Source of the DNA: a virus
Strand: one strand, 5' to 3'
IMG/VR virus record: IMGVR_UViG_3300037264_006454
Location: 1 to 42,358 of that record
DNA length: 42,358 nt
Part shown: one piece after another, positions 1 through 42,358 of the stretch
Numbering within the stretch: position 1 is the first letter of the stretch
Layout: every line of letters begins with the position of its first letter
Notes under the pieces: model-generated
What the model was told of the DNA's origin: nothing
Databases searched by the model: none
The model's input: the letters and a program-made list of their open reading frames with translations, nothing else
Position numbers and translations under genes: made by a program

Positions 1-458
1 TGATCCCCATTTGCCTCCGACGCCAGTACAACGTCTGCTGTCTGACGACCAGAGGCGTCAATTCCCAGTATAGTCGTACCAGGGAGCAGCGAGTCGGCTC
101 TCGCTTCTTGGCCAGACGCTAGCAGCACCGTGCTGCCCAGAGTCATACACTTCTCAACCTGCCGCCCGGTCTTAAGAAGCACCTGGGTGTCACGCCGGTT
201 GTACAGGGGCAGGAGGTAATTACGACCACTGAAGTCAAAACGCTTTCCGTTCAGGTACAGGATGGTGCCGACGAACGAGCTCTTAGTCGCCCGGAATACC
301 TTGCGCATCGTGCCATCGGCGTTGGCAACCTCGGTCACTTTTGCGACGTGGCGCGGCTCAATTTCTATGACACGGTCGTTATATTGACTATCCGCGACAA
401 GCGAGTCTTCCTCTTCGACTACAGGCGTTACCCCCATTTCCTTATGCATGGTTTCCAT
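1..458 (-). CDS. terL: Terminase large subunit, N-terminal extein plus start of an intein (partial)
   Basis: This gene runs off the left edge of the window; about 152 residues are visible. TerL is the ATP-driven motor that packages DNA through the portal. Residues 60-103 look like the adenine-binding and Walker A region of a terminase ATPase: YLLPLYN at 81-87, then KTGRQVEK at 96-103, where a Ser/Thr would normally follow the Lys. Instead Cys104 begins a run resembling intein block A (CMTLGSTVLLASGQ, then a second hydrophobic strand LLPGTTILGID). So the protein-splicing element appears to sit inside the nucleotide-binding loop. The start at 458 is the first ATG after an in-frame stop; ATGs at 449 and 437 are alternatives. 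The rest of the intein and the C-extein lie outside the window. Terminase identity rests on the short Walker A stretch and on gene order after a possible small terminase. Confidence 0.7.
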   Translation of the reverse strand, partial: METMHKEMGVTPVVEEEDSLVADSQYNDRVIEIEPRHVAKVTEVANADGTMRKVFRATKSSFVGTILYLNGKRFDFSGRNYLLPLYNRRDTQVLLKTGRQVEKCMTLGSTVLLASGQEARADSLLPGTTILGIDASGRQTADVVLASEANGD

Positions 459-724
459 TTTCGAAACGCCCACCGATCTCTAACTACTCGACCTTGTTAG
501 TGATAAGCAGAAACCTTCCCGAATAGCGGATTTTCTGTAAAACACTGAGCTACTTTAATACGACACACATTTTTTAATCGATTATCTAAAACATGTGTCT
601 CTATATATATATAAATATTGTTTTTAAAAAATATATATAATTAAGGTAAGACTCTGCAACCTGATTCAATGAATTCAACAACTTACAGCATAGCACCCAT
701 GTATAATTCATAGGCTTGGCTCGG
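459..724. other. Non-coding gap with a strongly AT-rich core
   Basis: No convincing gene lies in these 266 bases between the 291-aa gene and the terminase. Positions about 590-645 are nearly pure A and T, with TATATATATA on one side and ATATATATA on the other of a T/A-rich centre, so the segment could extrude or melt easily. The neighbours are clearly GC-richer. On the minus strand several TATAAT-like or TTGAAT-like words occur, so a terminase promoter is likely here, but I cannot single one out. Confidence 0.5.
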
Positions 725-1600
725 CTAGGTTTTCCACTGGGGCTTGGCTTCCTGAGTACCGCGCTGCAGCTCGGCCATTGCCGTGGCATCCGGCGTCGGA
801 AACTCCGAGTCCACGAACTCGAACTCCATCTGAAGGCTTTTCGAAAAGTCCTCGAGATCTCCGGTGCGGTGCTTCTCATACTTGTCGGCCAGCGCAATTG
901 ACGTGGTGATCCAAGCCCGTGCCTCGGCGTTGGATTCCTTGCTGCTCAACCGCAAGTAGTGCCGGGCCTTTTGGTAAGCGCTGGCAAACAGGTACTGCAG
1001 CGAGTCGGAAATGTTGCTCTTACTGGGGAGGTCCAGGAGAGTCTTGATTACGTCCAGTGGTTCACTCAGAGCCACGAACAGGATTGACCGCTCGGCCTCG
1101 CTGGCGCCGGCCAGGTACGATCGCCAGAGCGTCCTGGTCATCCGCCTGTGGTCCCAGAAGTACTTCGCGTACAGGTCAACGTGGGCGGGTTTCAGCATGT
1201 AGCTGAACTTGGTGTTGAGACTCTGGCAAATGTCGGGGGCGGCCGCACCCTTGAGCAGCAGCGCGTTAAGGCTCATCCGGAGCTTGATGTCGTGGTGGAC
1301 GTCGTAGACGAGGCGGAGGTTCCCATCATCCGGGTTGCGGTACGGCTTCTCAAGGAGCCACATGCCGCGGACGTCGAGCACGCCCATCCATTGAAGGAAG
1401 TCCCCCTCGTAGCGCTTGTCCAGCAGTTGCCTGGAGACCGGATCCGGAAGCGTGTCGTGGATGAGGTTGTAGTGCCGGTCGAGGTCTTCTTGAGTGATCG
1501 GTTGAAGGGTTAAATCGGTGAGAGCCGTGTTGACGAGCTCCAGCTCATCACAGCCTTTGGTGACCAGGAAGCGGACGTATAGTTCATAGGGCTTAACCAT
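725..1600 (-). CDS. Unknown protein, possible terminase small subunit
   Basis: A 291-residue, mostly helical-looking soluble protein with no membrane segment. It lies directly upstream of the large terminase in the same direction, where tailed phages usually carry the small subunit that recognises DNA for packaging. Around residues 117-150 there is a helix-turn-helix-like stretch (alanine-rich GAAAPDICQSL, then a Lys/Tyr-rich helix with YAKYFWD), which would suit a DNA-binding role. The length is larger than typical small terminases of 100-200 residues. There is no clear ribosome site before the ATG; an AAGAAG lies about 20 bases upstream. The small-terminase role is inferred from position and a weak motif only. 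Confidence 0.4.
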   Translation of the reverse strand: MVKPYELYVRFLVTKGCDELELVNTALTDLTLQPITQEDLDRHYNLIHDTLPDPVSRQLLDKRYEGDFLQWMGVLDVRGMWLLEKPYRNPDDGNLRLVYDVHHDIKLRMSLNALLLKGAAAPDICQSLNTKFSYMLKPAHVDLYAKYFWDHRRMTRTLWRSYLAGASEAERSILFVALSEPLDVIKTLLDLPSKSNISDSLQYLFASAYQKARHYLRLSSKESNAEARAWITTSIALADKYEKHRTGDLEDFSKSLQMEFEFVDSEFPTPDATAMAELQRGTQEAKPQWKT

Positions 1601-1620
1601 TTAGTCATTGGACGTTTTGG

Positions 1621-1794
1621 TTACTTCTTCCAGTACTTGGCAAAGAGCTTGCCCAGAGTACTTGGCTGTACCACTTGCGTGCGGGCCGCAATCCGCCTGG
1701 CCGCTTCTTCCACCGGTAGTTTGCTCATGGCGCCGCTGAAGTGAAGGCCCGCTGGAATGGCCGCCTCCTTCTCAAAACCCTTCCAAAAGCTCAT
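1621..1794 (-). CDS. Small 57-aa protein with the shared FWxGFxK N-terminal tag
   Basis: A 57-residue basic protein starting MSFWKGFEKEAAIP. That start closely matches those of six other products in this window (13698, 14396, 14626, 22473, 25597 and the helicase at 13311). The remainder is a short helix-forming tail ending KLFAKYWKK. The ATG overlaps the stop of the 658-aa gene (ATGA), and a good ribosome site, GGAGAAAC, precedes it, so it is very probably translated. Its function is unknown. The neighbours are packaging and virion genes, which fits the idea that the tag marks particle-associated proteins. Confidence 0.7.
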   Translation of the reverse strand: MSFWKGFEKEAAIPAGLHFSGAMSKLPVEEAARRIAARTQVVQPSTLGKLFAKYWKK

Positions 1795-3767
1795 TGTTTC
1801 TCCTGTGTCGCTCTGAGGGCTTCCAGCCCGTTGACCACTTCCACTAAACGCATCATGGCTGTGCTGGCCGCGCCCTCCGGGATCTCACGGACCCCGAGGC
1901 GACTGGCAATGAGCATGCTCGCCAGAGAAGAGATGCTGGCCTTGAACGAAGGCAGTTTACCGACGAGCTTGGCAATGTTTTCTGGGTTGACGAAGTTCAG
2001 AGACAGCAGGGTGTCTACCGTCTGAGAATTTTCGACGAAGCTCGCTTCCTTGGTCAGATTGCAGCGCAAGTCGCTGGCAACCTTTGCCATCTTACGGGCC
2101 ACCGGCAGTGCCGCCGCGATCTTCTCCGCTTTGAGCGGGGGCAGATTGAGGTTGTGAACGATCGCCTGTGTGCTGGCTCGGGCCTTCTTGCAGATATGGG
2201 CGACCTTTTCTTGGCTCGCACCCAAGCTCGAGAGCAGGAACTTGACCTGGTACTCCTCGAGGTTCATCGGGGTCCAGCCCGCCTCGTAAGCGTACTTGTC
2301 GAGTCCCCGGATCGCGTACTGGCCGTAGCCCGTGTAGAGGACCTTGACCGGGTTCGCGGTCTTGACTGTGCCAGCCACCTTCACGGCAAAGTCTACGGCC
2401 GAGTTGGTGACCTCTTCGAAGCCCTGCATCGGCACCCACTTGAACTTGGTATCGGGCAAGAGGTACCCGTCCGGGGTGGGAGCGATCCGGTCCAACACGG
2501 TCGAAGTCAGTGTCACTTTGAAGCTGATCCCGTTCAAATCGACGACATGAAGGTGCTTGCTGCCACAGTCATCGACCACGCTCTTGATGGTGACCGGGAT
2601 AGTGGCCAGCCCATGAGAGGCGTCCGGTTGGTGGACGAAGGTACCCGTCTGGCCGGCGCGTGGGGCGCAGGCTGGCATCTTGAAGGCGCTGTTCTTCATG
2701 CGGATACCGGCGATTTCTCCCTGCATCGTCGACATCGTCTTGCCGATAAAGATCTTGAGGTCCACGCGCTCCATGTTGAAGCCGACCACTTTTGGGATGA
2801 CGTAGCCCTCGACTTCGACGCCGTTCTTTTTACGGACGACGTAGTGGTCAAATTCGTTGGCCAGCTCCACTGGCAGGCTGGCGTTATCACCCTCGATGTG
2901 GATGCCGGCGGGGACCGTGGTCACGCGCAGCATCTTCTCGCCGTTTTGGTCGACGTCGTTGATGTCGTCCTCGGCGTGGTCCGAGATCCCGGAGGCAAAC
3001 TGCGCCAGGTCGCATTGGCCCATGCCCTTGACGAGCACCGGGGAGAAGACCTTATCCGAGTTGGAGAGGATCGTGTACTTGTTGGGCCCCTCTTTGCGGA
3101 GCATGACGATGTCGCGCTTGATCAAATTGTCGGCGCCCTGGCGGAACTCGTTCATGTTCACTGGCCGGAGGTTGGCGACCTTCTTGATCAATTCGGCGTG
3201 GCCGTGCTTGTGGAATCCAGCCGCCACCGCGGGGTTGGCCTGGAGGTAGGCCTTCCACTCAGTGGGGTCGATGGTCTCGCTGATTGCGTCCAGTACCGGG
3301 TACCCACCACTCGCGTAGGCGTACCGGCCCAGGCTGGGCGGGTAAGTGGCATTCCAAAGGTTCGAGTCCTCGAAGCGGCCGAGTCCCCCGTAGGCAGGGT
3401 ACTCTTCCATCTTCTGAAAGACCTTGTTGTTATTGAACGAGCCCTCGAAGTAGTCCGGAGTAAGCGGGATCAACTTCTTGTCGCAGATGAAAACATCCAG
3501 CGGATAGAGCATGAAGTCTTTGATGATGACTGGAACGATGGCCTGCTTGTCGGCGCTGGCGACTACGATCGACCCTGTCGCGGCTCCGTTCTCGTCGTCT
3601 TTCTTCATGAACTTGACGACCATGCTCATGCCGTTGGACTGAGGCACCCGCTCCTTGAGCTTTTGAATCAGTTCCTCTGGCCACGCTTCGATGTCCTCGC
3701 CGAGCGCGTGCAGAGACACGTCCTGCATTTCAGGAGCATCAACAAAAAGTCCTGTTGGAAAAGACAT
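1791..3767 (-). CDS. Large unknown protein, probable virion component (658 aa)
   Basis: I do not recognise this protein. It is a 658-residue soluble product without signal peptide or membrane segment. The N-terminal half is mixed alpha/beta with many aromatic residues (for example the GRYAYASGGYPVLDA region near 145-160). The middle is beta-rich (about 300-460). The last 150 residues are helical with many Lys and Ala. It has a ribosome site (AAAGGCGGAAACC before the ATG) and overlaps the next small tagged gene by four bases. Its position between virion genes (spike, 208-aa protein) and the terminase suggests a head or neck structural role, but that is inference. Confidence 0.6.
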   Translation of the reverse strand: MSFPTGLFVDAPEMQDVSLHALGEDIEAWPEELIQKLKERVPQSNGMSMVVKFMKKDDENGAATGSIVVASADKQAIVPVIIKDFMLYPLDVFICDKKLIPLTPDYFEGSFNNNKVFQKMEEYPAYGGLGRFEDSNLWNATYPPSLGRYAYASGGYPVLDAISETIDPTEWKAYLQANPAVAAGFHKHGHAELIKKVANLRPVNMNEFRQGADNLIKRDIVMLRKEGPNKYTILSNSDKVFSPVLVKGMGQCDLAQFASGISDHAEDDINDVDQNGEKMLRVTTVPAGIHIEGDNASLPVELANEFDHYVVRKKNGVEVEGYVIPKVVGFNMERVDLKIFIGKTMSTMQGEIAGIRMKNSAFKMPACAPRAGQTGTFVHQPDASHGLATIPVTIKSVVDDCGSKHLHVVDLNGISFKVTLTSTVLDRIAPTPDGYLLPDTKFKWVPMQGFEEVTNSAVDFAVKVAGTVKTANPVKVLYTGYGQYAIRGLDKYAYEAGWTPMNLEEYQVKFLLSSLGASQEKVAHICKKARASTQAIVHNLNLPPLKAEKIAAALPVARKMAKVASDLRCNLTKEASFVENSQTVDTLLSLNFVNPENIAKLVGKLPSFKASISSLASMLIASRLGVREIPEGAASTAMMRLVEVVNGLEALRATQEKQ

Positions 3768-3857
3768 GGTTTCCGCCTTTTAGATGTGCCCTTTGAGCAT
3801 AAGTTATTTCATTCTACCACCCTGCGGTGTCTAGTAAAACCTATTAGATTGCTCGGC

Positions 3858-4484
3858 TTACACGATGACGCCAGTGCCCGAGCTGGTTCCGTTTAGTGGG
3901 CCTGTATCTCCGCCGGCCAGCGTGGCCGCCAAAAAGAAGGAGGCAAACAGCTCCTCGATGGTCGAGCTGACAGCGGCTGTGAGCTTCTTGGTATGGCAAG
4001 CTGGGCTATCCAGTTGAAATATTGGGTCTGGGGCGGCTTTGAGCTTTCCCTCCCACTCGGACTGTATACCTGATGGGGCTGTGCCCTTCCCAACCGCGAT
4101 CAGTGGGAGCGGCGGGGCCACGGGGTAGATGACGCCCGCGAATATGAAGCTGCTGGCCCACGTGGCGAACCTGGGAGTGAGCGCTTCCTTCAGTCCGTTC
4201 AGTAGCTTTTTGGTGCCATCCGTTTGCACGGTGAACCCGGCGCCAGTGAACACGGCTTGGATATCCAAAGTAAACGGAGGGGAGGTCATCTTGCCACCGG
4301 CGCCAACGAAGAAGACGATGGTCAGCTTGCCCCACTTAGTTCCGGTTATGAACGCGGTCCACTCCTTATTGATCTCGTCGCAGAGGCTCCCGATGAACTT
4401 CTGGAACTCAGGCGAGCCCGTTGTCTCAGCGCCCATTTTGCCGATGATCGTACTCTTGAGCAAAGCTGAGGGTGGTGCGGGCAT
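3858..4484 (-). CDS. Unknown virion-like protein (208 aa)
   Basis: A 208-residue protein with alternating Gly/Ala/Thr-rich hydrophobic strands (IVFFVGAGGKM near 57-67, FIFAGVIYPVAPPLPLIAVG near 113-132) and a Gly/Ser/Thr-rich C-terminus. The hydrophobic stretches contain Pro and Gly and look more like beta strands than transmembrane helices, though a membrane-interacting role cannot be excluded. It lies between the HNH endonuclease and the 658-aa gene in the same direction. No family recognised; a minor structural or tail-completion protein is the most natural guess from context. Confidence 0.55.
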   Translation of the reverse strand: MPAPPSALLKSTIIGKMGAETTGSPEFQKFIGSLCDEINKEWTAFITGTKWGKLTIVFFVGAGGKMTSPPFTLDIQAVFTGAGFTVQTDGTKKLLNGLKEALTPRFATWASSFIFAGVIYPVAPPLPLIAVGKGTAPSGIQSEWEGKLKAAPDPIFQLDSPACHTKKLTAAVSSTIEELFASFFLAATLAGGDTGPLNGTSSGTGVIV

Positions 4485-4500
4485 GGTAGTTACTTGCTAG

Positions 4501-5196
4501 TTACTTGTTACTTAGGCCAGCTATCCTGTGGCCTGTTTTTTCGATGAAAAGCTTTCTAAAGAAGCTGTTGTGCACGTACATCTCTCTTATTTTTTTGGTA
4601 GATCTGATCCGCTGAAGCTGACGGTGCCCGGGTGCTTTGTAGTGTTCTTTGGCGTGGCACATCGGGCATAGGACCATTAGGTTTTTTACGGCGTTCCCGT
4701 CCTTGCTTCGTTTTCCGTTTTTATGATGGATAGCCAACATACCAACCTCTTCACACCACCCGCACCCCTCGCACGCGTACCCTTTGAACACAAAGGCTTT
4801 GTACTTGTAGCGAAGGTTCTGCATTGGGAGGTTGGGGTCACTGAGCGTGGTGGACATAGAGGAGTAAAATCCACCGCAAATTTTGGAACAAAACTTATTC
4901 GCGTTCCCGTCTCTCTTTAGAACCACGACATGTTTTCCACATGTGAGGCAGTCAAACCTCTTTCTGTTCTCAATCCAGGATTTACTTTTACATTCCCAGG
5001 AGCAGAACTTTTGATGCCTATACTTTTCGTCAGTGGTTTTTCTACGCGGACTTAGAAATTTCTCTTTGCATCTAGTACAGACCTTGAAGCGTTTTACTAT
5101 GGCTCTGTTCGCGTGTTGACAGGCTCTTGAGCAGAATTTTCTATTCCTGTGTGGCGCGTTGTAAGTTCGGTGACATTGCGGACAGCGAAGTAACAT
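4501..5196 (-). CDS. HNH homing-type endonuclease with four Cys zinc-ribbon pairs
   Basis: A 231-residue protein built from repeated zinc knuckles: C5/C8 with C22/C26, C40/C43 with C65/C69, C83/C86 with C103/C107, and C142/C145 with C177/C180. The last pair frames an HNH nuclease core: IHHKNG at 156-161, Asn172 in KNLMVLC, and His181/His185 in CHAKEH. HNH enzymes cut DNA using one metal in the beta-beta-alpha fold, and free-standing copies in phages usually spread by homing. GGAGGGG five bases before the ATG supports this start. It is inserted between the spike gene and the 208-aa gene, breaking a virion operon, as expected of a mobile homing gene. No intron boundary was detected. Confidence 0.85.
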   Translation of the reverse strand: MLLRCPQCHRTYNAPHRNRKFCSRACQHANRAIVKRFKVCTRCKEKFLSPRRKTTDEKYRHQKFCSWECKSKSWIENRKRFDCLTCGKHVVVLKRDGNANKFCSKICGGFYSSMSTTLSDPNLPMQNLRYKYKAFVFKGYACEGCGWCEEVGMLAIHHKNGKRSKDGNAVKNLMVLCPMCHAKEHYKAPGHRQLQRIRSTKKIREMYVHNSFFRKLFIEKTGHRIAGLSNK

Positions 5197-5212
5197 CTTA
5201 ACCCCTCCAAAA

Positions 5213-6262
5213 CTACTTAGAAGCTTTTACTGTACCACTTCCAGGTAAGAGGGGGAGGCCAGTAAATTGGGACACTGCGCTAGGAGTTGTGAGCACCTTC
5301 TCAAGCCCGCCGCCGCCATCCAGATCAATGTTGGCACCTTTAATGGTTACCTTTCCAGACGCAGTCACGTCCATCTTGCCCGCGGTCGTCAGTGTCACTG
5401 ATCCGTCCGGCTTCATGCTCAACGTAACCTTGCCAGGTCCGATATCGATAGTTGTTTCCCCGGACTGATCGATGGTGATGGTTGTTTTTCCGGCGACGTC
5501 GAGCTTGGAGGTTCCGTCTGGTTTGATGGTGTGCTTGTATCCGGTCACCGCTCCTGGTGCTCGGACGAAGAGCTCGGTCGTTCCGTCGACGGCGACTGAG
5601 TGGGTCCACACTGGCGCGTCAGTGCCAACATCAGCCCCAGCCCCCATAGAAGTACGGGATATAAGTGTGCCGTCAACTGAACCCCTTTCCTCGATAATGA
5701 CGTTCGTTCTTTCAACGCCGTCTCGCAGTTCTCTTCTATAAAGCGTGGCACCGGCACCGTCGTTGATCCAATCTACCGTTCCTCCATCAGCTCGTAATTC
5801 GTAGTTCCGGCAGAGAGTATTGATCAGGCTCTGGTCCGGGAAATAAAACGTTCGACAGGTCGGGGTCGATTGAATCTCTATCTCTCCGTGGGCTCTTAGG
5901 ATGACCTTGTTCCCGCCTACGGTCTTGAGTATCCGGTCCCCTTCGTTCAGTGGCTCTCGTGAACCGGCTGTTCCCGTTGGGGACCAGAAGCCGAAGATGA
6001 ACGGCTCCCCCGATATATAGAACACCAGCCCGTAAGAGTTCACTCTTGGGATGGTGCCGGCCTCGTCCCCGTCTGGGTTTGAATCCCCCGATATCCACTG
6101 GCACTTGGGCAGGTGGTTATCGTCGGTAGACCCGCGACCCATGAATGTTTTTACCTCACAAAGGCGCTCCTCTGGGTAGACCTTGGTAATGCGGCCGAAG
6201 GCTATAGAGCCATTCTGCTGCTCACGGGTCGAGTTTCCTTGCTCAAATAGGGACCGATCCAT
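5213..6262 (-). CDS. Baseplate central spike protein (gp5/gp45/VgrG-tip type)
   Basis: 349 residues from the ATG at 6262. Residues about 15-110 form an OB-fold-like barrel (FGRITKVYPEERLCEVKTF and following strands ending GLVFYISGEPFIFGFWSP). The second half is a run of short alternating strands (KTTITIDQSGETTIDIG, then KVTLS, SVTLT and KVTIKG), the signature of a trimeric beta-helix needle. The end (GLPLLPGSGTVKASK) resembles tip segments of phage spikes. The spike pierces the outer membrane at the centre of the baseplate, which suggests a contractile tail. A longer in-frame start at 6343 would overlap the ssb promoter and ssb start on the other strand, so I reject it. No strong ribosome site is visible. 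Confidence 0.8.
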   Translation of the reverse strand: MDRSLFEQGNSTREQQNGSIAFGRITKVYPEERLCEVKTFMGRGSTDDNHLPKCQWISGDSNPDGDEAGTIPRVNSYGLVFYISGEPFIFGFWSPTGTAGSREPLNEGDRILKTVGGNKVILRAHGEIEIQSTPTCRTFYFPDQSLINTLCRNYELRADGGTVDWINDGAGATLYRRELRDGVERTNVIIEERGSVDGTLISRTSMGAGADVGTDAPVWTHSVAVDGTTELFVRAPGAVTGYKHTIKPDGTSKLDVAGKTTITIDQSGETTIDIGPGKVTLSMKPDGSVTLTTAGKMDVTASGKVTIKGANIDLDGGGGLEKVLTTPSAVSQFTGLPLLPGSGTVKASK

Positions 6263-6283
6263 AAAAGAATAGTAGTGGCACGT

Positions 6284-6292
6284 GGGTATAAG
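6284..6292 (+). promoter_or_regulatory. Candidate promoter element GGGTATAAG upstream of ssb
   Basis: TATAAG at 6287-6292, preceded by GGG, lies 31 bases before the ssb start. There is no good TTGACA-like -35 box at the expected distance. The same GGTATAAG word precedes two other plus-strand units (11112-11119 and 20600-20607), so it may be a phage-specific promoter. AAGGAG follows just before the ssb ATG. Confidence 0.4.
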
Positions 6293-6323
6293 AGCAACGA
6301 AACGTATATAACAAGGAGCAATC

Positions 6324-6725
6324 ATGGCCAGTGGAGTAAACAAAGCTATCTTGATCGGTCACCTCGGGAGGGATCCCGAAGTCAGACACACTCAAGAAGG
6401 AACGGCGGTCGCTAATTTTAGCATCGCCACCAACGAGTCGTGGACCGACAAGGCAGGTGCCAAGCAAGAAAAAGTCGAGTGGCACAACATCGTCGCCTGG
6501 GGAAAGCTGGGCGAGATCTGTGGGCAATACCTGAAGAAGGGCTCGCAGGCCTATATCGAAGGCAGACTTCAGACCAGAGAATGGGAGAAGGACGGAGTCA
6601 AGCGGTACACGACGGAAGTCGTCGCCGGTAACATTCAGTTCCTTGGTGGCAAACCTGGTGGTGATCGTCCGCCTCACCCGGCTGATGCGGGCGCGCCTGC
6701 GGGGGCTGAGGACGGACCGCTGTAG
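6324..6725 (+). CDS. ssb: Single-stranded DNA-binding protein
   Basis: A 133-residue SSB. It coats single-stranded DNA during replication, recombination and repair, normally as a tetramer. The OB-fold is complete over residues 1-107: [43 protein letters not shown] and [19 protein letters not shown] are classic SSB blocks. A short Pro/Gly/Ala-rich linker follows. The last residues are AEDGPL rather than the usual DDDIPF tip, so interaction with host SSB partners may be altered. It is preceded by AAGGAG, is divergent from the spike gene, and is followed by a strong terminator, so it can be expressed as a single-gene unit. Confidence 0.97.
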
Positions 6726-6751
6726 TACAAATTCTTTGTAATACAAACTTG

Positions 6752-6782
6752 GCCCCTCTCCTTTACGGGGGAGGGGCTTTTT
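6752..6782 (+). terminator. Intrinsic terminator after ssb
   Basis: GCCCCTCTCC pairs across a short TTTAC loop with GGGGGAGGGGC, followed by TTTTT. It ends the ssb transcript; the next gene starts 15 bases later with its own ribosome site. Confidence 0.85.
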
Positions 6783-6797
6783 AGAGAGGAGGTTGCT

Positions 6798-7736
6798 GTG
6801 AGGTTCAACAAGCTACTTCACTGCGAGATCGTTCTGGACAAGCGGGGTCCTGAGCACATGCGACAGGTCTACAAGAACGCGCTCAGCCAGATATCGTTCA
6901 TTCCGGGGGTTGGGTTTAGGGGCACTCCCGCCATACGCAGCCTGCCAGATCACAACGTGATGGACCAGCTCTTCATACTGAAGAAGTATGTACTGGAGCG
7001 GCCGCCTATATACCATGTTGGGAGAGACTTTTTACAGGCCATGTCTGGTATATCCAACGAGATCCCGGTTGAGCTGTTGCCCAAGCGGTTTTTTGCTTAC
7101 CTATCTTTTGCCGACCACGCTATCCGAGACGAGGAGGACTGGGTGGAGGGGGCATACGTATTTATTGGTAGTGGGTTGGAAGCGGCACTTCGCCCGCAGG
7201 AGCATAACGACTATGTGCTGTGGATACACTATACAACCAAGAGCCAGTCTCTGGTGCGCTTGTGTGTGGAGTTGAAACATGGGCGGATAGATGACCTGGT
7301 GGCTGCCGCGATCAAAGATGATTTTACTCTCGGTGGGGCTATCCCGACTGACCCAAAGGACACCGAAGCCAGACTTCCCGTGTGGCGGGCCGTGATCAAT
7401 TTGGTCATGTATATCAATTCGGTAGATCCGGATTTGGTGCTGACACCTCCAGCCAGCACTCTAAAGCCAGCAGCAAAGAAAGCGGCGAGCGTTCAAAACC
7501 AATGCACGCTACCGATTACGCTGGTGTCGTGGAATTACCACGCTCCGCATTACCACAACGTAGACAAGTCATTTGTAAACACGTTCCAGAGGTGGCAACG
7601 AGTAGGCCCGCAGCTATCTCAGGTGAAATTAATATGGGTCACCGAACACGCAAGGAGATACAAAAATGTACGAGTACGAGGAATTTCCACAGGAGGAAGC
7701 GAAGCTGTTTCTACAGACACTTCAACTGGAGCATGA
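6798..7736 (+). CDS. AcrVA2-like protein (possible anti-CRISPR family)
   Basis: A 312-residue soluble protein with a GTG start and a strong GAGAGGAGG ribosome site. Several features recall the AcrVA2 family: a central run around residues 90-130 (IPVELLPKRFFAYLSF), a helical block near 190-210 (VWRAVINLVMYINSVDPDL), and a C-terminal His/Trp/Arg-rich block (HAPHYHNVD, then FQRWQRVGPQ and KLIWVTEHARRY). AcrVA2 from Moraxella lowers Cas12a levels; most relatives occur in phages and plasmids of bacteria without Cas12a, so the true role may differ. The resemblance is by eye from motif order, not by search. It sits in a plus-strand accessory cluster after ssb. Its last 71 bases overlap the next gene in another frame. 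Confidence 0.5.
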   Translation: MRFNKLLHCEIVLDKRGPEHMRQVYKNALSQISFIPGVGFRGTPAIRSLPDHNVMDQLFILKKYVLERPPIYHVGRDFLQAMSGISNEIPVELLPKRFFAYLSFADHAIRDEEDWVEGAYVFIGSGLEAALRPQEHNDYVLWIHYTTKSQSLVRLCVELKHGRIDDLVAAAIKDDFTLGGAIPTDPKDTEARLPVWRAVINLVMYINSVDPDLVLTPPASTLKPAAKKAASVQNQCTLPITLVSWNYHAPHYHNVDKSFVNTFQRWQRVGPQLSQVKLIWVTEHARRYKNVRVRGISTGGSEAVSTDTSTGA

Positions 7737-8043
7737 GGGTATAGATATCCCAGGCGATGAGCTGCCCTTTCTTTGCCAGGTAGTGCAGACGCGAATCAAG
7801 GCGATGAAGCTACCAATTGAATTTACTAAGCCGGCACTATTTGCTATCTGTTGCTTCACGGATATACCAGGTGGTGCGGTAGTGTTCCTCATCGACGCGC
7901 TTAACCAATTCGAAGGAAAGACCGTCACGGCTGCAATGCTGGGTGACCTGTATCCGTGGGGGTTCTACACAGAGGAATCTCTGTTCAAGTATATCGACGG
8001 AGAAATCAAGACCCGGACCAAGAAGTGGTCTGAGGTCTACTAG
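7666..8043 (+). CDS. Unknown small soluble protein (125 aa)
   Basis: A 125-residue acidic protein, no signal peptide or membrane segment, no family recognised. AAGGAGATACAAAA directly before the ATG is a near-ideal ribosome site and fixes the start even though it lies 71 bases inside the previous gene. The sequence is Glu-rich at the N-terminus, with a hydrophobic core (ALFAICCFTDIPGGAVVFLIDAL near residues 48-70). It is co-transcribed with the AcrVA2-like and 264-aa genes, so it is probably also an early or host-interaction protein. Confidence 0.65.
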   Translation: MYEYEEFPQEEAKLFLQTLQLEHEGIDIPGDELPFLCQVVQTRIKAMKLPIEFTKPALFAICCFTDIPGGAVVFLIDALNQFEGKTVTAAMLGDLYPWGFYTEESLFKYIDGEIKTRTKKWSEVY

Positions 8044-8051
8044 GAGAACAC

Positions 8052-8846
8052 ATGTTTGATAAGTACCAAGTCAAGCTCACCTTTGCCCGCAGCGTACTGG
8101 CAACCAACCCCTGCGATCCCAACGTCATGGACGTGCATATCCAAGACAAGCAGCGAAAGCTCATCTTGGAAAAGGGCGGGATCAACACCCAAATAAACAA
8201 GTACTTGGACGAGATCCAGATATCCAAGGAAAAGGGAGCTGAGGAAACCAGCCGCCTCATTGACCGGCTGGAGACGCTCATTGGGTACACGCTCTCTCCC
8301 GAGGAGCGCCAGGACGCCATCGCCGGCACGCTCACTTCCTTGAAGGAGACCTTCGAGGAAATGGACGTGAAGGGAACGACCATCTTCTTCTGGGACAAGA
8401 AGGCGGATCGGCCGTGTCTGGGCTCGCACATGATCAAGGGCTACTTGAAGGCCGCGGCCGAGGCCATTGGGCGGACGCTGCCGACGAAGCACGGGACCGT
8501 GCTGCACTCGATCTCGTACACCCAGTCACTGATCAACCAGCATGTGAGTTGTGTGGAGGAGTTCATAACCTTCGACAGAGATATCGTGCGCAAAGAGGAC
8601 GGGACCACGGACTACCTGCAGCGGTCGCTACGGGCAATGACAGCCAAGGGCCCGCGGATCTCGCTAGCCAAGTCGGAGCAGGTCGCCGCCGGTGCAAAGC
8701 TGGAGTTCACTCTGCGGGTTATGCAGAACTCCCCCATCACCAAGGAGATTCTCTGCAAGCTGTTTGATTACGGGGAGCTGTCTGGTATCGGCCAGTGGCG
8801 CAACTCTGGGAGGGGTGCCTTCTCCTACGAACTGATGAAAGCCTAA
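8052..8846 (+). CDS. Unknown protein with a RAMP-like glycine loop (264 aa)
   Basis: A 264-residue soluble protein preceded by TAGGAGAACAC. Residues 1-110 are beta/alpha with a charged helix (KEKGAEETSRLIDRLETL). Around 110-135 there is a strand-helix block (TTIFFWDKKAD, GSHMIKGYLKAAAEAI). The C-terminus has KLFDYGELSGIGQWRNSGRG, resembling the glycine-rich loop that closes the ferredoxin-like fold of RAMP/Cas7-type RNA-binding proteins. This similarity is a motif impression only. It ends the accessory cluster just before a terminator hairpin, next to an AcrVA2-like gene, which makes a defence-related role worth testing. Confidence 0.6.
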   Translation: MFDKYQVKLTFARSVLATNPCDPNVMDVHIQDKQRKLILEKGGINTQINKYLDEIQISKEKGAEETSRLIDRLETLIGYTLSPEERQDAIAGTLTSLKETFEEMDVKGTTIFFWDKKADRPCLGSHMIKGYLKAAAEAIGRTLPTKHGTVLHSISYTQSLINQHVSCVEEFITFDRDIVRKEDGTTDYLQRSLRAMTAKGPRISLAKSEQVAAGAKLEFTLRVMQNSPITKEILCKLFDYGELSGIGQWRNSGRGAFSYELMKA

Positions 8847-8852
8847 TCTTGC

Positions 8853-8890
8853 AAAGCCCCGGTAGCTGGATATGCTATCGGGGCTTTCTT
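8853..8890 (+). terminator. Intrinsic terminator after the 264-aa gene
   Basis: AAAGCCCCGGTAGC pairs with GCTATCGGGGCTTT across a seven-base loop and is followed by CTT. The peptidase gene begins 15 bases further on. Confidence 0.85.
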
Positions 8891-8904
8891 ACAAAGGAGA
8901 CCCC

Positions 8905-10203
8905 ATGAAACTGATTCTACTTGGTTTGCTGCTATTGGTAGGGTGTAGCAAGCCTTCACCCTACGACATCAATGATCCCATTTTTTCTTACGCCAAGCAG
9001 GAGCGAGATGAGCTGGTGGCTGCCTGCGGTCCAGGCATCATCGCGGGTCAGAAGGGCGAGAACCACTGCACCTACCAGGTGGCAATGGACTCGTTGTTCT
9101 TTCAGCACCCTTCTCAGAAAACCGGACTCCTGCACGATCCGGATTGGGCCTACAGAGATGGCGTCGAGTGGGTTACGGCGTCGACCATGATTCCAGCACC
9201 CAACGTCTTCGATCTCAGAGAGCTGATGAAGAACGGGCAGCCCGAGATAAAGCAGCAGCAGTGCGGCGACTGTTGGGCCTGGGCGTCCCACCATGGCTAT
9301 GAGATATCACAGGCCGTACACGATGGGCTCGTCGTGGACAACTCCGTGCAGTCAGTATTGTCCTGCTCCAAGCAGGGTAGCTGCGGCGGCGGGTATATGT
9401 CGGCGGTTGATTTTATCCGTAATGGGCTGCCGCTCGAGGCGGGCTTTGCCTATCTCAATGGCACCACAGGCAAGTGCAAGTTCAATACGGCCGAGCTGAC
9501 CGCTGGCTGGGAACCCAAGATGGTAGGGACCCCCTACATTGGCTCGTCTCTGAACTACTCACGCTTCCTCAAAACGGATGACGGTTTTGCGGCAAAGCCC
9601 ACCGTTCAGGAGATGCGAGATATCTCCTTTCAGTGGAAGGCTCCGCTGGTCGTTACTGTGTCGGCTTACTCGGCCAGCGGTGACGGCATCGTTAACAGCT
9701 GCTCTGCGATCAACTCCGGCGGCAATCACATGGTCACCATCGTAGGATGGGATGACGAGAGCAGCCAGCTCAACGCGCACGTTTGGAATAGCTGGGGCAA
9801 GGCACACGGCAAAGACGGTGTCAGCAGAATCAAATGGGAGTGCGGGGCCGGCAAGCTGAACCGCGGGCTGGGCGTTTCTGCCAAAGTCGTGCAGTACAGA
9901 ACCGAGTGCAAAGTGCCGGTAGCGGCTATGGGCCCGGCCAAGCGTATGGTCATGCAAGGACTGTCGGTGAAGCTGGGCAAGAAGATGGCCGGCCAAACGT
10001 GCAAGTGGACGCCCTCGGAGGGGCTTTCTGACCCGAATGCTTGTGAGACGTTCGCCACGCCGTCGGTCAATACCGAGTACCACATGGTCGCAAGTAACGG
10101 TTGCGGTACGGCATCGACGATCACTCTCGTAGAGGTCTGGAGCCCAGGTGGTGGCCGGATCAACGACGAGGTCAAGACTCCGCATGGGACGGTGACGTTG
10201 TAG
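8905..10203 (+). CDS. Papain-like (C1A) cysteine peptidase, lipoprotein with PKD-like tail
   Basis: 432 residues from the ATG at 8905, with AAAGGAGA just upstream. Residues 1-14 are a lipoprotein signal ending LLVGC (Cys14), so the mature protein should be lipid-anchored, probably on the outer membrane since Ser follows the Cys. The catalytic set of papain is intact: Gln117 (oxyanion), Cys123 in CGDCWAWA, His275 in GGNHMVTIVGW and Asn295 in VWNSWG. Residues 154-163 (CSKQGSCGGG) match the conserved Cys/Gly stretch after the active site. Residues about 345-420 (KWTPSEGLSDP, NTEYHMVASNGCGTAS) look like a PKD/Ig-type beta-sandwich. Surface-exposed peptidases of this class are rare in phages; possible roles are superinfection exclusion or lysogenic conversion. 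A longer start at 8872 lies in the terminator and is rejected. Confidence 0.9.
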   Translation: MKLILLGLLLLVGCSKPSPYDINDPIFSYAKQERDELVAACGPGIIAGQKGENHCTYQVAMDSLFFQHPSQKTGLLHDPDWAYRDGVEWVTASTMIPAPNVFDLRELMKNGQPEIKQQQCGDCWAWASHHGYEISQAVHDGLVVDNSVQSVLSCSKQGSCGGGYMSAVDFIRNGLPLEAGFAYLNGTTGKCKFNTAELTAGWEPKMVGTPYIGSSLNYSRFLKTDDGFAAKPTVQEMRDISFQWKAPLVVTVSAYSASGDGIVNSCSAINSGGNHMVTIVGWDDESSQLNAHVWNSWGKAHGKDGVSRIKWECGAGKLNRGLGVSAKVVQYRTECKVPVAAMGPAKRMVMQGLSVKLGKKMAGQTCKWTPSEGLSDPNACETFATPSVNTEYHMVASNGCGTASTITLVEVWSPGGGRINDEVKTPHGTVTL

Positions 10204-11048
10204 TGGTAGGGCACGGTAATGAACGGCTCGGTAGTGTGGCGGCAAGGCCACGTTTCGTGAAGTATCGCCACGTGTTGGCATGGCGGCGTTCAGCAAGGCC
10301 TCGCACGGGTATAGTGGCGCGCTGTCTAAGCAAAGGTGAGGTCCCGTAACTTTAGGTGTAGTGGAGTCCGGTAACGGTTCAGTTCGGTGGCGTCCCTCTT
10401 CGTATTGTTCCGGTAATGTTGAGTCAGGTTTGGTGGTGTTGTGTGGCGGTGTGGAACGGTATGGTTCGGTGGCGGTCTAGCACGGTCCCGTCGTGTAACG
10501 GCATCGCTATGCCCCGTAGGGCAACGTGCGATGGCATAGTACTGCCTAGTCCAGTTGAGGCAATGCGTAGTTGGGTTAAGTGTGGGTCTGGCGTGGCGCC
10601 GCACTATTGGGCTCTGCACTGGTGAAGTCACGTTGAGTACAGTCGTGTGGTGGTACGGTATCGACTGCCTGGCGTCGTGAGGGTTTAGTATTGTCGAGTC
10701 TAGTGACGGGTCTGGCGCAGTCAAGTTAGGCTTAGTGGCGGTGTTGCAGAGCCTCGAAGAGCAAAGTGGCGGCTTCGTGAAGCACGGTCGAGTACCGCTG
10801 GGCGGTGGTATGGTCCGGTTGTGTAAGGCTTTGCTACGGCGAAGTATCGCCTGGCCAGGCAATGTGGGGCCATGGTTCTGCGTGGTGCAATACAGTCTTG
10901 TGAAGTGAGGGTGAGGCAGGGTGAGGAAACGTGCTGTGATGGTTTGGCATGGCACAGTACTGTTAAGTGAGGGTGAAGTTCGGCAAAGCGTGGTTAAGCG
11001 GCGCTGTGTGCCGGTTTTGTGGTGCCGGGCTGAGTAGCGCTCCGTGAC
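10204..11048 (+). repeat. Degenerate pentamer array (Y-N-N-N-G), about 845 bases, no gene
   Basis: From the peptidase stop to the terminator at 11051 the plus strand parses almost without break into five-base words. Each word begins with T or C and ends with G, with occasional six- or seven-base words ending GG. A clear run is TGTGG AACGG TATGG TTCGG at 10450-10469. The three middle bases vary freely, so this is not a simple satellite. The plus strand is G- and T-rich; the minus strand therefore has C about every five bases. Plus-strand frames are full of TAG stops. The array lies exactly where the rightward accessory operon and the leftward helicase operon converge, and a plus-strand terminator closes it. 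It may be a long non-coding RNA, a Rho-type or roadblock termination zone for leftward transcripts, or a phased protein-binding site. I know no described element of this kind. Confidence 0.75.
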
Positions 11049-11050
11049 CA

Positions 11051-11082
11051 AGAGGCCCTCCCACCCGGGTCGGCCTCTTTTT
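11051..11082 (+). terminator. Intrinsic terminator closing the pentamer array
   Basis: AGAGGCC pairs with GGCCTCT around a GC-rich interior that contains CACCCGGGT, and a run of five T follows. A rightward transcript through the pentamer array would end here. Confidence 0.75.
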
Positions 11083-11111
11083 AGCCCTGGCGCTGGCGGA
11101 GCCCGGAAATT

Positions 11112-11119
11112 GGTATAAG
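11112..11119 (+). promoter_or_regulatory. Candidate promoter element GGTATAAG before a 39-codon ORF
   Basis: TATAAG at 11114-11119 is preceded by TTGG. It is the same word found before ssb and before the small operon at 20599. An ATG with GGAGAG upstream follows 21 bases later. Confidence 0.35.
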
Positions 11120-11139
11120 TAGAGTGGAGAGTAAATAAC

Positions 11140-11259
11140 ATGCTCACATCCACGTTGCCGATACCTACGGCCGCTGCTGCGGATATACACGCGGTTTCCA
11201 AGCGCACATTCACCGTAGAGAGCTCCCCAAGAAGCTGTAATCAGCGGGGAGCAAATTGA
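11140..11259 (+). CDS. Possible small ORF (39 aa)
   Basis: A 39-codon reading frame starting MLTSTLPIPT, with GGAGAG seven bases before the ATG and a TATAAG element 21 bases before it. It is Ala/Thr/Ser-rich with no recognised domain. It occupies most of the remaining gap between the array terminator and the leftward operon, so it could be a real peptide gene or just leader sequence. The tail end includes inverted repeats (GCTCCCC with GGGGAGC at about 11222-11252, and GCCCGAAAGGGC at about 11262-11273) that may serve the leftward operon as a weak terminator. Confidence 0.3.
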   Translation: MLTSTLPIPTAAAADIHAVSKRTFTVESSPRSCNQRGAN

Positions 11260-11280
11260 GGCGCCCGAAAGGGCTGAAAT

Positions 11281-11613
11281 TTAGTATTTACGGGGGGCCT
11301 GGTAGACCGTCAGCAGGCGAACGACCTTGCTGATGTAGTCATCAAGCTGAGAGGTTGGCAGTGTGCGGTAATGGTTCGTGCCGATATCCACTATCATGCT
11401 TCTCAGGTGCAAGAGCGCACCCATGTCGCATTCGGGTGGATCTGGGTACTTTATTGGGTATCTGAGGGCTATGGCCAGGGACATCTCCAGGACGCCGTAG
11501 CACTCCACAAAGCCTCTGACGCTGTCTATACAACAGCAGTGCGGGATCAACCGCATGGTCGATCGTTGAAGGTCTCTGATAAGCTCTACTTCGTTGAAAA
11601 GCTTTCTGACCAT
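11281..11613 (-). CDS. Unknown small protein (110 aa), last gene of the helicase operon
   Basis: A 110-residue helical-looking protein. It has a cluster of three Cys at residues 26-28 (PHCCCIDS) and further Cys at 38 and 63, a pattern that might bind a metal but matches no motif I know. No membrane segment is evident. It begins three bases after the helicase stop in the same direction, so it is translationally coupled. It is the last gene before the pentamer array. Confidence 0.6.
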   Translation of the reverse strand: MVRKLFNEVELIRDLQRSTMRLIPHCCCIDSVRGFVECYGVLEMSLAIALRYPIKYPDPPECDMGALLHLRSMIVDIGTNHYRTLPTSQLDDYISKVVRLLTVYQAPRKY

Positions 11614-11616
11614 CCA

Positions 11617-13311
11617 CTACATTTTAGCAAACTTGCGGCCTGCCAGGTAGAGGGGGATGCCAACGGCTGCAGCCGCGCCAAGCATTTTGAGCTTGCTCAT
11701 GGGCTGCGGCGCTGGCGCAACAGACTGGGCACGCTCAGCTGTCGGGGCCTTTGGCTGGAAGAACGACTGATCGTACTTACCAGGCTTGCCTTTGAGCAGG
11801 CCGCGGAACTGGGAGTTGAGCTCGTTCTTACGTTCAGCCACACCGTATATCCATTTATCGATGCCCTGGTCCTCGTGACCGAATAGTTTCTTTGCGCTCG
11901 ACAGCAACCCAGGCTTGTCTGGTGTAGACACGTAGCGTTTTACCTTCACATCCTTCACAGTGGAACCAAGACGTCGCACTCTGGCCTCGGCTTGCTCGAT
12001 CCGCTCGGGGTTGTAGTGTCCTTCGGCGAGTTGCATGAGGTTGACGTCTTTGAGGTCGAGGCCCTCTGCTCCGGCTCCGGAGATGAGGAGCACTCTTTTT
12101 TTACTACTCTGGAAATCCTTGAGGGCTTCTTCTCGCTCTTTGGAGGAGCTGCCTTCATTTCCTGTTCCATAGAATTTGGAGTAGTCCATTCCCTTAGCTT
12201 TGAGGCCCTTTTCAATGGCAGATAGCTGACCGGTGAGCAGGTTGCCAAAGATGACGGTCTTGTGTTTTGGGTTGGCGCCCAGGTGCTTCTCAGCGTCTTC
12301 GACCATGGCCTTTACCTTGGGAGAGTACTCTCCCGGGTTCTGCTTCTGGAGCTGCCTCGAGAGAACGCCTGGGTCAGTCGAGATCTGGCGTGCTTGCATG
12401 AGCTTACCAAAGGCGGCGCTGGCCTCCCTCTGCCCCACGGGTATGTTGTAGCGGATCTTCCACCGCGTAATCGGGTCAACGGAGCTCATGGTAAAATCGT
12501 AGATGCGGCGCTGCTCCGTGCTCATAGGAGTTTCCACGGTCTCCACCGTCTTCTTGGGCAAGGAGCTCGCGATATCTTCGTGGGAGAGGAAATCAACTTT
12601 GTTGCGCAGGTACTTGCCCAGCTGATCCGAGTGCTTCAGAGCCTTGGGGGACTCCTTGCCAAAGAAACTCTTGGTGGACTTGCCAACAAAGCGCTTCGTA
12701 AACTCTTCCTTGGTGCCCAGCTCGTGGCCGTGTTCACCGTAAGTCACATCCAGCAGGGGCACGACATCGCCAGGCTCGTTATTGACGATGGAGCCGGTGA
12801 GCGTGATCGCGCCCTTGACCTTGCCACGCAGCCTCTTCAGCTGCTTGTAGGTCGCGCCCTCTGTCCCGCGGGCCCGGTGGATCTCGTCCATGATCAGCGT
12901 ATCGGCGCCAGTGTCGGCGAGAATCTTGTCCCCGTGGGAGCGGAAGAGATCGTAGCTGATGATGTTGTAGTCGGCGTCAGACTTGTCGCCGATTTGCTTT
13001 GAGTCCTTCTCACCTTTGGGGCCGTAGGTACTGTACGACGAGTCAGTAAACTGTTTGATGCCCTTCTCGGTGAAGTTGCTACGAAGGGCGGCTGGCACGA
13101 CCACGATCGCGCGGTTAGCTTTGCCCTTGGCTTTTAAGTTCTCGAAGGCGGCGATTCCGGAGAGGGTCTTACCGGATCCGGTCGCATGGGCGACGAGCAT
13201 GCTGCCGTCGTTCTCCTCAGTGCGTTTGACCACGCGCTTTTGATGGTCAGTCAGCTTTACGCTGGACTTCAGGCGGGCCCGCTTCTCAAAGGCTGCCAGG
13301 AAGGTGGTCAC
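11617..13311 (-). CDS. SNF2-like superfamily 2 helicase with tag and C-terminal hydrophobic segment
   Basis: 564 residues from the GTG at 13311 (GTGTGA overlap with the 56-aa gene). It starts with the shared tag, here TTFLAAFEKRARLK. Helicase motifs follow: Q-like LTDHQKRVV at 20-28, Walker A GSGKT at 45-49, DEIH at 142-145, motif III LTGS at 171-174, motif V GAEGLDLKDVNL, and motif VI ERIEQAEARVRRLGS. This is the SNF2 type of dsDNA translocase rather than a replicative helicase. A Pro/Ala linker precedes a C-terminal stretch (MLGAAAAVGIPLYLAG) that looks membrane-seeking, followed by RKFAKM. A longer start at 13371 lies inside the upstream gene in another frame and is rejected. A role in injected DNA handling or protection, like the packaged DarB helicase of P1, is an inference. 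Confidence 0.88.
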   Translation of the reverse strand: MTTFLAAFEKRARLKSSVKLTDHQKRVVKRTEENDGSMLVAHATGSGKTLSGIAAFENLKAKGKANRAIVVVPAALRSNFTEKGIKQFTDSSYSTYGPKGEKDSKQIGDKSDADYNIISYDLFRSHGDKILADTGADTLIMDEIHRARGTEGATYKQLKRLRGKVKGAITLTGSIVNNEPGDVVPLLDVTYGEHGHELGTKEEFTKRFVGKSTKSFFGKESPKALKHSDQLGKYLRNKVDFLSHEDIASSLPKKTVETVETPMSTEQRRIYDFTMSSVDPITRWKIRYNIPVGQREASAAFGKLMQARQISTDPGVLSRQLQKQNPGEYSPKVKAMVEDAEKHLGANPKHKTVIFGNLLTGQLSAIEKGLKAKGMDYSKFYGTGNEGSSSKEREEALKDFQSSKKRVLLISGAGAEGLDLKDVNLMQLAEGHYNPERIEQAEARVRRLGSTVKDVKVKRYVSTPDKPGLLSSAKKLFGHEDQGIDKWIYGVAERKNELNSQFRGLLKGKPGKYDQSFFQPKAPTAERAQSVAPAPQPMSKLKMLGAAAAVGIPLYLAGRKFAKM

Positions 13312-13478
13312 ACGCTTTCCCCGCAGAGCTTCACACGGCCGTCGTGAGCGTCGTAGGCCACGTCTCCGCAAGCCTCCTCAACCTGGACGCGGCCGTCTTC
13401 AGCAACGACGTCCACTTGGGCGTTGCCGTAGCTGGCACGGATCTCCTGAAGGCGCGTGATGAGGGTGTCAATGTCCAT
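13308..13478 (-). CDS. Small acidic protein (56 aa)
   Basis: A 56-residue acidic protein, MDIDTLITRLQEIRASYG at the start and VKLCGESV at the end, with two Cys. Its ATG overlaps the end of the DUF5661-type gene and its stop overlaps the helicase GTG (GTGTGA), so it is translationally coupled on both sides. It does not carry the tag. The middle (NAQVDVVAEDGRVQVEEA) reads like the small beta-strand proteins often found in phages. Function unknown. Confidence 0.7.
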   Translation of the reverse strand: MDIDTLITRLQEIRASYGNAQVDVVAEDGRVQVEEACGDVAYDAHDGRVKLCGESV

Positions 13479-13698
13479 GTTCCATCTTCTTCAGTTTGGA
13501 ATAGTACTTGGGGTCTTCTTTGAGATGGTCGAGCGCGATCTCTTTGGCTAGCACCTTGCTACCGGTGTGCTCCTTCTCTACGCTTCCGCCCATCGCCAGT
13601 TGCTTCGGGTCTGCATCAGCGTAGTCAAGCTTGTCACCCAGGCCGCCGTGGACGAGGTCTTTGCGAGCTCGCTTTTCGAAGCCGGTCCAGAAGCTCAT
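13468..13698 (-). CDS. Tagged DUF5661-like protein (76 aa)
   Basis: A 76-residue protein with the shared tag MSFWTGFEKRARKD, then a DUF5661-like domain: GGLGDKLDYADADPKQLAMG, VEKEHTGSKVLAKEIALDHL and EDPKYYSKLKKME. DUF5661 proteins are small, of unknown function, and widespread in bacteria and phages, often as the C-terminal part of larger proteins. The tag plus domain arrangement suggests a ready-made domain joined to a delivery peptide. It overlaps both neighbours by a few bases. Confidence 0.75.
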   Translation of the reverse strand: MSFWTGFEKRARKDLVHGGLGDKLDYADADPKQLAMGGSVEKEHTGSKVLAKEIALDHLKEDPKYYSKLKKMEHGH

Positions 13699-14396
13699 TT
13701 GTGCACGTTCACGGTTACGCCCTTGGCCTCAGCTGGCTTGGGCTTTGGTTTAGCTTTCGGCTTCTTCTCTTCCGGAGGCGGAGCCGACTGCTCCACATCC
13801 TCTACTCCGGGCAGGCCCTGGGCATCGAGAACGGGCTTACCCTTCTCGTCGATCGCGGGCTGCGTGGGGTTCATACCCTCGTCCATGCTCTCGACCGATT
13901 GCGAAGCCATCTCCTGGTCGCGCTGCTCCCAGGCCCGCACTACTCCGGGAGCGTCCCAGAGGCTGCAGCACATGCGAGGGGTCACATCGAGCAGCATCTC
14001 GGGGTTCGTGCAAAAACCTTTCTTCATCTTCTTGTCCAGGATACGGACGAAGGAGCAGTTGCCGCAGTTGGCGCCCTCCACATCCGAAGGAAGGGTCACG
14101 AGATCAGCGGCCTGAGCTCGCTGCATGGCCTCGGGGCTCATGGGGTCCACGCCGCCCTGGGCGTTGAACTTCATGATAGGGCTGACGTCCTCAGCCATCT
14201 CCGCACGCTTGGTGAAACCGTCTAGGAAGGAGGCGTGCTTTTCAACGCCAGCTTTGCGCTCGAGCTCCTGCTCCTCGTCAGACTCCTGGTCTTCCTGCTC
14301 GAAGGTCTCACGGGCCTCATGCTTGTCGAGGAGCTCTTTGAGCTCTCCTTTGGTTGCACCGTCAGCTTGCTTTTTGAAGCCTGTCCAGAAATTCAT
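13695..14396 (-). CDS. Tagged protein with second internal tag and Cys cluster (233 aa)
   Basis: 233 residues. It starts MNFWTGFKKQADGATK, continues with a highly acidic helix (EQEDQESDEEQELERK), and then has a second copy of the tag at about 54-66 (ASFLDGFTKRAEMA). Around 105-150 is a Cys motif, CGNCSFV, then GFCTNPEML and MCCSLW, five Cys in a pattern reminiscent of small iron-sulfur or zinc domains such as high-potential iron-sulfur proteins. The C-terminal 70 residues are Pro/Lys-rich and look disordered. The two tags suggest fusion of two tagged proteins or a processed precursor. It lies in the tagged gene train immediately after the polymerase. Confidence 0.7.
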   Translation of the reverse strand: MNFWTGFKKQADGATKGELKELLDKHEARETFEQEDQESDEEQELERKAGVEKHASFLDGFTKRAEMAEDVSPIMKFNAQGGVDPMSPEAMQRAQAADLVTLPSDVEGANCGNCSFVRILDKKMKKGFCTNPEMLLDVTPRMCCSLWDAPGVVRAWEQRDQEMASQSVESMDEGMNPTQPAIDEKGKPVLDAQGLPGVEDVEQSAPPPEEKKPKAKPKPKPAEAKGVTVNVHK

Positions 14397-14626
14397 CTCG
14401 ACTCCTTACGTGGTACAGAAAGCCTGTGGAAGTTGTCTTCGAGTTCTTTACGTGTTTTGGAACCAGCGACGGCCGGAACGTGCCTATTGTGTAGACTCCG
14501 GCCGTGCCTTCCTTCTAAATCCATGATGTGCTCATGCCGATCGATCTTGTCCCAGGTTCGGAAATGGCCACGGCCACCAACTGAAGCCCGCTTCTCGAAG
14601 CCCGCCCAGAAGTTAGTACTTTCCAT
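14393..14626 (-). CDS. Tagged basic protein (77 aa) directly after the RNA polymerase
   Basis: 77 residues from the ATG at 14626, which lies 14 bases inside the polymerase gene end. It starts MESTNFWAGFEKRASVGG, the shared tag with three extra residues. The rest is rich in His and Arg (HFRTWDKIDRHEHIMDLEGR) and probably binds nucleic acid or metal, though no family is recognised. I chose this start because it puts the tag at the N-terminus as in the other members. The longer frame start at 14713 lies deep inside the polymerase gene. Confidence 0.7.
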   Translation of the reverse strand: MESTNFWAGFEKRASVGGRGHFRTWDKIDRHEHIMDLEGRHGRSLHNRHVPAVAGSKTRKELEDNFHRLSVPRKESR

Positions 14627-17600
14627 CTTTGCCCTTCCCAAAAGTCGTTCCGTGGGCGAATGCCGGCACGGGGTGGTAGTCCTCGAGGTCCGTACTCCAC
14701 GCCTGCCCGGCACCTTCCGTCAGGGCTTTGGCCAGGTTACGGTAACCGAGCGCGCTCATCCAGTTCCGCTTGAGAAGCGGTAGCGTTGTCACGCTTTTCA
14801 GCATGGGTGCGTGCTGGATGGCATCCTTCTTCACCAGGACCTCTTTGTGGCCCAGTGCCTTGAGAAGGATGACCTCTTTGGTGCCGACCACTGTGCCGGC
14901 CCGGAGCAGCCCGTAGGTCCTCTCCAAAGTATAGCCGACCGCGTCCGCGACGGGTACCGTGGCGACCAGATTCTCGTTGTAATGCTGCGCCACGGTATAG
15001 GGCACGACGTCGCCCGGGACAAAGTCAGATTGCTTAGGATTATTGAGCACTCGGGTGGTGTTCCCGAGGCTCCTGACCACCGTCTCGAACACCTTCCGGT
15101 GAATCCGGACGCCCTGGTCTGAGTAGGCCTTGTGCAGCTCATCCACGACGTACTCCTGGGCGGGCTGCATGCCCTTCAGCTGCACGAGGTCCTGTGGCTT
15201 CACCACACCCTCGGAGAGAGTGTCGCCCGCACGCACACGGGCACCCACGGCGACCTTCAGGCCCCTTCCATGTGGTACGTGGACCTTCTTGTCGCCCACG
15301 TAAATGTCAAAGCCGCCGGCGATACCCTTGGTCACTAAAGTGACCAAGCCGTCATGAGGCGCGAGCGCCGCGGCCCCGGGCACGACCTTTGGCATCTTGA
15401 GCAGCTGGTCGATGCGCTTATAGCCGCCTGGTTCTACGCCAGTTTTGGCGGTCCCGCCTGTATGGAATGAGCTCAGTACAAGCTGCACCAACGGCTCTGA
15501 AATAGTCTGCCCTGCCTTAGCGCCGATGTTCTCCCCTACTTCGGGGGTATGACCGTGCTCGTCCAGGCCGTAGCATTTGGCGCAGGTGCCCTTGGGCTGC
15601 AGGCAAGTCAGCGGGCTTCTGACCATGACCTGCTTAGCTCCCCCTTTACGGAGGCGGTTGGCCACGGCCGCATCGATCAGCACGTTGGTAACGGCCTGGA
15701 AGCGCTCCAAGATATCCTGGCTGTCGACGTTCATCAGCACGCCCTTCTTGGTGCCGCAGTCCTTGGCCGAGATAACGTTGTCGATGGTACTGGCCATGAT
15801 GTCCTTCGAGAAGGCACCAGGCAGGCTCGTCTGAATCGCACGATCCATCATGCCCCGGCGGGCGCCGTACATGCTGGTCCAGTAGTCGCCAATGTCGAGG
15901 CCCTCGGCGTACGACTTCTTGATGACTGACGGTACGATTTTACCGGACGCGTCTGTTACAAATAAAGGGGTTGCGAGCATCTGTCTGAGTTGGCCACGTT
16001 CACCGCGTGCCCCAGACTCGACCATGTCATAGAGCGGGTTGTTCTTGCCCTTGAACCGCTTTGAAAGGATGCTGTCCAGTAGCGCAATACCGACACGGTT
16101 GGCGTCGGCCAGGTTGGTCATGCCACCGACCTTCTTCGTGATCTTGTCGCGGTTCCCTCGCATTACCGACAGATCATCCAGGCCAAGAGTGAATCCCGTA
16201 TCGAAGGCATGCTTCTCTCCCTCGGCCTTGAGCTCGGTCAGTACTCGGCCGTACTCATTTGAGCCGAGTTCCTTGCTCAGTCGATGAAGCATGTCGTGCA
16301 TGCTCTTTTTGGAAACGGTCTCAGTTATCAGCGGCTTGTCGATGATCTTGTTCAGCCGCGCGCGGCCAGCCGGCGTCTGCGACAGGTAGAAGAGGCCTAC
16401 CTGCGCTTCTTGCGACGGCACCATCATCAGCTTGCCCGTGCCCGGCTGGTATAGGTTCCTGGACGGTAGCATCTTCTCAGCTTCGCGGTTGGCTTCGTCA
16501 GATATCGGGACGTGTACAACGACGGTGTCCCCGTCGAAATCCAATCCAAAGCCCTTGTTGATAAGTGGCTGCACCTTCACCGCTGTCCCCGAAGTCAGCT
16601 TCGGCCGGAAGGCCATGATCGAAAATTTGTGCAGTGACGGCGCCCGGTTTAGCAGCACCTTGCGGCTGGCCATCACTACATCGAGAGCTTTCTTGGCGAG
16701 CTCTGTCTTGAGCTTGATCTCATCCAGGGCCTGGTTGGGGGTCTTGCCGAAGCGGCCGAGCTCGCGGACGAGGAACGGCTCAAAGACCTTCCAGGCCATT
16801 TGCTCTGGAATCGCAAGTTCATCTACTCCCAACGTAGGCTCTGGAATTGCGGTTGCGCGGCCAGCGTAGTCCTGCCGCTTACTGAGCATCTTGCTGATGA
16901 AGAATCCTTCTTTGGGCTGGCCCTCGGCGCCACCACCCTTGATATCTGAGATGAAGCCGGCGCGCTCACGGCCTTTGATGGGGATGTCGACCAGGCCGCT
17001 GATGCCCTTGGCGTGGTGGTAGATATCGCCACGGATCATGGCCTTGTCTTCTTCAGGCAGCATGTCCACGACTGGAAACTTGTGCAGCTGATTCAGAATG
17101 GCCAAGTTCTGGTAGATCAGGTTCACGTCCGACGTGGTCGTACTGCCGTCGGGCAGAGTGTAGATGGGCCTGTACACCGGTGGGACGACCGGCATGGTCT
17201 TTCGCAAGTACGCTTCAGTAGGTTTCAGGTCGTACTTCTTCAGCGCCATCAGGTAGCGAATCTTCTTGTTGAGATCATCCAGCACAGCACCCTTGGCCGT
17301 CTTGGACTTCTCCAGGTGGCCCTTGAGCTGGGCATCAACGTCGATGTTGCCGAGCAGCTTCTCTACGGCGTGCCCGCCAGTGACTCCGCGGCCTTCTTTG
17401 TTGAGATCCCCGTTCTTATCCAGATGAAGCCGACCGGCCATGAGCTCGTCGTACTTGCCGCCGAGACCGGTGAGCTTACGGACAGCATTCTCAAACACCG
17501 GGTTGACGATCGGTTCTTTGAGGTTGATGTGCCCCCACTTGGTCCCTTTGAAGCCGCCGAATTTGACCGGATCCAGGAAGCCGTCCTTCTCGGGCTGCTT

Positions 17601-20591
17601 GTCCTTGGCTCTGAAAAACTTTGGGTTGGTGACCTCTCCGGAAGAGAGCTTCTTGACCTCGCTGTCTGTCAGCGGGGCAAGCGTCAGCTTGGAGCCGTCC
17701 TTTCTGACGTCAATGCCGGCGCCGCGCAGATAGGCCATGAACTTGTCGTAGACAAAGGGCGAGGTCGGAGGCGGCAGCTGCTGCCCTTCTTTGAGTGCCT
17801 TCCAGTACTCGTCGTTCTGGCTGGCCTTGGTCGTGCTCATCTCCCGCAGGTTGGCGCGCGCCCCGTGGGAGAGCATGGAGTACATCGTCAGCAAATCGAG
17901 CGACTTTGAACTCTCCTCGCCGCCGGCTTTGAGCGGTTGCAGGTTTATGTCGTAAGGGTGGCCTGGACCGCCCTGGCGCGCGGAGAAGTTACCCTGGCTC
18001 AGTTTGAAGAGCTTCAATATGTAGGGATTGCCCACGTGCACGCGGCCGAGCTTCTTGCCGGTGACCGGATCAAAGAGCTCTTCCTTGTCATCTACGCCGG
18101 CATCCTTCAAATGCTTCTTGGTTGTCTCGAGGTAATCCTCGTTGGTGAAGTTGCTCATCACGTACGGCTTGCCCTTTTTCTTGGCTGCCTTGGCAATGGA
18201 CGACTCGTAGGTCTGACCAATGTTGATGCGTGAGATGATGCCGTGCGGGTTGAGCAGGATATCTACGGCCTCGCCCTTGGCGTTGCGTGGGGCGTCCCCG
18301 TCCTTGATGATGCGGGTGATGATGCCCTTGTTCCCGTGCCTACCCGCTAATTTATCTCCGATCTTAGCTCGTTCCTCTGTGCGTATGAAAACCGTCACGC
18401 CCTTGGAAGTGCGCTGCACGTCGATGACTTCGCCTGTGTCATCGTAGGACCAGTACACGCTATCGTCCCTGGGCCGGTCCGCGAGCTGGCGTTGAACGAC
18501 GCCGATCATCTTGCTCGGTTCCCGGCGGCGAAGGGCGGCGATGACCGCGTCTCCCATTTCCACCTTCTGGCCCTTGCGGATGACGCCGTCTTCGTCGAGC
18601 TTCTTCAGGTTCTCAGGGGTGAGCGCGTTCGGGTACTGCGTCTTGAATGTGCTCAGCTTGAGTACGGTCGTATCGTCAGTATCAAGCGTCTTCCTATGAA
18701 TATGCGTACTGGTGAGCTTTTCAGCTGCAGCCTCAGTAATAACGATCCCGTCGTCGTGGTTGAGACCTTGATACGGCAGATATGCAGTCCTGAGATTCGT
18801 ACCGAGTGCAAGAGTGCCGCCTTTGGTGAAGTTGCTTTCGGCCAAGAGCTGGCCCTTCTTGACCTTCTGTCCTACGGTCACGACGACTTCATGGTGCAGG
18901 TAGCTCTTACGATTCAGAACGAAATTGTTGTAGAGGCCGATCTTCTGCTCACCGGCTTTTGTTTTGAGCATCAGAAAGTCTTTGGAGATCTTTGTGATCG
19001 TGCCATCTTCCGGAGCGGTTACGGCTGTGTGCTTGCCGATCTCGTGCTCCATCGAGTTCGCACCGTAGCTGACCTGGACCAGAGGAGCTTCTCTGTGCTT
19101 GAGCGAGATCGCCTGCTCGAGCATCTTCGCCGCCATCATTGCCCGGTTGCCCTGGTTTGACGGGAGGAACGGGATCAAATTTGTGCTCATGGAGAAGAGC
19201 GCTTCCGGGGCAATGGTGAAGTAGTCCACTTCCTTGCGGGGCACCTCTATGGTTTGCCCCTTGTAGTTGACCTTTACCTTGTCACCCTTCTGGCCTGGGA
19301 ACGCGATCTTGGCATTGAAGGCTTGCGTAGCCGTGAGCTCTGCTGGCTTGTTGTTGCGGTCGGCGAGAACCATCTTCAGTTCTTTGCCGACCTTTCTCGC
19401 ACCGAGTGGAAGGTGGAGATTGGCACCTATGCGGCTGCTTTCTGGAGTGTTCACTGGATCAATGAACCCATAGTGGGTCGGGTGGATCTCGCGCATGGAC
19501 GAGGTCACTGCGTGCTCGCTAGTGACACCGCCGGATCCCATGATAGTGGCGCGGGCCTGGCCAGACGCCATCTCCAGCGGGTTCGTTTGCTCTGGCGTGG
19601 AGGACTTGTCATCCTGGGTGAAGAAGCTCTCCACGGTGGAGTTGAAAGCCTCCGGGTTCACGATCTGAGCAACGGTGGCCCTCTTCAGGTTGTCGATGCT
19701 GCGCTTTATCTTAAAGGTCAGAGTGTCTCTGTTTTTCTCGAGGCGCTCCTTGAGAAAGTCGTCGAGAGAGTGCAGTTCTTTGTACTCTAAAGAGTTCAAA
19801 TCGTGGGGCTCTTCTTTGGCCAGATGCACGTTCAAAAGCTTCTTGCTGGCAGCGAGCATCATCGGGCCGCTGACCTTGTCGAAGCCCTCGCCGAGTGTCA
19901 GCCTCGCCATTTCAGGGCTGAGCTTGGTCTTGGAGAAGTACTCTTTCAGATCGCCGACGCGGATACCAAAAGCGGTCACTGCGCGGGCGACTGACTTTGG
20001 GTCTGAGTCGCGGTTCGCCTGCAATAGCTCAGAGCCCCACGCTTGCGCTATGGCTTGGTCGCTCATGCCCATATACGACAGGATGGGGTAGAGCGGAATG
20101 TTGGCTTGCCCGCCGGCCACCTTGGAGATGGAGAAGCGGCCCTTTGTCTCATCGAACACGATGTCGAAGTTCTTTCCCTGGGCCAGGTTCACCATGGTCT
20201 TCAGTTCACCGTTCTGCTTCTTGACGATGTACACACCGGACCGCAGACGGAGCTGATTGTTGACCTGGTACTCGTTGCCGCCAACGATGTAAGAAAACCT
20301 GGGGGTGATCTTGGGCAGCAGGAACAGCCGCACCTTTGCGCTGTTGACAGCTTTGCCGGTCTGCTTGTCGATCAGTGACAGCCCTGCATATACAGGCACG
20401 CCCCACGTTCCACTTTTGGCCTTGGCCTCTGATTGAGAAGCGTAGTCAGTCTGCTCCAGCTTATCTTCCACGGTCACGCCGTCGAGTCGAAGCGACCGGA
20501 GCTTTCCTTCGATGGGGAACACGCCCCTGACCGCGTCAGTAGCTGCCTTTTTTATCGTCTCGAATTGCTGTCTGACATCGAAAGTTTTCAT
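14613..20591 (-). CDS. rpoBC: Fused beta-beta' multisubunit-type RNA polymerase (1992 aa)
   Basis: A single 1992-residue chain carrying both large subunits of a bacterial-type RNA polymerase. Beta part, about 1-925: HPTHYGFIDPVNTPESSRIG at 370-389, NLRTAYLPYQGLNHDDGIVI at 599-618, DKLAGRHGNKG at 746-756 and LNPHGIISRINIGQ at 780-793. Beta' part, about 985-1992: GHINL at 1020-1024, KRQDYAGRA at 1238-1246, NRAPSLHKF at 1315-1323, the catalytic DFDGD at 1351-1355, SGARG at 1526-1530 and a trigger loop at 1690-1714. One beta' zinc site is kept (Cys1612, 1663, 1670, 1673); the N-terminal zinc ribbon is missing. NADFDGD reads GLDFDGD. No alpha, omega or sigma gene was seen in the window. The gene leads a leftward operon of tagged genes and has no clear ribosome site. 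It could be a virion or an intracellular phage polymerase. Confidence 0.95.
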   Translation of the reverse strand: MKTFDVRQQFETIKKAATDAVRGVFPIEGKLRSLRLDGVTVEDKLEQTDYASQSEAKAKSGTWGVPVYAGLSLIDKQTGKAVNSAKVRLFLLPKITPRFSYIVGGNEYQVNNQLRLRSGVYIVKKQNGELKTMVNLAQGKNFDIVFDETKGRFSISKVAGGQANIPLYPILSYMGMSDQAIAQAWGSELLQANRDSDPKSVARAVTAFGIRVGDLKEYFSKTKLSPEMARLTLGEGFDKVSGPMMLAASKKLLNVHLAKEEPHDLNSLEYKELHSLDDFLKERLEKNRDTLTFKIKRSIDNLKRATVAQIVNPEAFNSTVESFFTQDDKSSTPEQTNPLEMASGQARATIMGSGGVTSEHAVTSSMREIHPTHYGFIDPVNTPESSRIGANLHLPLGARKVGKELKMVLADRNNKPAELTATQAFNAKIAFPGQKGDKVKVNYKGQTIEVPRKEVDYFTIAPEALFSMSTNLIPFLPSNQGNRAMMAAKMLEQAISLKHREAPLVQVSYGANSMEHEIGKHTAVTAPEDGTITKISKDFLMLKTKAGEQKIGLYNNFVLNRKSYLHHEVVVTVGQKVKKGQLLAESNFTKGGTLALGTNLRTAYLPYQGLNHDDGIVITEAAAEKLTSTHIHRKTLDTDDTTVLKLSTFKTQYPNALTPENLKKLDEDGVIRKGQKVEMGDAVIAALRRREPSKMIGVVQRQLADRPRDDSVYWSYDDTGEVIDVQRTSKGVTVFIRTEERAKIGDKLAGRHGNKGIITRIIKDGDAPRNAKGEAVDILLNPHGIISRINIGQTYESSIAKAAKKKGKPYVMSNFTNEDYLETTKKHLKDAGVDDKEELFDPVTGKKLGRVHVGNPYILKLFKLSQGNFSARQGGPGHPYDINLQPLKAGGEESSKSLDLLTMYSMLSHGARANLREMSTTKASQNDEYWKALKEGQQLPPPTSPFVYDKFMAYLRGAGIDVRKDGSKLTLAPLTDSEVKKLSSGEVTNPKFFRAKDKQPEKDGFLDPVKFGGFKGTKWGHINLKEPIVNPVFENAVRKLTGLGGKYDELMAGRLHLDKNGDLNKEGRGVTGGHAVEKLLGNIDVDAQLKGHLEKSKTAKGAVLDDLNKKIRYLMALKKYDLKPTEAYLRKTMPVVPPVYRPIYTLPDGSTTTSDVNLIYQNLAILNQLHKFPVVDMLPEEDKAMIRGDIYHHAKGISGLVDIPIKGRERAGFISDIKGGGAEGQPKEGFFISKMLSKRQDYAGRATAIPEPTLGVDELAIPEQMAWKVFEPFLVRELGRFGKTPNQALDEIKLKTELAKKALDVVMASRKVLLNRAPSLHKFSIMAFRPKLTSGTAVKVQPLINKGFGLDFDGDTVVVHVPISDEANREAEKMLPSRNLYQPGTGKLMMVPSQEAQVGLFYLSQTPAGRARLNKIIDKPLITETVSKKSMHDMLHRLSKELGSNEYGRVLTELKAEGEKHAFDTGFTLGLDDLSVMRGNRDKITKKVGGMTNLADANRVGIALLDSILSKRFKGKNNPLYDMVESGARGERGQLRQMLATPLFVTDASGKIVPSVIKKSYAEGLDIGDYWTSMYGARRGMMDRAIQTSLPGAFSKDIMASTIDNVISAKDCGTKKGVLMNVDSQDILERFQAVTNVLIDAAVANRLRKGGAKQVMVRSPLTCLQPKGTCAKCYGLDEHGHTPEVGENIGAKAGQTISEPLVQLVLSSFHTGGTAKTGVEPGGYKRIDQLLKMPKVVPGAAALAPHDGLVTLVTKGIAGGFDIYVGDKKVHVPHGRGLKVAVGARVRAGDTLSEGVVKPQDLVQLKGMQPAQEYVVDELHKAYSDQGVRIHRKVFETVVRSLGNTTRVLNNPKQSDFVPGDVVPYTVAQHYNENLVATVPVADAVGYTLERTYGLLRAGTVVGTKEVILLKALGHKEVLVKKDAIQHAPMLKSVTTLPLLKRNWMSALGYRNLAKALTEGAGQAWSTDLEDYHPVPAFAHGTTFGKGKDGKY

Positions 20592-20598
20592 CTAAGTT

Positions 20599-20607
20599 GG
20601 GTATAAG
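20599..20607 (+). promoter_or_regulatory. Candidate promoter element GGGTATAAG in a divergent intergenic region
   Basis: TATAAG at 20602-20607 lies 35 bases before the 30-aa ORF on the plus strand. Read on the other strand the same site is GGCTTATACCC, only about 8-18 bases before the polymerase ATG, so one element may face both ways and the polymerase mRNA could be nearly leaderless. Confidence 0.4.
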
Positions 20608-20642
20608 CCTATTGGGAACTCTAACAAAGACAGTGAGAGCCA

Positions 20643-20735
20643 ATGCTAGAGCTGGACACAACAATACTTGAAATACTACTCGGAATACTAACCAAAAGTT
20701 TACCACAACAGAACATGGGAGTGGAGAATGGGTGA
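20643..20735 (+). CDS. Small hydrophobic ORF (30 aa)
   Basis: A 30-codon frame with MLELDTTILEILLGILTKSL at the start. That forms an amphipathic or membrane-seeking helix of Leu/Ile with acidic residues. GTGAGAGCC lies just before the ATG, and its stop overlaps the start of the 109-aa gene, a typical coupled arrangement. It could be a leader peptide controlling the next gene or a small membrane peptide. Function unknown. Confidence 0.4.
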   Translation: MLELDTTILEILLGILTKSLPQQNMGVENG

Positions 20736-21057
20736 GGCTGTAGGCCTGTGGATCAGGACGAGGGGAGTCCTGGCGGAGATATTCGGCCAGGTGGCGACGA
20801 TCGACTTCTGGAAGCAATTGGCGAGGGACATGGTTCAGCAAATGTTCGCGGCTTTTTTGATGACACTTGGGGGGACTCTGGCGTTTTACGGTAAGAAACG
20901 ATTGAACAAAGAAATGCAGGCAACGACAGAGCCCGAGTCTGGTGCGGCCGCGCGAGCGTTTGGTGGTTTCCACCCAAGCGCTTCGTTCACACCGTCTGGG
21001 GCATATCCGGTTCCGCCAGCGCCATCTGGCGATGCGCGGTTCCCCGGGTTTCGGTAA
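20728..21057 (+). CDS. Small membrane protein (109 aa), unknown
   Basis: A 109-residue protein with one probable membrane helix at about residues 38-54 (MFAAFLMTLGGTLAFYG) followed by positively charged KKRLNK. The last 45 residues are Gly/Pro/Ala-rich and probably disordered. GGAGTGGAG precedes the ATG. Together with the 30-aa ORF it forms a short plus-strand operon between a promoter-like element and a terminator, divergent from the polymerase and convergent to the 388-aa gene. A lysis, holin-like or host-membrane role is possible; no family recognised. Confidence 0.65.
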   Translation: MGEAVGLWIRTRGVLAEIFGQVATIDFWKQLARDMVQQMFAAFLMTLGGTLAFYGKKRLNKEMQATTEPESGAAARAFGGFHPSASFTPSGAYPVPPAPSGDARFPGFR

Positions 21058-21068
21058 TTGGTCCAACC

Positions 21069-21097
21069 AAAGGGGGCCTACTCGGGCTCCCTTTTTT
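21069..21097 (+). terminator. Intrinsic terminator after the small plus-strand operon
   Basis: AAAGGGGGCC pairs imperfectly with GGGCTCCCTTT across a TACTC loop, followed by a run of seven T. The mirrored A-tract on the other side means it may also act on leftward transcripts from the 388-aa gene. Confidence 0.8.
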
Positions 21098-21110
21098 TAC
21101 GTTCTCTGTG

Positions 21111-22277
21111 CTACAGAGCCGGGGTTTCATTTCCTGTCGAAACACCGTCCGGGATCGGGGCCATGGGAGGGATCTGCTTCTTTGCCGGGGTTGCCAGCAT
21201 AGCGTCCATCATGGCCGTCTTCACACGGGTTATGCTGGCCAGGTCGCTCGCCATCTGTTCTCTCGGGTTCTTCTTTCGAATGGAGCCGGCTGCGTGGCCG
21301 CCCAGGGCCATGGCACCGCCGAAGCCGATGGCTTTACCGGCGCCGGTTATGTTCTTTCTGAAGGCCTTTATCGAGGAGCCAGTGGCCTGCAACTTCTCTG
21401 GAAGGAAGTGCTTCTTGACCAGGTCCTCGATCTTTTTGTCCGCACTCACGGCAGCCTTGCCGAAGCTAGCTACTCCGCCCATATCGGCGATGAAGCTGTC
21501 TATGCGGGCCTTATCCAACTTGAGATCACGCATGGCCCACCTGGACTTTTTACCGCCCTCTACGATATCCAGGAACAGGTCAGCGTGGCGCGGAGAGTAC
21601 TTGGAGATGGCTCTGTACGCGGGGGCTACGTAGTGCTTGCCCACTTCCTGGCCAGATATCAGAGGGCCAAGATACTTGGCCGGATAGTCGATTGCGCTCA
21701 CCGCTACCGGGTGCTTGAGCCATTTCGTAGCCAGCGTTCTGGCACCGCCGCGAATTCCCTCCGCGCCTTGCATGACTGAGGAGAGTATTTTCTGAGTGTT
21801 GGTCAGTGGCTTGCCCAAATCTTGTTTGGCAGCGATGGCCATCAGGCGACGCAGGCCCTTACCAGCCGCGGTAGCCAAAAATGGTAGCGTTGCCAAGTCA
21901 ATGCTGAGGCCCGCCCCGTGCGGGAGCGGGTGGCCAGCAATGGCGCTCGCGGCCTCGATAGCGCTGCCCAGCATCGCCCTCTTTTCACTTTCCGGAAGGA
22001 TGGCGGCCAGGTTGAAGAGCGGGCCTTTATCGCGCAGGTTGTAGAACCGCTTTACGCGGTTCAGGGCGGCGTGCTCTTCGCGGGCTGCGCGCCTTCGCAA
22101 AAACCCGGTACCGAAAGCCGAGCTCCCCAACCCCAGGGCGGTGCCCTTCATTCCCTTGTAGCCGGCTATGCCTGCACCAGCGAGTGCGGCGGTCGTGGCG
22201 GCCGTGTAAAGGTTCTTGAGCTTCTTCTGGTTTTCGTAGCTCTTGATATCAGCTTTAATTTTAGCCCTGGGATCCAT
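21111..22277 (-). CDS. Ala/Gly-rich protein with hydrophobic segments (388 aa)
   Basis: 388 residues from the ATG at 22277, which overlaps the end of the tagged 70-aa gene (longer start at 22373 rejected). Hydrophobic Ala/Gly stretches occur near residues 22-45 (TAATTAALAGAGIAGYKG) and 330-350 (AIGFGGAMALGGHAAGS), with many Lys/Arg between. It resembles the internal or ejected virion proteins of tailed phages in composition (basic, Ala-rich, partly membrane-active), but I recognise no family. It is the last gene of the portal operon before the divergent polymerase region. Confidence 0.6.
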   Translation of the reverse strand: MDPRAKIKADIKSYENQKKLKNLYTAATTAALAGAGIAGYKGMKGTALGLGSSAFGTGFLRRRAAREEHAALNRVKRFYNLRDKGPLFNLAAILPESEKRAMLGSAIEAASAIAGHPLPHGAGLSIDLATLPFLATAAGKGLRRLMAIAAKQDLGKPLTNTQKILSSVMQGAEGIRGGARTLATKWLKHPVAVSAIDYPAKYLGPLISGQEVGKHYVAPAYRAISKYSPRHADLFLDIVEGGKKSRWAMRDLKLDKARIDSFIADMGGVASFGKAAVSADKKIEDLVKKHFLPEKLQATGSSIKAFRKNITGAGKAIGFGGAMALGGHAAGSIRKKNPREQMASDLASITRVKTAMMDAMLATPAKKQIPPMAPIPDGVSTGNETPAL

Positions 22278-22473
22278 ACGCCCCTCTGACCATCTTCTCT
22301 TCTGGATCTTGCGTGGCCTTGTGCACGCCGTAAGCGGCTGCGCCAGTACCAAGCGCACCCCAACCAACCGCACGCTTCAGCTTAGACAGCGGCTTGCCCT
22401 GCTTGGCGGCGAGGTTCTGGTACCAGCCCGCGCGCTTTACAAAGCCCTCTATAAAAGAACTTTTTCGTCCCAT
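22261..22473 (-). CDS. Tagged small membrane-like protein (70 aa)
   Basis: A 70-residue protein starting MGRKSSFIEGFVKRAGWYQN, a version of the shared tag with Ile for Trp. Residues about 37-49 (VGWGALGTGAAAY) form a short Gly/Ala hydrophobic stretch similar to the C-terminal segment of the helicase. The ATG lies inside the end of the 71-aa gene and the stop overlaps the start of the 388-aa gene, so the three are coupled. Function unknown. Confidence 0.65.
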   Translation of the reverse strand: MGRKSSFIEGFVKRAGWYQNLAAKQGKPLSKLKRAVGWGALGTGAAAYGVHKATQDPEEKMVRGAYGSQG

Positions 22474-22664
22474 GTGACCACCAGTATAACGTATTCGTGA
22501 ATGCTGGCTATGTTGCCTTCTTCACTGAACTTTTTTTCTGAAATCTTCTCTTTGTACTCTTTGACGATCGTACAAAGTGGGTCGTTCAGGATCTCGTCGT
22601 ACTCTCGAAGTTCCTCAGTAGAGTCCGTGTTGAACTTCTGGGTCTGTCGCCGAATGTCGTACAT
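22449..22664 (-). CDS. Unknown small acidic protein (71 aa)
   Basis: 71 residues, rich in Glu and Lys, starting MYDIRRQTQKFNTDSTEELR and ending VILVVTWDEKVLL. The start overlaps the portal stop (TAATG). No domain recognised. Its coupling to the portal gene suggests it is made with head proteins. Confidence 0.6.
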   Translation of the reverse strand: MYDIRRQTQKFNTDSTEELREYDEILNDPLCTIVKEYKEKISEKKFSEEGNIASIHEYVILVVTWDEKVLL

Positions 22665-24619
22665 TAAACGGCTCCAACGTGTGTCGGTGCCTTTCTCTCG
22701 GACTGCGGGCTCATGTCGGTCTGGCCGGCTACGAGCTGCGCATACTGCACTTCTACGGCGTGGCCAATGTCAGGCATCTTGGCCTTGAGTTCGCCAATCG
22801 CACTTCTGGCCTCTTGCGGAGGCAACTCAAAAAGCTTCTTCGCCCACTTCTGAACCCGGAGTTCGATATCCTGGTTCACGTTCTGGCCCTGCATCATACC
22901 CTCTTGGCCGGGCATGATACCGCCTTGCTCTGGAAGGGGCGCGGGGAGGGCTGCTTGCCACCCCTGCTGCTGTGGCTGCTCCTGGCCGGGCATTCCCATC
23001 TGATTGGAGTCCATAGACGCTGGTGGTGGCAGCCTCATCTTCTGCGCCTTCTCCATGGCCGCGGCCTGGGCCTTCTGCGCGAGCTCGTTGATCTTCTTCT
23101 GGTAGTTGAACTGGATGACCTGGGCCTCGCCCTGCGTCCTGGCGCCACCTTTGGCCCGAAGATCGTTGAGGTAGTTTTGAAGGTACGCCTCCTCGATCAT
23201 CTTCTTCACTTCTTGCTCGTAGTCGTACCCAAGCTCAGTGAGCATCGTATGATCGGAAACCTTGAACTGGGCGTTGAGGCCAATGAGCTGCTGGTTCTTC
23301 TGAACGTCGTCGGCCATGCGGAAGTCAGCCATGCGGACGCTGTTCAGATCTGGCAAGTTTTGCCAGACGCGGATCTTGTCCTTGACCCACACGACGAAGT
23401 CGAGAAGCTGCGAGCGGTTCTGGATGAAATCGTTCTCGAGCATGCGCAGAGTGACGCTGCTGCCCGTGAAGTTAAGTCCGGAGAACAACAACTCCTTCTG
23501 GAAACCCATGCCGCCGACGATGGTTTCCGTCAGGTAGTTTAGCTCCGGTGTGAGGAGCATCGCCTTGCCGTCGCCGCCGAGACGGCCGAAGCCAACCGGT
23601 ACGGGGATCACACCCTTGAAGTTGGGGTCACGTCTGTGACGACGGATGATGTTCTCTATCTGCAACCGCCAGTTAGCTAGGTCCGTGTGGATATACGGAT
23701 CCTGCTGAGCGTTGGGCAGCGGGTAGATGATATCGAAAGGAACGATGTGCTCCATGGCAATCGCTTCTTGCGCGCGCCGGAGCGTGTACAAATAGTACAT
23801 GTCCTTCAAGACATGGATGATCAGCGGCTTACCCCAGCCCTGGTCTTGCTCGGCCAGAGTCGGCCGGCGCAGGTGCTTGAAGTTGTCGCTATTGAACCGG
23901 ATCATGCGCCGGTTCTTTAGCGCCTCTAAAACGATTTGGGGGATGTCCTCGACGATATCCTTGTCGCCACGTTGGATGGCGTTCTTCAACTTGTACGGGA
24001 TCGAGTACATGTAGATGCGCCGGCCGGTGTACTCGTTGTACTTGACCTGGATGTTCTCCGGGTTCCAGCGCACGATCCGGATGCCCTTGCGGTCGCGGTA
24101 GGGCACGTCTTTGACGTCGGCTGTGGCGTTGCTGTCGCACTTGGAACACTTCAGGTTGAACTCGTAAGCCGACGTATTGAAGGCCCAGTCGGCGGCGGTG
24201 ATGACCTCGCGGTTTTTGCAGTTCCTGCAGATGAGGAAGCGCGTAAAGGGCAGGTGCATGGAGATGAAAGCGTTACCGTAAGTGTGGTAATCGAGGTTGA
24301 TCTCCATCAACCGCTCTTTGATTTTAAGCTCTTTGTTGAAGATGCCGTCCCACAACTCGCGCTTGCTCTCGTGCTCGTCCTCGAGGATCAGGTCCGTAAT
24401 GGGGTACCGGCTGATTTTGCTGATCGTGCTGCCGATGAGGGGCGAGTTGTAGTAGTAGAACGTGCACCAGCGGAACAGCTCCTTGATAGTCGGAGGCATG
24501 TACTGCTGGGCCAGGTCGAAAAACTGGTTCGGATATCTCTGCCCGGATATGCTTCCGCCCAGCTGAGAGCTGGGGTCCATCTGCACATCCGGTGGATTTT
24601 GCAGCGTAAAGTTAGACAT
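22664..24619 (-). CDS. Portal protein with zinc-ribbon insertion
   Basis: A 651-residue protein with the layout of a tailed-phage portal, the dodecameric ring through which DNA enters and leaves the head. Cues are an N-terminal helix (YMPPTIKELFRWCTFYY), a beta-rich wing, a long central helix region (YYLYTLRRAQEAIAMEHIVPF at about 279-299), and a helical stem with a Gln/Met/Pro-rich C-terminal tail. An unusual insertion carries Cys131, Cys134, Cys158 and Cys161, probably a zinc ribbon in the wing. The gene overlaps its neighbours at both ends. Portal identity is from overall pattern and context, with no catalytic motif to confirm it. Confidence 0.75.
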   Translation of the reverse strand: MSNFTLQNPPDVQMDPSSQLGGSISGQRYPNQFFDLAQQYMPPTIKELFRWCTFYYYNSPLIGSTISKISRYPITDLILEDEHESKRELWDGIFNKELKIKERLMEINLDYHTYGNAFISMHLPFTRFLICRNCKNREVITAADWAFNTSAYEFNLKCSKCDSNATADVKDVPYRDRKGIRIVRWNPENIQVKYNEYTGRRIYMYSIPYKLKNAIQRGDKDIVEDIPQIVLEALKNRRMIRFNSDNFKHLRRPTLAEQDQGWGKPLIIHVLKDMYYLYTLRRAQEAIAMEHIVPFDIIYPLPNAQQDPYIHTDLANWRLQIENIIRRHRRDPNFKGVIPVPVGFGRLGGDGKAMLLTPELNYLTETIVGGMGFQKELLFSGLNFTGSSVTLRMLENDFIQNRSQLLDFVVWVKDKIRVWQNLPDLNSVRMADFRMADDVQKNQQLIGLNAQFKVSDHTMLTELGYDYEQEVKKMIEEAYLQNYLNDLRAKGGARTQGEAQVIQFNYQKKINELAQKAQAAAMEKAQKMRLPPPASMDSNQMGMPGQEQPQQQGWQAALPAPLPEQGGIMPGQEGMMQGQNVNQDIELRVQKWAKKLFELPPQEARSAIGELKAKMPDIGHAVEVQYAQLVAGQTDMSPQSERKAPTHVGAV

Positions 24620-25436
24620 GGTAGCCCAATGGGTATCTGTACTCGGTCTCTGCCTCTAGGTCATTGAGTAACACGGAAACCAGCTCAGGCACAGTAATCA
24701 TCTGGCCGTACCCTATGGCAGGTATCTCCAGCCTTACCAGAGACTTTTGCAGGAGCGGCAGGTTGAACTTGCCGTCTGGACCGGACAGCACCGTGATCAC
24801 GTCCTTGGTTACAACGGACTGCTTACTGTATTGGGGAGGCACCTGGATGATGGCTTTCACCTCGGCATCTGGGACGCGCGCGCCCCGGAGGTCGACCACG
24901 ATTCCTTGGATGGTGCACACCGGGCCTGCAAAATCAATCGCTGCCTTGTAGGCCGACTTCAGGCTCTCCACGCTGAAGCTATCTATAGCGGAGATGGCGT
25001 AAAAATCAGATAGCGACCCGTCAAGATCCTCGTAGCACAGGGCCGTAGCCACATCCTCAGCTGCCTCTACGGTGGCAATGAGCTCGTCCTCGGACTTCTC
25101 CGTGATCAGTCGCGCTGTCAGCGCCAGGTCGCCCAGAGCGGTGCCGCCCGCGATCTCTACCGAGCCAGGGGCCTGTCTTATGTTGGAACGTACGAAGAAC
25201 CTTAGCCCGTCCGCCGACAAATAGGCCTGCCCGTATAGAATGGCCTCGTTGATAAGCTCTACCGGGTCGCCGGCGTCGAACGTAAACGTCTGCAGGGCAC
25301 CGCCGTTAATCTTCAACGAAAGGGTCTTCCCCGCCAGCGCAGGCGCAAGTGGAGCCGAGAAGCCAATGATGCTCCTGTACAGCTTGAACTGTACTACGTC
25401 GCTTCCCGGAGATTGTGCCCACCTGAGCGTGATCAT
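24612..25436 (-). CDS. Virion protein with fibronectin-like and CarboxypepD_reg-like domains (274 aa)
   Basis: 274 residues. The first 25 (ITLRWAQSPGSDVVQFKLYRS) look like the first strands of a fibronectin type III fold. The last 110 form a second beta-sandwich of carboxypeptidase-regulatory type, from CTIQGIVVDLRGARVPDA to GPDGKFNLPLL and EIPAIGYGQMITVPEL. That second domain is clearly related to the C-terminal half of the 191-aa gene at 33456 (CTISGNVVDLGGV, FTVPDL). It sits immediately before the portal gene, overlapping it. A head decoration or neck-fibre role is likely; such domains commonly bind glycans or cell surfaces. Confidence 0.65.
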   Translation of the reverse strand: MITLRWAQSPGSDVVQFKLYRSIIGFSAPLAPALAGKTLSLKINGGALQTFTFDAGDPVELINEAILYGQAYLSADGLRFFVRSNIRQAPGSVEIAGGTALGDLALTARLITEKSEDELIATVEAAEDVATALCYEDLDGSLSDFYAISAIDSFSVESLKSAYKAAIDFAGPVCTIQGIVVDLRGARVPDAEVKAIIQVPPQYSKQSVVTKDVITVLSGPDGKFNLPLLQKSLVRLEIPAIGYGQMITVPELVSVLLNDLEAETEYRYPLGYHV

Positions 25437-25597
25437 CTTACCTTCTTAGAACGAATATTTTTGAAGCCGCGAGCGCTGTGGCCAGTGAGGTTCACGGGCA
25501 GGCCCTTCATGAGCCGCTCGAGCAAGCCGCGCACTGCCTTCTTGGCAGATGGCTTCGCAGCCTCCTTGCAGAACCCCGACCAAAATTTATCGTTCAT
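25433..25597 (-). CDS. Tagged small basic protein (54 aa)
   Basis: A 54-residue, strongly basic protein beginning MNDKFWSGFCKEAAKPS, another copy of the shared tag, then a Lys/Arg-rich helix (AVRGLLERLMKGL) and a basic end. Its stop overlaps the next ATG (ATGA). This is the tag member nearest the portal. Its charge suggests contact with DNA or with the acidic inner surface of a capsid. Confidence 0.65.
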   Translation of the reverse strand: MNDKFWSGFCKEAAKPSAKKAVRGLLERLMKGLPVNLTGHSARGFKNIRSKKVR

Positions 25598-25605
25598 AGT
25601 GCCCT

Positions 25606-25725
25606 CTAAAAGACGACCGTCGGGAAGACCAGATAGTACACATCAAAGAACAGCACTGGCGCCGGCCCTGGTTCTGGGGACAGGGGGCTCACAAACATGG
25701 GTACGCCTGGTCCGATGATGATCAA
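25606..25725 (-). CDS. Small hydrophobic protein, TTG start (39 aa)
   Basis: A 39-codon frame from a TTG that overlaps the stop of the 87-aa gene (TTGA), reading LIIIGPGVPMFVSPLSPEPG then a hydrophobic end (VLFFDVYYLVFPTVVF). An ATG at codon 10 is an alternative start. The gap between neighbours is otherwise empty and coupling is perfect, so I think it is real. Function unknown; it is too Pro-rich for a simple membrane helix. Confidence 0.45.
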   Translation of the reverse strand: MIIIGPGVPMFVSPLSPEPGPAPVLFFDVYYLVFPTVVF

Positions 25726-25985
25726 CTGAACTCCGTTACGGCTTCCCCCGACAAGATGTCGAAGTTGGTTTTATGTTCCATGCGCGTGGTCAGATCCAGG
25801 GTCGACGGGAACAACATCCGTCCCACTTGGCTCATGGCATCCAGCATGCTTCTGAACTTGTTACCCTCAAGGATCATGTCACCCAGGACGACATCGGCGT
25901 CGTCTTTGAACGTTACCGTCATGATGTCGTTTAGCTCGTCGTATACCCAACCCGTTTTGACTATGTCTTGACCAGTGAGGTCCAT
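25722..25985 (-). CDS. Small virion-operon protein (87 aa)
   Basis: 87 residues, MDLTGQDIVKTGWVYDELND at the start, acidic, with a beta-strand pattern (IMTVTFKDDADVVLGDMIL). No family recognised. Start and stop overlap both neighbours (TAATG and TTGA), placing it firmly in the structural operon. Confidence 0.6.
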   Translation of the reverse strand: MDLTGQDIVKTGWVYDELNDIMTVTFKDDADVVLGDMILEGNKFRSMLDAMSQVGRMLFPSTLDLTTRMEHKTNFDILSGEAVTEFS

Positions 25986-26572
25986 TATCCCACCACGAAG
26001 AAGGACTGGTGGCTGGTTCGAACCAACGAGTCCATTTCAATCTCTATGACGACGTAATAATTCGTTCCAGGCACCACCGTAGCTGCGTTCGAGAACAGGT
26101 AGACGCCGTCCGCGTTCGGCGAAGCCAGCGTGTCTGCCCACAGCACTCCACCGGAGCCGTCCTTGATGGTCACGGTGCAGTTGGAGCTGCCGGTGATCCT
26201 GGCCCCATCTTTTTCTGCCCAGGCCAAAAGCTCTTGAATGCTGCCGCCCTGGAGGGTGGTGCTCATCCGGTTGACGTACTGCGCGCCAGCGTCGCCAGCG
26301 TCGCTGACCGCGTATCCGTCTGACACGGTCTCGTAGGGAGCTTCTTCCGTGTAGAGGTTGTCCGTGTAAACTTTGAAAACTGCGTTGTAGCTGCCGCTGG
26401 CCAGGAATGCGTAAGCGCCGAGGTACAGCCCTCCGCCGACGTCATTGAGGTCGATGGTATCGACCAGGCCGCCGACAGAATCCTTGATCAGTGCCCGCGG
26501 CCAAAGACCCGCGGCAGCCGTCTTTAGCTGCAGTTGAAGTGGAGCTGAGATTCCTACTACGGCTTTTATCAT
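25985..26572 (-). CDS. Virion beta-sandwich protein (195 aa)
   Basis: 195 residues. The N-terminal 80 (ISAPLQLQLKTA, ALIKDSVGGLVDTIDL, GLYLGAYAFLASGSYNAVF, KVYTDNLYTEE) form a beta-sandwich that aligns by eye with the N-terminal half of the 191-aa protein at 33456. A helix follows (IQELLAWAEKDG), then a second small strand domain (NCTVTIKDGSGGVLWADTL) resembling domains seen in phage minor tail or head-fibre proteins. Probably a virion accessory or tail protein; exact role unknown. Confidence 0.6.
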   Translation of the reverse strand: MIKAVVGISAPLQLQLKTAAAGLWPRALIKDSVGGLVDTIDLNDVGGGLYLGAYAFLASGSYNAVFKVYTDNLYTEEAPYETVSDGYAVSDAGDAGAQYVNRMSTTLQGGSIQELLAWAEKDGARITGSSNCTVTIKDGSGGVLWADTLASPNADGVYLFSNAATVVPGTNYYVVIEIEMDSLVRTSHQSFFVVG

Positions 26573-26581
26573 GCGCGAACC

Positions 26582-26926
26582 TCAGACATTGTCATACGCC
26601 TTCACCCAAGCCGAGCACCGTTTATCTACGAGAGAGTTATTGTTCCTTTGGATGCGTAAGAACTTGGTACCGTCACCAGTTCGCTCCATCTTCAAATTGA
26701 ACTCGTAGGTTCCACCGGTCACTGAGATGACCGCTAGCTCTTCAAACCCCACACCCGGGTTCCCCCACCGAAGTATGTAGTAGCTTGACTTGTTGTCACC
26801 GAGGTTGATGTCGGCAGCGCCGAACTTTGAAATGGTCAGTTTTTTACCGGCGGGGATCGCAGCTCCGTCCACGTTGTCGTTGCTTAGTGCAGTCAGCGTG
26901 TTCAGTTTTGTTATGTCTCTGTTCAT
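26582..26926 (-). CDS. Small structural-type protein (114 aa)
   Basis: 114 residues, beta-rich, starting MNRDITKLNTLTALSNDNVD, with an alternating strand pattern (KKLTISKFGAADINLG, SYYILRWG, TYEFNLKMERTGDG). No family recognised. ACAGGGATAAAAA precedes the ATG. It resembles small decoration or fibre-associated proteins, and lies just after another protein of similar size and style (26930-27253). Confidence 0.55.
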   Translation of the reverse strand: MNRDITKLNTLTALSNDNVDGAAIPAGKKLTISKFGAADINLGDNKSSYYILRWGNPGVGFEELAVISVTGGTYEFNLKMERTGDGTKFLRIQRNNNSLVDKRCSAWVKAYDNV

Positions 26927-26929
26927 TTT

Positions 26930-27253
26930 TTATCCCTGTGTTCCCATGAAATAGGCGCCGAGAGACTGCGGCAGAGAGGAGTTGTTTACTAAAACTGTCC
27001 TTATTATCTTGACCCCGTTCCCAGTGTATTCGCCTATCGCGTTTTGGACGGTGTCTCCGTGAGTGGTTAGCAGGGTTTTATTTTCACCGACCGGGTCCCA
27101 GACCAACTTGACAAGCGTGTCCTCTATTCCGGCAGCGTTGCCACCGATCTCGTTTAAGTGCAAAGTCTCGCCGTCGGCGATGACGTAGTCATCCTCAAGT
27201 GTCGCGTTTCCCGCTACTTCACGGTAAAACCTGTTTTCTATCCTACCTGTCAT
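26930..27253 (-). CDS. Small structural-type protein (107 aa)
   Basis: 107 residues from the ATG at 27253, chosen because GGAGGAG lies five bases before it. Beta-rich and Asn/Gly-rich (YVIADGETLHLNEIGG, VKLVWDPVGENKTLLTTHGD). It follows the 1344-aa repetitive protein with a two-base gap. It and the 114-aa protein downstream may be paired fibre-cap or attachment subunits; no family recognised. Confidence 0.55.
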   Translation of the reverse strand: MTGRIENRFYREVAGNATLEDDYVIADGETLHLNEIGGNAAGIEDTLVKLVWDPVGENKTLLTTHGDTVQNAIGEYTGNGVKIIRTVLVNNSSLPQSLGAYFMGTQG

Positions 27254-27255
27254 AA

Positions 27256-30200
27256 CTACTCCTCCGTCCACTCGATATCTATGTTGAGACTGGAGCCGGC
27301 CATGGTTGCAGTAGCGTTTAGATTCACAGCCAAAACTTCAGCAGTCCCTCTGAGAATGATCTCTTTGTCGCCGTTGTCTCCGAAGGTCCAAACCTTTTCA
27401 CTCCAGAAGTACTGACCGTTGTTGCCTGGCGCGTCGCCAGTAACCAATAACTTGGTTGATCTGACCGTCCCCACTGTGGTTCCCAGGGTGGGATTTGCTG
27501 TGTAAGACAGTGCCGTTGCAGACGCTGCGGCATCGTTGGAGTCATTGGGGACAGCCGTGACAGCGGCCGATGTACCGCCGGTGTCCGCCGTGGAGCGCTT
27601 GATCAATAGTATGGCCTGGTCGTTCGAGGTAGTCTGCGTTCCAGAAAACGATACCTTCTTGATTCGTACTGTTCGCGACGCGCTGCCAGTGATGGTGAAA
27701 ACATCAGTGGGAGTAGCTGCTGCCGTTAGCCCATTTACAGCCGCTGAGTAAGTGACCGCGGGGGATCCAGCTGCGTACACCGGAACTACGGTGTTGTTTG
27801 ACGCGATCGCAACCCGTTGTACACCAGCGCCGACGACACCGTTTCCGGTAGAGACTGCGGTCCCCGCTATCGTACTCGTGTCAACGCGGAGCGAGCCCGC
27901 AGTCGTCAGAGACAGCGGGCTCGTCTGCGCCGTCGTGTAAGAAGGCGCTGCCGTAGTCACCGCGCCCTGAGTGAGCGGTCCGGACTGCCCCGAGGTCGTC
28001 GACGCCTGCGCTACGCCAGTCACAAACGGAGTGTTGTCACTGGCAATGGTCACTCGTTGAGAGCCGGTGCCGGTCACGCCGTTACCCATCAGCGGGGTAA
28101 CACTGTTGATCTGCGAGACACTGGCGTTCACTGAAAAGGCGGTGTTGTCCGAGGCAATTGCCACACGCTGGACGCCGGCGTCAACCACGCCGTTACCGGT
28201 AGAAGTCGTGGTGCCTGCAATGGTTGTTACGTCTGTACGCAACCCACCCGTTGTAGTCAGAGACAGCGGACTCGTCTGTGCGGTCGTGTACGAAGGCGCT
28301 GCCGTGGTAACTGCCCCTTGCGTTAGCGGACCAGATTGACCATTGGTAGTAGATCCTTGTGTCAGGGTCAGCTTGGCCAGCGACGCCTCAGTAGAAGCAC
28401 CTGACGGAAGGCTGATGGACCCGGAGATATTGTTGATGTTCCAGGTACCGGCCTGGTTCGCGTTCACAGAAAAGGCGGTATTGTTCGAGGCGACTGTCAC
28501 CCTCAGCGATCCAGTACCAGTCGTACCGTTACCCATCAGAGGCGTTACGTCGTTAATCTGGGCGATGTTGGCTGGCTGGGTAGTTGTGCCAGTCGTGTCA
28601 ACACGGAGCGGGTTGGCTGGTGTGCCGAGCACGCTTGTGCCGTCCGTGACTTTCACTGGCCACGAGTTGCCAATGGTGTTCGGATCGCCCTGAGTTACAC
28701 TGGTGACGCTCACGGTAGCGAGTGTTTTCAGATTGCCGTTTACGTCGACCTGGAGTCCAACCTGCTGTCCGTTGGCCAAGACTGGCGCCGAAGTACGGTA
28801 GACGCCACCGATCAAGGCAGAGTTAATAGCCGCGGTGCCTGGAGAGACCGGCCCGTCAGTGGGGCTAGCAGCCGTCCAGGATCCGCCTTGGTTGGCAGTC
28901 ACGGTACCGGAGATGGGCTGGGTTACAGCCGAGCCATCCACTCGCAAAGCGCCCGCAGTCGTCAGAGACAGCGGGCTCGTCTGCGCCGTCGTGTAAGAAG
29001 GCGCTGCCGTAGTCACCGCGCCCTGAGTGAGCACACCAGATTGGCCAGCCGTCGTGGATCCCTGGGCCAGCGGTAGCTTGACCAAGCTGGCTTCAGTGGC
29101 TGCTCCGGTGGGTAGAGAAACGGTGCCGGTGATGTTGTTGATGTTCCAAGTACCAGACTGCGCCGCGGTAACAGAGTCGCTACCAGACGAGAGCGTCCAA
29201 GTCCTGCCTACTGACCAGACCCCGGTCTGCGCCGCGGACACGGAATCAGTCCCAAAGGCCAGCGGGGCATTTAGTAGCCGACCGCTAGAGTCCAACTGAA
29301 GGTCCCCGCGCTGGCCAGTAGTCAGCGTCGGAAGCGAGGTGTTGTAAACACCGCCAACCTTAACCGGGTTGCCTACGTCAGTGGATCCGCTGGCGGTGTT
29401 GCCCGTAGCCACGGCCCAGACCGCGGCTGTTCCAACCGAAGCGCCGAGCGTTGCTGCGACTGTGCCAGACGTGTAGGAAGAGGCCCGCAGACGAGCGCAC
29501 TGCGCCCCTGCCACGCTCATTACCCAGGGGTCGTCGTTCTTACTGAAGCCCCATGAGGTGACGTAGAGCGACTCATTGGTGGCCGTGTCAAAGGAAGCCG
29601 TTTGATACCAAAGCACGGTCCCCGGGCTGCTCGAGCAGAGTGGATCATAGGACACGTCCTGGGTCATGACCGCTGACCAGGTGCCGTGCGTTTCAAAGGC
29701 AAGGGTGGTGAACCCGGCCACCGTAAGTTGAATCGTGGACCCGCCCCCGCAACCAAACCCGCTGGGGCAGCTTGCAGTGATCATCCCAGCTGCGGTGTTG
29801 TTCGTTGGGGGCGTGGACGTGACCGAGATGGGCGAGTTCGGGGAAATAGCAACAACCAGGGACGGGTCGGCCGTGGTCGGCGCTGTCACCGCACCCTTGA
29901 TAGCGGGCGAGTTCGTCCCGTCCGTAATCTTAACTGGCCAGGCGTTGCCGATCGTATTGGGGGTGCCCTGGCCAGCAGTCCAGATCCCGGACTGTACCGC
30001 GCTGACCGAGTCAGACCCACTGGACAGCGTCCATGTTCTGCCCGTTGTGAATGTGCCAGACTGGCTTACGGACCACGGCGGGCTTCCCTGAAGGGCCGTC
30101 ACCGTTCCGGACACCGGCTGCGTGGCCTGGAAGAAGGTGCCAGTGACCGGTATCGAGGACTGGTCTGAGGAGATGACCACCGGGGCGCTGGTGGCCATGC

Positions 30201-31290
30201 TCTTTTGACCGAGCGAGTTAAATTTTGCGTTCAGGCCGGACAGCGTTGACTCGAGTGCGAGGCTGCCGGTGGTACCAATGTTAGCCGTCACCGTTCCGGA
30301 CACCGGCTGCGTGCCGGGAAAGTTGGAGACGGTGATGCTTCCGGAGTCCACTACCGTGTGCAGGTTCGTACCGGTTGCCTGCCCTACTGTGAAAGTGCCG
30401 CTGCCGGCGTTGGCCGTGACTGCGCCGCCCACGATCCAGGGACTCGTAGACTGGGTAACGGCCTGGGTAGCGGGGAAGTTGCCGACGCTAACCGAGTCAG
30501 TACCACTCGAGAGTGTCCACGTTCGGCCGGTCGACCAAACACCTGATTGCGCCACCGTCCACGGGGCGCCACCTTGCATGACTGTCCAGGTTCCGGACTG
30601 CGCCGCGGCCACTGTGCCAGAAACTGGCTGGGTAGCCTGGAAGAAGGTACCAGATACGGGTACGGTCTGGTTTGAGGCGATGTTGACCGCGACGGATCCA
30701 GTGATCAGCTGGGCGCCGAGCGCTGCCGGGAGCTTCCCAGAGATCGTCGAAAGAGTAGTGTTCCCAGTGGTCTGGAGAGCGGACGTAGCTGCACCAGTGG
30801 GGAGTGGTAAAGACACCGCACTCACAGCCTGCGTCGCGGGAAAGTTGGTGACCCCCACGCTTCCGGAGATCGGTCCCGAAATGGAAACCGAGCCAGAGAT
30901 GGGCACCGCTGTCTGATTCGAAGAAATGACCACCGGGACGGAGTTGGCCATCGTCTGCTGGCCATTGAGAATGTCCGCTCCGGAAGCGTCGTGGATGTCG
31001 ACGTTCAAGCTGCCGCCACCGGCGCCGACCATCTGAGACCAGTTGGTGGTCAGACCGACGTCTTGCTTGGCGTACAAGTTTCCGTTCGAGGACAGTAGCA
31101 ACGACCCCTTTGGCCCATCGGTGGCAGTGACCGTCGGGTCTTGGGTGCCAGTGAGGACGAAGGCCTTGTCATTGATGTTCAGGTGGTTGAGTAGAACCTT
31201 GGCCTTGTCGCCCTGGTAGATGACCGGGCTATTGGCGGCCTGCAAAGAGAGCGAAAAAACAGTCAGTAGCAGCGTGAGAATTTTACCCAT
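27256..31290 (-). CDS. Giant repetitive tail-fibre/adhesin-like protein with signal peptide (1344 aa)
   Basis: 1344 residues from the ATG at 31290; the longer frame start at 31386 lies inside the previous gene. Residues 1-20 (MGKILTLLLTVFSLSLQAA) look exactly like a Sec signal peptide, which is unusual for a phage tail protein. Residues about 20-90 form a head domain (GPKGSLLLSSNGNLYAKQD). Most of the rest is short Ser/Thr/Gly/Val beta repeats of the SGTVTAN, SGTWNIN and SLPTGAATEASL types, including three copies of a GQSGxLTQGAVTTAAPSY block. The last 180 residues form a different, cap-like beta domain. No cleavage or catalytic motif was seen. It could be a long fibre that binds the host, or a phage-encoded surface adhesin exported by the host. 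Confidence 0.75.
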   Translation of the reverse strand: MGKILTLLLTVFSLSLQAANSPVIYQGDKAKVLLNHLNINDKAFVLTGTQDPTVTATDGPKGSLLLSSNGNLYAKQDVGLTTNWSQMVGAGGGSLNVDIHDASGADILNGQQTMANSVPVVISSNQTAVPISGSVSISGPISGSVGVTNFPATQAVSAVSLPLPTGAATSALQTTGNTTLSTISGKLPAALGAQLITGSVAVNIASNQTVPVSGTFFQATQPVSGTVAAAQSGTWTVMQGGAPWTVAQSGVWSTGRTWTLSSGTDSVSVGNFPATQAVTQSTSPWIVGGAVTANAGSGTFTVGQATGTNLHTVVDSGSITVSNFPGTQPVSGTVTANIGTTGSLALESTLSGLNAKFNSLGQKSMATSAPVVISSDQSSIPVTGTFFQATQPVSGTVTALQGSPPWSVSQSGTFTTGRTWTLSSGSDSVSAVQSGIWTAGQGTPNTIGNAWPVKITDGTNSPAIKGAVTAPTTADPSLVVAISPNSPISVTSTPPTNNTAAGMITASCPSGFGCGGGSTIQLTVAGFTTLAFETHGTWSAVMTQDVSYDPLCSSSPGTVLWYQTASFDTATNESLYVTSWGFSKNDDPWVMSVAGAQCARLRASSYTSGTVAATLGASVGTAAVWAVATGNTASGSTDVGNPVKVGGVYNTSLPTLTTGQRGDLQLDSSGRLLNAPLAFGTDSVSAAQTGVWSVGRTWTLSSGSDSVTAAQSGTWNINNITGTVSLPTGAATEASLVKLPLAQGSTTAGQSGVLTQGAVTTAAPSYTTAQTSPLSLTTAGALRVDGSAVTQPISGTVTANQGGSWTAASPTDGPVSPGTAAINSALIGGVYRTSAPVLANGQQVGLQVDVNGNLKTLATVSVTSVTQGDPNTIGNSWPVKVTDGTSVLGTPANPLRVDTTGTTTQPANIAQINDVTPLMGNGTTGTGSLRVTVASNNTAFSVNANQAGTWNINNISGSISLPSGASTEASLAKLTLTQGSTTNGQSGPLTQGAVTTAAPSYTTAQTSPLSLTTTGGLRTDVTTIAGTTTSTGNGVVDAGVQRVAIASDNTAFSVNASVSQINSVTPLMGNGVTGTGSQRVTIASDNTPFVTGVAQASTTSGQSGPLTQGAVTTAAPSYTTAQTSPLSLTTAGSLRVDTSTIAGTAVSTGNGVVGAGVQRVAIASNNTVVPVYAAGSPAVTYSAAVNGLTAAATPTDVFTITGSASRTVRIKKVSFSGTQTTSNDQAILLIKRSTADTGGTSAAVTAVPNDSNDAAASATALSYTANPTLGTTVGTVRSTKLLVTGDAPGNNGQYFWSEKVWTFGDNGDKEIILRGTAEVLAVNLNATATMAGSSLNIDIEWTEE
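27895..27976 (-). repeat. 82-bp direct repeat copy 1 within the 1344-aa gene
   Basis: Identical base for base to 28951-29032. It encodes one copy of the LTQGAVTTAAPSYTTAQTSP block. A third, diverged copy lies at about 28254-28335. Exact identity at DNA level points to recent duplication or gene conversion. Confidence 0.9.
28951..29032 (-). repeat. 82-bp direct repeat copy 2 within the 1344-aa gene
   Basis: Exact partner of 27895-27976, about 1 kb apart and in the same orientation. Recombination between the two would delete or duplicate whole protein repeats in frame, since the spacing of 1056 bases is a multiple of three. Confidence 0.9.
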
Positions 31291-31615
31291 AAAAATTAAT
31301 GTCCTGTTCTCCCGCGGCTGCATCACCTGTGATCGGCCTGAAAGAGACCCTGGTTCCCTGGGGGATGCGCAGCGGAACACGACCATTACCGCCAGGGAAG
31401 ATCAGCATCTGAGGTACCTCGGAAGCGGCCGCCCCAAAACCAAGTTCTAGTGTCAGCCCGCTCGAGTCAAAAATCTCTATCTCGGTTGCTGGCGCTGATA
31501 GCGAAGAAGTTACCTCTGTCCAGGCCCCGTTGTTGACGGGGGTGAGCAGGTAATCAATTCGCGAGAAGAAAAGCGGTGGCTTTCCAATGTCGGCAAGCAA
31601 TCCTGCGTTAGCCAT
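31283..31615 (-). CDS. Small virion-operon protein (110 aa)
   Basis: 110 residues from the ATG at 31615, which overlaps the 248-aa gene end. It starts MANAGLLADIGKPPLFFSRI, then is beta-rich (EIEIFDSSGLTLELGFGA, PQMLIFPGGNGRVPLRIPQG, TRVSFRPITG). The pattern resembles small phage tail-tip or fibre-connector proteins. The stop overlaps the signal-peptide start of the 1344-aa gene, so both are translated together. Confidence 0.6.
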   Translation of the reverse strand: MANAGLLADIGKPPLFFSRIDYLLTPVNNGAWTEVTSSLSAPATEIEIFDSSGLTLELGFGAAASEVPQMLIFPGGNGRVPLRIPQGTRVSFRPITGDAAAGEQDINFYG

Positions 31616-32354
31616 TGGCCCTCCGGGCAACGTAATCTTGTACTTCTTTGAGCCGGGCCAGCTGTACGCCGAGTGCCGCATCTACTTCGGACGGCATCAC
31701 CGGCCACTGGCTCTTTACGGTAGCGGCCAGAACCAAATCGTTATTGAGCTCATCGAGCGCCTCTTGGCACCCTGCAATAAAGAGGGTCTGCGGCAAGTAT
31801 ACAACACCAGACTTCTTGGCGCAGGCCGCAATGTATCCCTTAATTTCTTCCTCGAACACAGCCTTGGGACGGATGGTAAGGAGCGCCTTGAGGGTCCAGG
31901 CTACCTCGTCCAGTTCAAGGGGTTGGATGTAACTGAAGCTGACCATGTTTTCACAAAACGCATGCCCCACCTTTTCAAACACGTGCCAGTTCTCGAAAGG
32001 GGCATCAGTTTTTGCCACTACCTGTACGGCCTGGATCATGTTCCGGAGCTCATCAGAAGGAGAAATCCCGTGGTCTACTTCAAGGGTTTGCCAAATTGTT
32101 TCAGGTTCCCAGTCTCTCCACTCCTCACCGTAGTCCTGAGTAAGGGTGGCAAAGAGCTGCAGCGTGGAGACGCCACCTGTCTTTTCCAGTAACTTGTGGG
32201 TACCAGCGCCTAAAACTCTTTTAGCGATGCTTGCGCCGACGGGCTTCCTTTTGGCTATGTCTTTTGCAAACCCTACGGCTTGGCGGAGGATCTCTTCTTT
32301 GCTACCAGAGACCCTATCCATGAACCTCTGCGTGTCTTCATCATAGTGAGCCAT
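31608..32354 (-). CDS. Unknown helical virion-operon protein (248 aa)
   Basis: 248 residues, mostly helical, with Trp-rich segments (EEWRDWEPETIWQTLEVDHG near 93-112, ENWHVFEKVGHAFCEN near 141-156). No membrane segment or catalytic motif seen. It is translationally coupled to the 359-aa gene before it and the 110-aa gene after it. The helical makeup and position suggest a neck, tail-assembly or scaffold-type protein. Confidence 0.6.
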   Translation of the reverse strand: MAHYDEDTQRFMDRVSGSKEEILRQAVGFAKDIAKRKPVGASIAKRVLGAGTHKLLEKTGGVSTLQLFATLTQDYGEEWRDWEPETIWQTLEVDHGISPSDELRNMIQAVQVVAKTDAPFENWHVFEKVGHAFCENMVSFSYIQPLELDEVAWTLKALLTIRPKAVFEEEIKGYIAACAKKSGVVYLPQTLFIAGCQEALDELNNDLVLAATVKSQWPVMPSEVDAALGVQLARLKEVQDYVARRANG

Positions 32355-33420
32355 CGGCGATACCCGCTATGATTTCTTTCGCGTCCATTGGCAGAGAATC
32401 AAAAATGGATGCGCCTTCTTTTTTCAGGGAGTCAGCGATGCTTTCGCCGAAGTACTCCTTGATCTTTGCGTACTTGTCGATTGCAAGCTTTCCGATCGCG
32501 TCCGCGGTCAGGTCCTGGTACGACGCGCTCTTGTACATGAAGCCGGGGTTCTTCTGATTGACGAAGGTGGCTTCGTACGGATTGATCAGATACCCGCCGT
32601 AGTACCGGTCCAGTCCGGCACGCTTATCAAAGCCGTGCAGGAGCCTAGCAAATTCGATGGGGGCCATGTCTTTTTTCATGGACGCCATCTTATCCAGAGC
32701 AGAAGTAAATTTGGGGTCAGCCACGTCCAATAGCGACTTGCGGCTAGCAAGGTGGGCGTCGATGTGAGCGCCGTAGGCGTTGGCAGCGTACTTGCTGATC
32801 TCGCCCTTCAGTACGGTGCCGAGCTCGCCAGCGCGCTTCTGCAGGGCGCAGGCATACTTGTGTCGGTACTCGAGCGGCATATCTTTTGCGAACTGGCTAA
32901 AGTACTCGTTGCCTAGCTTCACGTGCGCAGCCGTGGGAAAAGCGTACTGAGCGAAAGTGTAGTTGTCCGCGATTTGCTGGACCTCGGCGAACTTGGACAG
33001 GTCGACTTCAGTGGTTCTGCTGACCTTGGCCGAGCTGGGTAAGTCACCCTCGTAGAACACGTTGGAAGAGGCTTCCTTAGCCATGCCTTCGACTGCTGTG
33101 GTCGTGGGGATCCCGAACTGGTCGCAGGCGCGCTTGATGTGGTGAGCGGCAATTTCCTGGGCTTCTTTGGGCAACCGCCAATGAGTTTCGTTGAAGTATT
33201 GATTAGAGAGCCAGGCGTTGCTGTGGGTATCGACCGGGAATTTGTTTAGCTTAGAGGCCTTCTTGGTAATGACTGAGAGAGCGTAATCGTTGTCCGTGAG
33301 CTCGCGTTTTTCCGAGTCGGTCATCAGGTAGATCTTAGGATCGATCTTGGCCAGTTTTCGGATATACGTGCGCTCGACATCGTCATATGCGTCGAGCATT
33401 TGGTTAGCGAGCTTGAACAT
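32341..33420 (-). CDS. Unknown helical protein, possible internal virion protein (359 aa)
   Basis: 359 residues, Ala/Lys-rich and mostly helical, starting MFKLANQMLDAYDDVERTYI. CAGGAGAAAGTTC before the ATG supports the start. It contains several KRA-type motifs (QKRAGELG near 192, FDKRAGLDRYYGG near 266), which resemble the core of the shared tag but are internal, so I do not count it as a tagged protein. The composition suits an internal head or assembly protein. No family recognised. Confidence 0.6.
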   Translation of the reverse strand: MFKLANQMLDAYDDVERTYIRKLAKIDPKIYLMTDSEKRELTDNDYALSVITKKASKLNKFPVDTHSNAWLSNQYFNETHWRLPKEAQEIAAHHIKRACDQFGIPTTTAVEGMAKEASSNVFYEGDLPSSAKVSRTTEVDLSKFAEVQQIADNYTFAQYAFPTAAHVKLGNEYFSQFAKDMPLEYRHKYACALQKRAGELGTVLKGEISKYAANAYGAHIDAHLASRKSLLDVADPKFTSALDKMASMKKDMAPIEFARLLHGFDKRAGLDRYYGGYLINPYEATFVNQKNPGFMYKSASYQDLTADAIGKLAIDKYAKIKEYFGESIADSLKKEGASIFDSLPMDAKEIIAGIADGSL

Positions 33421-33455
33421 GAACTTTCTCCTGTAGCCTTAAATCTACCACATCC

Positions 33456-34031
33456 TCATGGTATAGGAGGCAGCAAATCCAAGAGCGACGCCGTCGGCAG
33501 ATCCGGAACCGTAAACTGGTTTTTGATTCCGGCCGGATCTATCTCGACCAATACCACTGCCCCCCTTACCATATTCACGCTGAAGCTTCCTTCGGCGCCC
33601 GGGTAAGTCGTAATTCGATCTGACACCACTAATGAATCGCCGGTCCGCTTTGGAACGCCGGCTATTCTGAAAACAATCCTGGTCCCTGCTGCCGGTACTC
33701 CGCCAAGGTCGACGACGTTGCCGGATATCGTGCAAAGGTTAGGCGGTACTAACGAAGCCTCTTTGAGGAACAGGGCCGATTGCGCCCTTTCCGAGGCACT
33801 GATCACAGTGAACAGAGAGTCGTCATAGATGATGTACTGGACGGTCACAAACTTTGTATTGGGCATTACCAGTGTGTAGTTGGTGTACTGGCCCAGGCCC
33901 ACATGGGCGAGGACTGCGGGTGAGCCGGCTATCTGGGCACCGGCATCGTTTTTGACTACGGCTCTTACATGCTTGGTCGTGGCCGATGCGGCCAGTTGTA
34001 CAGAGAGGGGAAGTGCGTCTCCGACTTGCAT
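33456..34031 (-). CDS. Two-domain virion beta-sandwich protein (191 aa)
   Basis: 191 residues. Residues 1-90 (DALPLSVQLAAS, HVRAVVKNDAGAQIAGSP, VGLGQYTNYTLVMP, YIIYDDSLFTV) match the N-terminal domain of the 195-aa protein at 25985. Residues 97-191 (CTISGNVVDLGGVPAAGTRI, GSFSVNM, FTVPDLPTASLLDLLP) match the C-terminal domain of the 274-aa protein at 24612. So this gene looks like a recombined combination of two neighbouring architectures. Its role is probably attachment or decoration of the virion surface. Confidence 0.65.
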   Translation of the reverse strand: MQVGDALPLSVQLAASATTKHVRAVVKNDAGAQIAGSPAVLAHVGLGQYTNYTLVMPNTKFVTVQYIIYDDSLFTVISASERAQSALFLKEASLVPPNLCTISGNVVDLGGVPAAGTRIVFRIAGVPKRTGDSLVVSDRITTYPGAEGSFSVNMVRGAVVLVEIDPAGIKNQFTVPDLPTASLLDLLPPIP

Positions 34032-34471
34032 TACAAGACCTTCTGCGCCGCAAGACGGGCAACTACCGCTACCGTTGCTCCAGCGGCCGCTCCAACAGAG
34101 GTGGCCTTAATTCGCTCATGCGCGGATAGACTGAACGGGAAGGAGGCTGGAAACGCCCGAGTTACGGCCCCATCCTCGTCAATGATAGTGAAGGTCGGGG
34201 TGCAGGCTGTTCCGTAGGCACTTTCGATCACGACCGGGCGCCCCTGGAAGGAAAAGAGGCCGCCCTTAGTCAGTGCCGACCATTTGACTTGGCCAGCGGA
34301 AACTACTGGGTCAAGGTCATCAGCTGCCAGGACAGCGGTCTCCGGCCGTTCACCGGCGAAGTCGGTTGCCCCCGCCATTTTGTGGATCAGCGCGGCCGGA
34401 TCGGCACACACATACGTATAACGGTTTCGGGGTCCTATGAAGGGAACGTTGTTGTCCGCGGTAACTGGCAT
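34031..34471 (-). CDS. Small virion-operon protein (146 aa)
   Basis: 146 residues, starting MPVTADNNVPFIGPRNRYTY, Ala-rich, with beta strands (FSFQGRPVVIESAYG, PTFTIIDEDGAVTRAF) and an Ala/Val-rich helix at the end (GAAAGATVAVVARLAAQKVL). The stop overlaps the next gene (TAATG). GGAAGGATAATTGAGCC precedes the start. No family recognised; a decoration or stopper protein is a reasonable guess. Confidence 0.55.
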   Translation of the reverse strand: MPVTADNNVPFIGPRNRYTYVCADPAALIHKMAGATDFAGERPETAVLAADDLDPVVSAGQVKWSALTKGGLFSFQGRPVVIESAYGTACTPTFTIIDEDGAVTRAFPASFPFSLSAHERIKATSVGAAAGATVAVVARLAAQKVL

Positions 34472-34474
34472 GGC

Positions 34475-34633
34475 TCAATTATCCTTCCTTTTAACAGCAG
34501 CTGCAAGGCTATCAGGGCTTAGAGTCCACGTCATCTTCGGCTTGCACTCCGCCTTCTCAAGGGCGCGCTTTGCCCTTTTTTCGGCGCGGCGCTTTCGTTC
34601 CTGACGGTTCTTTTCGAAGTTCTTTCTCTTCAG
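34475..34633 (-). CDS. Basic helical protein embedded after the membrane gene, probable CTG start (52 aa)
   Basis: A strongly basic reading frame, KRKNFEKNRQERKRRAEKRA, then a short tail to the stop at 34475. There is no ATG in frame near the start of the meaningful part. A CTG at 34633 is preceded by AAGGAGG at a six-base distance and is the best candidate; the frame does extend further up to an ATG at 34738 with unlikely sequence. It overlaps the 88-aa membrane gene in another frame. Nested small genes with a membrane protein and a charged coil occur in phage lysis cassettes, but no lipobox is present here. Confidence 0.4.
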   Translation of the reverse strand: MKRKNFEKNRQERKRRAEKRAKRALEKAECKPKMTWTLSPDSLAAAVKRKDN

Positions 34634-34823
34634 AAGCTGCCTCCTTGAGAAGGGACTTTTTAAAAGCCTGGTACTTACGCCACAGGTAGGTGGTGACCAC
34701 CATGACGATGAGGCCAGATAGCAATCTGGCATGGCCAATGAGACCGGAGGAATGGCTGATGACCCATTCTGTAACGGAGGCGACTACGTCCCTGATTTGT
34801 TCTCTGATCGGATCCATGGTCAT
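34557..34823 (-). CDS. Single-pass membrane protein (88 aa), possible lysis component
   Basis: 88 residues with one membrane helix at about 30-47 (LIGHARLLSGLIVMVVTTYLW) followed by a basic and charged tail (KYQAFKKSLLKEAASEEKEL, then many Lys/Arg). GGAGGCGCCT precedes the ATG. The shape (short N-terminus, one helix, charged tail) is that of an inner-membrane spanin or small holin partner. It lies directly after the multi-pass 125-aa protein and a hairpin. Confidence 0.55.
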   Translation of the reverse strand: MTMDPIREQIRDVVASVTEWVISHSSGLIGHARLLSGLIVMVVTTYLWRKYQAFKKSLLKEAASEEKELRKEPSGTKAPRRKKGKARP

Positions 34824-34840
34824 AGGCGCCTCCGTTAAAG

Positions 34841-34872
34841 CCCTCCCGTCACCAGCGCTGGTGACGGGAGGG
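34841..34872 (-). terminator. Perfect 32-bp inverted repeat between the two membrane genes
   Basis: CCCTCCCGTCACCAGC is followed immediately by its exact reverse complement. On the leftward transcript the hairpin is followed by GCTTTAAC, so it may act as a terminator or attenuator setting the ratio of the 125-aa protein to the genes after it. The lack of any loop bases beyond the central four is unusual. Confidence 0.6.
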
Positions 34873-34886
34873 AGCGCGGCTGGTAG

Positions 34887-35264
34887 TTAAGGCTTCAAAC
34901 CACCCAAGAGCATTTCAATGAAGGCGATTACCCGCTTGATGCCGCCTCCAATGAAGGGTGCACTTTTTAGCGCGTCCAACAGTTCGTGGAGCGCGATAGC
35001 GCCGCCACCAGTGAGGAGCGCTGCCAGCGCCGTTTCCAGAGTGAACGGGCTCACGGCCAGCAGGGCGATTACGAGACTGAGCAAGGGAGCAAGGAATACC
35101 TTGAACTCCCCCAGCTTGTCCCAGATGAGGCTCCTCAGGAAGGACACCTTCATGGAAGAGATGAGCATGGTAATGATGGCGGAAGCCGCCATGGTTCCGC
35201 TCATGCCGTTGAACGTGCCAAAAGACTGCAGCACTTGGGATAGCCACATGGCTAAGTCATCCAT
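34887..35264 (-). CDS. Multi-pass small membrane protein, holin-like (125 aa)
   Basis: 125 residues with hydrophobic segments near 22-40 (MSGTMAASAIITMLISS), 55-72 (VFLAPLLSLVIALLAVS) and 76-95 (LETALAALLTGGGAIALHEL). Small multi-pass proteins with a positively charged end are typical of holins, which open the inner membrane at the end of infection. CAAGGAGAATAAT precedes the ATG. No endolysin gene was found nearby, so holin is only a structural guess; a phage-encoded membrane anchor is the alternative. The 114 bases upstream (35265-35378) separate it from the divergent oxygenase genes and contain TATAGC-like promoter words. Confidence 0.6.
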   Translation of the reverse strand: MDDLAMWLSQVLQSFGTFNGMSGTMAASAIITMLISSMKVSFLRSLIWDKLGEFKVFLAPLLSLVIALLAVSPFTLETALAALLTGGGAIALHELLDALKSAPFIGGGIKRVIAFIEMLLGGLKP

Positions 35265-35378
35265 ATTATTCTCCTTGTTTTAGTGGGCCGCTACGTTGTG
35301 CGAGATATCTCAGTATAGCACAGCCACTCTGAGTATGATTAGTGGCCATAGATATGCAGCCATGCTAAGACCTGACCA

Positions 35379-35876
35379 ATGAATCCAACAATCATCCGGC
35401 CCTTTTCTGACGGCGTGTTCAGTGACTTGGCAGGTCATGTACGGGAGGTCCGCAGAATCTTTGAAGGCACTCCCTGGCATGACGTGGGGGCTCCTGACAA
35501 GGACCGGTTCAATCGTTATTGGTTTCACAATCTGCCGCTTTTGGTAAAGCTCCACAAAGAATTGAAGGTGGATGAAATCTTCGGAGAACCAGTAAAGCCA
35601 AGCTACGTCTTCCTCTCTATGTACGGTGATGAAGGCATCTGCCCACTCCACACCGACCGCCCCCAGTGCAAGTATACGGCAGACCTCTGTATAGATCAGA
35701 AGGAAGTGTGGCCCATCATGGTCAGCGACGAGGAGTATCTGCTTCAGCCCGGAGAAGCCCTCTGCTACTCAGGAACGGACCACCCCCACTACAGAAATAG
35801 AATCCAACCTGGAAACTTTTGCAACCTGGCCTTCTTTCATTTTGTCCCGGTAGCGTTTGAAGGGAGACTTGAGTAA
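35379..35876 (+). CDS. 2-oxoglutarate/Fe(II)-dependent oxygenase (165 aa)
   Basis: 165 residues with a jelly-roll oxygenase pattern. The iron-binding triad is His91-x-Asp93 (PLHTDRP) with a distal His at 135 or 137 (GTDHPHYRNR), and Arg139/141 is a candidate 2-oxoglutarate anchor. Strands around LQPGEALCYSG match the usual pre-distal-His segment. These enzymes use O2 and 2-oxoglutarate to hydroxylate proteins, nucleobases or small molecules. It is one of only two plus-strand genes in the virion module and is coupled to a second oxygenase (TAATG overlap). The ribosome site is weak. The substrate is not known. Confidence 0.85.
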   Translation: MNPTIIRPFSDGVFSDLAGHVREVRRIFEGTPWHDVGAPDKDRFNRYWFHNLPLLVKLHKELKVDEIFGEPVKPSYVFLSMYGDEGICPLHTDRPQCKYTADLCIDQKEVWPIMVSDEEYLLQPGEALCYSGTDHPHYRNRIQPGNFCNLAFFHFVPVAFEGRLE

Positions 35877-36463
35877 TGCCTTTTGTTTTGCCTCAGCCAG
35901 TTCGGCCAGAAGTCGCCCCGTATGTTTTTTTCAAAGACTTTTTGACGAAGGAAGAGTGTGAAAAATTAATATCACTTTCCAAAAACCTCTCACCAGAAAT
36001 AGCCCGCATCGGGGGGGACACCCCCGGTGGGGCAGTGGTCCCAGAAAAAAGGAAGACAGAGCTTTACTGGATACACTGGAGAGCGGATGTCACCTGGCTC
36101 TTCGAACGAATGGCAAATGCTGTATACAACGCCAATGTGAAATGGTGGGGCTACCATCTTGCTGGATTTAACGAAGCGATGCAGCTCACTCACTATCGTG
36201 GGGATGATAAAGGGTTCTACGGCTGGCATGAGGACCACGGCGACCAGGCCGGGTTTTCTCATCGGAAACTTTCTTCGGTGATCCTTCTCAATGACCAATT
36301 TGAAGGTGGAAACTTCGAACTGTTCCATCACGGCAAGCCAAACGAACTCACTGTTGGCAGTATGATTTTATTTCCCAGCTTCCGTGTTCACCGAGTTACT
36401 GAAGTAATCAAAGGCGACCGCTGGAGCCTTGTTAGCTGGGTCAGTGGACCACCCTTTGTTTAA
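35876..36463 (+). CDS. Prolyl-hydroxylase-like (P4H/PKHD-type) 2-oxoglutarate oxygenase (195 aa)
   Basis: 195 residues with a complete P4H/PKHD-type core: His118-x-Asp120 (WHEDHGD), then SSVILLNDQFEGGNFEL, a distal His172 (FPSFRVHRVTEV) and Arg182 (DRWSLVSWVSGPPF) to hold 2-oxoglutarate. This subfamily includes prolyl and lysyl hydroxylases acting on proteins. Its start overlaps the stop of the first oxygenase, and its own stop shares the TTTAAA with the stop of the oppositely oriented glycine-rich gene. That gene encodes Gly-x-Pro-like tracts, so a virion adhesin is a candidate substrate (inference). Confidence 0.9.
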   Translation: MPFVLPQPVRPEVAPYVFFKDFLTKEECEKLISLSKNLSPEIARIGGDTPGGAVVPEKRKTELYWIHWRADVTWLFERMANAVYNANVKWWGYHLAGFNEAMQLTHYRGDDKGFYGWHEDHGDQAGFSHRKLSSVILLNDQFEGGNFELFHHGKPNELTVGSMILFPSFRVHRVTEVIKGDRWSLVSWVSGPPFV

Positions 36464-38328
36464 AGACTTCCCTTGTAACCAGATCCAGGCAAAGGACCGG
36501 CGGGTGCAAGCGGAGCCGAAGGTCCGTCCGGTGTGGATGACGCGTAAGTGACTCCGTCAGTGAGGAAGGTCACTCGCACTCTGCCTCCACCACCAGCGCC
36601 GCCAACCACTCCACCTTCCCCGGCCCCGCCGGCGCCAGCACAAAAGGTGAGAGATGGGGCAGGTGTAGGTCCGCCGCCGCCGTTGCCTCCTAGTGCTCCG
36701 GGAGCCCCCGCACCGCCCGCAGCTGGATTAGCAAGTGCAGAGGAGATCACCCCTGTCTGGTAGTACAAATAAATACTGCCACCAGCGCCGCTGCCTCCCC
36801 CACCGCCTCCGCCGCCACCGCCTCCGCCGCCACCAGCAGAGGCGCTACCGGGATTGCCTGGGAGCCCTCCGACGCCTCCGGATCCGCTAGCCCCGCCAGA
36901 TGTGCCAGATACGCCAGAGCTTACAAAAGCCCCAGTGTTGATGGCTTTTGAGAAGATCAGAATAACTCCGCCACCTGCACCGCCAGCCCCGCCAGCAGTT
37001 CCGGCATTGCCGGGGGCTCCAGGCGTCCCAGGAGCACCGGCTGGACCGCCGCCTGGACCGCCCGGTGCATCTCCGCCTTGCGAGCCAGCCGTGAATCCTC
37101 CGCCAGCTCCTCCGCCAGCTCCTCCGCCCGCACCAAAAAAGTTGGTAGGACCGGCACTGGTTCTGCCAGCTCCGCCAGTACTGCCATTGCCACCAGCGCC
37201 AGCCGCGCCACCGCCGCCACCCATAAGCAGAGTTAGCAGAGTAGCAACTCCACCAGAGCCTCCGGGCGATGCTATGGTTGGGTTAGCTGGCGCACCAGCC
37301 CCGCCAGATGCCCAGATGCCAGTGGCCGCAGGACCGGGCGGTGAGCCAGGCGCACCAGCCCCGCCAATTCCACTTCCGGCATCGCCTCCCGCAGAGCCGT
37401 TGCCTCCGGTTGGGTTTGGAGTGACGCCGGACCAAAAAACACCTTGCCCACCACCACCGCCACCAGCAGTAGCGCTACTTCCAGTACCGCCAGCCGCACC
37501 GTATCCACCACCACCGCCAGCTCCACCGCCTCCGCCACCGCCTCCGCCGCCACCACCAACCGCCTCATTTGGAACGGGATGCGTAGTTCCGCCCGGTGCT
37601 TGCGCCGGAACCGGGCCGCCGCCTCCACCACCAAATCCGAGAGCGGTCAAACCAACAACTGGCGAGCCTTGGCCATGGTCTCCCTCGCCTCTTTTGCCAG
37701 CGGCATCCCCACCTTGGTAGCCAAGCCCAGTGCCCGACACATTTCCGCCCGCCGTGCAGGTCACAGATTGAGCCATGAAAGCCACAATTCCGCCCCAGGT
37801 CCCATTCCAGGCGGAACCAGTCATGCTACCACTTGCCCCAATGGTGATACTCTCCCACTCCGGTAAGCGAATGATGTTGATCTTCTGTCCAGTTAAAGTG
37901 TCGTTGTCTACCGTAGCTCCGTAGATCTTAGTAAGGGCTGCGGCCAGAGTGATTGAAGAACCAACACCGTCTGCGGCTAGTTTGACCAGTTCCCAGTTTC
38001 CAACGTTGCCAAAATTGGTGCCATCGCCCTGTTGGTTAGTTACAAGGCAGGCGTCTCCGTTTTTGAAGTCAGTGATGACGCCGGCTCGTATTGTAACCGT
38101 GAGTGCTACCCCAGCGATCACCGTGATGGATGCGACAGGCGCGTCTACAGTTCTGGTAGCGAACGAATTGCTACCGGTACGGGCAGTGTTTAAATTTGCC
38201 GCCGAGGTCAAAGAGGCGATGTTTCCCTCAACTCCTCGACCAAACTGCGGGAAGTTAGCCAGTTCCGATGCTGCGTACTTTCCGTCGGTAGAAACGAATA
38301 GGCCGCCGTTATCTTTGATGGTTGGCAT
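36460..38328 (-). CDS. Giant glycine-rich tail adhesin candidate (622 aa)
   Basis: 622 residues. Residues 1-190 form a beta-rich head (SITVIAGVALTVTIRAG, GNWELVKLAADGVGS, EWESITIGASGSM). From about 200 to 600 the chain is dominated by Gly with Ala, Pro and Ser: long GGGG runs, collagen-like GAPGTPGAPGNAG and GLPGNPGSASAG stretches, and periodic hydrophobic strands (GGVILIFSKAINTG, GGSIYLYYQTGVISS, GGRVRVTFLTDG). That is the pattern of polyglycine-II adhesins such as phage S16 gp38 and of some bacterial surface proteins. It probably forms the host-binding tip of a tail fibre. GAGGAAGATTC precedes the ATG. The complementary strand is Pro-rich and open, but that is a shadow. Confidence 0.75.
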   Translation of the reverse strand: MPTIKDNGGLFVSTDGKYAASELANFPQFGRGVEGNIASLTSAANLNTARTGSNSFATRTVDAPVASITVIAGVALTVTIRAGVITDFKNGDACLVTNQQGDGTNFGNVGNWELVKLAADGVGSSITLAAALTKIYGATVDNDTLTGQKINIIRLPEWESITIGASGSMTGSAWNGTWGGIVAFMAQSVTCTAGGNVSGTGLGYQGGDAAGKRGEGDHGQGSPVVGLTALGFGGGGGGPVPAQAPGGTTHPVPNEAVGGGGGGGGGGGGAGGGGGYGAAGGTGSSATAGGGGGGQGVFWSGVTPNPTGGNGSAGGDAGSGIGGAGAPGSPPGPAATGIWASGGAGAPANPTIASPGGSGGVATLLTLLMGGGGGAAGAGGNGSTGGAGRTSAGPTNFFGAGGGAGGGAGGGFTAGSQGGDAPGGPGGGPAGAPGTPGAPGNAGTAGGAGGAGGGVILIFSKAINTGAFVSSGVSGTSGGASGSGGVGGLPGNPGSASAGGGGGGGGGGGGGGSGAGGSIYLYYQTGVISSALANPAAGGAGAPGALGGNGGGGPTPAPSLTFCAGAGGAGEGGVVGGAGGGGRVRVTFLTDGVTYASSTPDGPSAPLAPAGPLPGSGYKGSL

Positions 38329-38337
38329 GAATCTTCC

Positions 38338-38910
38338 TCAAGTAGTCCACTTGCTGTGGGAATCAGAATTGTCAGAGAACCCTAGATCGTACTGAATACC
38401 AGTAGAGGTACTTGGAGCCAACACCCCGTTGAATTCACAAAGCTCGATGTGGCAGCCGCTGGCGCGCAGCCGGACTCCAATTGCGGACCCCAGTGGGGGC
38501 TCGTCGAACCGGCAGTTCTCAGCGTAAAAGTAGGTACCACCGTTCACGTCGACCATGGTGATGTTGTTTACCGTCTTGAAATACATGTCGGCTATCGACG
38601 ATCTCGCCCCGGAGAACACGAAGGTACCCAGCGCTCCCATGGTGCAGATCGCGTTTTGAGCGCGACCAAGTATCTTCACGTTGGCCGGGACGGTGACGGT
38701 CACGTTGACCGTGATGGCATCTATCAAAAGGATCACGCCGCCGGCGGACGGCAAGGCTGCCAGTGCGGCTGCAAAAGTAGTTACGTCGCCGAAGCCACCG
38801 GGGGACAAAAAGACCGTTGGATACGCGCGAGTCCCGATCGGCACTCCAGCATCAGCCTGCGTCCGCTGCTTGATGTTCGTTCTGGAGTTTATGGGAATTG
38901 TTACCGGCAT
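38338..38910 (-). CDS. Beta-helix (pectate-lyase-like) tail appendage protein (190 aa)
   Basis: 190 residues. TTFAAALAALPSAGGVILLI and VTVTVPANVKILGRAQ, followed by rungs such as SSIADMYFKTVNN, TYFYAENCRF and CHIELCEFNG, are the repeating strands of a right-handed parallel beta-helix. Such folds occur in tailspikes and fibre tips, often trimeric and sometimes glycan-degrading; no acidic catalytic cluster is clear here. AGGAGATAT precedes the ATG. A very similar start of a beta-helix (THTTFAAALAAVVDGATIQV) ends the large fibre protein at 39657, so the two may be paralogous or alternative tips. Confidence 0.65.
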   Translation of the reverse strand: MPVTIPINSRTNIKQRTQADAGVPIGTRAYPTVFLSPGGFGDVTTFAAALAALPSAGGVILLIDAITVNVTVTVPANVKILGRAQNAICTMGALGTFVFSGARSSIADMYFKTVNNITMVDVNGGTYFYAENCRFDEPPLGSAIGVRLRASGCHIELCEFNGVLAPSTSTGIQYDLGFSDNSDSHSKWTT

Positions 38911-38917
38911 ATATCTC

Positions 38918-39041
38918 CTAGAACTTGATAATCCTTGGGGGCGCGTCGCAGAGCAGGTCCCCGGGCTGCGCGGCGCCGCCAGCGTACTCCTTGAAGGTCC
39001 CGGGGGGGGTCTCCTGTATGTTTGCCGACGATTTTAGACAT
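38918..39041 (-). pseudogene. Small ORF broken by a C8 homopolymer (about 40 aa if repaired)
   Basis: The ATG at 39041 starts MSKIVGKHTGDPP. At a run of eight C (plus strand G at 39002-39009) the frame shifts: one fewer C would join it to a protein-like end, GTFKEYAGGAAQPGDLL and then PPRIIKF, stopping exactly before the next gene's ribosome site. The unbroken frame instead runs into Arg-rich nonsense. The cause may be a homopolymer sequencing error, a real inactivating insertion, or a slippery-site frameshift. Its position in the fibre cluster suggests a small connector or chaperone. Confidence 0.5.
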
Positions 39042-39045
39042 AGTG

Positions 39046-39654
39046 TTAAAGTTTGACGATGATCGTCTCTATCACCGTTGGAGTGAGATTGTTATGGGCC
39101 GTGCCGCTACCGCTGGTCGCTGTCGTAGACGCAAGAGAATTAGCTCCGTAGACACCTGCACCGGGCGTTGCCGTGAAGGTTAACCCGTCAGCGAGTGCGA
39201 AGCTCTCTCCGCCTTGCCCCGTACCGTGATCGTGACTCGCTAGTTGCGCGGTGGTGAGCGCGTGAGTTTCCGCTCCACCAACAGCGCCCAAAGTAGTTCC
39301 AGTTACTCCGCTGCCACCGGAGGTGACGCGGTTAGCCGCGACCCCGCCCATGTTGTCCTTACCGGCGCCAGTGCGACCTCGGTAATCGATTACGGCGATC
39401 GTCTTGTTGGCTGCGTAGTCTGCCGCCGCAGAAGCCCCCCGGCCGCCACTTACTGGCGCCTGAGCGTCGGCGTAGCTGTCCCAGAGTAACTTAAAAAGCG
39501 GGAAGGTATCGGCGTGGGCCCTCTCTGTCCCACCACTGGCAGCATTCCCAATTGTCCTAGAACAGGCCAATACCCAGCCCGTGGGCGGCGTCAGCCCAAG
39601 GTAACCGGCTCTGGTTCCGGTGGGGGTTATGTTGCTTCCGAACAGTGACGGCAT
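39046..39654 (-). CDS. Phage tail-collar domain protein
   Basis: 202 residues with the tail-collar layout. It has GYLGLTPPTGWVLACSRTIG and an LFKLLWDSYADAQ segment. DYRGRTGAGKDNMGG is followed by ETHALTTAQLASHDHGTG and a Gly/Thr-rich loop, ending HNNLTPTVIETIIVKL. The DYRGR and H-x-H elements match collar/short-fibre proteins that often coordinate metal at a trimeric tip. CGGAGTAAGG precedes the ATG. It lies between the large fibre protein and the beta-helix genes, consistent with host recognition. Confidence 0.85.
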   Translation of the reverse strand: MPSLFGSNITPTGTRAGYLGLTPPTGWVLACSRTIGNAASGGTERAHADTFPLFKLLWDSYADAQAPVSGGRGASAAADYAANKTIAVIDYRGRTGAGKDNMGGVAANRVTSGGSGVTGTTLGAVGGAETHALTTAQLASHDHGTGQGGESFALADGLTFTATPGAGVYGANSLASTTATSGSGTAHNNLTPTVIETIIVKL

Positions 39655-39656
39655 CC

Positions 39657-42358
39657 TTACTCCGTAATGTACAGTGTGTAGTTAGCCACGCCCAGGTCAG
39701 TAACTGTTTTAGTAGCCGCTATCCAAATCTCTGTGAAGAAGATCGCGTCCGCCCCCACTGCAAAAGTCACGTTATCCAAAATCCGAAGCATCTTGGTTGT
39801 TCCAAAAGCCGCTGCAGAAGTGTATGCCAGTGTGCCGTTGAGCACCGACAGGTGGCCCCTTCCGCGGATGTTCACTTTTTTGGCTACGCTGACGTTCTCA
39901 GTGAACGTACCGTTCAAGACCTGGATGGTTGCTCCATCTACGACTGCGGCCAGCGCCGCAGCAAACGTAGTGTGCGTGGCCTGACCGGAGTCCACTTGAG
40001 CCTGTGTCCCCACTATAACATCGGCGACGTTCTGCAGACGAAGCGTGTTCTGAGCCGAGCTGTCGACGACAGCAATCCTCTTAAGAATCTCAACGCTGAA
40101 GTTGGACGCACTGTAGTCCGCGTCCAGCTGAATGGTGTCGCTGCTGATCTCAATGTAAGAGGCACCTGGAGTGAGCGAGCCGTCAATAAATCTGGGAATG
40201 AGTTGGCCGCTTAGATATACGTCCAGTACGCCAATGGGCCCGCCTGGGTTGATGCCCATGGCGTACGTCCAGTCCAATTGAATGCGGGTCTTGGTGGCGA
40301 CCACCACTGGCGCTTGGCATCGGTACTCTGTGCCAACGCCGTCAGTGAAACACTGGGCAGAGTCAAGGACTGGGCCGGTCTCAACGATCGTTTCCAGATG
40401 GAAGAAGGCCTTGTAACCGAGAATGTTGACTGCGCCAGTGCCAGACGTTTTGTTGGCGAAGAATCGTAGAAACAGGTTCGTGCCAACCGCTGGCGGGTTC
40501 ACTACCGCGGCCGTGGTGATGGCCGTCGTGCGAGTGAAACGGTTTGAGTAACTGATCCCGTCGCACGACACGCTATAGGCCACGTGCGGGGTAACGCCAT
40601 AATCTGCGATGATGTCACCGAGTGTAAGCGTGTCCTGGTACAGAGCCAATATAGACGCAATGTTGCCAGAGAACAGAGCAGACGGCGCCTGCCCGTCGCC
40701 GACGAAGGCGTTCAAGTCCTTCGTATAGACGGCCTGAGAGATAGTGCAGGCCGCAGCTACTGGATCGACGGTGAAAGCCGACTCAATCACGTAGTCAGTC
40801 TGTGAATTGACGGTAACGATCCGTCGAACCTCAGACCCGACTATGAGGAGATCGCCTACTTTTACTGTGAAACTTGGTGCCCCAGAAATCGGGGACATCG
40901 CCGTGCCTGTTCCGGTGACCGTCTTGGAAGCGTCGTAACTCAGCCGGTAACTCTTATTGACCGCGGAGTAGAGCGTTGCGTCTGTCTTGCCCACAGCGCT
41001 GTCGACGGTGCTGGTCGAATCTGACGGATCCGTGTCGAACTGGTCCAGCGTGCTAACGCGAAAGTTCAGGGAGTCGAGGTCGTCACCAATACCGGTCCCA
41101 GTTCCACTGCCGCCCGACCCAACGCCAAGACTGAACGAGGTGCCAGCTACAACCGCCTGCTTGTGGAACGGTATAAACAGGTTGGTATCGCGACGAGTGA
41201 ACAAAATGAAGATGTTTTTGGTGGACGGCACCTGCGCGGGGATCGGGGTAGCTCCACTCAGCACCGCGGCTACGTTACCGCTTGTGCCGCGAGTAATACT
41301 GATATACGCGGACTCGCCATCGTTCAGGGAAATCGGGGAGCCAGCCGCAAGAACGGTGTAGGCGTTGGCTGTGCCATTCTTGGTGTTGATGATATCCAGG
41401 ATGATATCGTTGGTGAACGAAACCTGAGTGCCCGACCACGTCAGAGATCCAACTGACCGGAATTGCCCGGAGCGGTTCTCTTGTTCGTCGCCTAGGGCAG
41501 AGTCGATCTTGCTCAAAGCCGCTGGATAGGTGTCAGTGGCCGCGAGCCGGAGCAATGAGGTGTACGCCCCAAACGTAGTATCACTGGTGATACCAAGCCG
41601 AGTCCGGATATTGGAGGGGAGGTCCTGGCCAATGATAGTAGTCTCGCCCGGGTCGAGCGTGTCCATGCCGGCCATGGCAAAGAGGTGCGGGTTGAAGGTT
41701 CCGCCCTTGCGGAAGCCCAATACCTGGATCTTCGTGCCGTAGGGCAGGTGCGCGATCGGAGTCACGATCGGAGTAATGGTGGTGGCGCCGCCTAACAAAA
41801 CGTAGAGCGCGTCGTCTTCCGCCATCGGGAATGTACCGCCATTGACGGTATACAAAACGTTCCCAAGCAGATCTACGAGTCTGAGCCCCGCCGCCATTGT
41901 AAAGGCGTCTACCGTGCTCATTGACCAATCTACAGCTACGTTGCCATAGACACCCAGGAGGTCGCTGTTCATACCCGCGCCAGTGGGCGGCACGTAGTTG
42001 AGAATGACTGGGCCTGGAGTAGCAATCCTTGCTAAAAGCAAATCAGTGTCGAGCTCGTCCGTACGGTTGGCTCTGGCCTCAGTGGGGTTTCCCACCGACT
42101 TGATAAATCTGACTTCGTTTCCATCCGGAGTCGCTGCCTGAGAGGTGACCGCGACAGCCGGAGACTCCACCGAAGCAAAGACGACACTGACCTGGATTTT
42201 GTATGTGTCACTCGGGGTGTCGATCGACTCCAGAGTAACCGCGGTCACTATCTTGGCGCCGTTGTTACCAGCCACAGAGCCGGCGATCGTTACCCGGTCA
42301 CCTACGAGCGGTACGTAGGACAGGCCCAGCGCGAGCATCGAGAACTCGTTACTAGCCA
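39657..42358 (-). CDS. Large tail-fibre/baseplate protein with C-terminal beta-helix (partial)
   Basis: 899 residues are visible; the frame is open at the right edge, so the N-terminus lies outside. The visible start (YVPLVGDRVTIAGSVAGNN) looks like a baseplate/fibre beta domain. The middle contains many Ser/Thr/Val-rich strands and a segment around GVLDVYLSGQLIPRFIDG that is common in fibre shafts. The last 120 residues (ATHTTFAAALAAVVDGATIQ, VNIRGRGHLSVLNG) form a pectin-lyase-like beta-helix. It is followed by the collar protein two bases after its stop. Probably a major host-recognition fibre. Confidence 0.7.
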   Translation of the reverse strand, partial: ASNEFSMLALGLSYVPLVGDRVTIAGSVAGNNGAKIVTAVTLESIDTPSDTYKIQVSVVFASVESPAVAVTSQAATPDGNEVRFIKSVGNPTEARANRTDELDTDLLLARIATPGPVILNYVPPTGAGMNSDLLGVYGNVAVDWSMSTVDAFTMAAGLRLVDLLGNVLYTVNGGTFPMAEDDALYVLLGGATTITPIVTPIAHLPYGTKIQVLGFRKGGTFNPHLFAMAGMDTLDPGETTIIGQDLPSNIRTRLGITSDTTFGAYTSLLRLAATDTYPAALSKIDSALGDEQENRSGQFRSVGSLTWSGTQVSFTNDIILDIINTKNGTANAYTVLAAGSPISLNDGESAYISITRGTSGNVAAVLSGATPIPAQVPSTKNIFILFTRRDTNLFIPFHKQAVVAGTSFSLGVGSGGSGTGTGIGDDLDSLNFRVSTLDQFDTDPSDSTSTVDSAVGKTDATLYSAVNKSYRLSYDASKTVTGTGTAMSPISGAPSFTVKVGDLLIVGSEVRRIVTVNSQTDYVIESAFTVDPVAAACTISQAVYTKDLNAFVGDGQAPSALFSGNIASILALYQDTLTLGDIIADYGVTPHVAYSVSCDGISYSNRFTRTTAITTAAVVNPPAVGTNLFLRFFANKTSGTGAVNILGYKAFFHLETIVETGPVLDSAQCFTDGVGTEYRCQAPVVVATKTRIQLDWTYAMGINPGGPIGVLDVYLSGQLIPRFIDGSLTPGASYIEISSDTIQLDADYSASNFSVEILKRIAVVDSSAQNTLRLQNVADVIVGTQAQVDSGQATHTTFAAALAAVVDGATIQVLNGTFTENVSVAKKVNIRGRGHLSVLNGTLAYTSAAAFGTTKMLRILDNVTFAVGADAIFFTEIWIAATKTVTDLGVANYTLYITE

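What the first reader, a model, noticed from the sequence alone, without database searches (positions are those of the whole stretch)
1..458. Intein beginning inside the Walker A loop of the large terminase
The sequence KTGRQVEK is followed by Cys104 and an intein block A-like stretch (CMTLGSTVLLASGQ, then LLPGTTILGID) instead of the expected Ser/Thr and helix. Inteins prefer such absolutely conserved sites. Packaging would depend on splicing.
Basis: partly seen in the sequence, partly recalled or inferred. Interest (0 to 1): 0.75.

Follow-up and report, generated by a model that had tools for sequence, protein, structure and literature searches.

The report
Intein inside a phage packaging motor
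The gene for this virus's DNA-packaging motor is interrupted, in the middle of its ATP-binding loop, by a self-splicing protein insert (an intein) that must cut itself out before the motor can work; such inserts are already known at this very spot in other phages.

Summary
The finding holds. On the minus strand (458-3) the window encodes the first 103 residues of a large terminase, ending at the Walker A lysine (KTGRQVEK), then Cys104 and the first 49 residues of an intein before the contig stops. Related viral records carry the same terminase next to the same upstream gene. Most lack any insert (...RQVEK|TTYLANN...). Six records (five distinct versions) carry 280-423 residues at exactly that K|T junction, ending His-Asn|Thr or Ser. 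A profile built only from those inserts finds the window fragment at E = 2.9e-13. One relative, a 71-kb contig (IMGVR_UViG_3300037264_007501), begins inside the same intein. It overlaps the window's edge by 11 exact bases, matches its composition far better than any other relative and lacks the window's genes, so it is almost certainly the missing side. Joined, it gives a 399-residue class 1 intein with two LAGLIDADG motifs and a 596-residue spliced terminase. The closest complete homologue is predicted as a HINT plus LAGLIDADG fold (top PDB hits: TliVMA, PI-PfuI, PI-SceI). This K|T site is the published TerL1-a site of mycobacteriophages (PMC5050341), so this is a new member of a known kind. 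Splicing and endonuclease activity are inferred, not shown.

The parts
3..458 (-). 5' part of the large terminase (TerL) gene, ATG at 458, running off the contig
   Evidence: ORF; aligns with full TerLs of nine relatives, whose exteins match Pfam GpA_ATPase
150..458 (-). N-extein: TerL residues 1-103
   Evidence: alignment with intein-free TerLs L025, L026, L028
150..170 (-). Walker A segment TGRQVEK; insertion point directly after the lysine
   Evidence: aligned with AGRQIGKS of Salmonella phage Arash TerL and TARQVEK|TTYL of intein-free relatives
3..149 (-). first 49 residues of the intein (Cys1, block A, first HINT strands); remainder lies beyond the contig edge, in record G010 (L054 1-1059)
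   Evidence: profile match E = 2.9e-13; 11-base overlap with L054 and in-frame continuation to ...VVNHN|TTF
725..1600 (-). context: conserved 291-aa gene directly upstream of TerL in the relatives read (synteny support)
   Evidence: homologous ORF of 282-336 aa upstream of TerL in L021-L028

Best explanation
The large-terminase gene of a tailed phage is interrupted by a class 1 intein (about 399 residues, Cys1 ... His-Asn|Thr) placed between the invariant lysine and the following threonine of the Walker A (P-loop) motif. Shown: the insert, its exact junctions in homologues with and without it, the splicing-block residues, the two LAGLIDADG motifs and the predicted HINT plus LAGLIDADG fold of a homologue. 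Inferred: the precursor cannot hold ATP because 399 residues split the P-loop. Cys1 then starts an N-S shift, Thr+1 takes over the N-extein, Asn cyclises, and the exteins are joined as ...TGRQVEK-TTFLGNN..., giving an active 596-residue TerL. The endonuclease cuts terL alleles that lack the intein, which spreads it between co-infecting phages.
For: Exact K|T junction and empty sites in relatives. Intein Pfam/NCBIfam hits on homologues: PF14890, TIGR01445, TIGR01443, PF14528. Window fragment E = 2.9e-13 to a profile built from the homologues. Contig G010 begins within the intein: 11-base exact overlap, in frame; whole-record tetranucleotide correlation 0.949 against at most 0.742 for other relatives; no RNAP gene and no sequence similarity to the window, so the two are complementary. 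The joined intein has Cys1, block B TLNHP, GLWLGDG and GLWATDG, and C-terminal VVNHN|TTF. The L047 model (pLDDT 83.6) matches TliVMA 7qss at Z 29.6, 2cw7 at Z 29.9, PI-SceI at Z about 21 and DnaB/RecA inteins at Z about 18. Presence and absence of the intein need five changes on an 18-taxon TerL tree, no more clustered than shuffled labels, as expected of a mobile element. The same K|T site carries an intein in Bacillus phage KLEB27-3 and in mycobacteriophages as TerL1-a (PMC5050341).
Against: Only 49 of about 399 intein residues lie in the window. The join to G010 is inferred from a short 11-base overlap plus composition and gene complement, not from reads. Pfam PF14890 and NCBIfam models do not reach significance on the short window fragment alone. 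Splicing was not tested.
Confidence: 0.95

Rival explanations
1. A degenerate or non-splicing HINT insert, or a pseudogene: the phage carries a broken terL at this contig edge and packages with another copy.
For: L048 (G003) shows that one homologue has lost much of its endonuclease domain (280 aa), so decay does occur in this lineage.
Against: The window part is open and conserved. The joined protein keeps Cys1, T-x-N-H, penultimate His and terminal Asn plus Thr+1, and both LAGLIDADG acidic motifs. No second terL was seen in either record, but the records are fragments.
Confidence: 0.03
2. A split intein or two-gene terminase: TerL is encoded in two genes and trans-spliced.
For: The window and G010 are separate records that meet inside the intein.
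Against: They overlap by 11 bases in frame, and all complete homologues are single continuous ORFs.
Confidence: 0.01
3. Chance resemblance: the protein is not TerL, or the tail after K103 is ordinary extein.
For: No Pfam or PHROGs family reaches the fragment alone.
Against: E = 4.5e-44 to a complete homologue across the junction, empty-site alleles and profile E = 2.9e-13.
Confidence: 0.01

Closest known systems
TerL1-a inteins of mycobacteriophages (Kelley et al. 2016, PMC5050341)
   Same: Large terminase; insertion between the invariant P-loop Lys and the Thr; TerL1-a is described there as the classic P-loop insertion.
   Different: Host terminase here matches Pfam GpA_ATPase rather than terminase_1/terminase_6; unrelated phage lineage; the Walker A residue before Lys is Glu (GRQVEK) instead of the usual Gly.
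TerL intein of Bacillus phage vB_BauM_KLEB27-3 (OM634661, residues after CGRRIGK)
   Same: Same K|T junction (CGRRIGK|C...VHN|TWTM); its insert is 26% identical to the LAGLIDADG-bearing L047 intein over 360 residues.
   Different: Distant terminase and distant intein.
DnaB and RecA inteins (Npu/Ssp DnaB, Mtu RecA) and PI-SceI / TliVMA
   Same: HINT splicing fold; in PI-SceI and TliVMA with a LAGLIDADG endonuclease in the same place.
   Different: Different host proteins; 12-28% identity.

Membership tests
Class 1 intein | In-frame insert in a conserved protein, absent from close homologues at the same site | tested here: met
   L025, L026, L028, L036-L045, L053 empty; window, L034, L046/L049, L047, L048 filled
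Class 1 intein | Nucleophile (Cys/Ser) as residue 1, block A | tested here: met
   Cys104 of the window ORF, profile match E = 2.9e-13
Class 1 intein | Block B T-x-x-H, C-terminal His-Asn followed by Cys/Ser/Thr | tested here: met
   Not in the window; TLNHP and VVNHN|TTF in the continuation L054 and the same blocks in L047, L046, L048. For the window itself this rests on the inferred join
Class 1 intein | HINT fold | tested here: met
   AlphaFold model of homologue L047 (56% identical) matches solved inteins at Z 18-30
Class 1 intein | Autocatalytic splicing | not testable with these tools
   needs expression or virion proteomics
LAGLIDADG (DOD) homing-endonuclease intein | Two LAGLIDADG motifs with acidic residue | tested here: met
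   GLWLGDG and GLWATDG in L054; PF14528 on homologues L046, L034, L029
Class 3 intein (WCT) | No N-terminal nucleophile; Cys in block F | tested here: not met
   Cys1 present; block F of the continuation QPTWALQTATETY has no Cys
TerL-a insertion site | Insertion between Walker A Lys and Thr/Ser of TerL | tested here: met
   alignment with empty alleles and with Arash AGRQIGKS; definition from PMC5050341
Large terminase (TerL) | P-loop ATPase plus RNase H-like nuclease motifs | tested here: met
   homologous exteins hit PF05876 GpA_ATPase at E about 1e-16 to 1e-20 (L029 1.2e-5, at its cut-off) and show LDE, GVDWG, GVDWGHG and DPDD motifs; Arash homologue annotated large terminase subunit

The most novel reading that the evidence does not exclude
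The intein is kept as a post-translational timer: splicing at the P-loop is tuned to late-infection conditions so that TerL gains ATPase activity only when procapsids are ready. Some relatives also carry inteins at the RNA-polymerase catalytic motif, which would put both motors under splicing control.
Probability: 0.07. Interest if true: 0.6.

Novelty: new member of a known kind. Interest (0 to 1): 0.3.

Why it matters
It places a P-loop TerL intein, with its empty-site alleles, in a lineage of uncultured phages that encode a fused RNA polymerase, and in a terminase matching the GpA family. It also warns annotators: the packaging gene looks like an orphan fragment at a contig edge because the contig breaks inside the intein. 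Scattered presence and absence make the lineage useful for studying intein gain and loss. It does not change what is known about inteins.

Tried and rejected
Pfam, PHROGs and NCBIfam on the window fragment alone gave no significant family. Direct search of phage genomes and of viral contigs with the fragment found nothing; the way in was the conserved RNA polymerase. An exact 30-base pattern at the window edge had no hit in viral contigs. Genome contigs gave no relative, so no host or prophage was found. I considered class 3 for the relatives' inteins because L029 starts with Thr and ends VTHN, but I placed its block F Cys at F:2 rather than F:4 and saw no Trp at B:12 (hand placement of blocks), so I did not call it class 3. 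CrAss-like phage cr53_1 has a TerL intein-like insert, but not in the P-loop.

Full report
What is in the window. The window is the whole of a 42,358-base viral record. Its left edge cuts an ORF on the minus strand that starts at ATG 458 (or GTG 473) and reads ...FSGRNYLLPLYNRRDTQVLLKTGRQVEKCMTLGSTVLLASGQEARADSLLPGTTILGIDASGRQTADVVLASEANGD before the contig ends. No profile library recognised the fragment alone at a significant level, and neither phage genomes nor viral contigs held a direct match to it.

Finding relatives. The window also encodes a 1992-residue fused RNA polymerase (14613-20591 minus). It led to nine related viral contigs, and all nine hold a homologue of the fragment (best E = 4.5e-44 across the extein/intein junction). 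A second scan with a TerL alignment gave 25 loci, partly the same contigs. The homologues match Pfam GpA_ATPase and align with the annotated large terminase of Salmonella phage Arash, whose Walker A is AGRQIGKS. The gene directly upstream (725-1600) is conserved next to TerL in the relatives L021-L028.

The junction. Relatives without an insert read LLKTARQVEK|TTYLANN (for example L025, L026, L028). Relatives with an insert read LLKTGRQVEK|C...HN|TTFLGNN (L048), and likewise in L046/L049, L034 and L047; L029 has Thr as first residue and Ser at +1. The insert therefore lies between the Walker A lysine and the following threonine. The inserts are 280-423 residues and match intein models: PF14890, TIGR01445, TIGR01443 and the LAGLIDADG family PF14528. 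A profile of their N-termini, built without the window, finds the window fragment at 45.2 bits, E = 2.9e-13 over all six frames; the best of 2000 shuffles reached 8.4 bits.

The missing side. One locus, L054, is the start of a 71,398-base record (G010) and opens inside the same intein. The window's coding strand ends ...AATGGGGATCA and L054 begins AATGGGGATCA, in the same frame. The two records share no sequence similarity, and G010 lacks the RNA polymerase. GC is 0.567 against 0.560. The composition-normalised tetranucleotide profile correlates at 0.949 between the whole records, against at most 0.742 for any other relative locus over 20 kb. I take them as two sides of one virus; this is an inference, but two independent homologues breaking within 11 bases of each other would be a remarkable accident. 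Joined, the protein is 995 residues (counted from GTG 473) with an intein at 109-507 (399 residues); spliced length is 596, like the intein-free relatives. The intein has Cys1, block B TLNHP, GLWLGDG and GLWATDG, and C-terminal VVNHN followed by Thr.

Fold. The complete homologue from L047 (56% identical to the joined intein) was modelled with mean pLDDT 83.6. Its best matches are whole inteins with homing endonucleases: 7qss TliVMA (Z 29.6), 2cw7 (Z 29.9), PI-PfuI and PI-SceI, then the DnaB and RecA mini-inteins. Sequence search of the PDB also returns DnaB and RecA inteins.

Distribution. On a tree of 18 TerLs the intein's presence needs five changes, no more clustered than shuffled labels. 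L034 (filled) and L025 (empty) are 82% identical outside the intein. This is the scattered pattern expected of a mobile, losable element. L048 appears to have lost the first LAGLIDADG half.

What is known. Kelley and co-workers describe mycobacteriophage TerL1-a inteins between the invariant P-loop lysine and the threonine, and call it the classic P-loop insertion (PMC5050341). Bacillus phage KLEB27-3 has an intein at the same junction. CrAss-like phages of the delta group are reported to carry TerL inteins typically (PMC7886860). The present case is therefore a new member of a known kind. The modest differences are the GpA-type terminase and the Glu preceding the lysine in this lineage's Walker A.

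Mechanism. Class 1 splicing is inferred from the residues. That the unspliced precursor lacks ATPase activity, and that packaging waits for splicing, follows from the insert splitting Lys from Thr in the P-loop; it was not tested. Homing by the LAGLIDADG domain is likewise inferred.

Side observation. Intein-like inserts also occur in the RNA polymerases of several relatives, at three sites. At the site right after the catalytic NADFDGD motif, every carrier of one insert type (first residue Ser; L068, L073, L077, L086, L099) reads NADFNGD, whereas every other relative whose motif was read reads DFDGD there. I have no tested explanation.

Noticed in passing
L068, L073, L077, L086, L099 (RNA polymerase); compare window 14613-20591: In relatives an intein starting with Ser sits directly after the RNA-polymerase catalytic motif, and in exactly these carriers the middle catalytic Asp is Asn (NADFNGD, codon AAT); all other loci whose motif was read have DFDGD, including L078 and L069, which look as if they carry a different insert at the same place. 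Asn-Gly is prone to deamidation, or the change may be a co-conversion relic; unexplained.
   Followed up: partly
L029 (G005) TerL, minus 4159-8310: This TerL carries two intein-like inserts: one at Walker A beginning with Thr, and a second right after GVDWG of the nuclease motif (C...YQGN|TGEG).
   Followed up: partly
L005, L010 (RNA polymerase, after window residue 384); L006 (after residue 1710): Two further intein-like insertion sites in the fused RNA polymerase; the window's polymerase has no insert at any of the three sites.
   Followed up: partly
window 14613-20591 minus: Fused beta-beta' RNA polymerase in one 1992-residue ORF, related to Vibrio phage D69/D181 and Salmonella phage Arash.
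   Followed up: partly
window 4501-5196 minus: Free-standing HNH endonuclease gene with zinc-finger-like motifs.
   Followed up: no
window 8872-10203 plus: Papain-family (C1) cysteine peptidase in a phage, with a lipoprotein-like signal (LLVGCSK) near the N-terminus.
   Followed up: no
window 35876-36463 plus: 2OG-Fe(II) oxygenase.
   Followed up: no

Follow-up and report, generated by a model that had tools for sequence, protein, structure and literature searches.

Organization of the Locus

The window analysed here is the whole of a 42,358-nucleotide stretch of viral DNA (IMG/VR record IMGVR_UViG_3300037264_006454), and on its plus strand are found, in order, an ssb gene (6324-6725), a gene encoding a protein of 312 amino acids (6798-7736), a 125-amino acid open reading frame (ORF; 7666-8043), vipr (8052-8846), a gene encoding a papain-like protease (8872-10203), an array of five-base words (10204-11048), and a predicted terminator (11050-11082). 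The phage context of the locus is apparent from the virus record and from nearby genes that encode a portal, an SNF2-type helicase, and an HNH protein; the HNH endonuclease gene (4501-5196) is located near the VIPR segment. The 125-amino acid ORF directly upstream of vipr overlaps that of the 312-amino acid protein, and its start may be later. Since a relative of the 312-amino acid protein with 33% identity is encoded at another vipr locus (L246), this gene is possibly a member of the vipr operon or an accessory to it.

The product of the gene between vipr and the array belongs to the papain family (C1) of cysteine proteases (Pfam PF00112, E 6.7e-19), and its N-terminus is lipoprotein-like (LLLVGC). 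It was considered as a VIPR component and rejected, as no relative was located near the vipr genes searched; tblastn returned none among the array loci or vipr loci searched, and a peptide-pattern search of IMG/VR returned none. Judged by the closest relatives, in which the array lies beside vipr, the protease gene appears to have come between the two in the window. No cas-like family was identified when nearby ORFs were compared to Pfam and PHROGs, no vap accessory was recognized in the window, and no neighbour family was conserved across the array loci.

Downstream of the array, an SNF2/ResIII-type helicase (11617-13371) shares 72% identity over 554 amino acids with the helicase of a 152-kb viral contig (L002), and for this reason the 42-kb window probably represents part of a larger phage genome. 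In L002 (8014-8193), ssb and a 110-amino acid gene face each other across approximately 180 bp, with neither vipr nor an array. Because it is absent from between these two genes in L002, the segment 6798-11082, comprising the 312-amino acid gene, vipr, the protease gene, and the array, has the appearance of an insertion, and by this comparison it looks like a mobile cassette.

Structure of the Array

A first-pass annotation of this DNA, made from the letters alone, had described 10204-11048 as a plus-strand array of words of the form YNNNG, with a G at every fifth base and selection on spacing rather than sequence, and this description was borne out. The autocorrelation of G within the array was observed to have maxima at lags of 5, 10, 15/16, 21, 26, 31, and 36, and Fourier analysis of the same base gave maxima at 5.19 and 2.58 with a power of 36-38, whereas with order-1 Markov shuffles the maximum averaged 7.7 and never exceeded 17.7. 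Across the whole 42 kb, the eight strongest 400-base intervals for the periodic-G signal were all inside 10101-10801, and a scan of this kind placed the end of the signal at approximately 11000-11050. An unsupervised hidden Markov model (HMM) with seven states and no motif fixed in advance recovered 162 full words, with a log-likelihood of -917 vs. -1129 for independent bases. G occupies the first base in 158 of the 162, and the second is likewise a pyrimidine in 158 (T in 101, C in 57), while the remaining three bases are near-uniform in composition. The words are written hereafter as GYNNN, a lattice identical to that of YNNNG with the phase shifted by one base; GY is fixed and the other bases vary. 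With a gapped GY scanner the array scored 102.7, and no score of 14 or above was obtained with order-2 Markov shuffles of 60 loci.

The lengths of the words were resolved as 135 five-mers, 25 six-mers, two seven-mers, and one four-mer. Six- and seven-base words had been recorded earlier as occasional interruptions and they do exist, but they are not random breaks; the six-base words come once per 5-8 words, with G as the extra base in 24 of the 25, and so divide the array into approximately 28 units of 26, 31, 36, or 41 nt. The mean spacing of 5.17 is accounted for by this combination of pentamers with one extra-G word per 5-8 words. As the last word of units, GTGGCg is frequent in this array. 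In 30% of the words GY is preceded by G, compared to 10-48% in most other diverse arrays.

Hidden coding was considered and rejected: the NNN triplets of the window array contain stop words about as often as expected by chance, and there is therefore no hidden ORF in the array, consistent with the earlier view that its periodicity is not codon structure. That view had also held the array to be neither a simple satellite nor CRISPR repeats, and indeed no repeat-spacer organization is present. Folding of the array RNA was no better than that of shuffles (z = +0.74 for the plus strand and -1.33 for the minus strand), and no Rfam family was matched at gathering thresholds anywhere in the window. 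Searches with blastn against phages returned no direct DNA homologues of the array, as expected given the hypervariability of its words. The array is closed on the plus strand, as had been noted, by a putative intrinsic terminator (11050-11082) predicted from an 8-bp stem at 11050-11079 (AAGAGGCC...GGCCTCTT) and the T-run that follows it. A terminator-like site was called at 11054-11071, in a region where the count of such sites was not above that in shuffles.

Linkage of Arrays to a RAMP Gene

Related arrays were sought in IMG/VR and GTDB genomes by a pattern scan, its query being 13 words with one extra G, and loci were thus picked by DNA alone. Among the matches listed, the gapped scanner identified at least 89 long arrays in at least 84 loci, with mean spacings of 5.10-5.21 and a longest array of 532 words; the periodicity that the first-pass annotation had suggested be sought in other phage genomes is hence found in them. 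Matches with a period near 5.00 and low-complexity words, among them several Streptomyces and Actinoplanes loci, were discarded as ordinary pentamer satellites. A gene of approximately 200-260 codons is located directly upstream, and on the same strand, of most long arrays. Its products constitute the Vipr family, which is encoded at 61 of the 84 long-array loci vs. 11 of the 157 loci that lack a long array; 53 of the 89 arrays are preceded by a vipr gene on their own strand, most often at a distance of less than 40 bp (all counts among the matches listed). The linkage was also observed in reverse. A protein search of IMG/VR identified 428 Vipr relatives, and in 41 of 79 newly fetched loci, 76 of them with the full 300 nt downstream, a GY array was present within 300 nt downstream of vipr, while a reversed-sequence control gave no arrays. 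All six closest relatives of the window Vipr (L242-L247) have a downstream GY array, at -5 to 37 bp from vipr.

The vipr gene of the window (8052-8846) encodes a 264-amino acid protein, recognized as a Cas7-like RAMP by homologue alignment, AF2 modelling, Foldseek/VIA, and a profile match. Alignment with 29 array-linked homologues revealed a near-invariant G-loop, G-x-G-Q-W-R-N..G; the C-terminal motif GLGQWRN(G/S/A)GxGRF is conserved in the array-linked family, and the window protein has GIGQWRNSGRGAF close to its C-terminus. The AF2 model (pLDDT 86, pTM 0.82) found its best PDB matches by Foldseek/VIA in Cas7 (8yhd, Z 12.8) and Csm3 (6xn3, Z 12.7), and the protein is accordingly modelled as a single-domain RAMP with an RRM core and the G-loop. 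In profile comparisons, the family matched Csm4 (E 1e-4) and type VII Cas7 (E 2e-4) and, weakly, the entry 36pp_D, 'SUSP1 Vipr protein' (E 0.042, 16.5 bits, over 108 profile positions that include the G-loop). The family has no match in Pfam or NCBIfam and one that is weak at best in PHROGs, and PADLOC returned weak RAMP-like matches for the vipr homologues and nothing beyond. It is by the Cas7/Csm3-like RAMP fold, coupled with the weak profile match to the SUSP1 protein, that the locus is assigned to the VIPR systems.

Several arrays depart from this arrangement. The longest seen, of approximately 530 words (2.7 kb), occur on a sheep-gut Clostridia MAG contig (L184, 5291-7996) and on a viral contig (L089, 3696-6452), and there is no vipr inside the L184 piece. 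Long GY arrays with no recognizable vipr in the DNA examined were also found in L106, L109, L078, L011, and L062/L043, to be explained either by a second array in one phage or by a divergent vipr; the genes upstream of some, judged by eye, encode an SbcC-like ATPase (L106) or deaminase-like proteins (L078 and L109). One phage (L104) carries three separate GY arrays (6542-6943, 7370-7697, and 10625-10994), and the extra base of its six-base words is mostly T, not G.

Free Bases and Proposed Guide Modules

The free bases were analysed in a set of 61 diverse arrays comprising 8,728 words, with later tests made on slightly different sets. Within units, the dinucleotide formed by N5 and N3 of the next word was found to be depleted in TpA (z -6.8) and enriched in AA/TT (z 4.1), an effect that persisted after position-preserving shuffles and removal of the boundary words, and that was absent across the six-base words. 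The free bases thus look like copied DNA, in which N5 and the next N3 act as neighbours despite the intervening GY. By composite likelihood over all cross-word pairs, a period of three target bases to the word was favoured (z 8.4) and ranked first in 95% of bootstraps, a preference that vanished once the N5-N3' pair was omitted. These statistics lend moderate support to the notion that one word represents three adjacent target bases and that a unit is a guide. This figure is in line with type II VIPR systems, in which each repeat advances three nucleotides along the target, and the position that is fixed as G in type II may also be read here.

The boundaries between units carry a signal of their own. 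The six-base word and the word following it are A-rich (e.g., GYAAAG|GYAAA), with AAA enriched 3.7-fold, and these boundary words look like a handle; the statistics of about 60 arrays suggest that the extra-G words delimit guide modules. An apparent enrichment of stops across unit ends was traced to the A-rich boundary words and dismissed as an artefact. Depletion of stop triplets was seen in one reverse frame and in N5|N3N4, and in neither of the other two cross-word frames; as the reverse-frame effect is mostly TpA depletion, a codon phase in the free bases was rejected and none is claimed.

Comparison of related phages (L069/L096 and L043/L062) revealed that whole units are kept in order or lost as blocks, and in L097 and L209 whole units are duplicated with exact ends. 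Among substitutions between related arrays, G1 was changed in 4% and changes at Y2 were mostly C/T exchanges, while N3 and N5 of the last word were largely free of substitution. Units are, from these alignments, evolutionary modules that are shared, gained, or lost whole and exchanged between related phages. It is the free bases of the array that would carry the message, a point missed by the first-pass annotation.

Searches for targets covered three collections. When 194 decoded guides were compared by blastn to 50,697 phage records, chance-level matches only were returned, and IMG/VR contained no exact counterpart of the two decoded guides searched there. Within 2 Mb of fetched loci, exact spaced matches to guides, compared under 30 readout/skip rules after low-complexity arrays had been discounted, were for no rule clearly above those of shuffled words.

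Interpretation as a Probable VIPR Guide Array

Viral Interference Programmable Repeat (VIPR) systems were reported in April 2026 (PMC13142463; doi 10.64898/2026.04.26.720920). As described there, Vipr is a phage-encoded RAMP bound to vrRNAs, which are composed of tandem YNNGG repeats and encoded beside vipr; the NN bases of the vrRNA pair with double-stranded DNA, one target base being skipped per repeat, and the complex represses transcription, with natural guides directed to satellites and prophages (PMC13142463). That report distinguishes seven types, with a consensus of GGY/NN 'or a related consensus' and layouts that include staggered overlapping vrRNAs, and proposes VIPR as an ancestor of CRISPR (PMC13142463).

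The segment 10204-11048 is very probably the guide-RNA array of a phage VIPR system. The array, its punctuation, and its linkage to vipr are observed, as is its modular evolution; the RAMP fold of the protein is modelled, and the function is assigned by analogy. The rightward operon would produce both Vipr (8052-8846) and a noncoding RNA (10204-11048) ending at the terminator (11050-11082). By analogy with SUSP1, Vipr subunits would be arrayed along this RNA, one per 5-nt word, each gripping the conserved G-Y and exposing the free bases for pairing with target DNA, and the resulting protein-RNA filament would stop a competitor, be it a phage, a satellite, or a prophage, from being transcribed. 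Approximately 28 guide modules of 5-8 words each, set apart by a word with one extra G, would be provided by the array. We infer RNA binding, DNA targeting, repression, and the choice of rival phages as targets solely from the published description of VIPR (PMC13142463).

Three functions had been put forward in the first-pass annotation, namely a long structured or scaffolding RNA, a Rho-type or collision zone, and a protein-binding platform on DNA. The proposal of a structured RNA is at odds with the folding results, and that of a scaffolding RNA comes nearest of the three, because the array is downstream of a RAMP gene whose product very probably assembles on the transcript. A rival reading would have the RNA form a filament that packages, scaffolds, or sequesters the RAMP protein, either as a sponge or as a structural RNP, with free bases devoid of target information. 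The GY lattice and the linkage to a RAMP gene would appear identical in such a case, and the searches found no target; yet dinucleotide order is kept across GY within units and not across unit ends, modules are retained, swapped, and duplicated whole, and the homologous SUSP1 vrRNAs are programmable guides (PMC13142463), such that we consider a purely structural filament improbable.

The two remaining proposals fare worse. A protein filament on double-stranded DNA, phased by half-helical turns, gains some appeal from the closeness of the mean spacing to half of 10.4 bp, but that mean is a product of pentamers and the extra G at unit boundaries: the spacing is exactly 5, with the extra base at conserved unit ends, and not a rounded non-integer or uniform lattice. 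As the array is also strand-asymmetric and both downstream of and co-oriented with the RAMP gene, there is very little likelihood of a DNA platform. A zone of Rho-dependent termination, or of collision, for leftward transcripts would be served by a minus strand rich in C and poor in G, as is the case here. Rho sites prefer YC dimers, however, and the leftward strand has R ahead of each phased C. Arrays follow vipr on its sense strand in dozens of phages with many differing downstream contexts, array loci without any leftward gene downstream are common, and in L002 the same two facing genes meet without any such zone between them; a role in termination is thus hardly credible. We therefore retain the guide-RNA array as the best explanation.

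Relationship to Known Systems

The type II VIPR systems, from Escherichia phage SUSP1 and a Pseudomonas fulva prophage (PMC13142463), are similar to the window locus in having a small, phage-encoded RAMP with a G-loop, an adjacent noncoding RNA of tandem 5-nt repeats in which a conserved G-pyrimidine step alternates with hypervariable bases, and an array beside vipr with multiple guides per locus. They differ in consensus, GGY/NN (YNNGG) as opposed to GY/NNN in the window, and in layout: type II is described as separate RNAs of approximately 100 nt, each with 9-16 repeats and an invariant structured 3' tail, whereas the window has approximately 162 words in one continuous, punctuated array, which runs on to the terminator with no structured tail between its words. 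Further differences are the lack of a recognized vap in the window and the weak similarity of its Vipr family to SUSP1 Vipr (E 0.042). A noncoding pentamer RNA next to vipr is thus present in the window as a 'related consensus' only, and the locus fits VIPR but departs in these respects from type II as detailed in that report.

It is possible, if somewhat the less probable outcome, that the locus belongs to a separate subtype of VIPR whose own code, GY/NNN, has each of the three free bases read against a contiguous target, with the G-Y looped out after every third base of the guide. Its array, in addition, would be a long concatenation of 5-8-word guides punctuated by extra-G words (with the A-rich handle GYAAAG|GYA in many phages, and often GTGGCg in the window), each guide being a module that can be gained, lost, or duplicated, amounting to a CRISPR-like multi-guide memory without CRISPR repeats.

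TIGR-Tas (PMC12045711) is likewise a compact, phage-encoded, RNA-guided DNA-targeting system with a guide array; by its description, it differs in that Tas was found through a Cas9 guide-RNA interaction domain and not a RAMP fold, and in having tandem interspaced guides rather than pentamers (PMC12045711). The RAMPs of class 1 CRISPR-Cas systems (Cas7/Csm3 and type VII Cas7) share the protein fold and a periodic reading of the guide with one subunit per word, the period being 6 nt in CRISPR and the reading in the window being assumed by analogy. The window differs from these systems in lacking a CRISPR array and, across the flanking DNA scanned, any cas genes; VIPR, moreover, comprises a single protein and a guide broken at every word by G-Y. 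We know of no other system that fits the window locus.

The window locus, together with the 428 relatives of its Vipr, shows that arrays of the GY/NNN form, very long and modular, are common in uncultivated phages. It is owing to the length of these arrays, 28 units here and up to 532 words elsewhere among the matches listed, that the code can be read statistically, which the short type II loci do not permit, and the same length raises questions of guide acquisition. If each unit is an independent guide, the arrays would record the rivals met by each phage.

Follow-up and report, generated by a model that had tools for sequence, protein, structure and literature searches.

The DNA analysed here, referred to throughout as the window, is a linear IMG/VR viral record of 42,358 bases with a GC content of 57%, in which one gene encodes both large subunits of a bacterial-type RNA polymerase (Table 1). 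The first-pass annotation had read this gene as a single 1992-residue frame, and the reading stands, with both subunits complete, except that the strand had to be corrected to minus. The start at Met1 is backed by relatives whose alignment begins at this same residue. Pfam recognizes, along the chain, Rpb2_6 (9.9e-59) and Rpb2_3, followed by Rpb1_1, Rpb1_2 and Rpb1_5, and phmmer searches against the PDB recover bacterial chains of both subunits, with values down to 5e-94 for beta' and 3e-85 for beta. The chain matches cellular beta and beta' across almost its full length, and is a complete bacterial-type beta and beta' joined in one phage protein.

Table 1. Features of the polymerase chain and of the neighbouring genes in the window
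Feature	Coordinates	Strand	Evidence or remark
Single-chain beta-beta' RNA polymerase gene	14613..20591	-	ATG start, 1992 aa, internal stops 0; Pfam, phmmer, relatives
Beta half, residues 1-963 (about)	17703..20591	-	AlphaFold pLDDT 78; structure match to cyanobacterial beta
Beta' half, residues 966-1992 (about)	14616..17696	-	Structure alignment of beta' chains, phmmer
Beta/beta' junction, residues about 960-966	17694..17714	-	Fused in all three architectures
Site of missing beta' zinc ribbon, residues about 1012-1019	17535..17558	-	Alignment
Beta GNKG active-site motif, residues 753-756	18324..18335	-	
DFDGD catalytic loop, residues 1351-1355, GL before it	16527..16541	-	
Bridge helix GARRGMMDRAIQT, residues 1576-1588	15828..15866	-	
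Second beta' zinc site, C1612, C1663, C1670, C1673	15573..15758	-	
Trigger-loop region, residues 1690-1714 (FHTGG at 1709)	15450..15524	-	
Portal protein gene, upstream of polymerase block	22664..24619	-	PHROG portal 7e-6; Arash portal 8e-81
Gene between portal and polymerase	21111..22373	-	38% to L006 contig
SNF2-type helicase, Arash Gp217 homologue	11617..13371	-	Pfam SNF2-rel_dom 7e-19; 31%, 6e-52 to Arash
Papain-like protease	8872-10203	opposite to polymerase	

The hallmarks of the two-barrel (DPBB) polymerases of the cellular type are all present, namely DxDGD in beta', the GNKG barrel of beta, the bridge helix and the trigger loop, and both DFDGD and the trigger loop lie at the residues originally assigned to them. 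Beta ends at approximately residue 962 and beta' begins at approximately residue 966, which leaves next to no linker. The N-terminal zinc ribbon of beta', also described as gone, is indeed missing; FGGFKGTKWGHINL stands in the place of the bacterial FGP..CxCGKYKR..CxxCGVEV..MGHIEL, the ribbon having been cleanly excised exactly between FG and WGHI. The GL reported before DFDGD is likewise correct (codons GGA TTG) and is private to the window contig, given that the fused relatives carry NADFDGD or, in a few cases, GA or NADFNGD. This replacement of NA before the catalytic aspartates, found in no relative, is an observation that speaks against the functional proposal presented below. Putative inteins were assigned from sequence signatures.

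Structure prediction produced different outcomes for the two halves. The AlphaFold model of the beta half, from a 20-row alignment, reached a pLDDT of 78 and matched cyanobacterial and plastid beta at an rmsd of 4.0, with Z of about 35 and as many as 829 residues aligned. The model of residues 797-1992 had a pLDDT of 71 and a pTM of 0.39, and beta' chains aligned to it from approximately model residue 170 (residue 966 of the chain) with Z of 29-31 and a global rmsd of 44. Given this rmsd and pTM, the beta' model supports the predicted domain folds, as the Z values indicate, and not the relative placement of the domains.

A frameshift, an assembly error or a chance fusion is ruled out by the complete single-frame chain found in 36 further IMG/VR loci, and in a scan of close relatives the chain was encoded end to end in all of the nine loci recovered. 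Between the window and its nearest relative, the L006 contig, third codon positions differ at 64% of sites and second positions at only 15%, at an amino-acid identity of 74%, a pattern which shows that the gene is under strong purifying selection.

An alignment-based scan returned 80 loci, and the reading of their frames revealed three architectures. In the first (A), the polymerase is a single chain, usually of 1990-2100 aa, with 36 complete loci and some truncated ones. In the second (B), which includes the cultured Vibrio phage D69 and Salmonella phage Arash, a piece of 1510-1546 aa holds beta and the part of beta' that extends to just past the catalytic barrel (approximately residue 1405), and a separate gene of about 610 aa encodes the C-terminal part of beta'. 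In the third (C), a piece of 1113-1185 aa ends near residue 1060, and the remainder of beta' comes from a middle piece (381-441 aa) and from the same C-terminal gene as in B. The separate C-terminal gene is absent from the window and from the 36 single-chain loci, where this part of beta' is in frame. The cellular boundary between beta and beta' is fused in A, B and C alike, the loss of the zinc ribbon is common to the window clade and both of its sister phage clades, and a portal gene was found directly upstream of the polymerase gene in each of the 62 loci whose length allowed a judgement (35 of A, 10 of B and 17 of C). A natural full fusion in a phage had been considered a distinct architecture, and it does differ from the phiKZ type, although it is the hallmark of a lineage rather than the peculiarity of one phage.

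In a 60-row tree (support in brackets), the bacteria (100) stand apart from the phages (100), and A (93), B (96) and C (100) each form a clade. The window belongs to the Arash/D69 lineage, with which it shares the fused junction, the loss of the zinc ribbon, the upstream portal gene and a common clade. Orthologues from Arash (Gp206 and Gp216) and from the Vibrio phages D69, D148 and D181 fall in this clade and have beta fused to the N-terminal part of beta'; as in the window, the Arash/D69 group has no beta' zinc ribbon, has the portal gene just upstream, and yielded no alpha or omega gene. Arash also has an SNF2-type helicase in common with the window phage, and a Gp10-type sigma in common with its single-chain relatives. 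On the other hand, the Arash polymerase is only about 32% identical to that of the window, is split after the barrel into pieces of 1525 and about 610 aa that carry the annotations beta and beta', and is accompanied by an additional sigma of the Gp196 type.

Two other groups of phage polymerases were considered and rejected as a home for the window. The first is mReC, which was approached by scanning with phage beta' sequences encoded by separate genes. Three contigs among the 80 loci returned come from sample 3300017989, as do two published representatives of mReC (Weinheimer and Aylward 2020, PMC7481178); the group was equated with mReC through this sample and its architecture, and not through sequence names. 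Like the window, mReC has a phage-encoded beta and beta' close to the cellular polymerase, on a deep branch (PMC7481178). However, beta and beta' are separate in all 83 mReC-type loci, with beta' before beta in the loci read, and most retain the zinc ribbon that the window lacks. In a second tree, the mReC-type group and the fused clade form separate groups, each with support of 100, with bacteria between them (support 89), although the deep branching order is weak in this tree, which was run under LG+G4 with SH-aLRT only and without phiKZ, left out for its long branches. The PF07068 capsid reported for mReC was found in two separate-gene records and in none of the 21 fused-clade records, the window being a fragment. 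Membership of mReC is rejected on these three grounds: the fused genes, the separate clade and the lack of PF07068.

The second group is the phiKZ type, which shares with the window the lack of alpha and omega and for which a virion enzyme is known (PMC7598289). These enzymes differ from the window chain in that they comprise four or five polypeptides, with beta split as well, and have no recognisable sigma (PMC7598289). In the catalytic region, most matches to phiKZ-type proteins have E values of 0.1-0.8, and those to Staphylococcus jumbo phages reach 2e-4, against about 1e-33 for bacterial proteins. Membership is rejected given that the chain is unsplit and its catalytic region is nearer to that of bacteria, which bears out the contrast with the split phiKZ-type subunits drawn in the first-pass annotation.

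The same annotation had seen no gene for sigma, alpha or omega, which was upheld for the last two and not for sigma. Models of the alpha insert domain, alpha dimerisation and omega had no match in the window, several relatives of 130-187 kb, Arash or D69; the controls were positive, and the metagenomic contigs may be incomplete. As for sigma, region 2 of sigma70 (PF04542) was found in 12 of 12 B and C contigs versus one of 12 A contigs, and the PF04545 searches gave weak matches. Divergent region-4 matches in two A contigs (L038 and L048) were then used as phmmer seeds and led to a sigma of 257-270 aa, the search being kept to its first round, as a later iteration pulled in bacterial RpoD. These seeds matched Arash Gp10 at 1.7e-23 and bacterial sigmas at 2e-4 or worse, and orthologues of the Gp10 type were recovered from two contigs, L006 at 6.5e-26 and L010 at 8.4e-24. 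No sigma gene was found in the 42,358 bases of the window, itself a fragmentary contig, an absence that is an effect of the fragment, given that the nearest relatives, L006 and L010, encode a Gp10 orthologue. The orthology of their sigmas to Gp10 also shows that the single-chain phages keep the sigma that Arash packages.

Proteomic data on Arash virions provide a point of reference for the role of the enzyme. Gp206, with 3516 spectra and 128 unique peptides, was the most detected protein of the particles, and spectra were also reported for Gp216 (1210), the adjacent helicase Gp217 (1148), the portal (877) and the sigma Gp10 (467) (PMC10585845). The second sigma of Arash, Gp196, is absent from the text and the table of the same paper, and its authors caution that abundant enzymes may be carried over in purified particles (PMC10585845).

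Taken together, the reading favoured here, with a probability of roughly 0.7, is that of a single-chain virion RNA polymerase, free of alpha and omega, that works with a sigma of the Gp10 family and is delivered to transcribe the early genes. Under this proposal, the entire catalytic core of an enzyme of the bacterial type would be made as one polypeptide, in which the covalent link between beta and beta' would replace the assembly platform of alpha and omega. Given that its gene follows that of the portal, the polymerase would be made late, alongside the head proteins, and would then be packaged in the virion, along with a sigma of its own, from the Gp10 family of Arash, and the SNF2-type helicase. 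Once delivered with the DNA, it would transcribe the early phage genes. By its orthology to the Arash polymerase, a two-piece enzyme about 32% identical, the polymerase of the window phage is probably packaged, and the same comparison suggests that its core partners with a Gp10-type sigma. Its activity, late expression and injection would follow the same scheme, and the fusion may act as a tether that substitutes for alpha and omega.

A much less probable reading is that the enzyme is a middle or late polymerase made after infection, and never packaged, whose gene merely lies among structural genes. The phiKZ-type phages do hold both a virion and a non-virion enzyme (PMC7598289), and another enzyme may be encoded in the part of the genome that the window lacks. 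Nevertheless, the pairing with the portal gene is invariant, the orthologue is the most detected protein of the Arash particles, and the sigma retained by the single-chain phages is of the type present in Arash virions.

The chain might also be a precursor that a phage protease cuts into beta and beta', as the papain-family protease encoded nearby and the sister clades that function with two or three pieces could suggest. This is decidedly unlikely, however, given that the cuts of the sister clades fall inside beta' rather than at the beta/beta' junction, and that the protease lies on the opposite strand and has just one weak homologue among the relatives read. It is more improbable still that the protein is a decayed or repurposed structural or inhibitory component of the virion, devoid of polymerase activity, for even though the private GLDFDGD would fit such a decay, the three catalytic aspartates, the bridge helix, the trigger loop and the GNKG of beta are all kept, in a gene under strong purifying selection.

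Finally, Helicobacter does have rpoBC fusions, of 2901 and 2908 aa (loci L151 and L153), but a recent capture of the gene from a bacterium of this kind can scarcely be entertained. In the trees, these two loci lie far from the phage clade and group with a Campylobacterales genome in which the genes are separate; identity to bacteria over beta' does not exceed 30%; and the zinc ribbon of beta' is missing from the phage chain, as it is from its two sister phage clades. In Helicobacter RpoBC, beta is in frame with beta', as in the window, and the trees show an independent event inside Campylobacterota, in a chain of about 2900 aa; this enzyme operates with alpha and omega. A Helicobacter-type fusion is rejected for the window, which does not fall within Campylobacterota or any bacterial genus with fused rpoBC, so the earlier claim of a distinct phage fusion survives.

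The most parsimonious history of these phage enzymes would begin with a single fusion of beta and beta' accompanied by the loss of the zinc ribbon, followed by a fission after the barrel in the ancestor of B and C and by one more in C. The beta' of phiKZ-type phages, AR9 included, and that of cyanobacteria are cut at the same place, after the DPBB, as in the first of these fissions (PMC7598289), a coincidence which indicates that the site may be structurally tolerant and used repeatedly. That the phiKZ-type enzymes descend from this same fused stock, so that the fragmented polymerases of jumbo phages are derived and not relics of a multi-piece ancestor, is a quite unlikely extension of this history. 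The sister phages, in which the junction was kept and the cuts were made elsewhere, are a worked case of fusion and then re-fission. They bear directly on an open dispute, that between a primitive (PMC7824862) and a derived origin of the fragmented polymerases of phages.

In the literature searched, no description of a phage beta-beta' fusion was found, which does not in itself prove its absence, and the novelty lies in the architecture and the evolution rather than in a new kind of enzyme. If the virion polymerase proposal is true, the window encodes an unusually simple two-barrel transcription machine, that is, one chain with a core like that of cellular enzymes, which uses a sigma and has neither alpha nor omega. 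Encoded by one gene, it would be a practical tool for work in vitro. It also suggests covalent tethering as a route by which phage polymerases may shed their assembly platform. The comparison further leads to a re-reading of a published annotation, given that Gp206 of Arash, named "subunit beta" (PMC10585845), comprises beta together with the catalytic portion of beta'. The crAss-like and YonO-type DPBB polymerases are also single chains, like that of the window, and the crAss enzyme is so divergent that the COG0085 and COG0086 models miss it (PMC7481178). The NADxDGD filter of the mReC survey (PMC7481178) would exclude the window chain.

Many unrelated proteins encoded in the window, in the contig of its nearest relative (L006) and in the L010 contig share a recurring tag, F[WL]xGFxK[RKQ]A, which mostly lies right behind the start codon. 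The window has six strict matches, the L006 contig 11 and the L010 contig 12; neither bacterial frames totalling 0.9 million residues nor shuffled sequences gave any. The SNF2-type helicase of the window carries a looser version (FLAAFEKRA). The tag may possibly be a signal for virion packaging or targeting.

The polymerases of the relatives carry in-frame inserts, which are considered intein-like from sequence signatures only, at three kinds of site, i.e., behind the catalytic DFDGD, in beta behind TPE (residue 384), and within the trigger loop (residue 1710). Beside certain of these inserts, Asn is read at the place of a catalytic Asp, as DFNGD|S or DFDGN|C (L007, L009, L011, L012, L019, L033, and L035), and the close relatives that have no insert show DFDGD. 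Such Asn residues may perhaps stem from co-conversion together with the mobile element, or may be tied to deamidation at Asn-Gly.

In Vibrio phage D181 (L014), the polymerase gene is interrupted at residue ~478 by a group I intron that carries a homing endonuclease, and a second group I intron lies nearby. The polymerase gene of Vibrio phage D69 has no such intron. The Gp206 of Salmonella phage Arash (L015:11932-16509), annotated as RNAP subunit beta, holds both beta and the catalytic N-terminal part of beta'.

Features identified in the window and in the contigs of its relatives
Feature	Location	Strand
Tag-bearing frame	window 1624-1884	-
Tag-bearing frame, helicase (looser copy)	window 11617-13371	-
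Tag-bearing frame	window 13468-13698	-
Tag-bearing frame	window 13695-14396	-
Tag-bearing frame	window 14393-14713	-
Tag-bearing frame	window 22261-22473	-
Intein-like polymerase insert	L006:14069-15589	
Intein-like polymerase insert	L007:8701-9756	
Intein-like polymerase insert	L008:15440-16660	
Intein-like polymerase insert	L009:8611-10035	
Intein-like polymerase insert	L019:14078-15499	
Intein-like polymerase insert	L090:11282-12817	
D181 intron feature	L014:667-874	
D181 intron feature	L014:4464-4744	

Four contigs that we take to be mReC-type (L278/L303, L276/L304, L232/L307, and L241/L306) each bear two differing beta'/beta pairs, one of which has a larger beta of ~1365 aa. We read this gene content as two polymerases in one phage, as in phiKZ. 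L207, the contig of the polymerase locus L033, encodes a 449-aa protein whose long N-terminus is coiled-coil-like and which also has a sigma region-4 domain.

Elsewhere in the window, a truncated frame (3-473, -) is similar (53%) to an 864-aa protein of the L006 contig and resembles the beginning of a large terminase that leads into an intein-like stretch. The HNH endonuclease gene (4501-5196, -), which has no counterpart among the relatives read, is probably a homing gene. A papain-family cysteine protease (8872-10203, +; 7e-19) has a single weak homologue, in the L006 contig.
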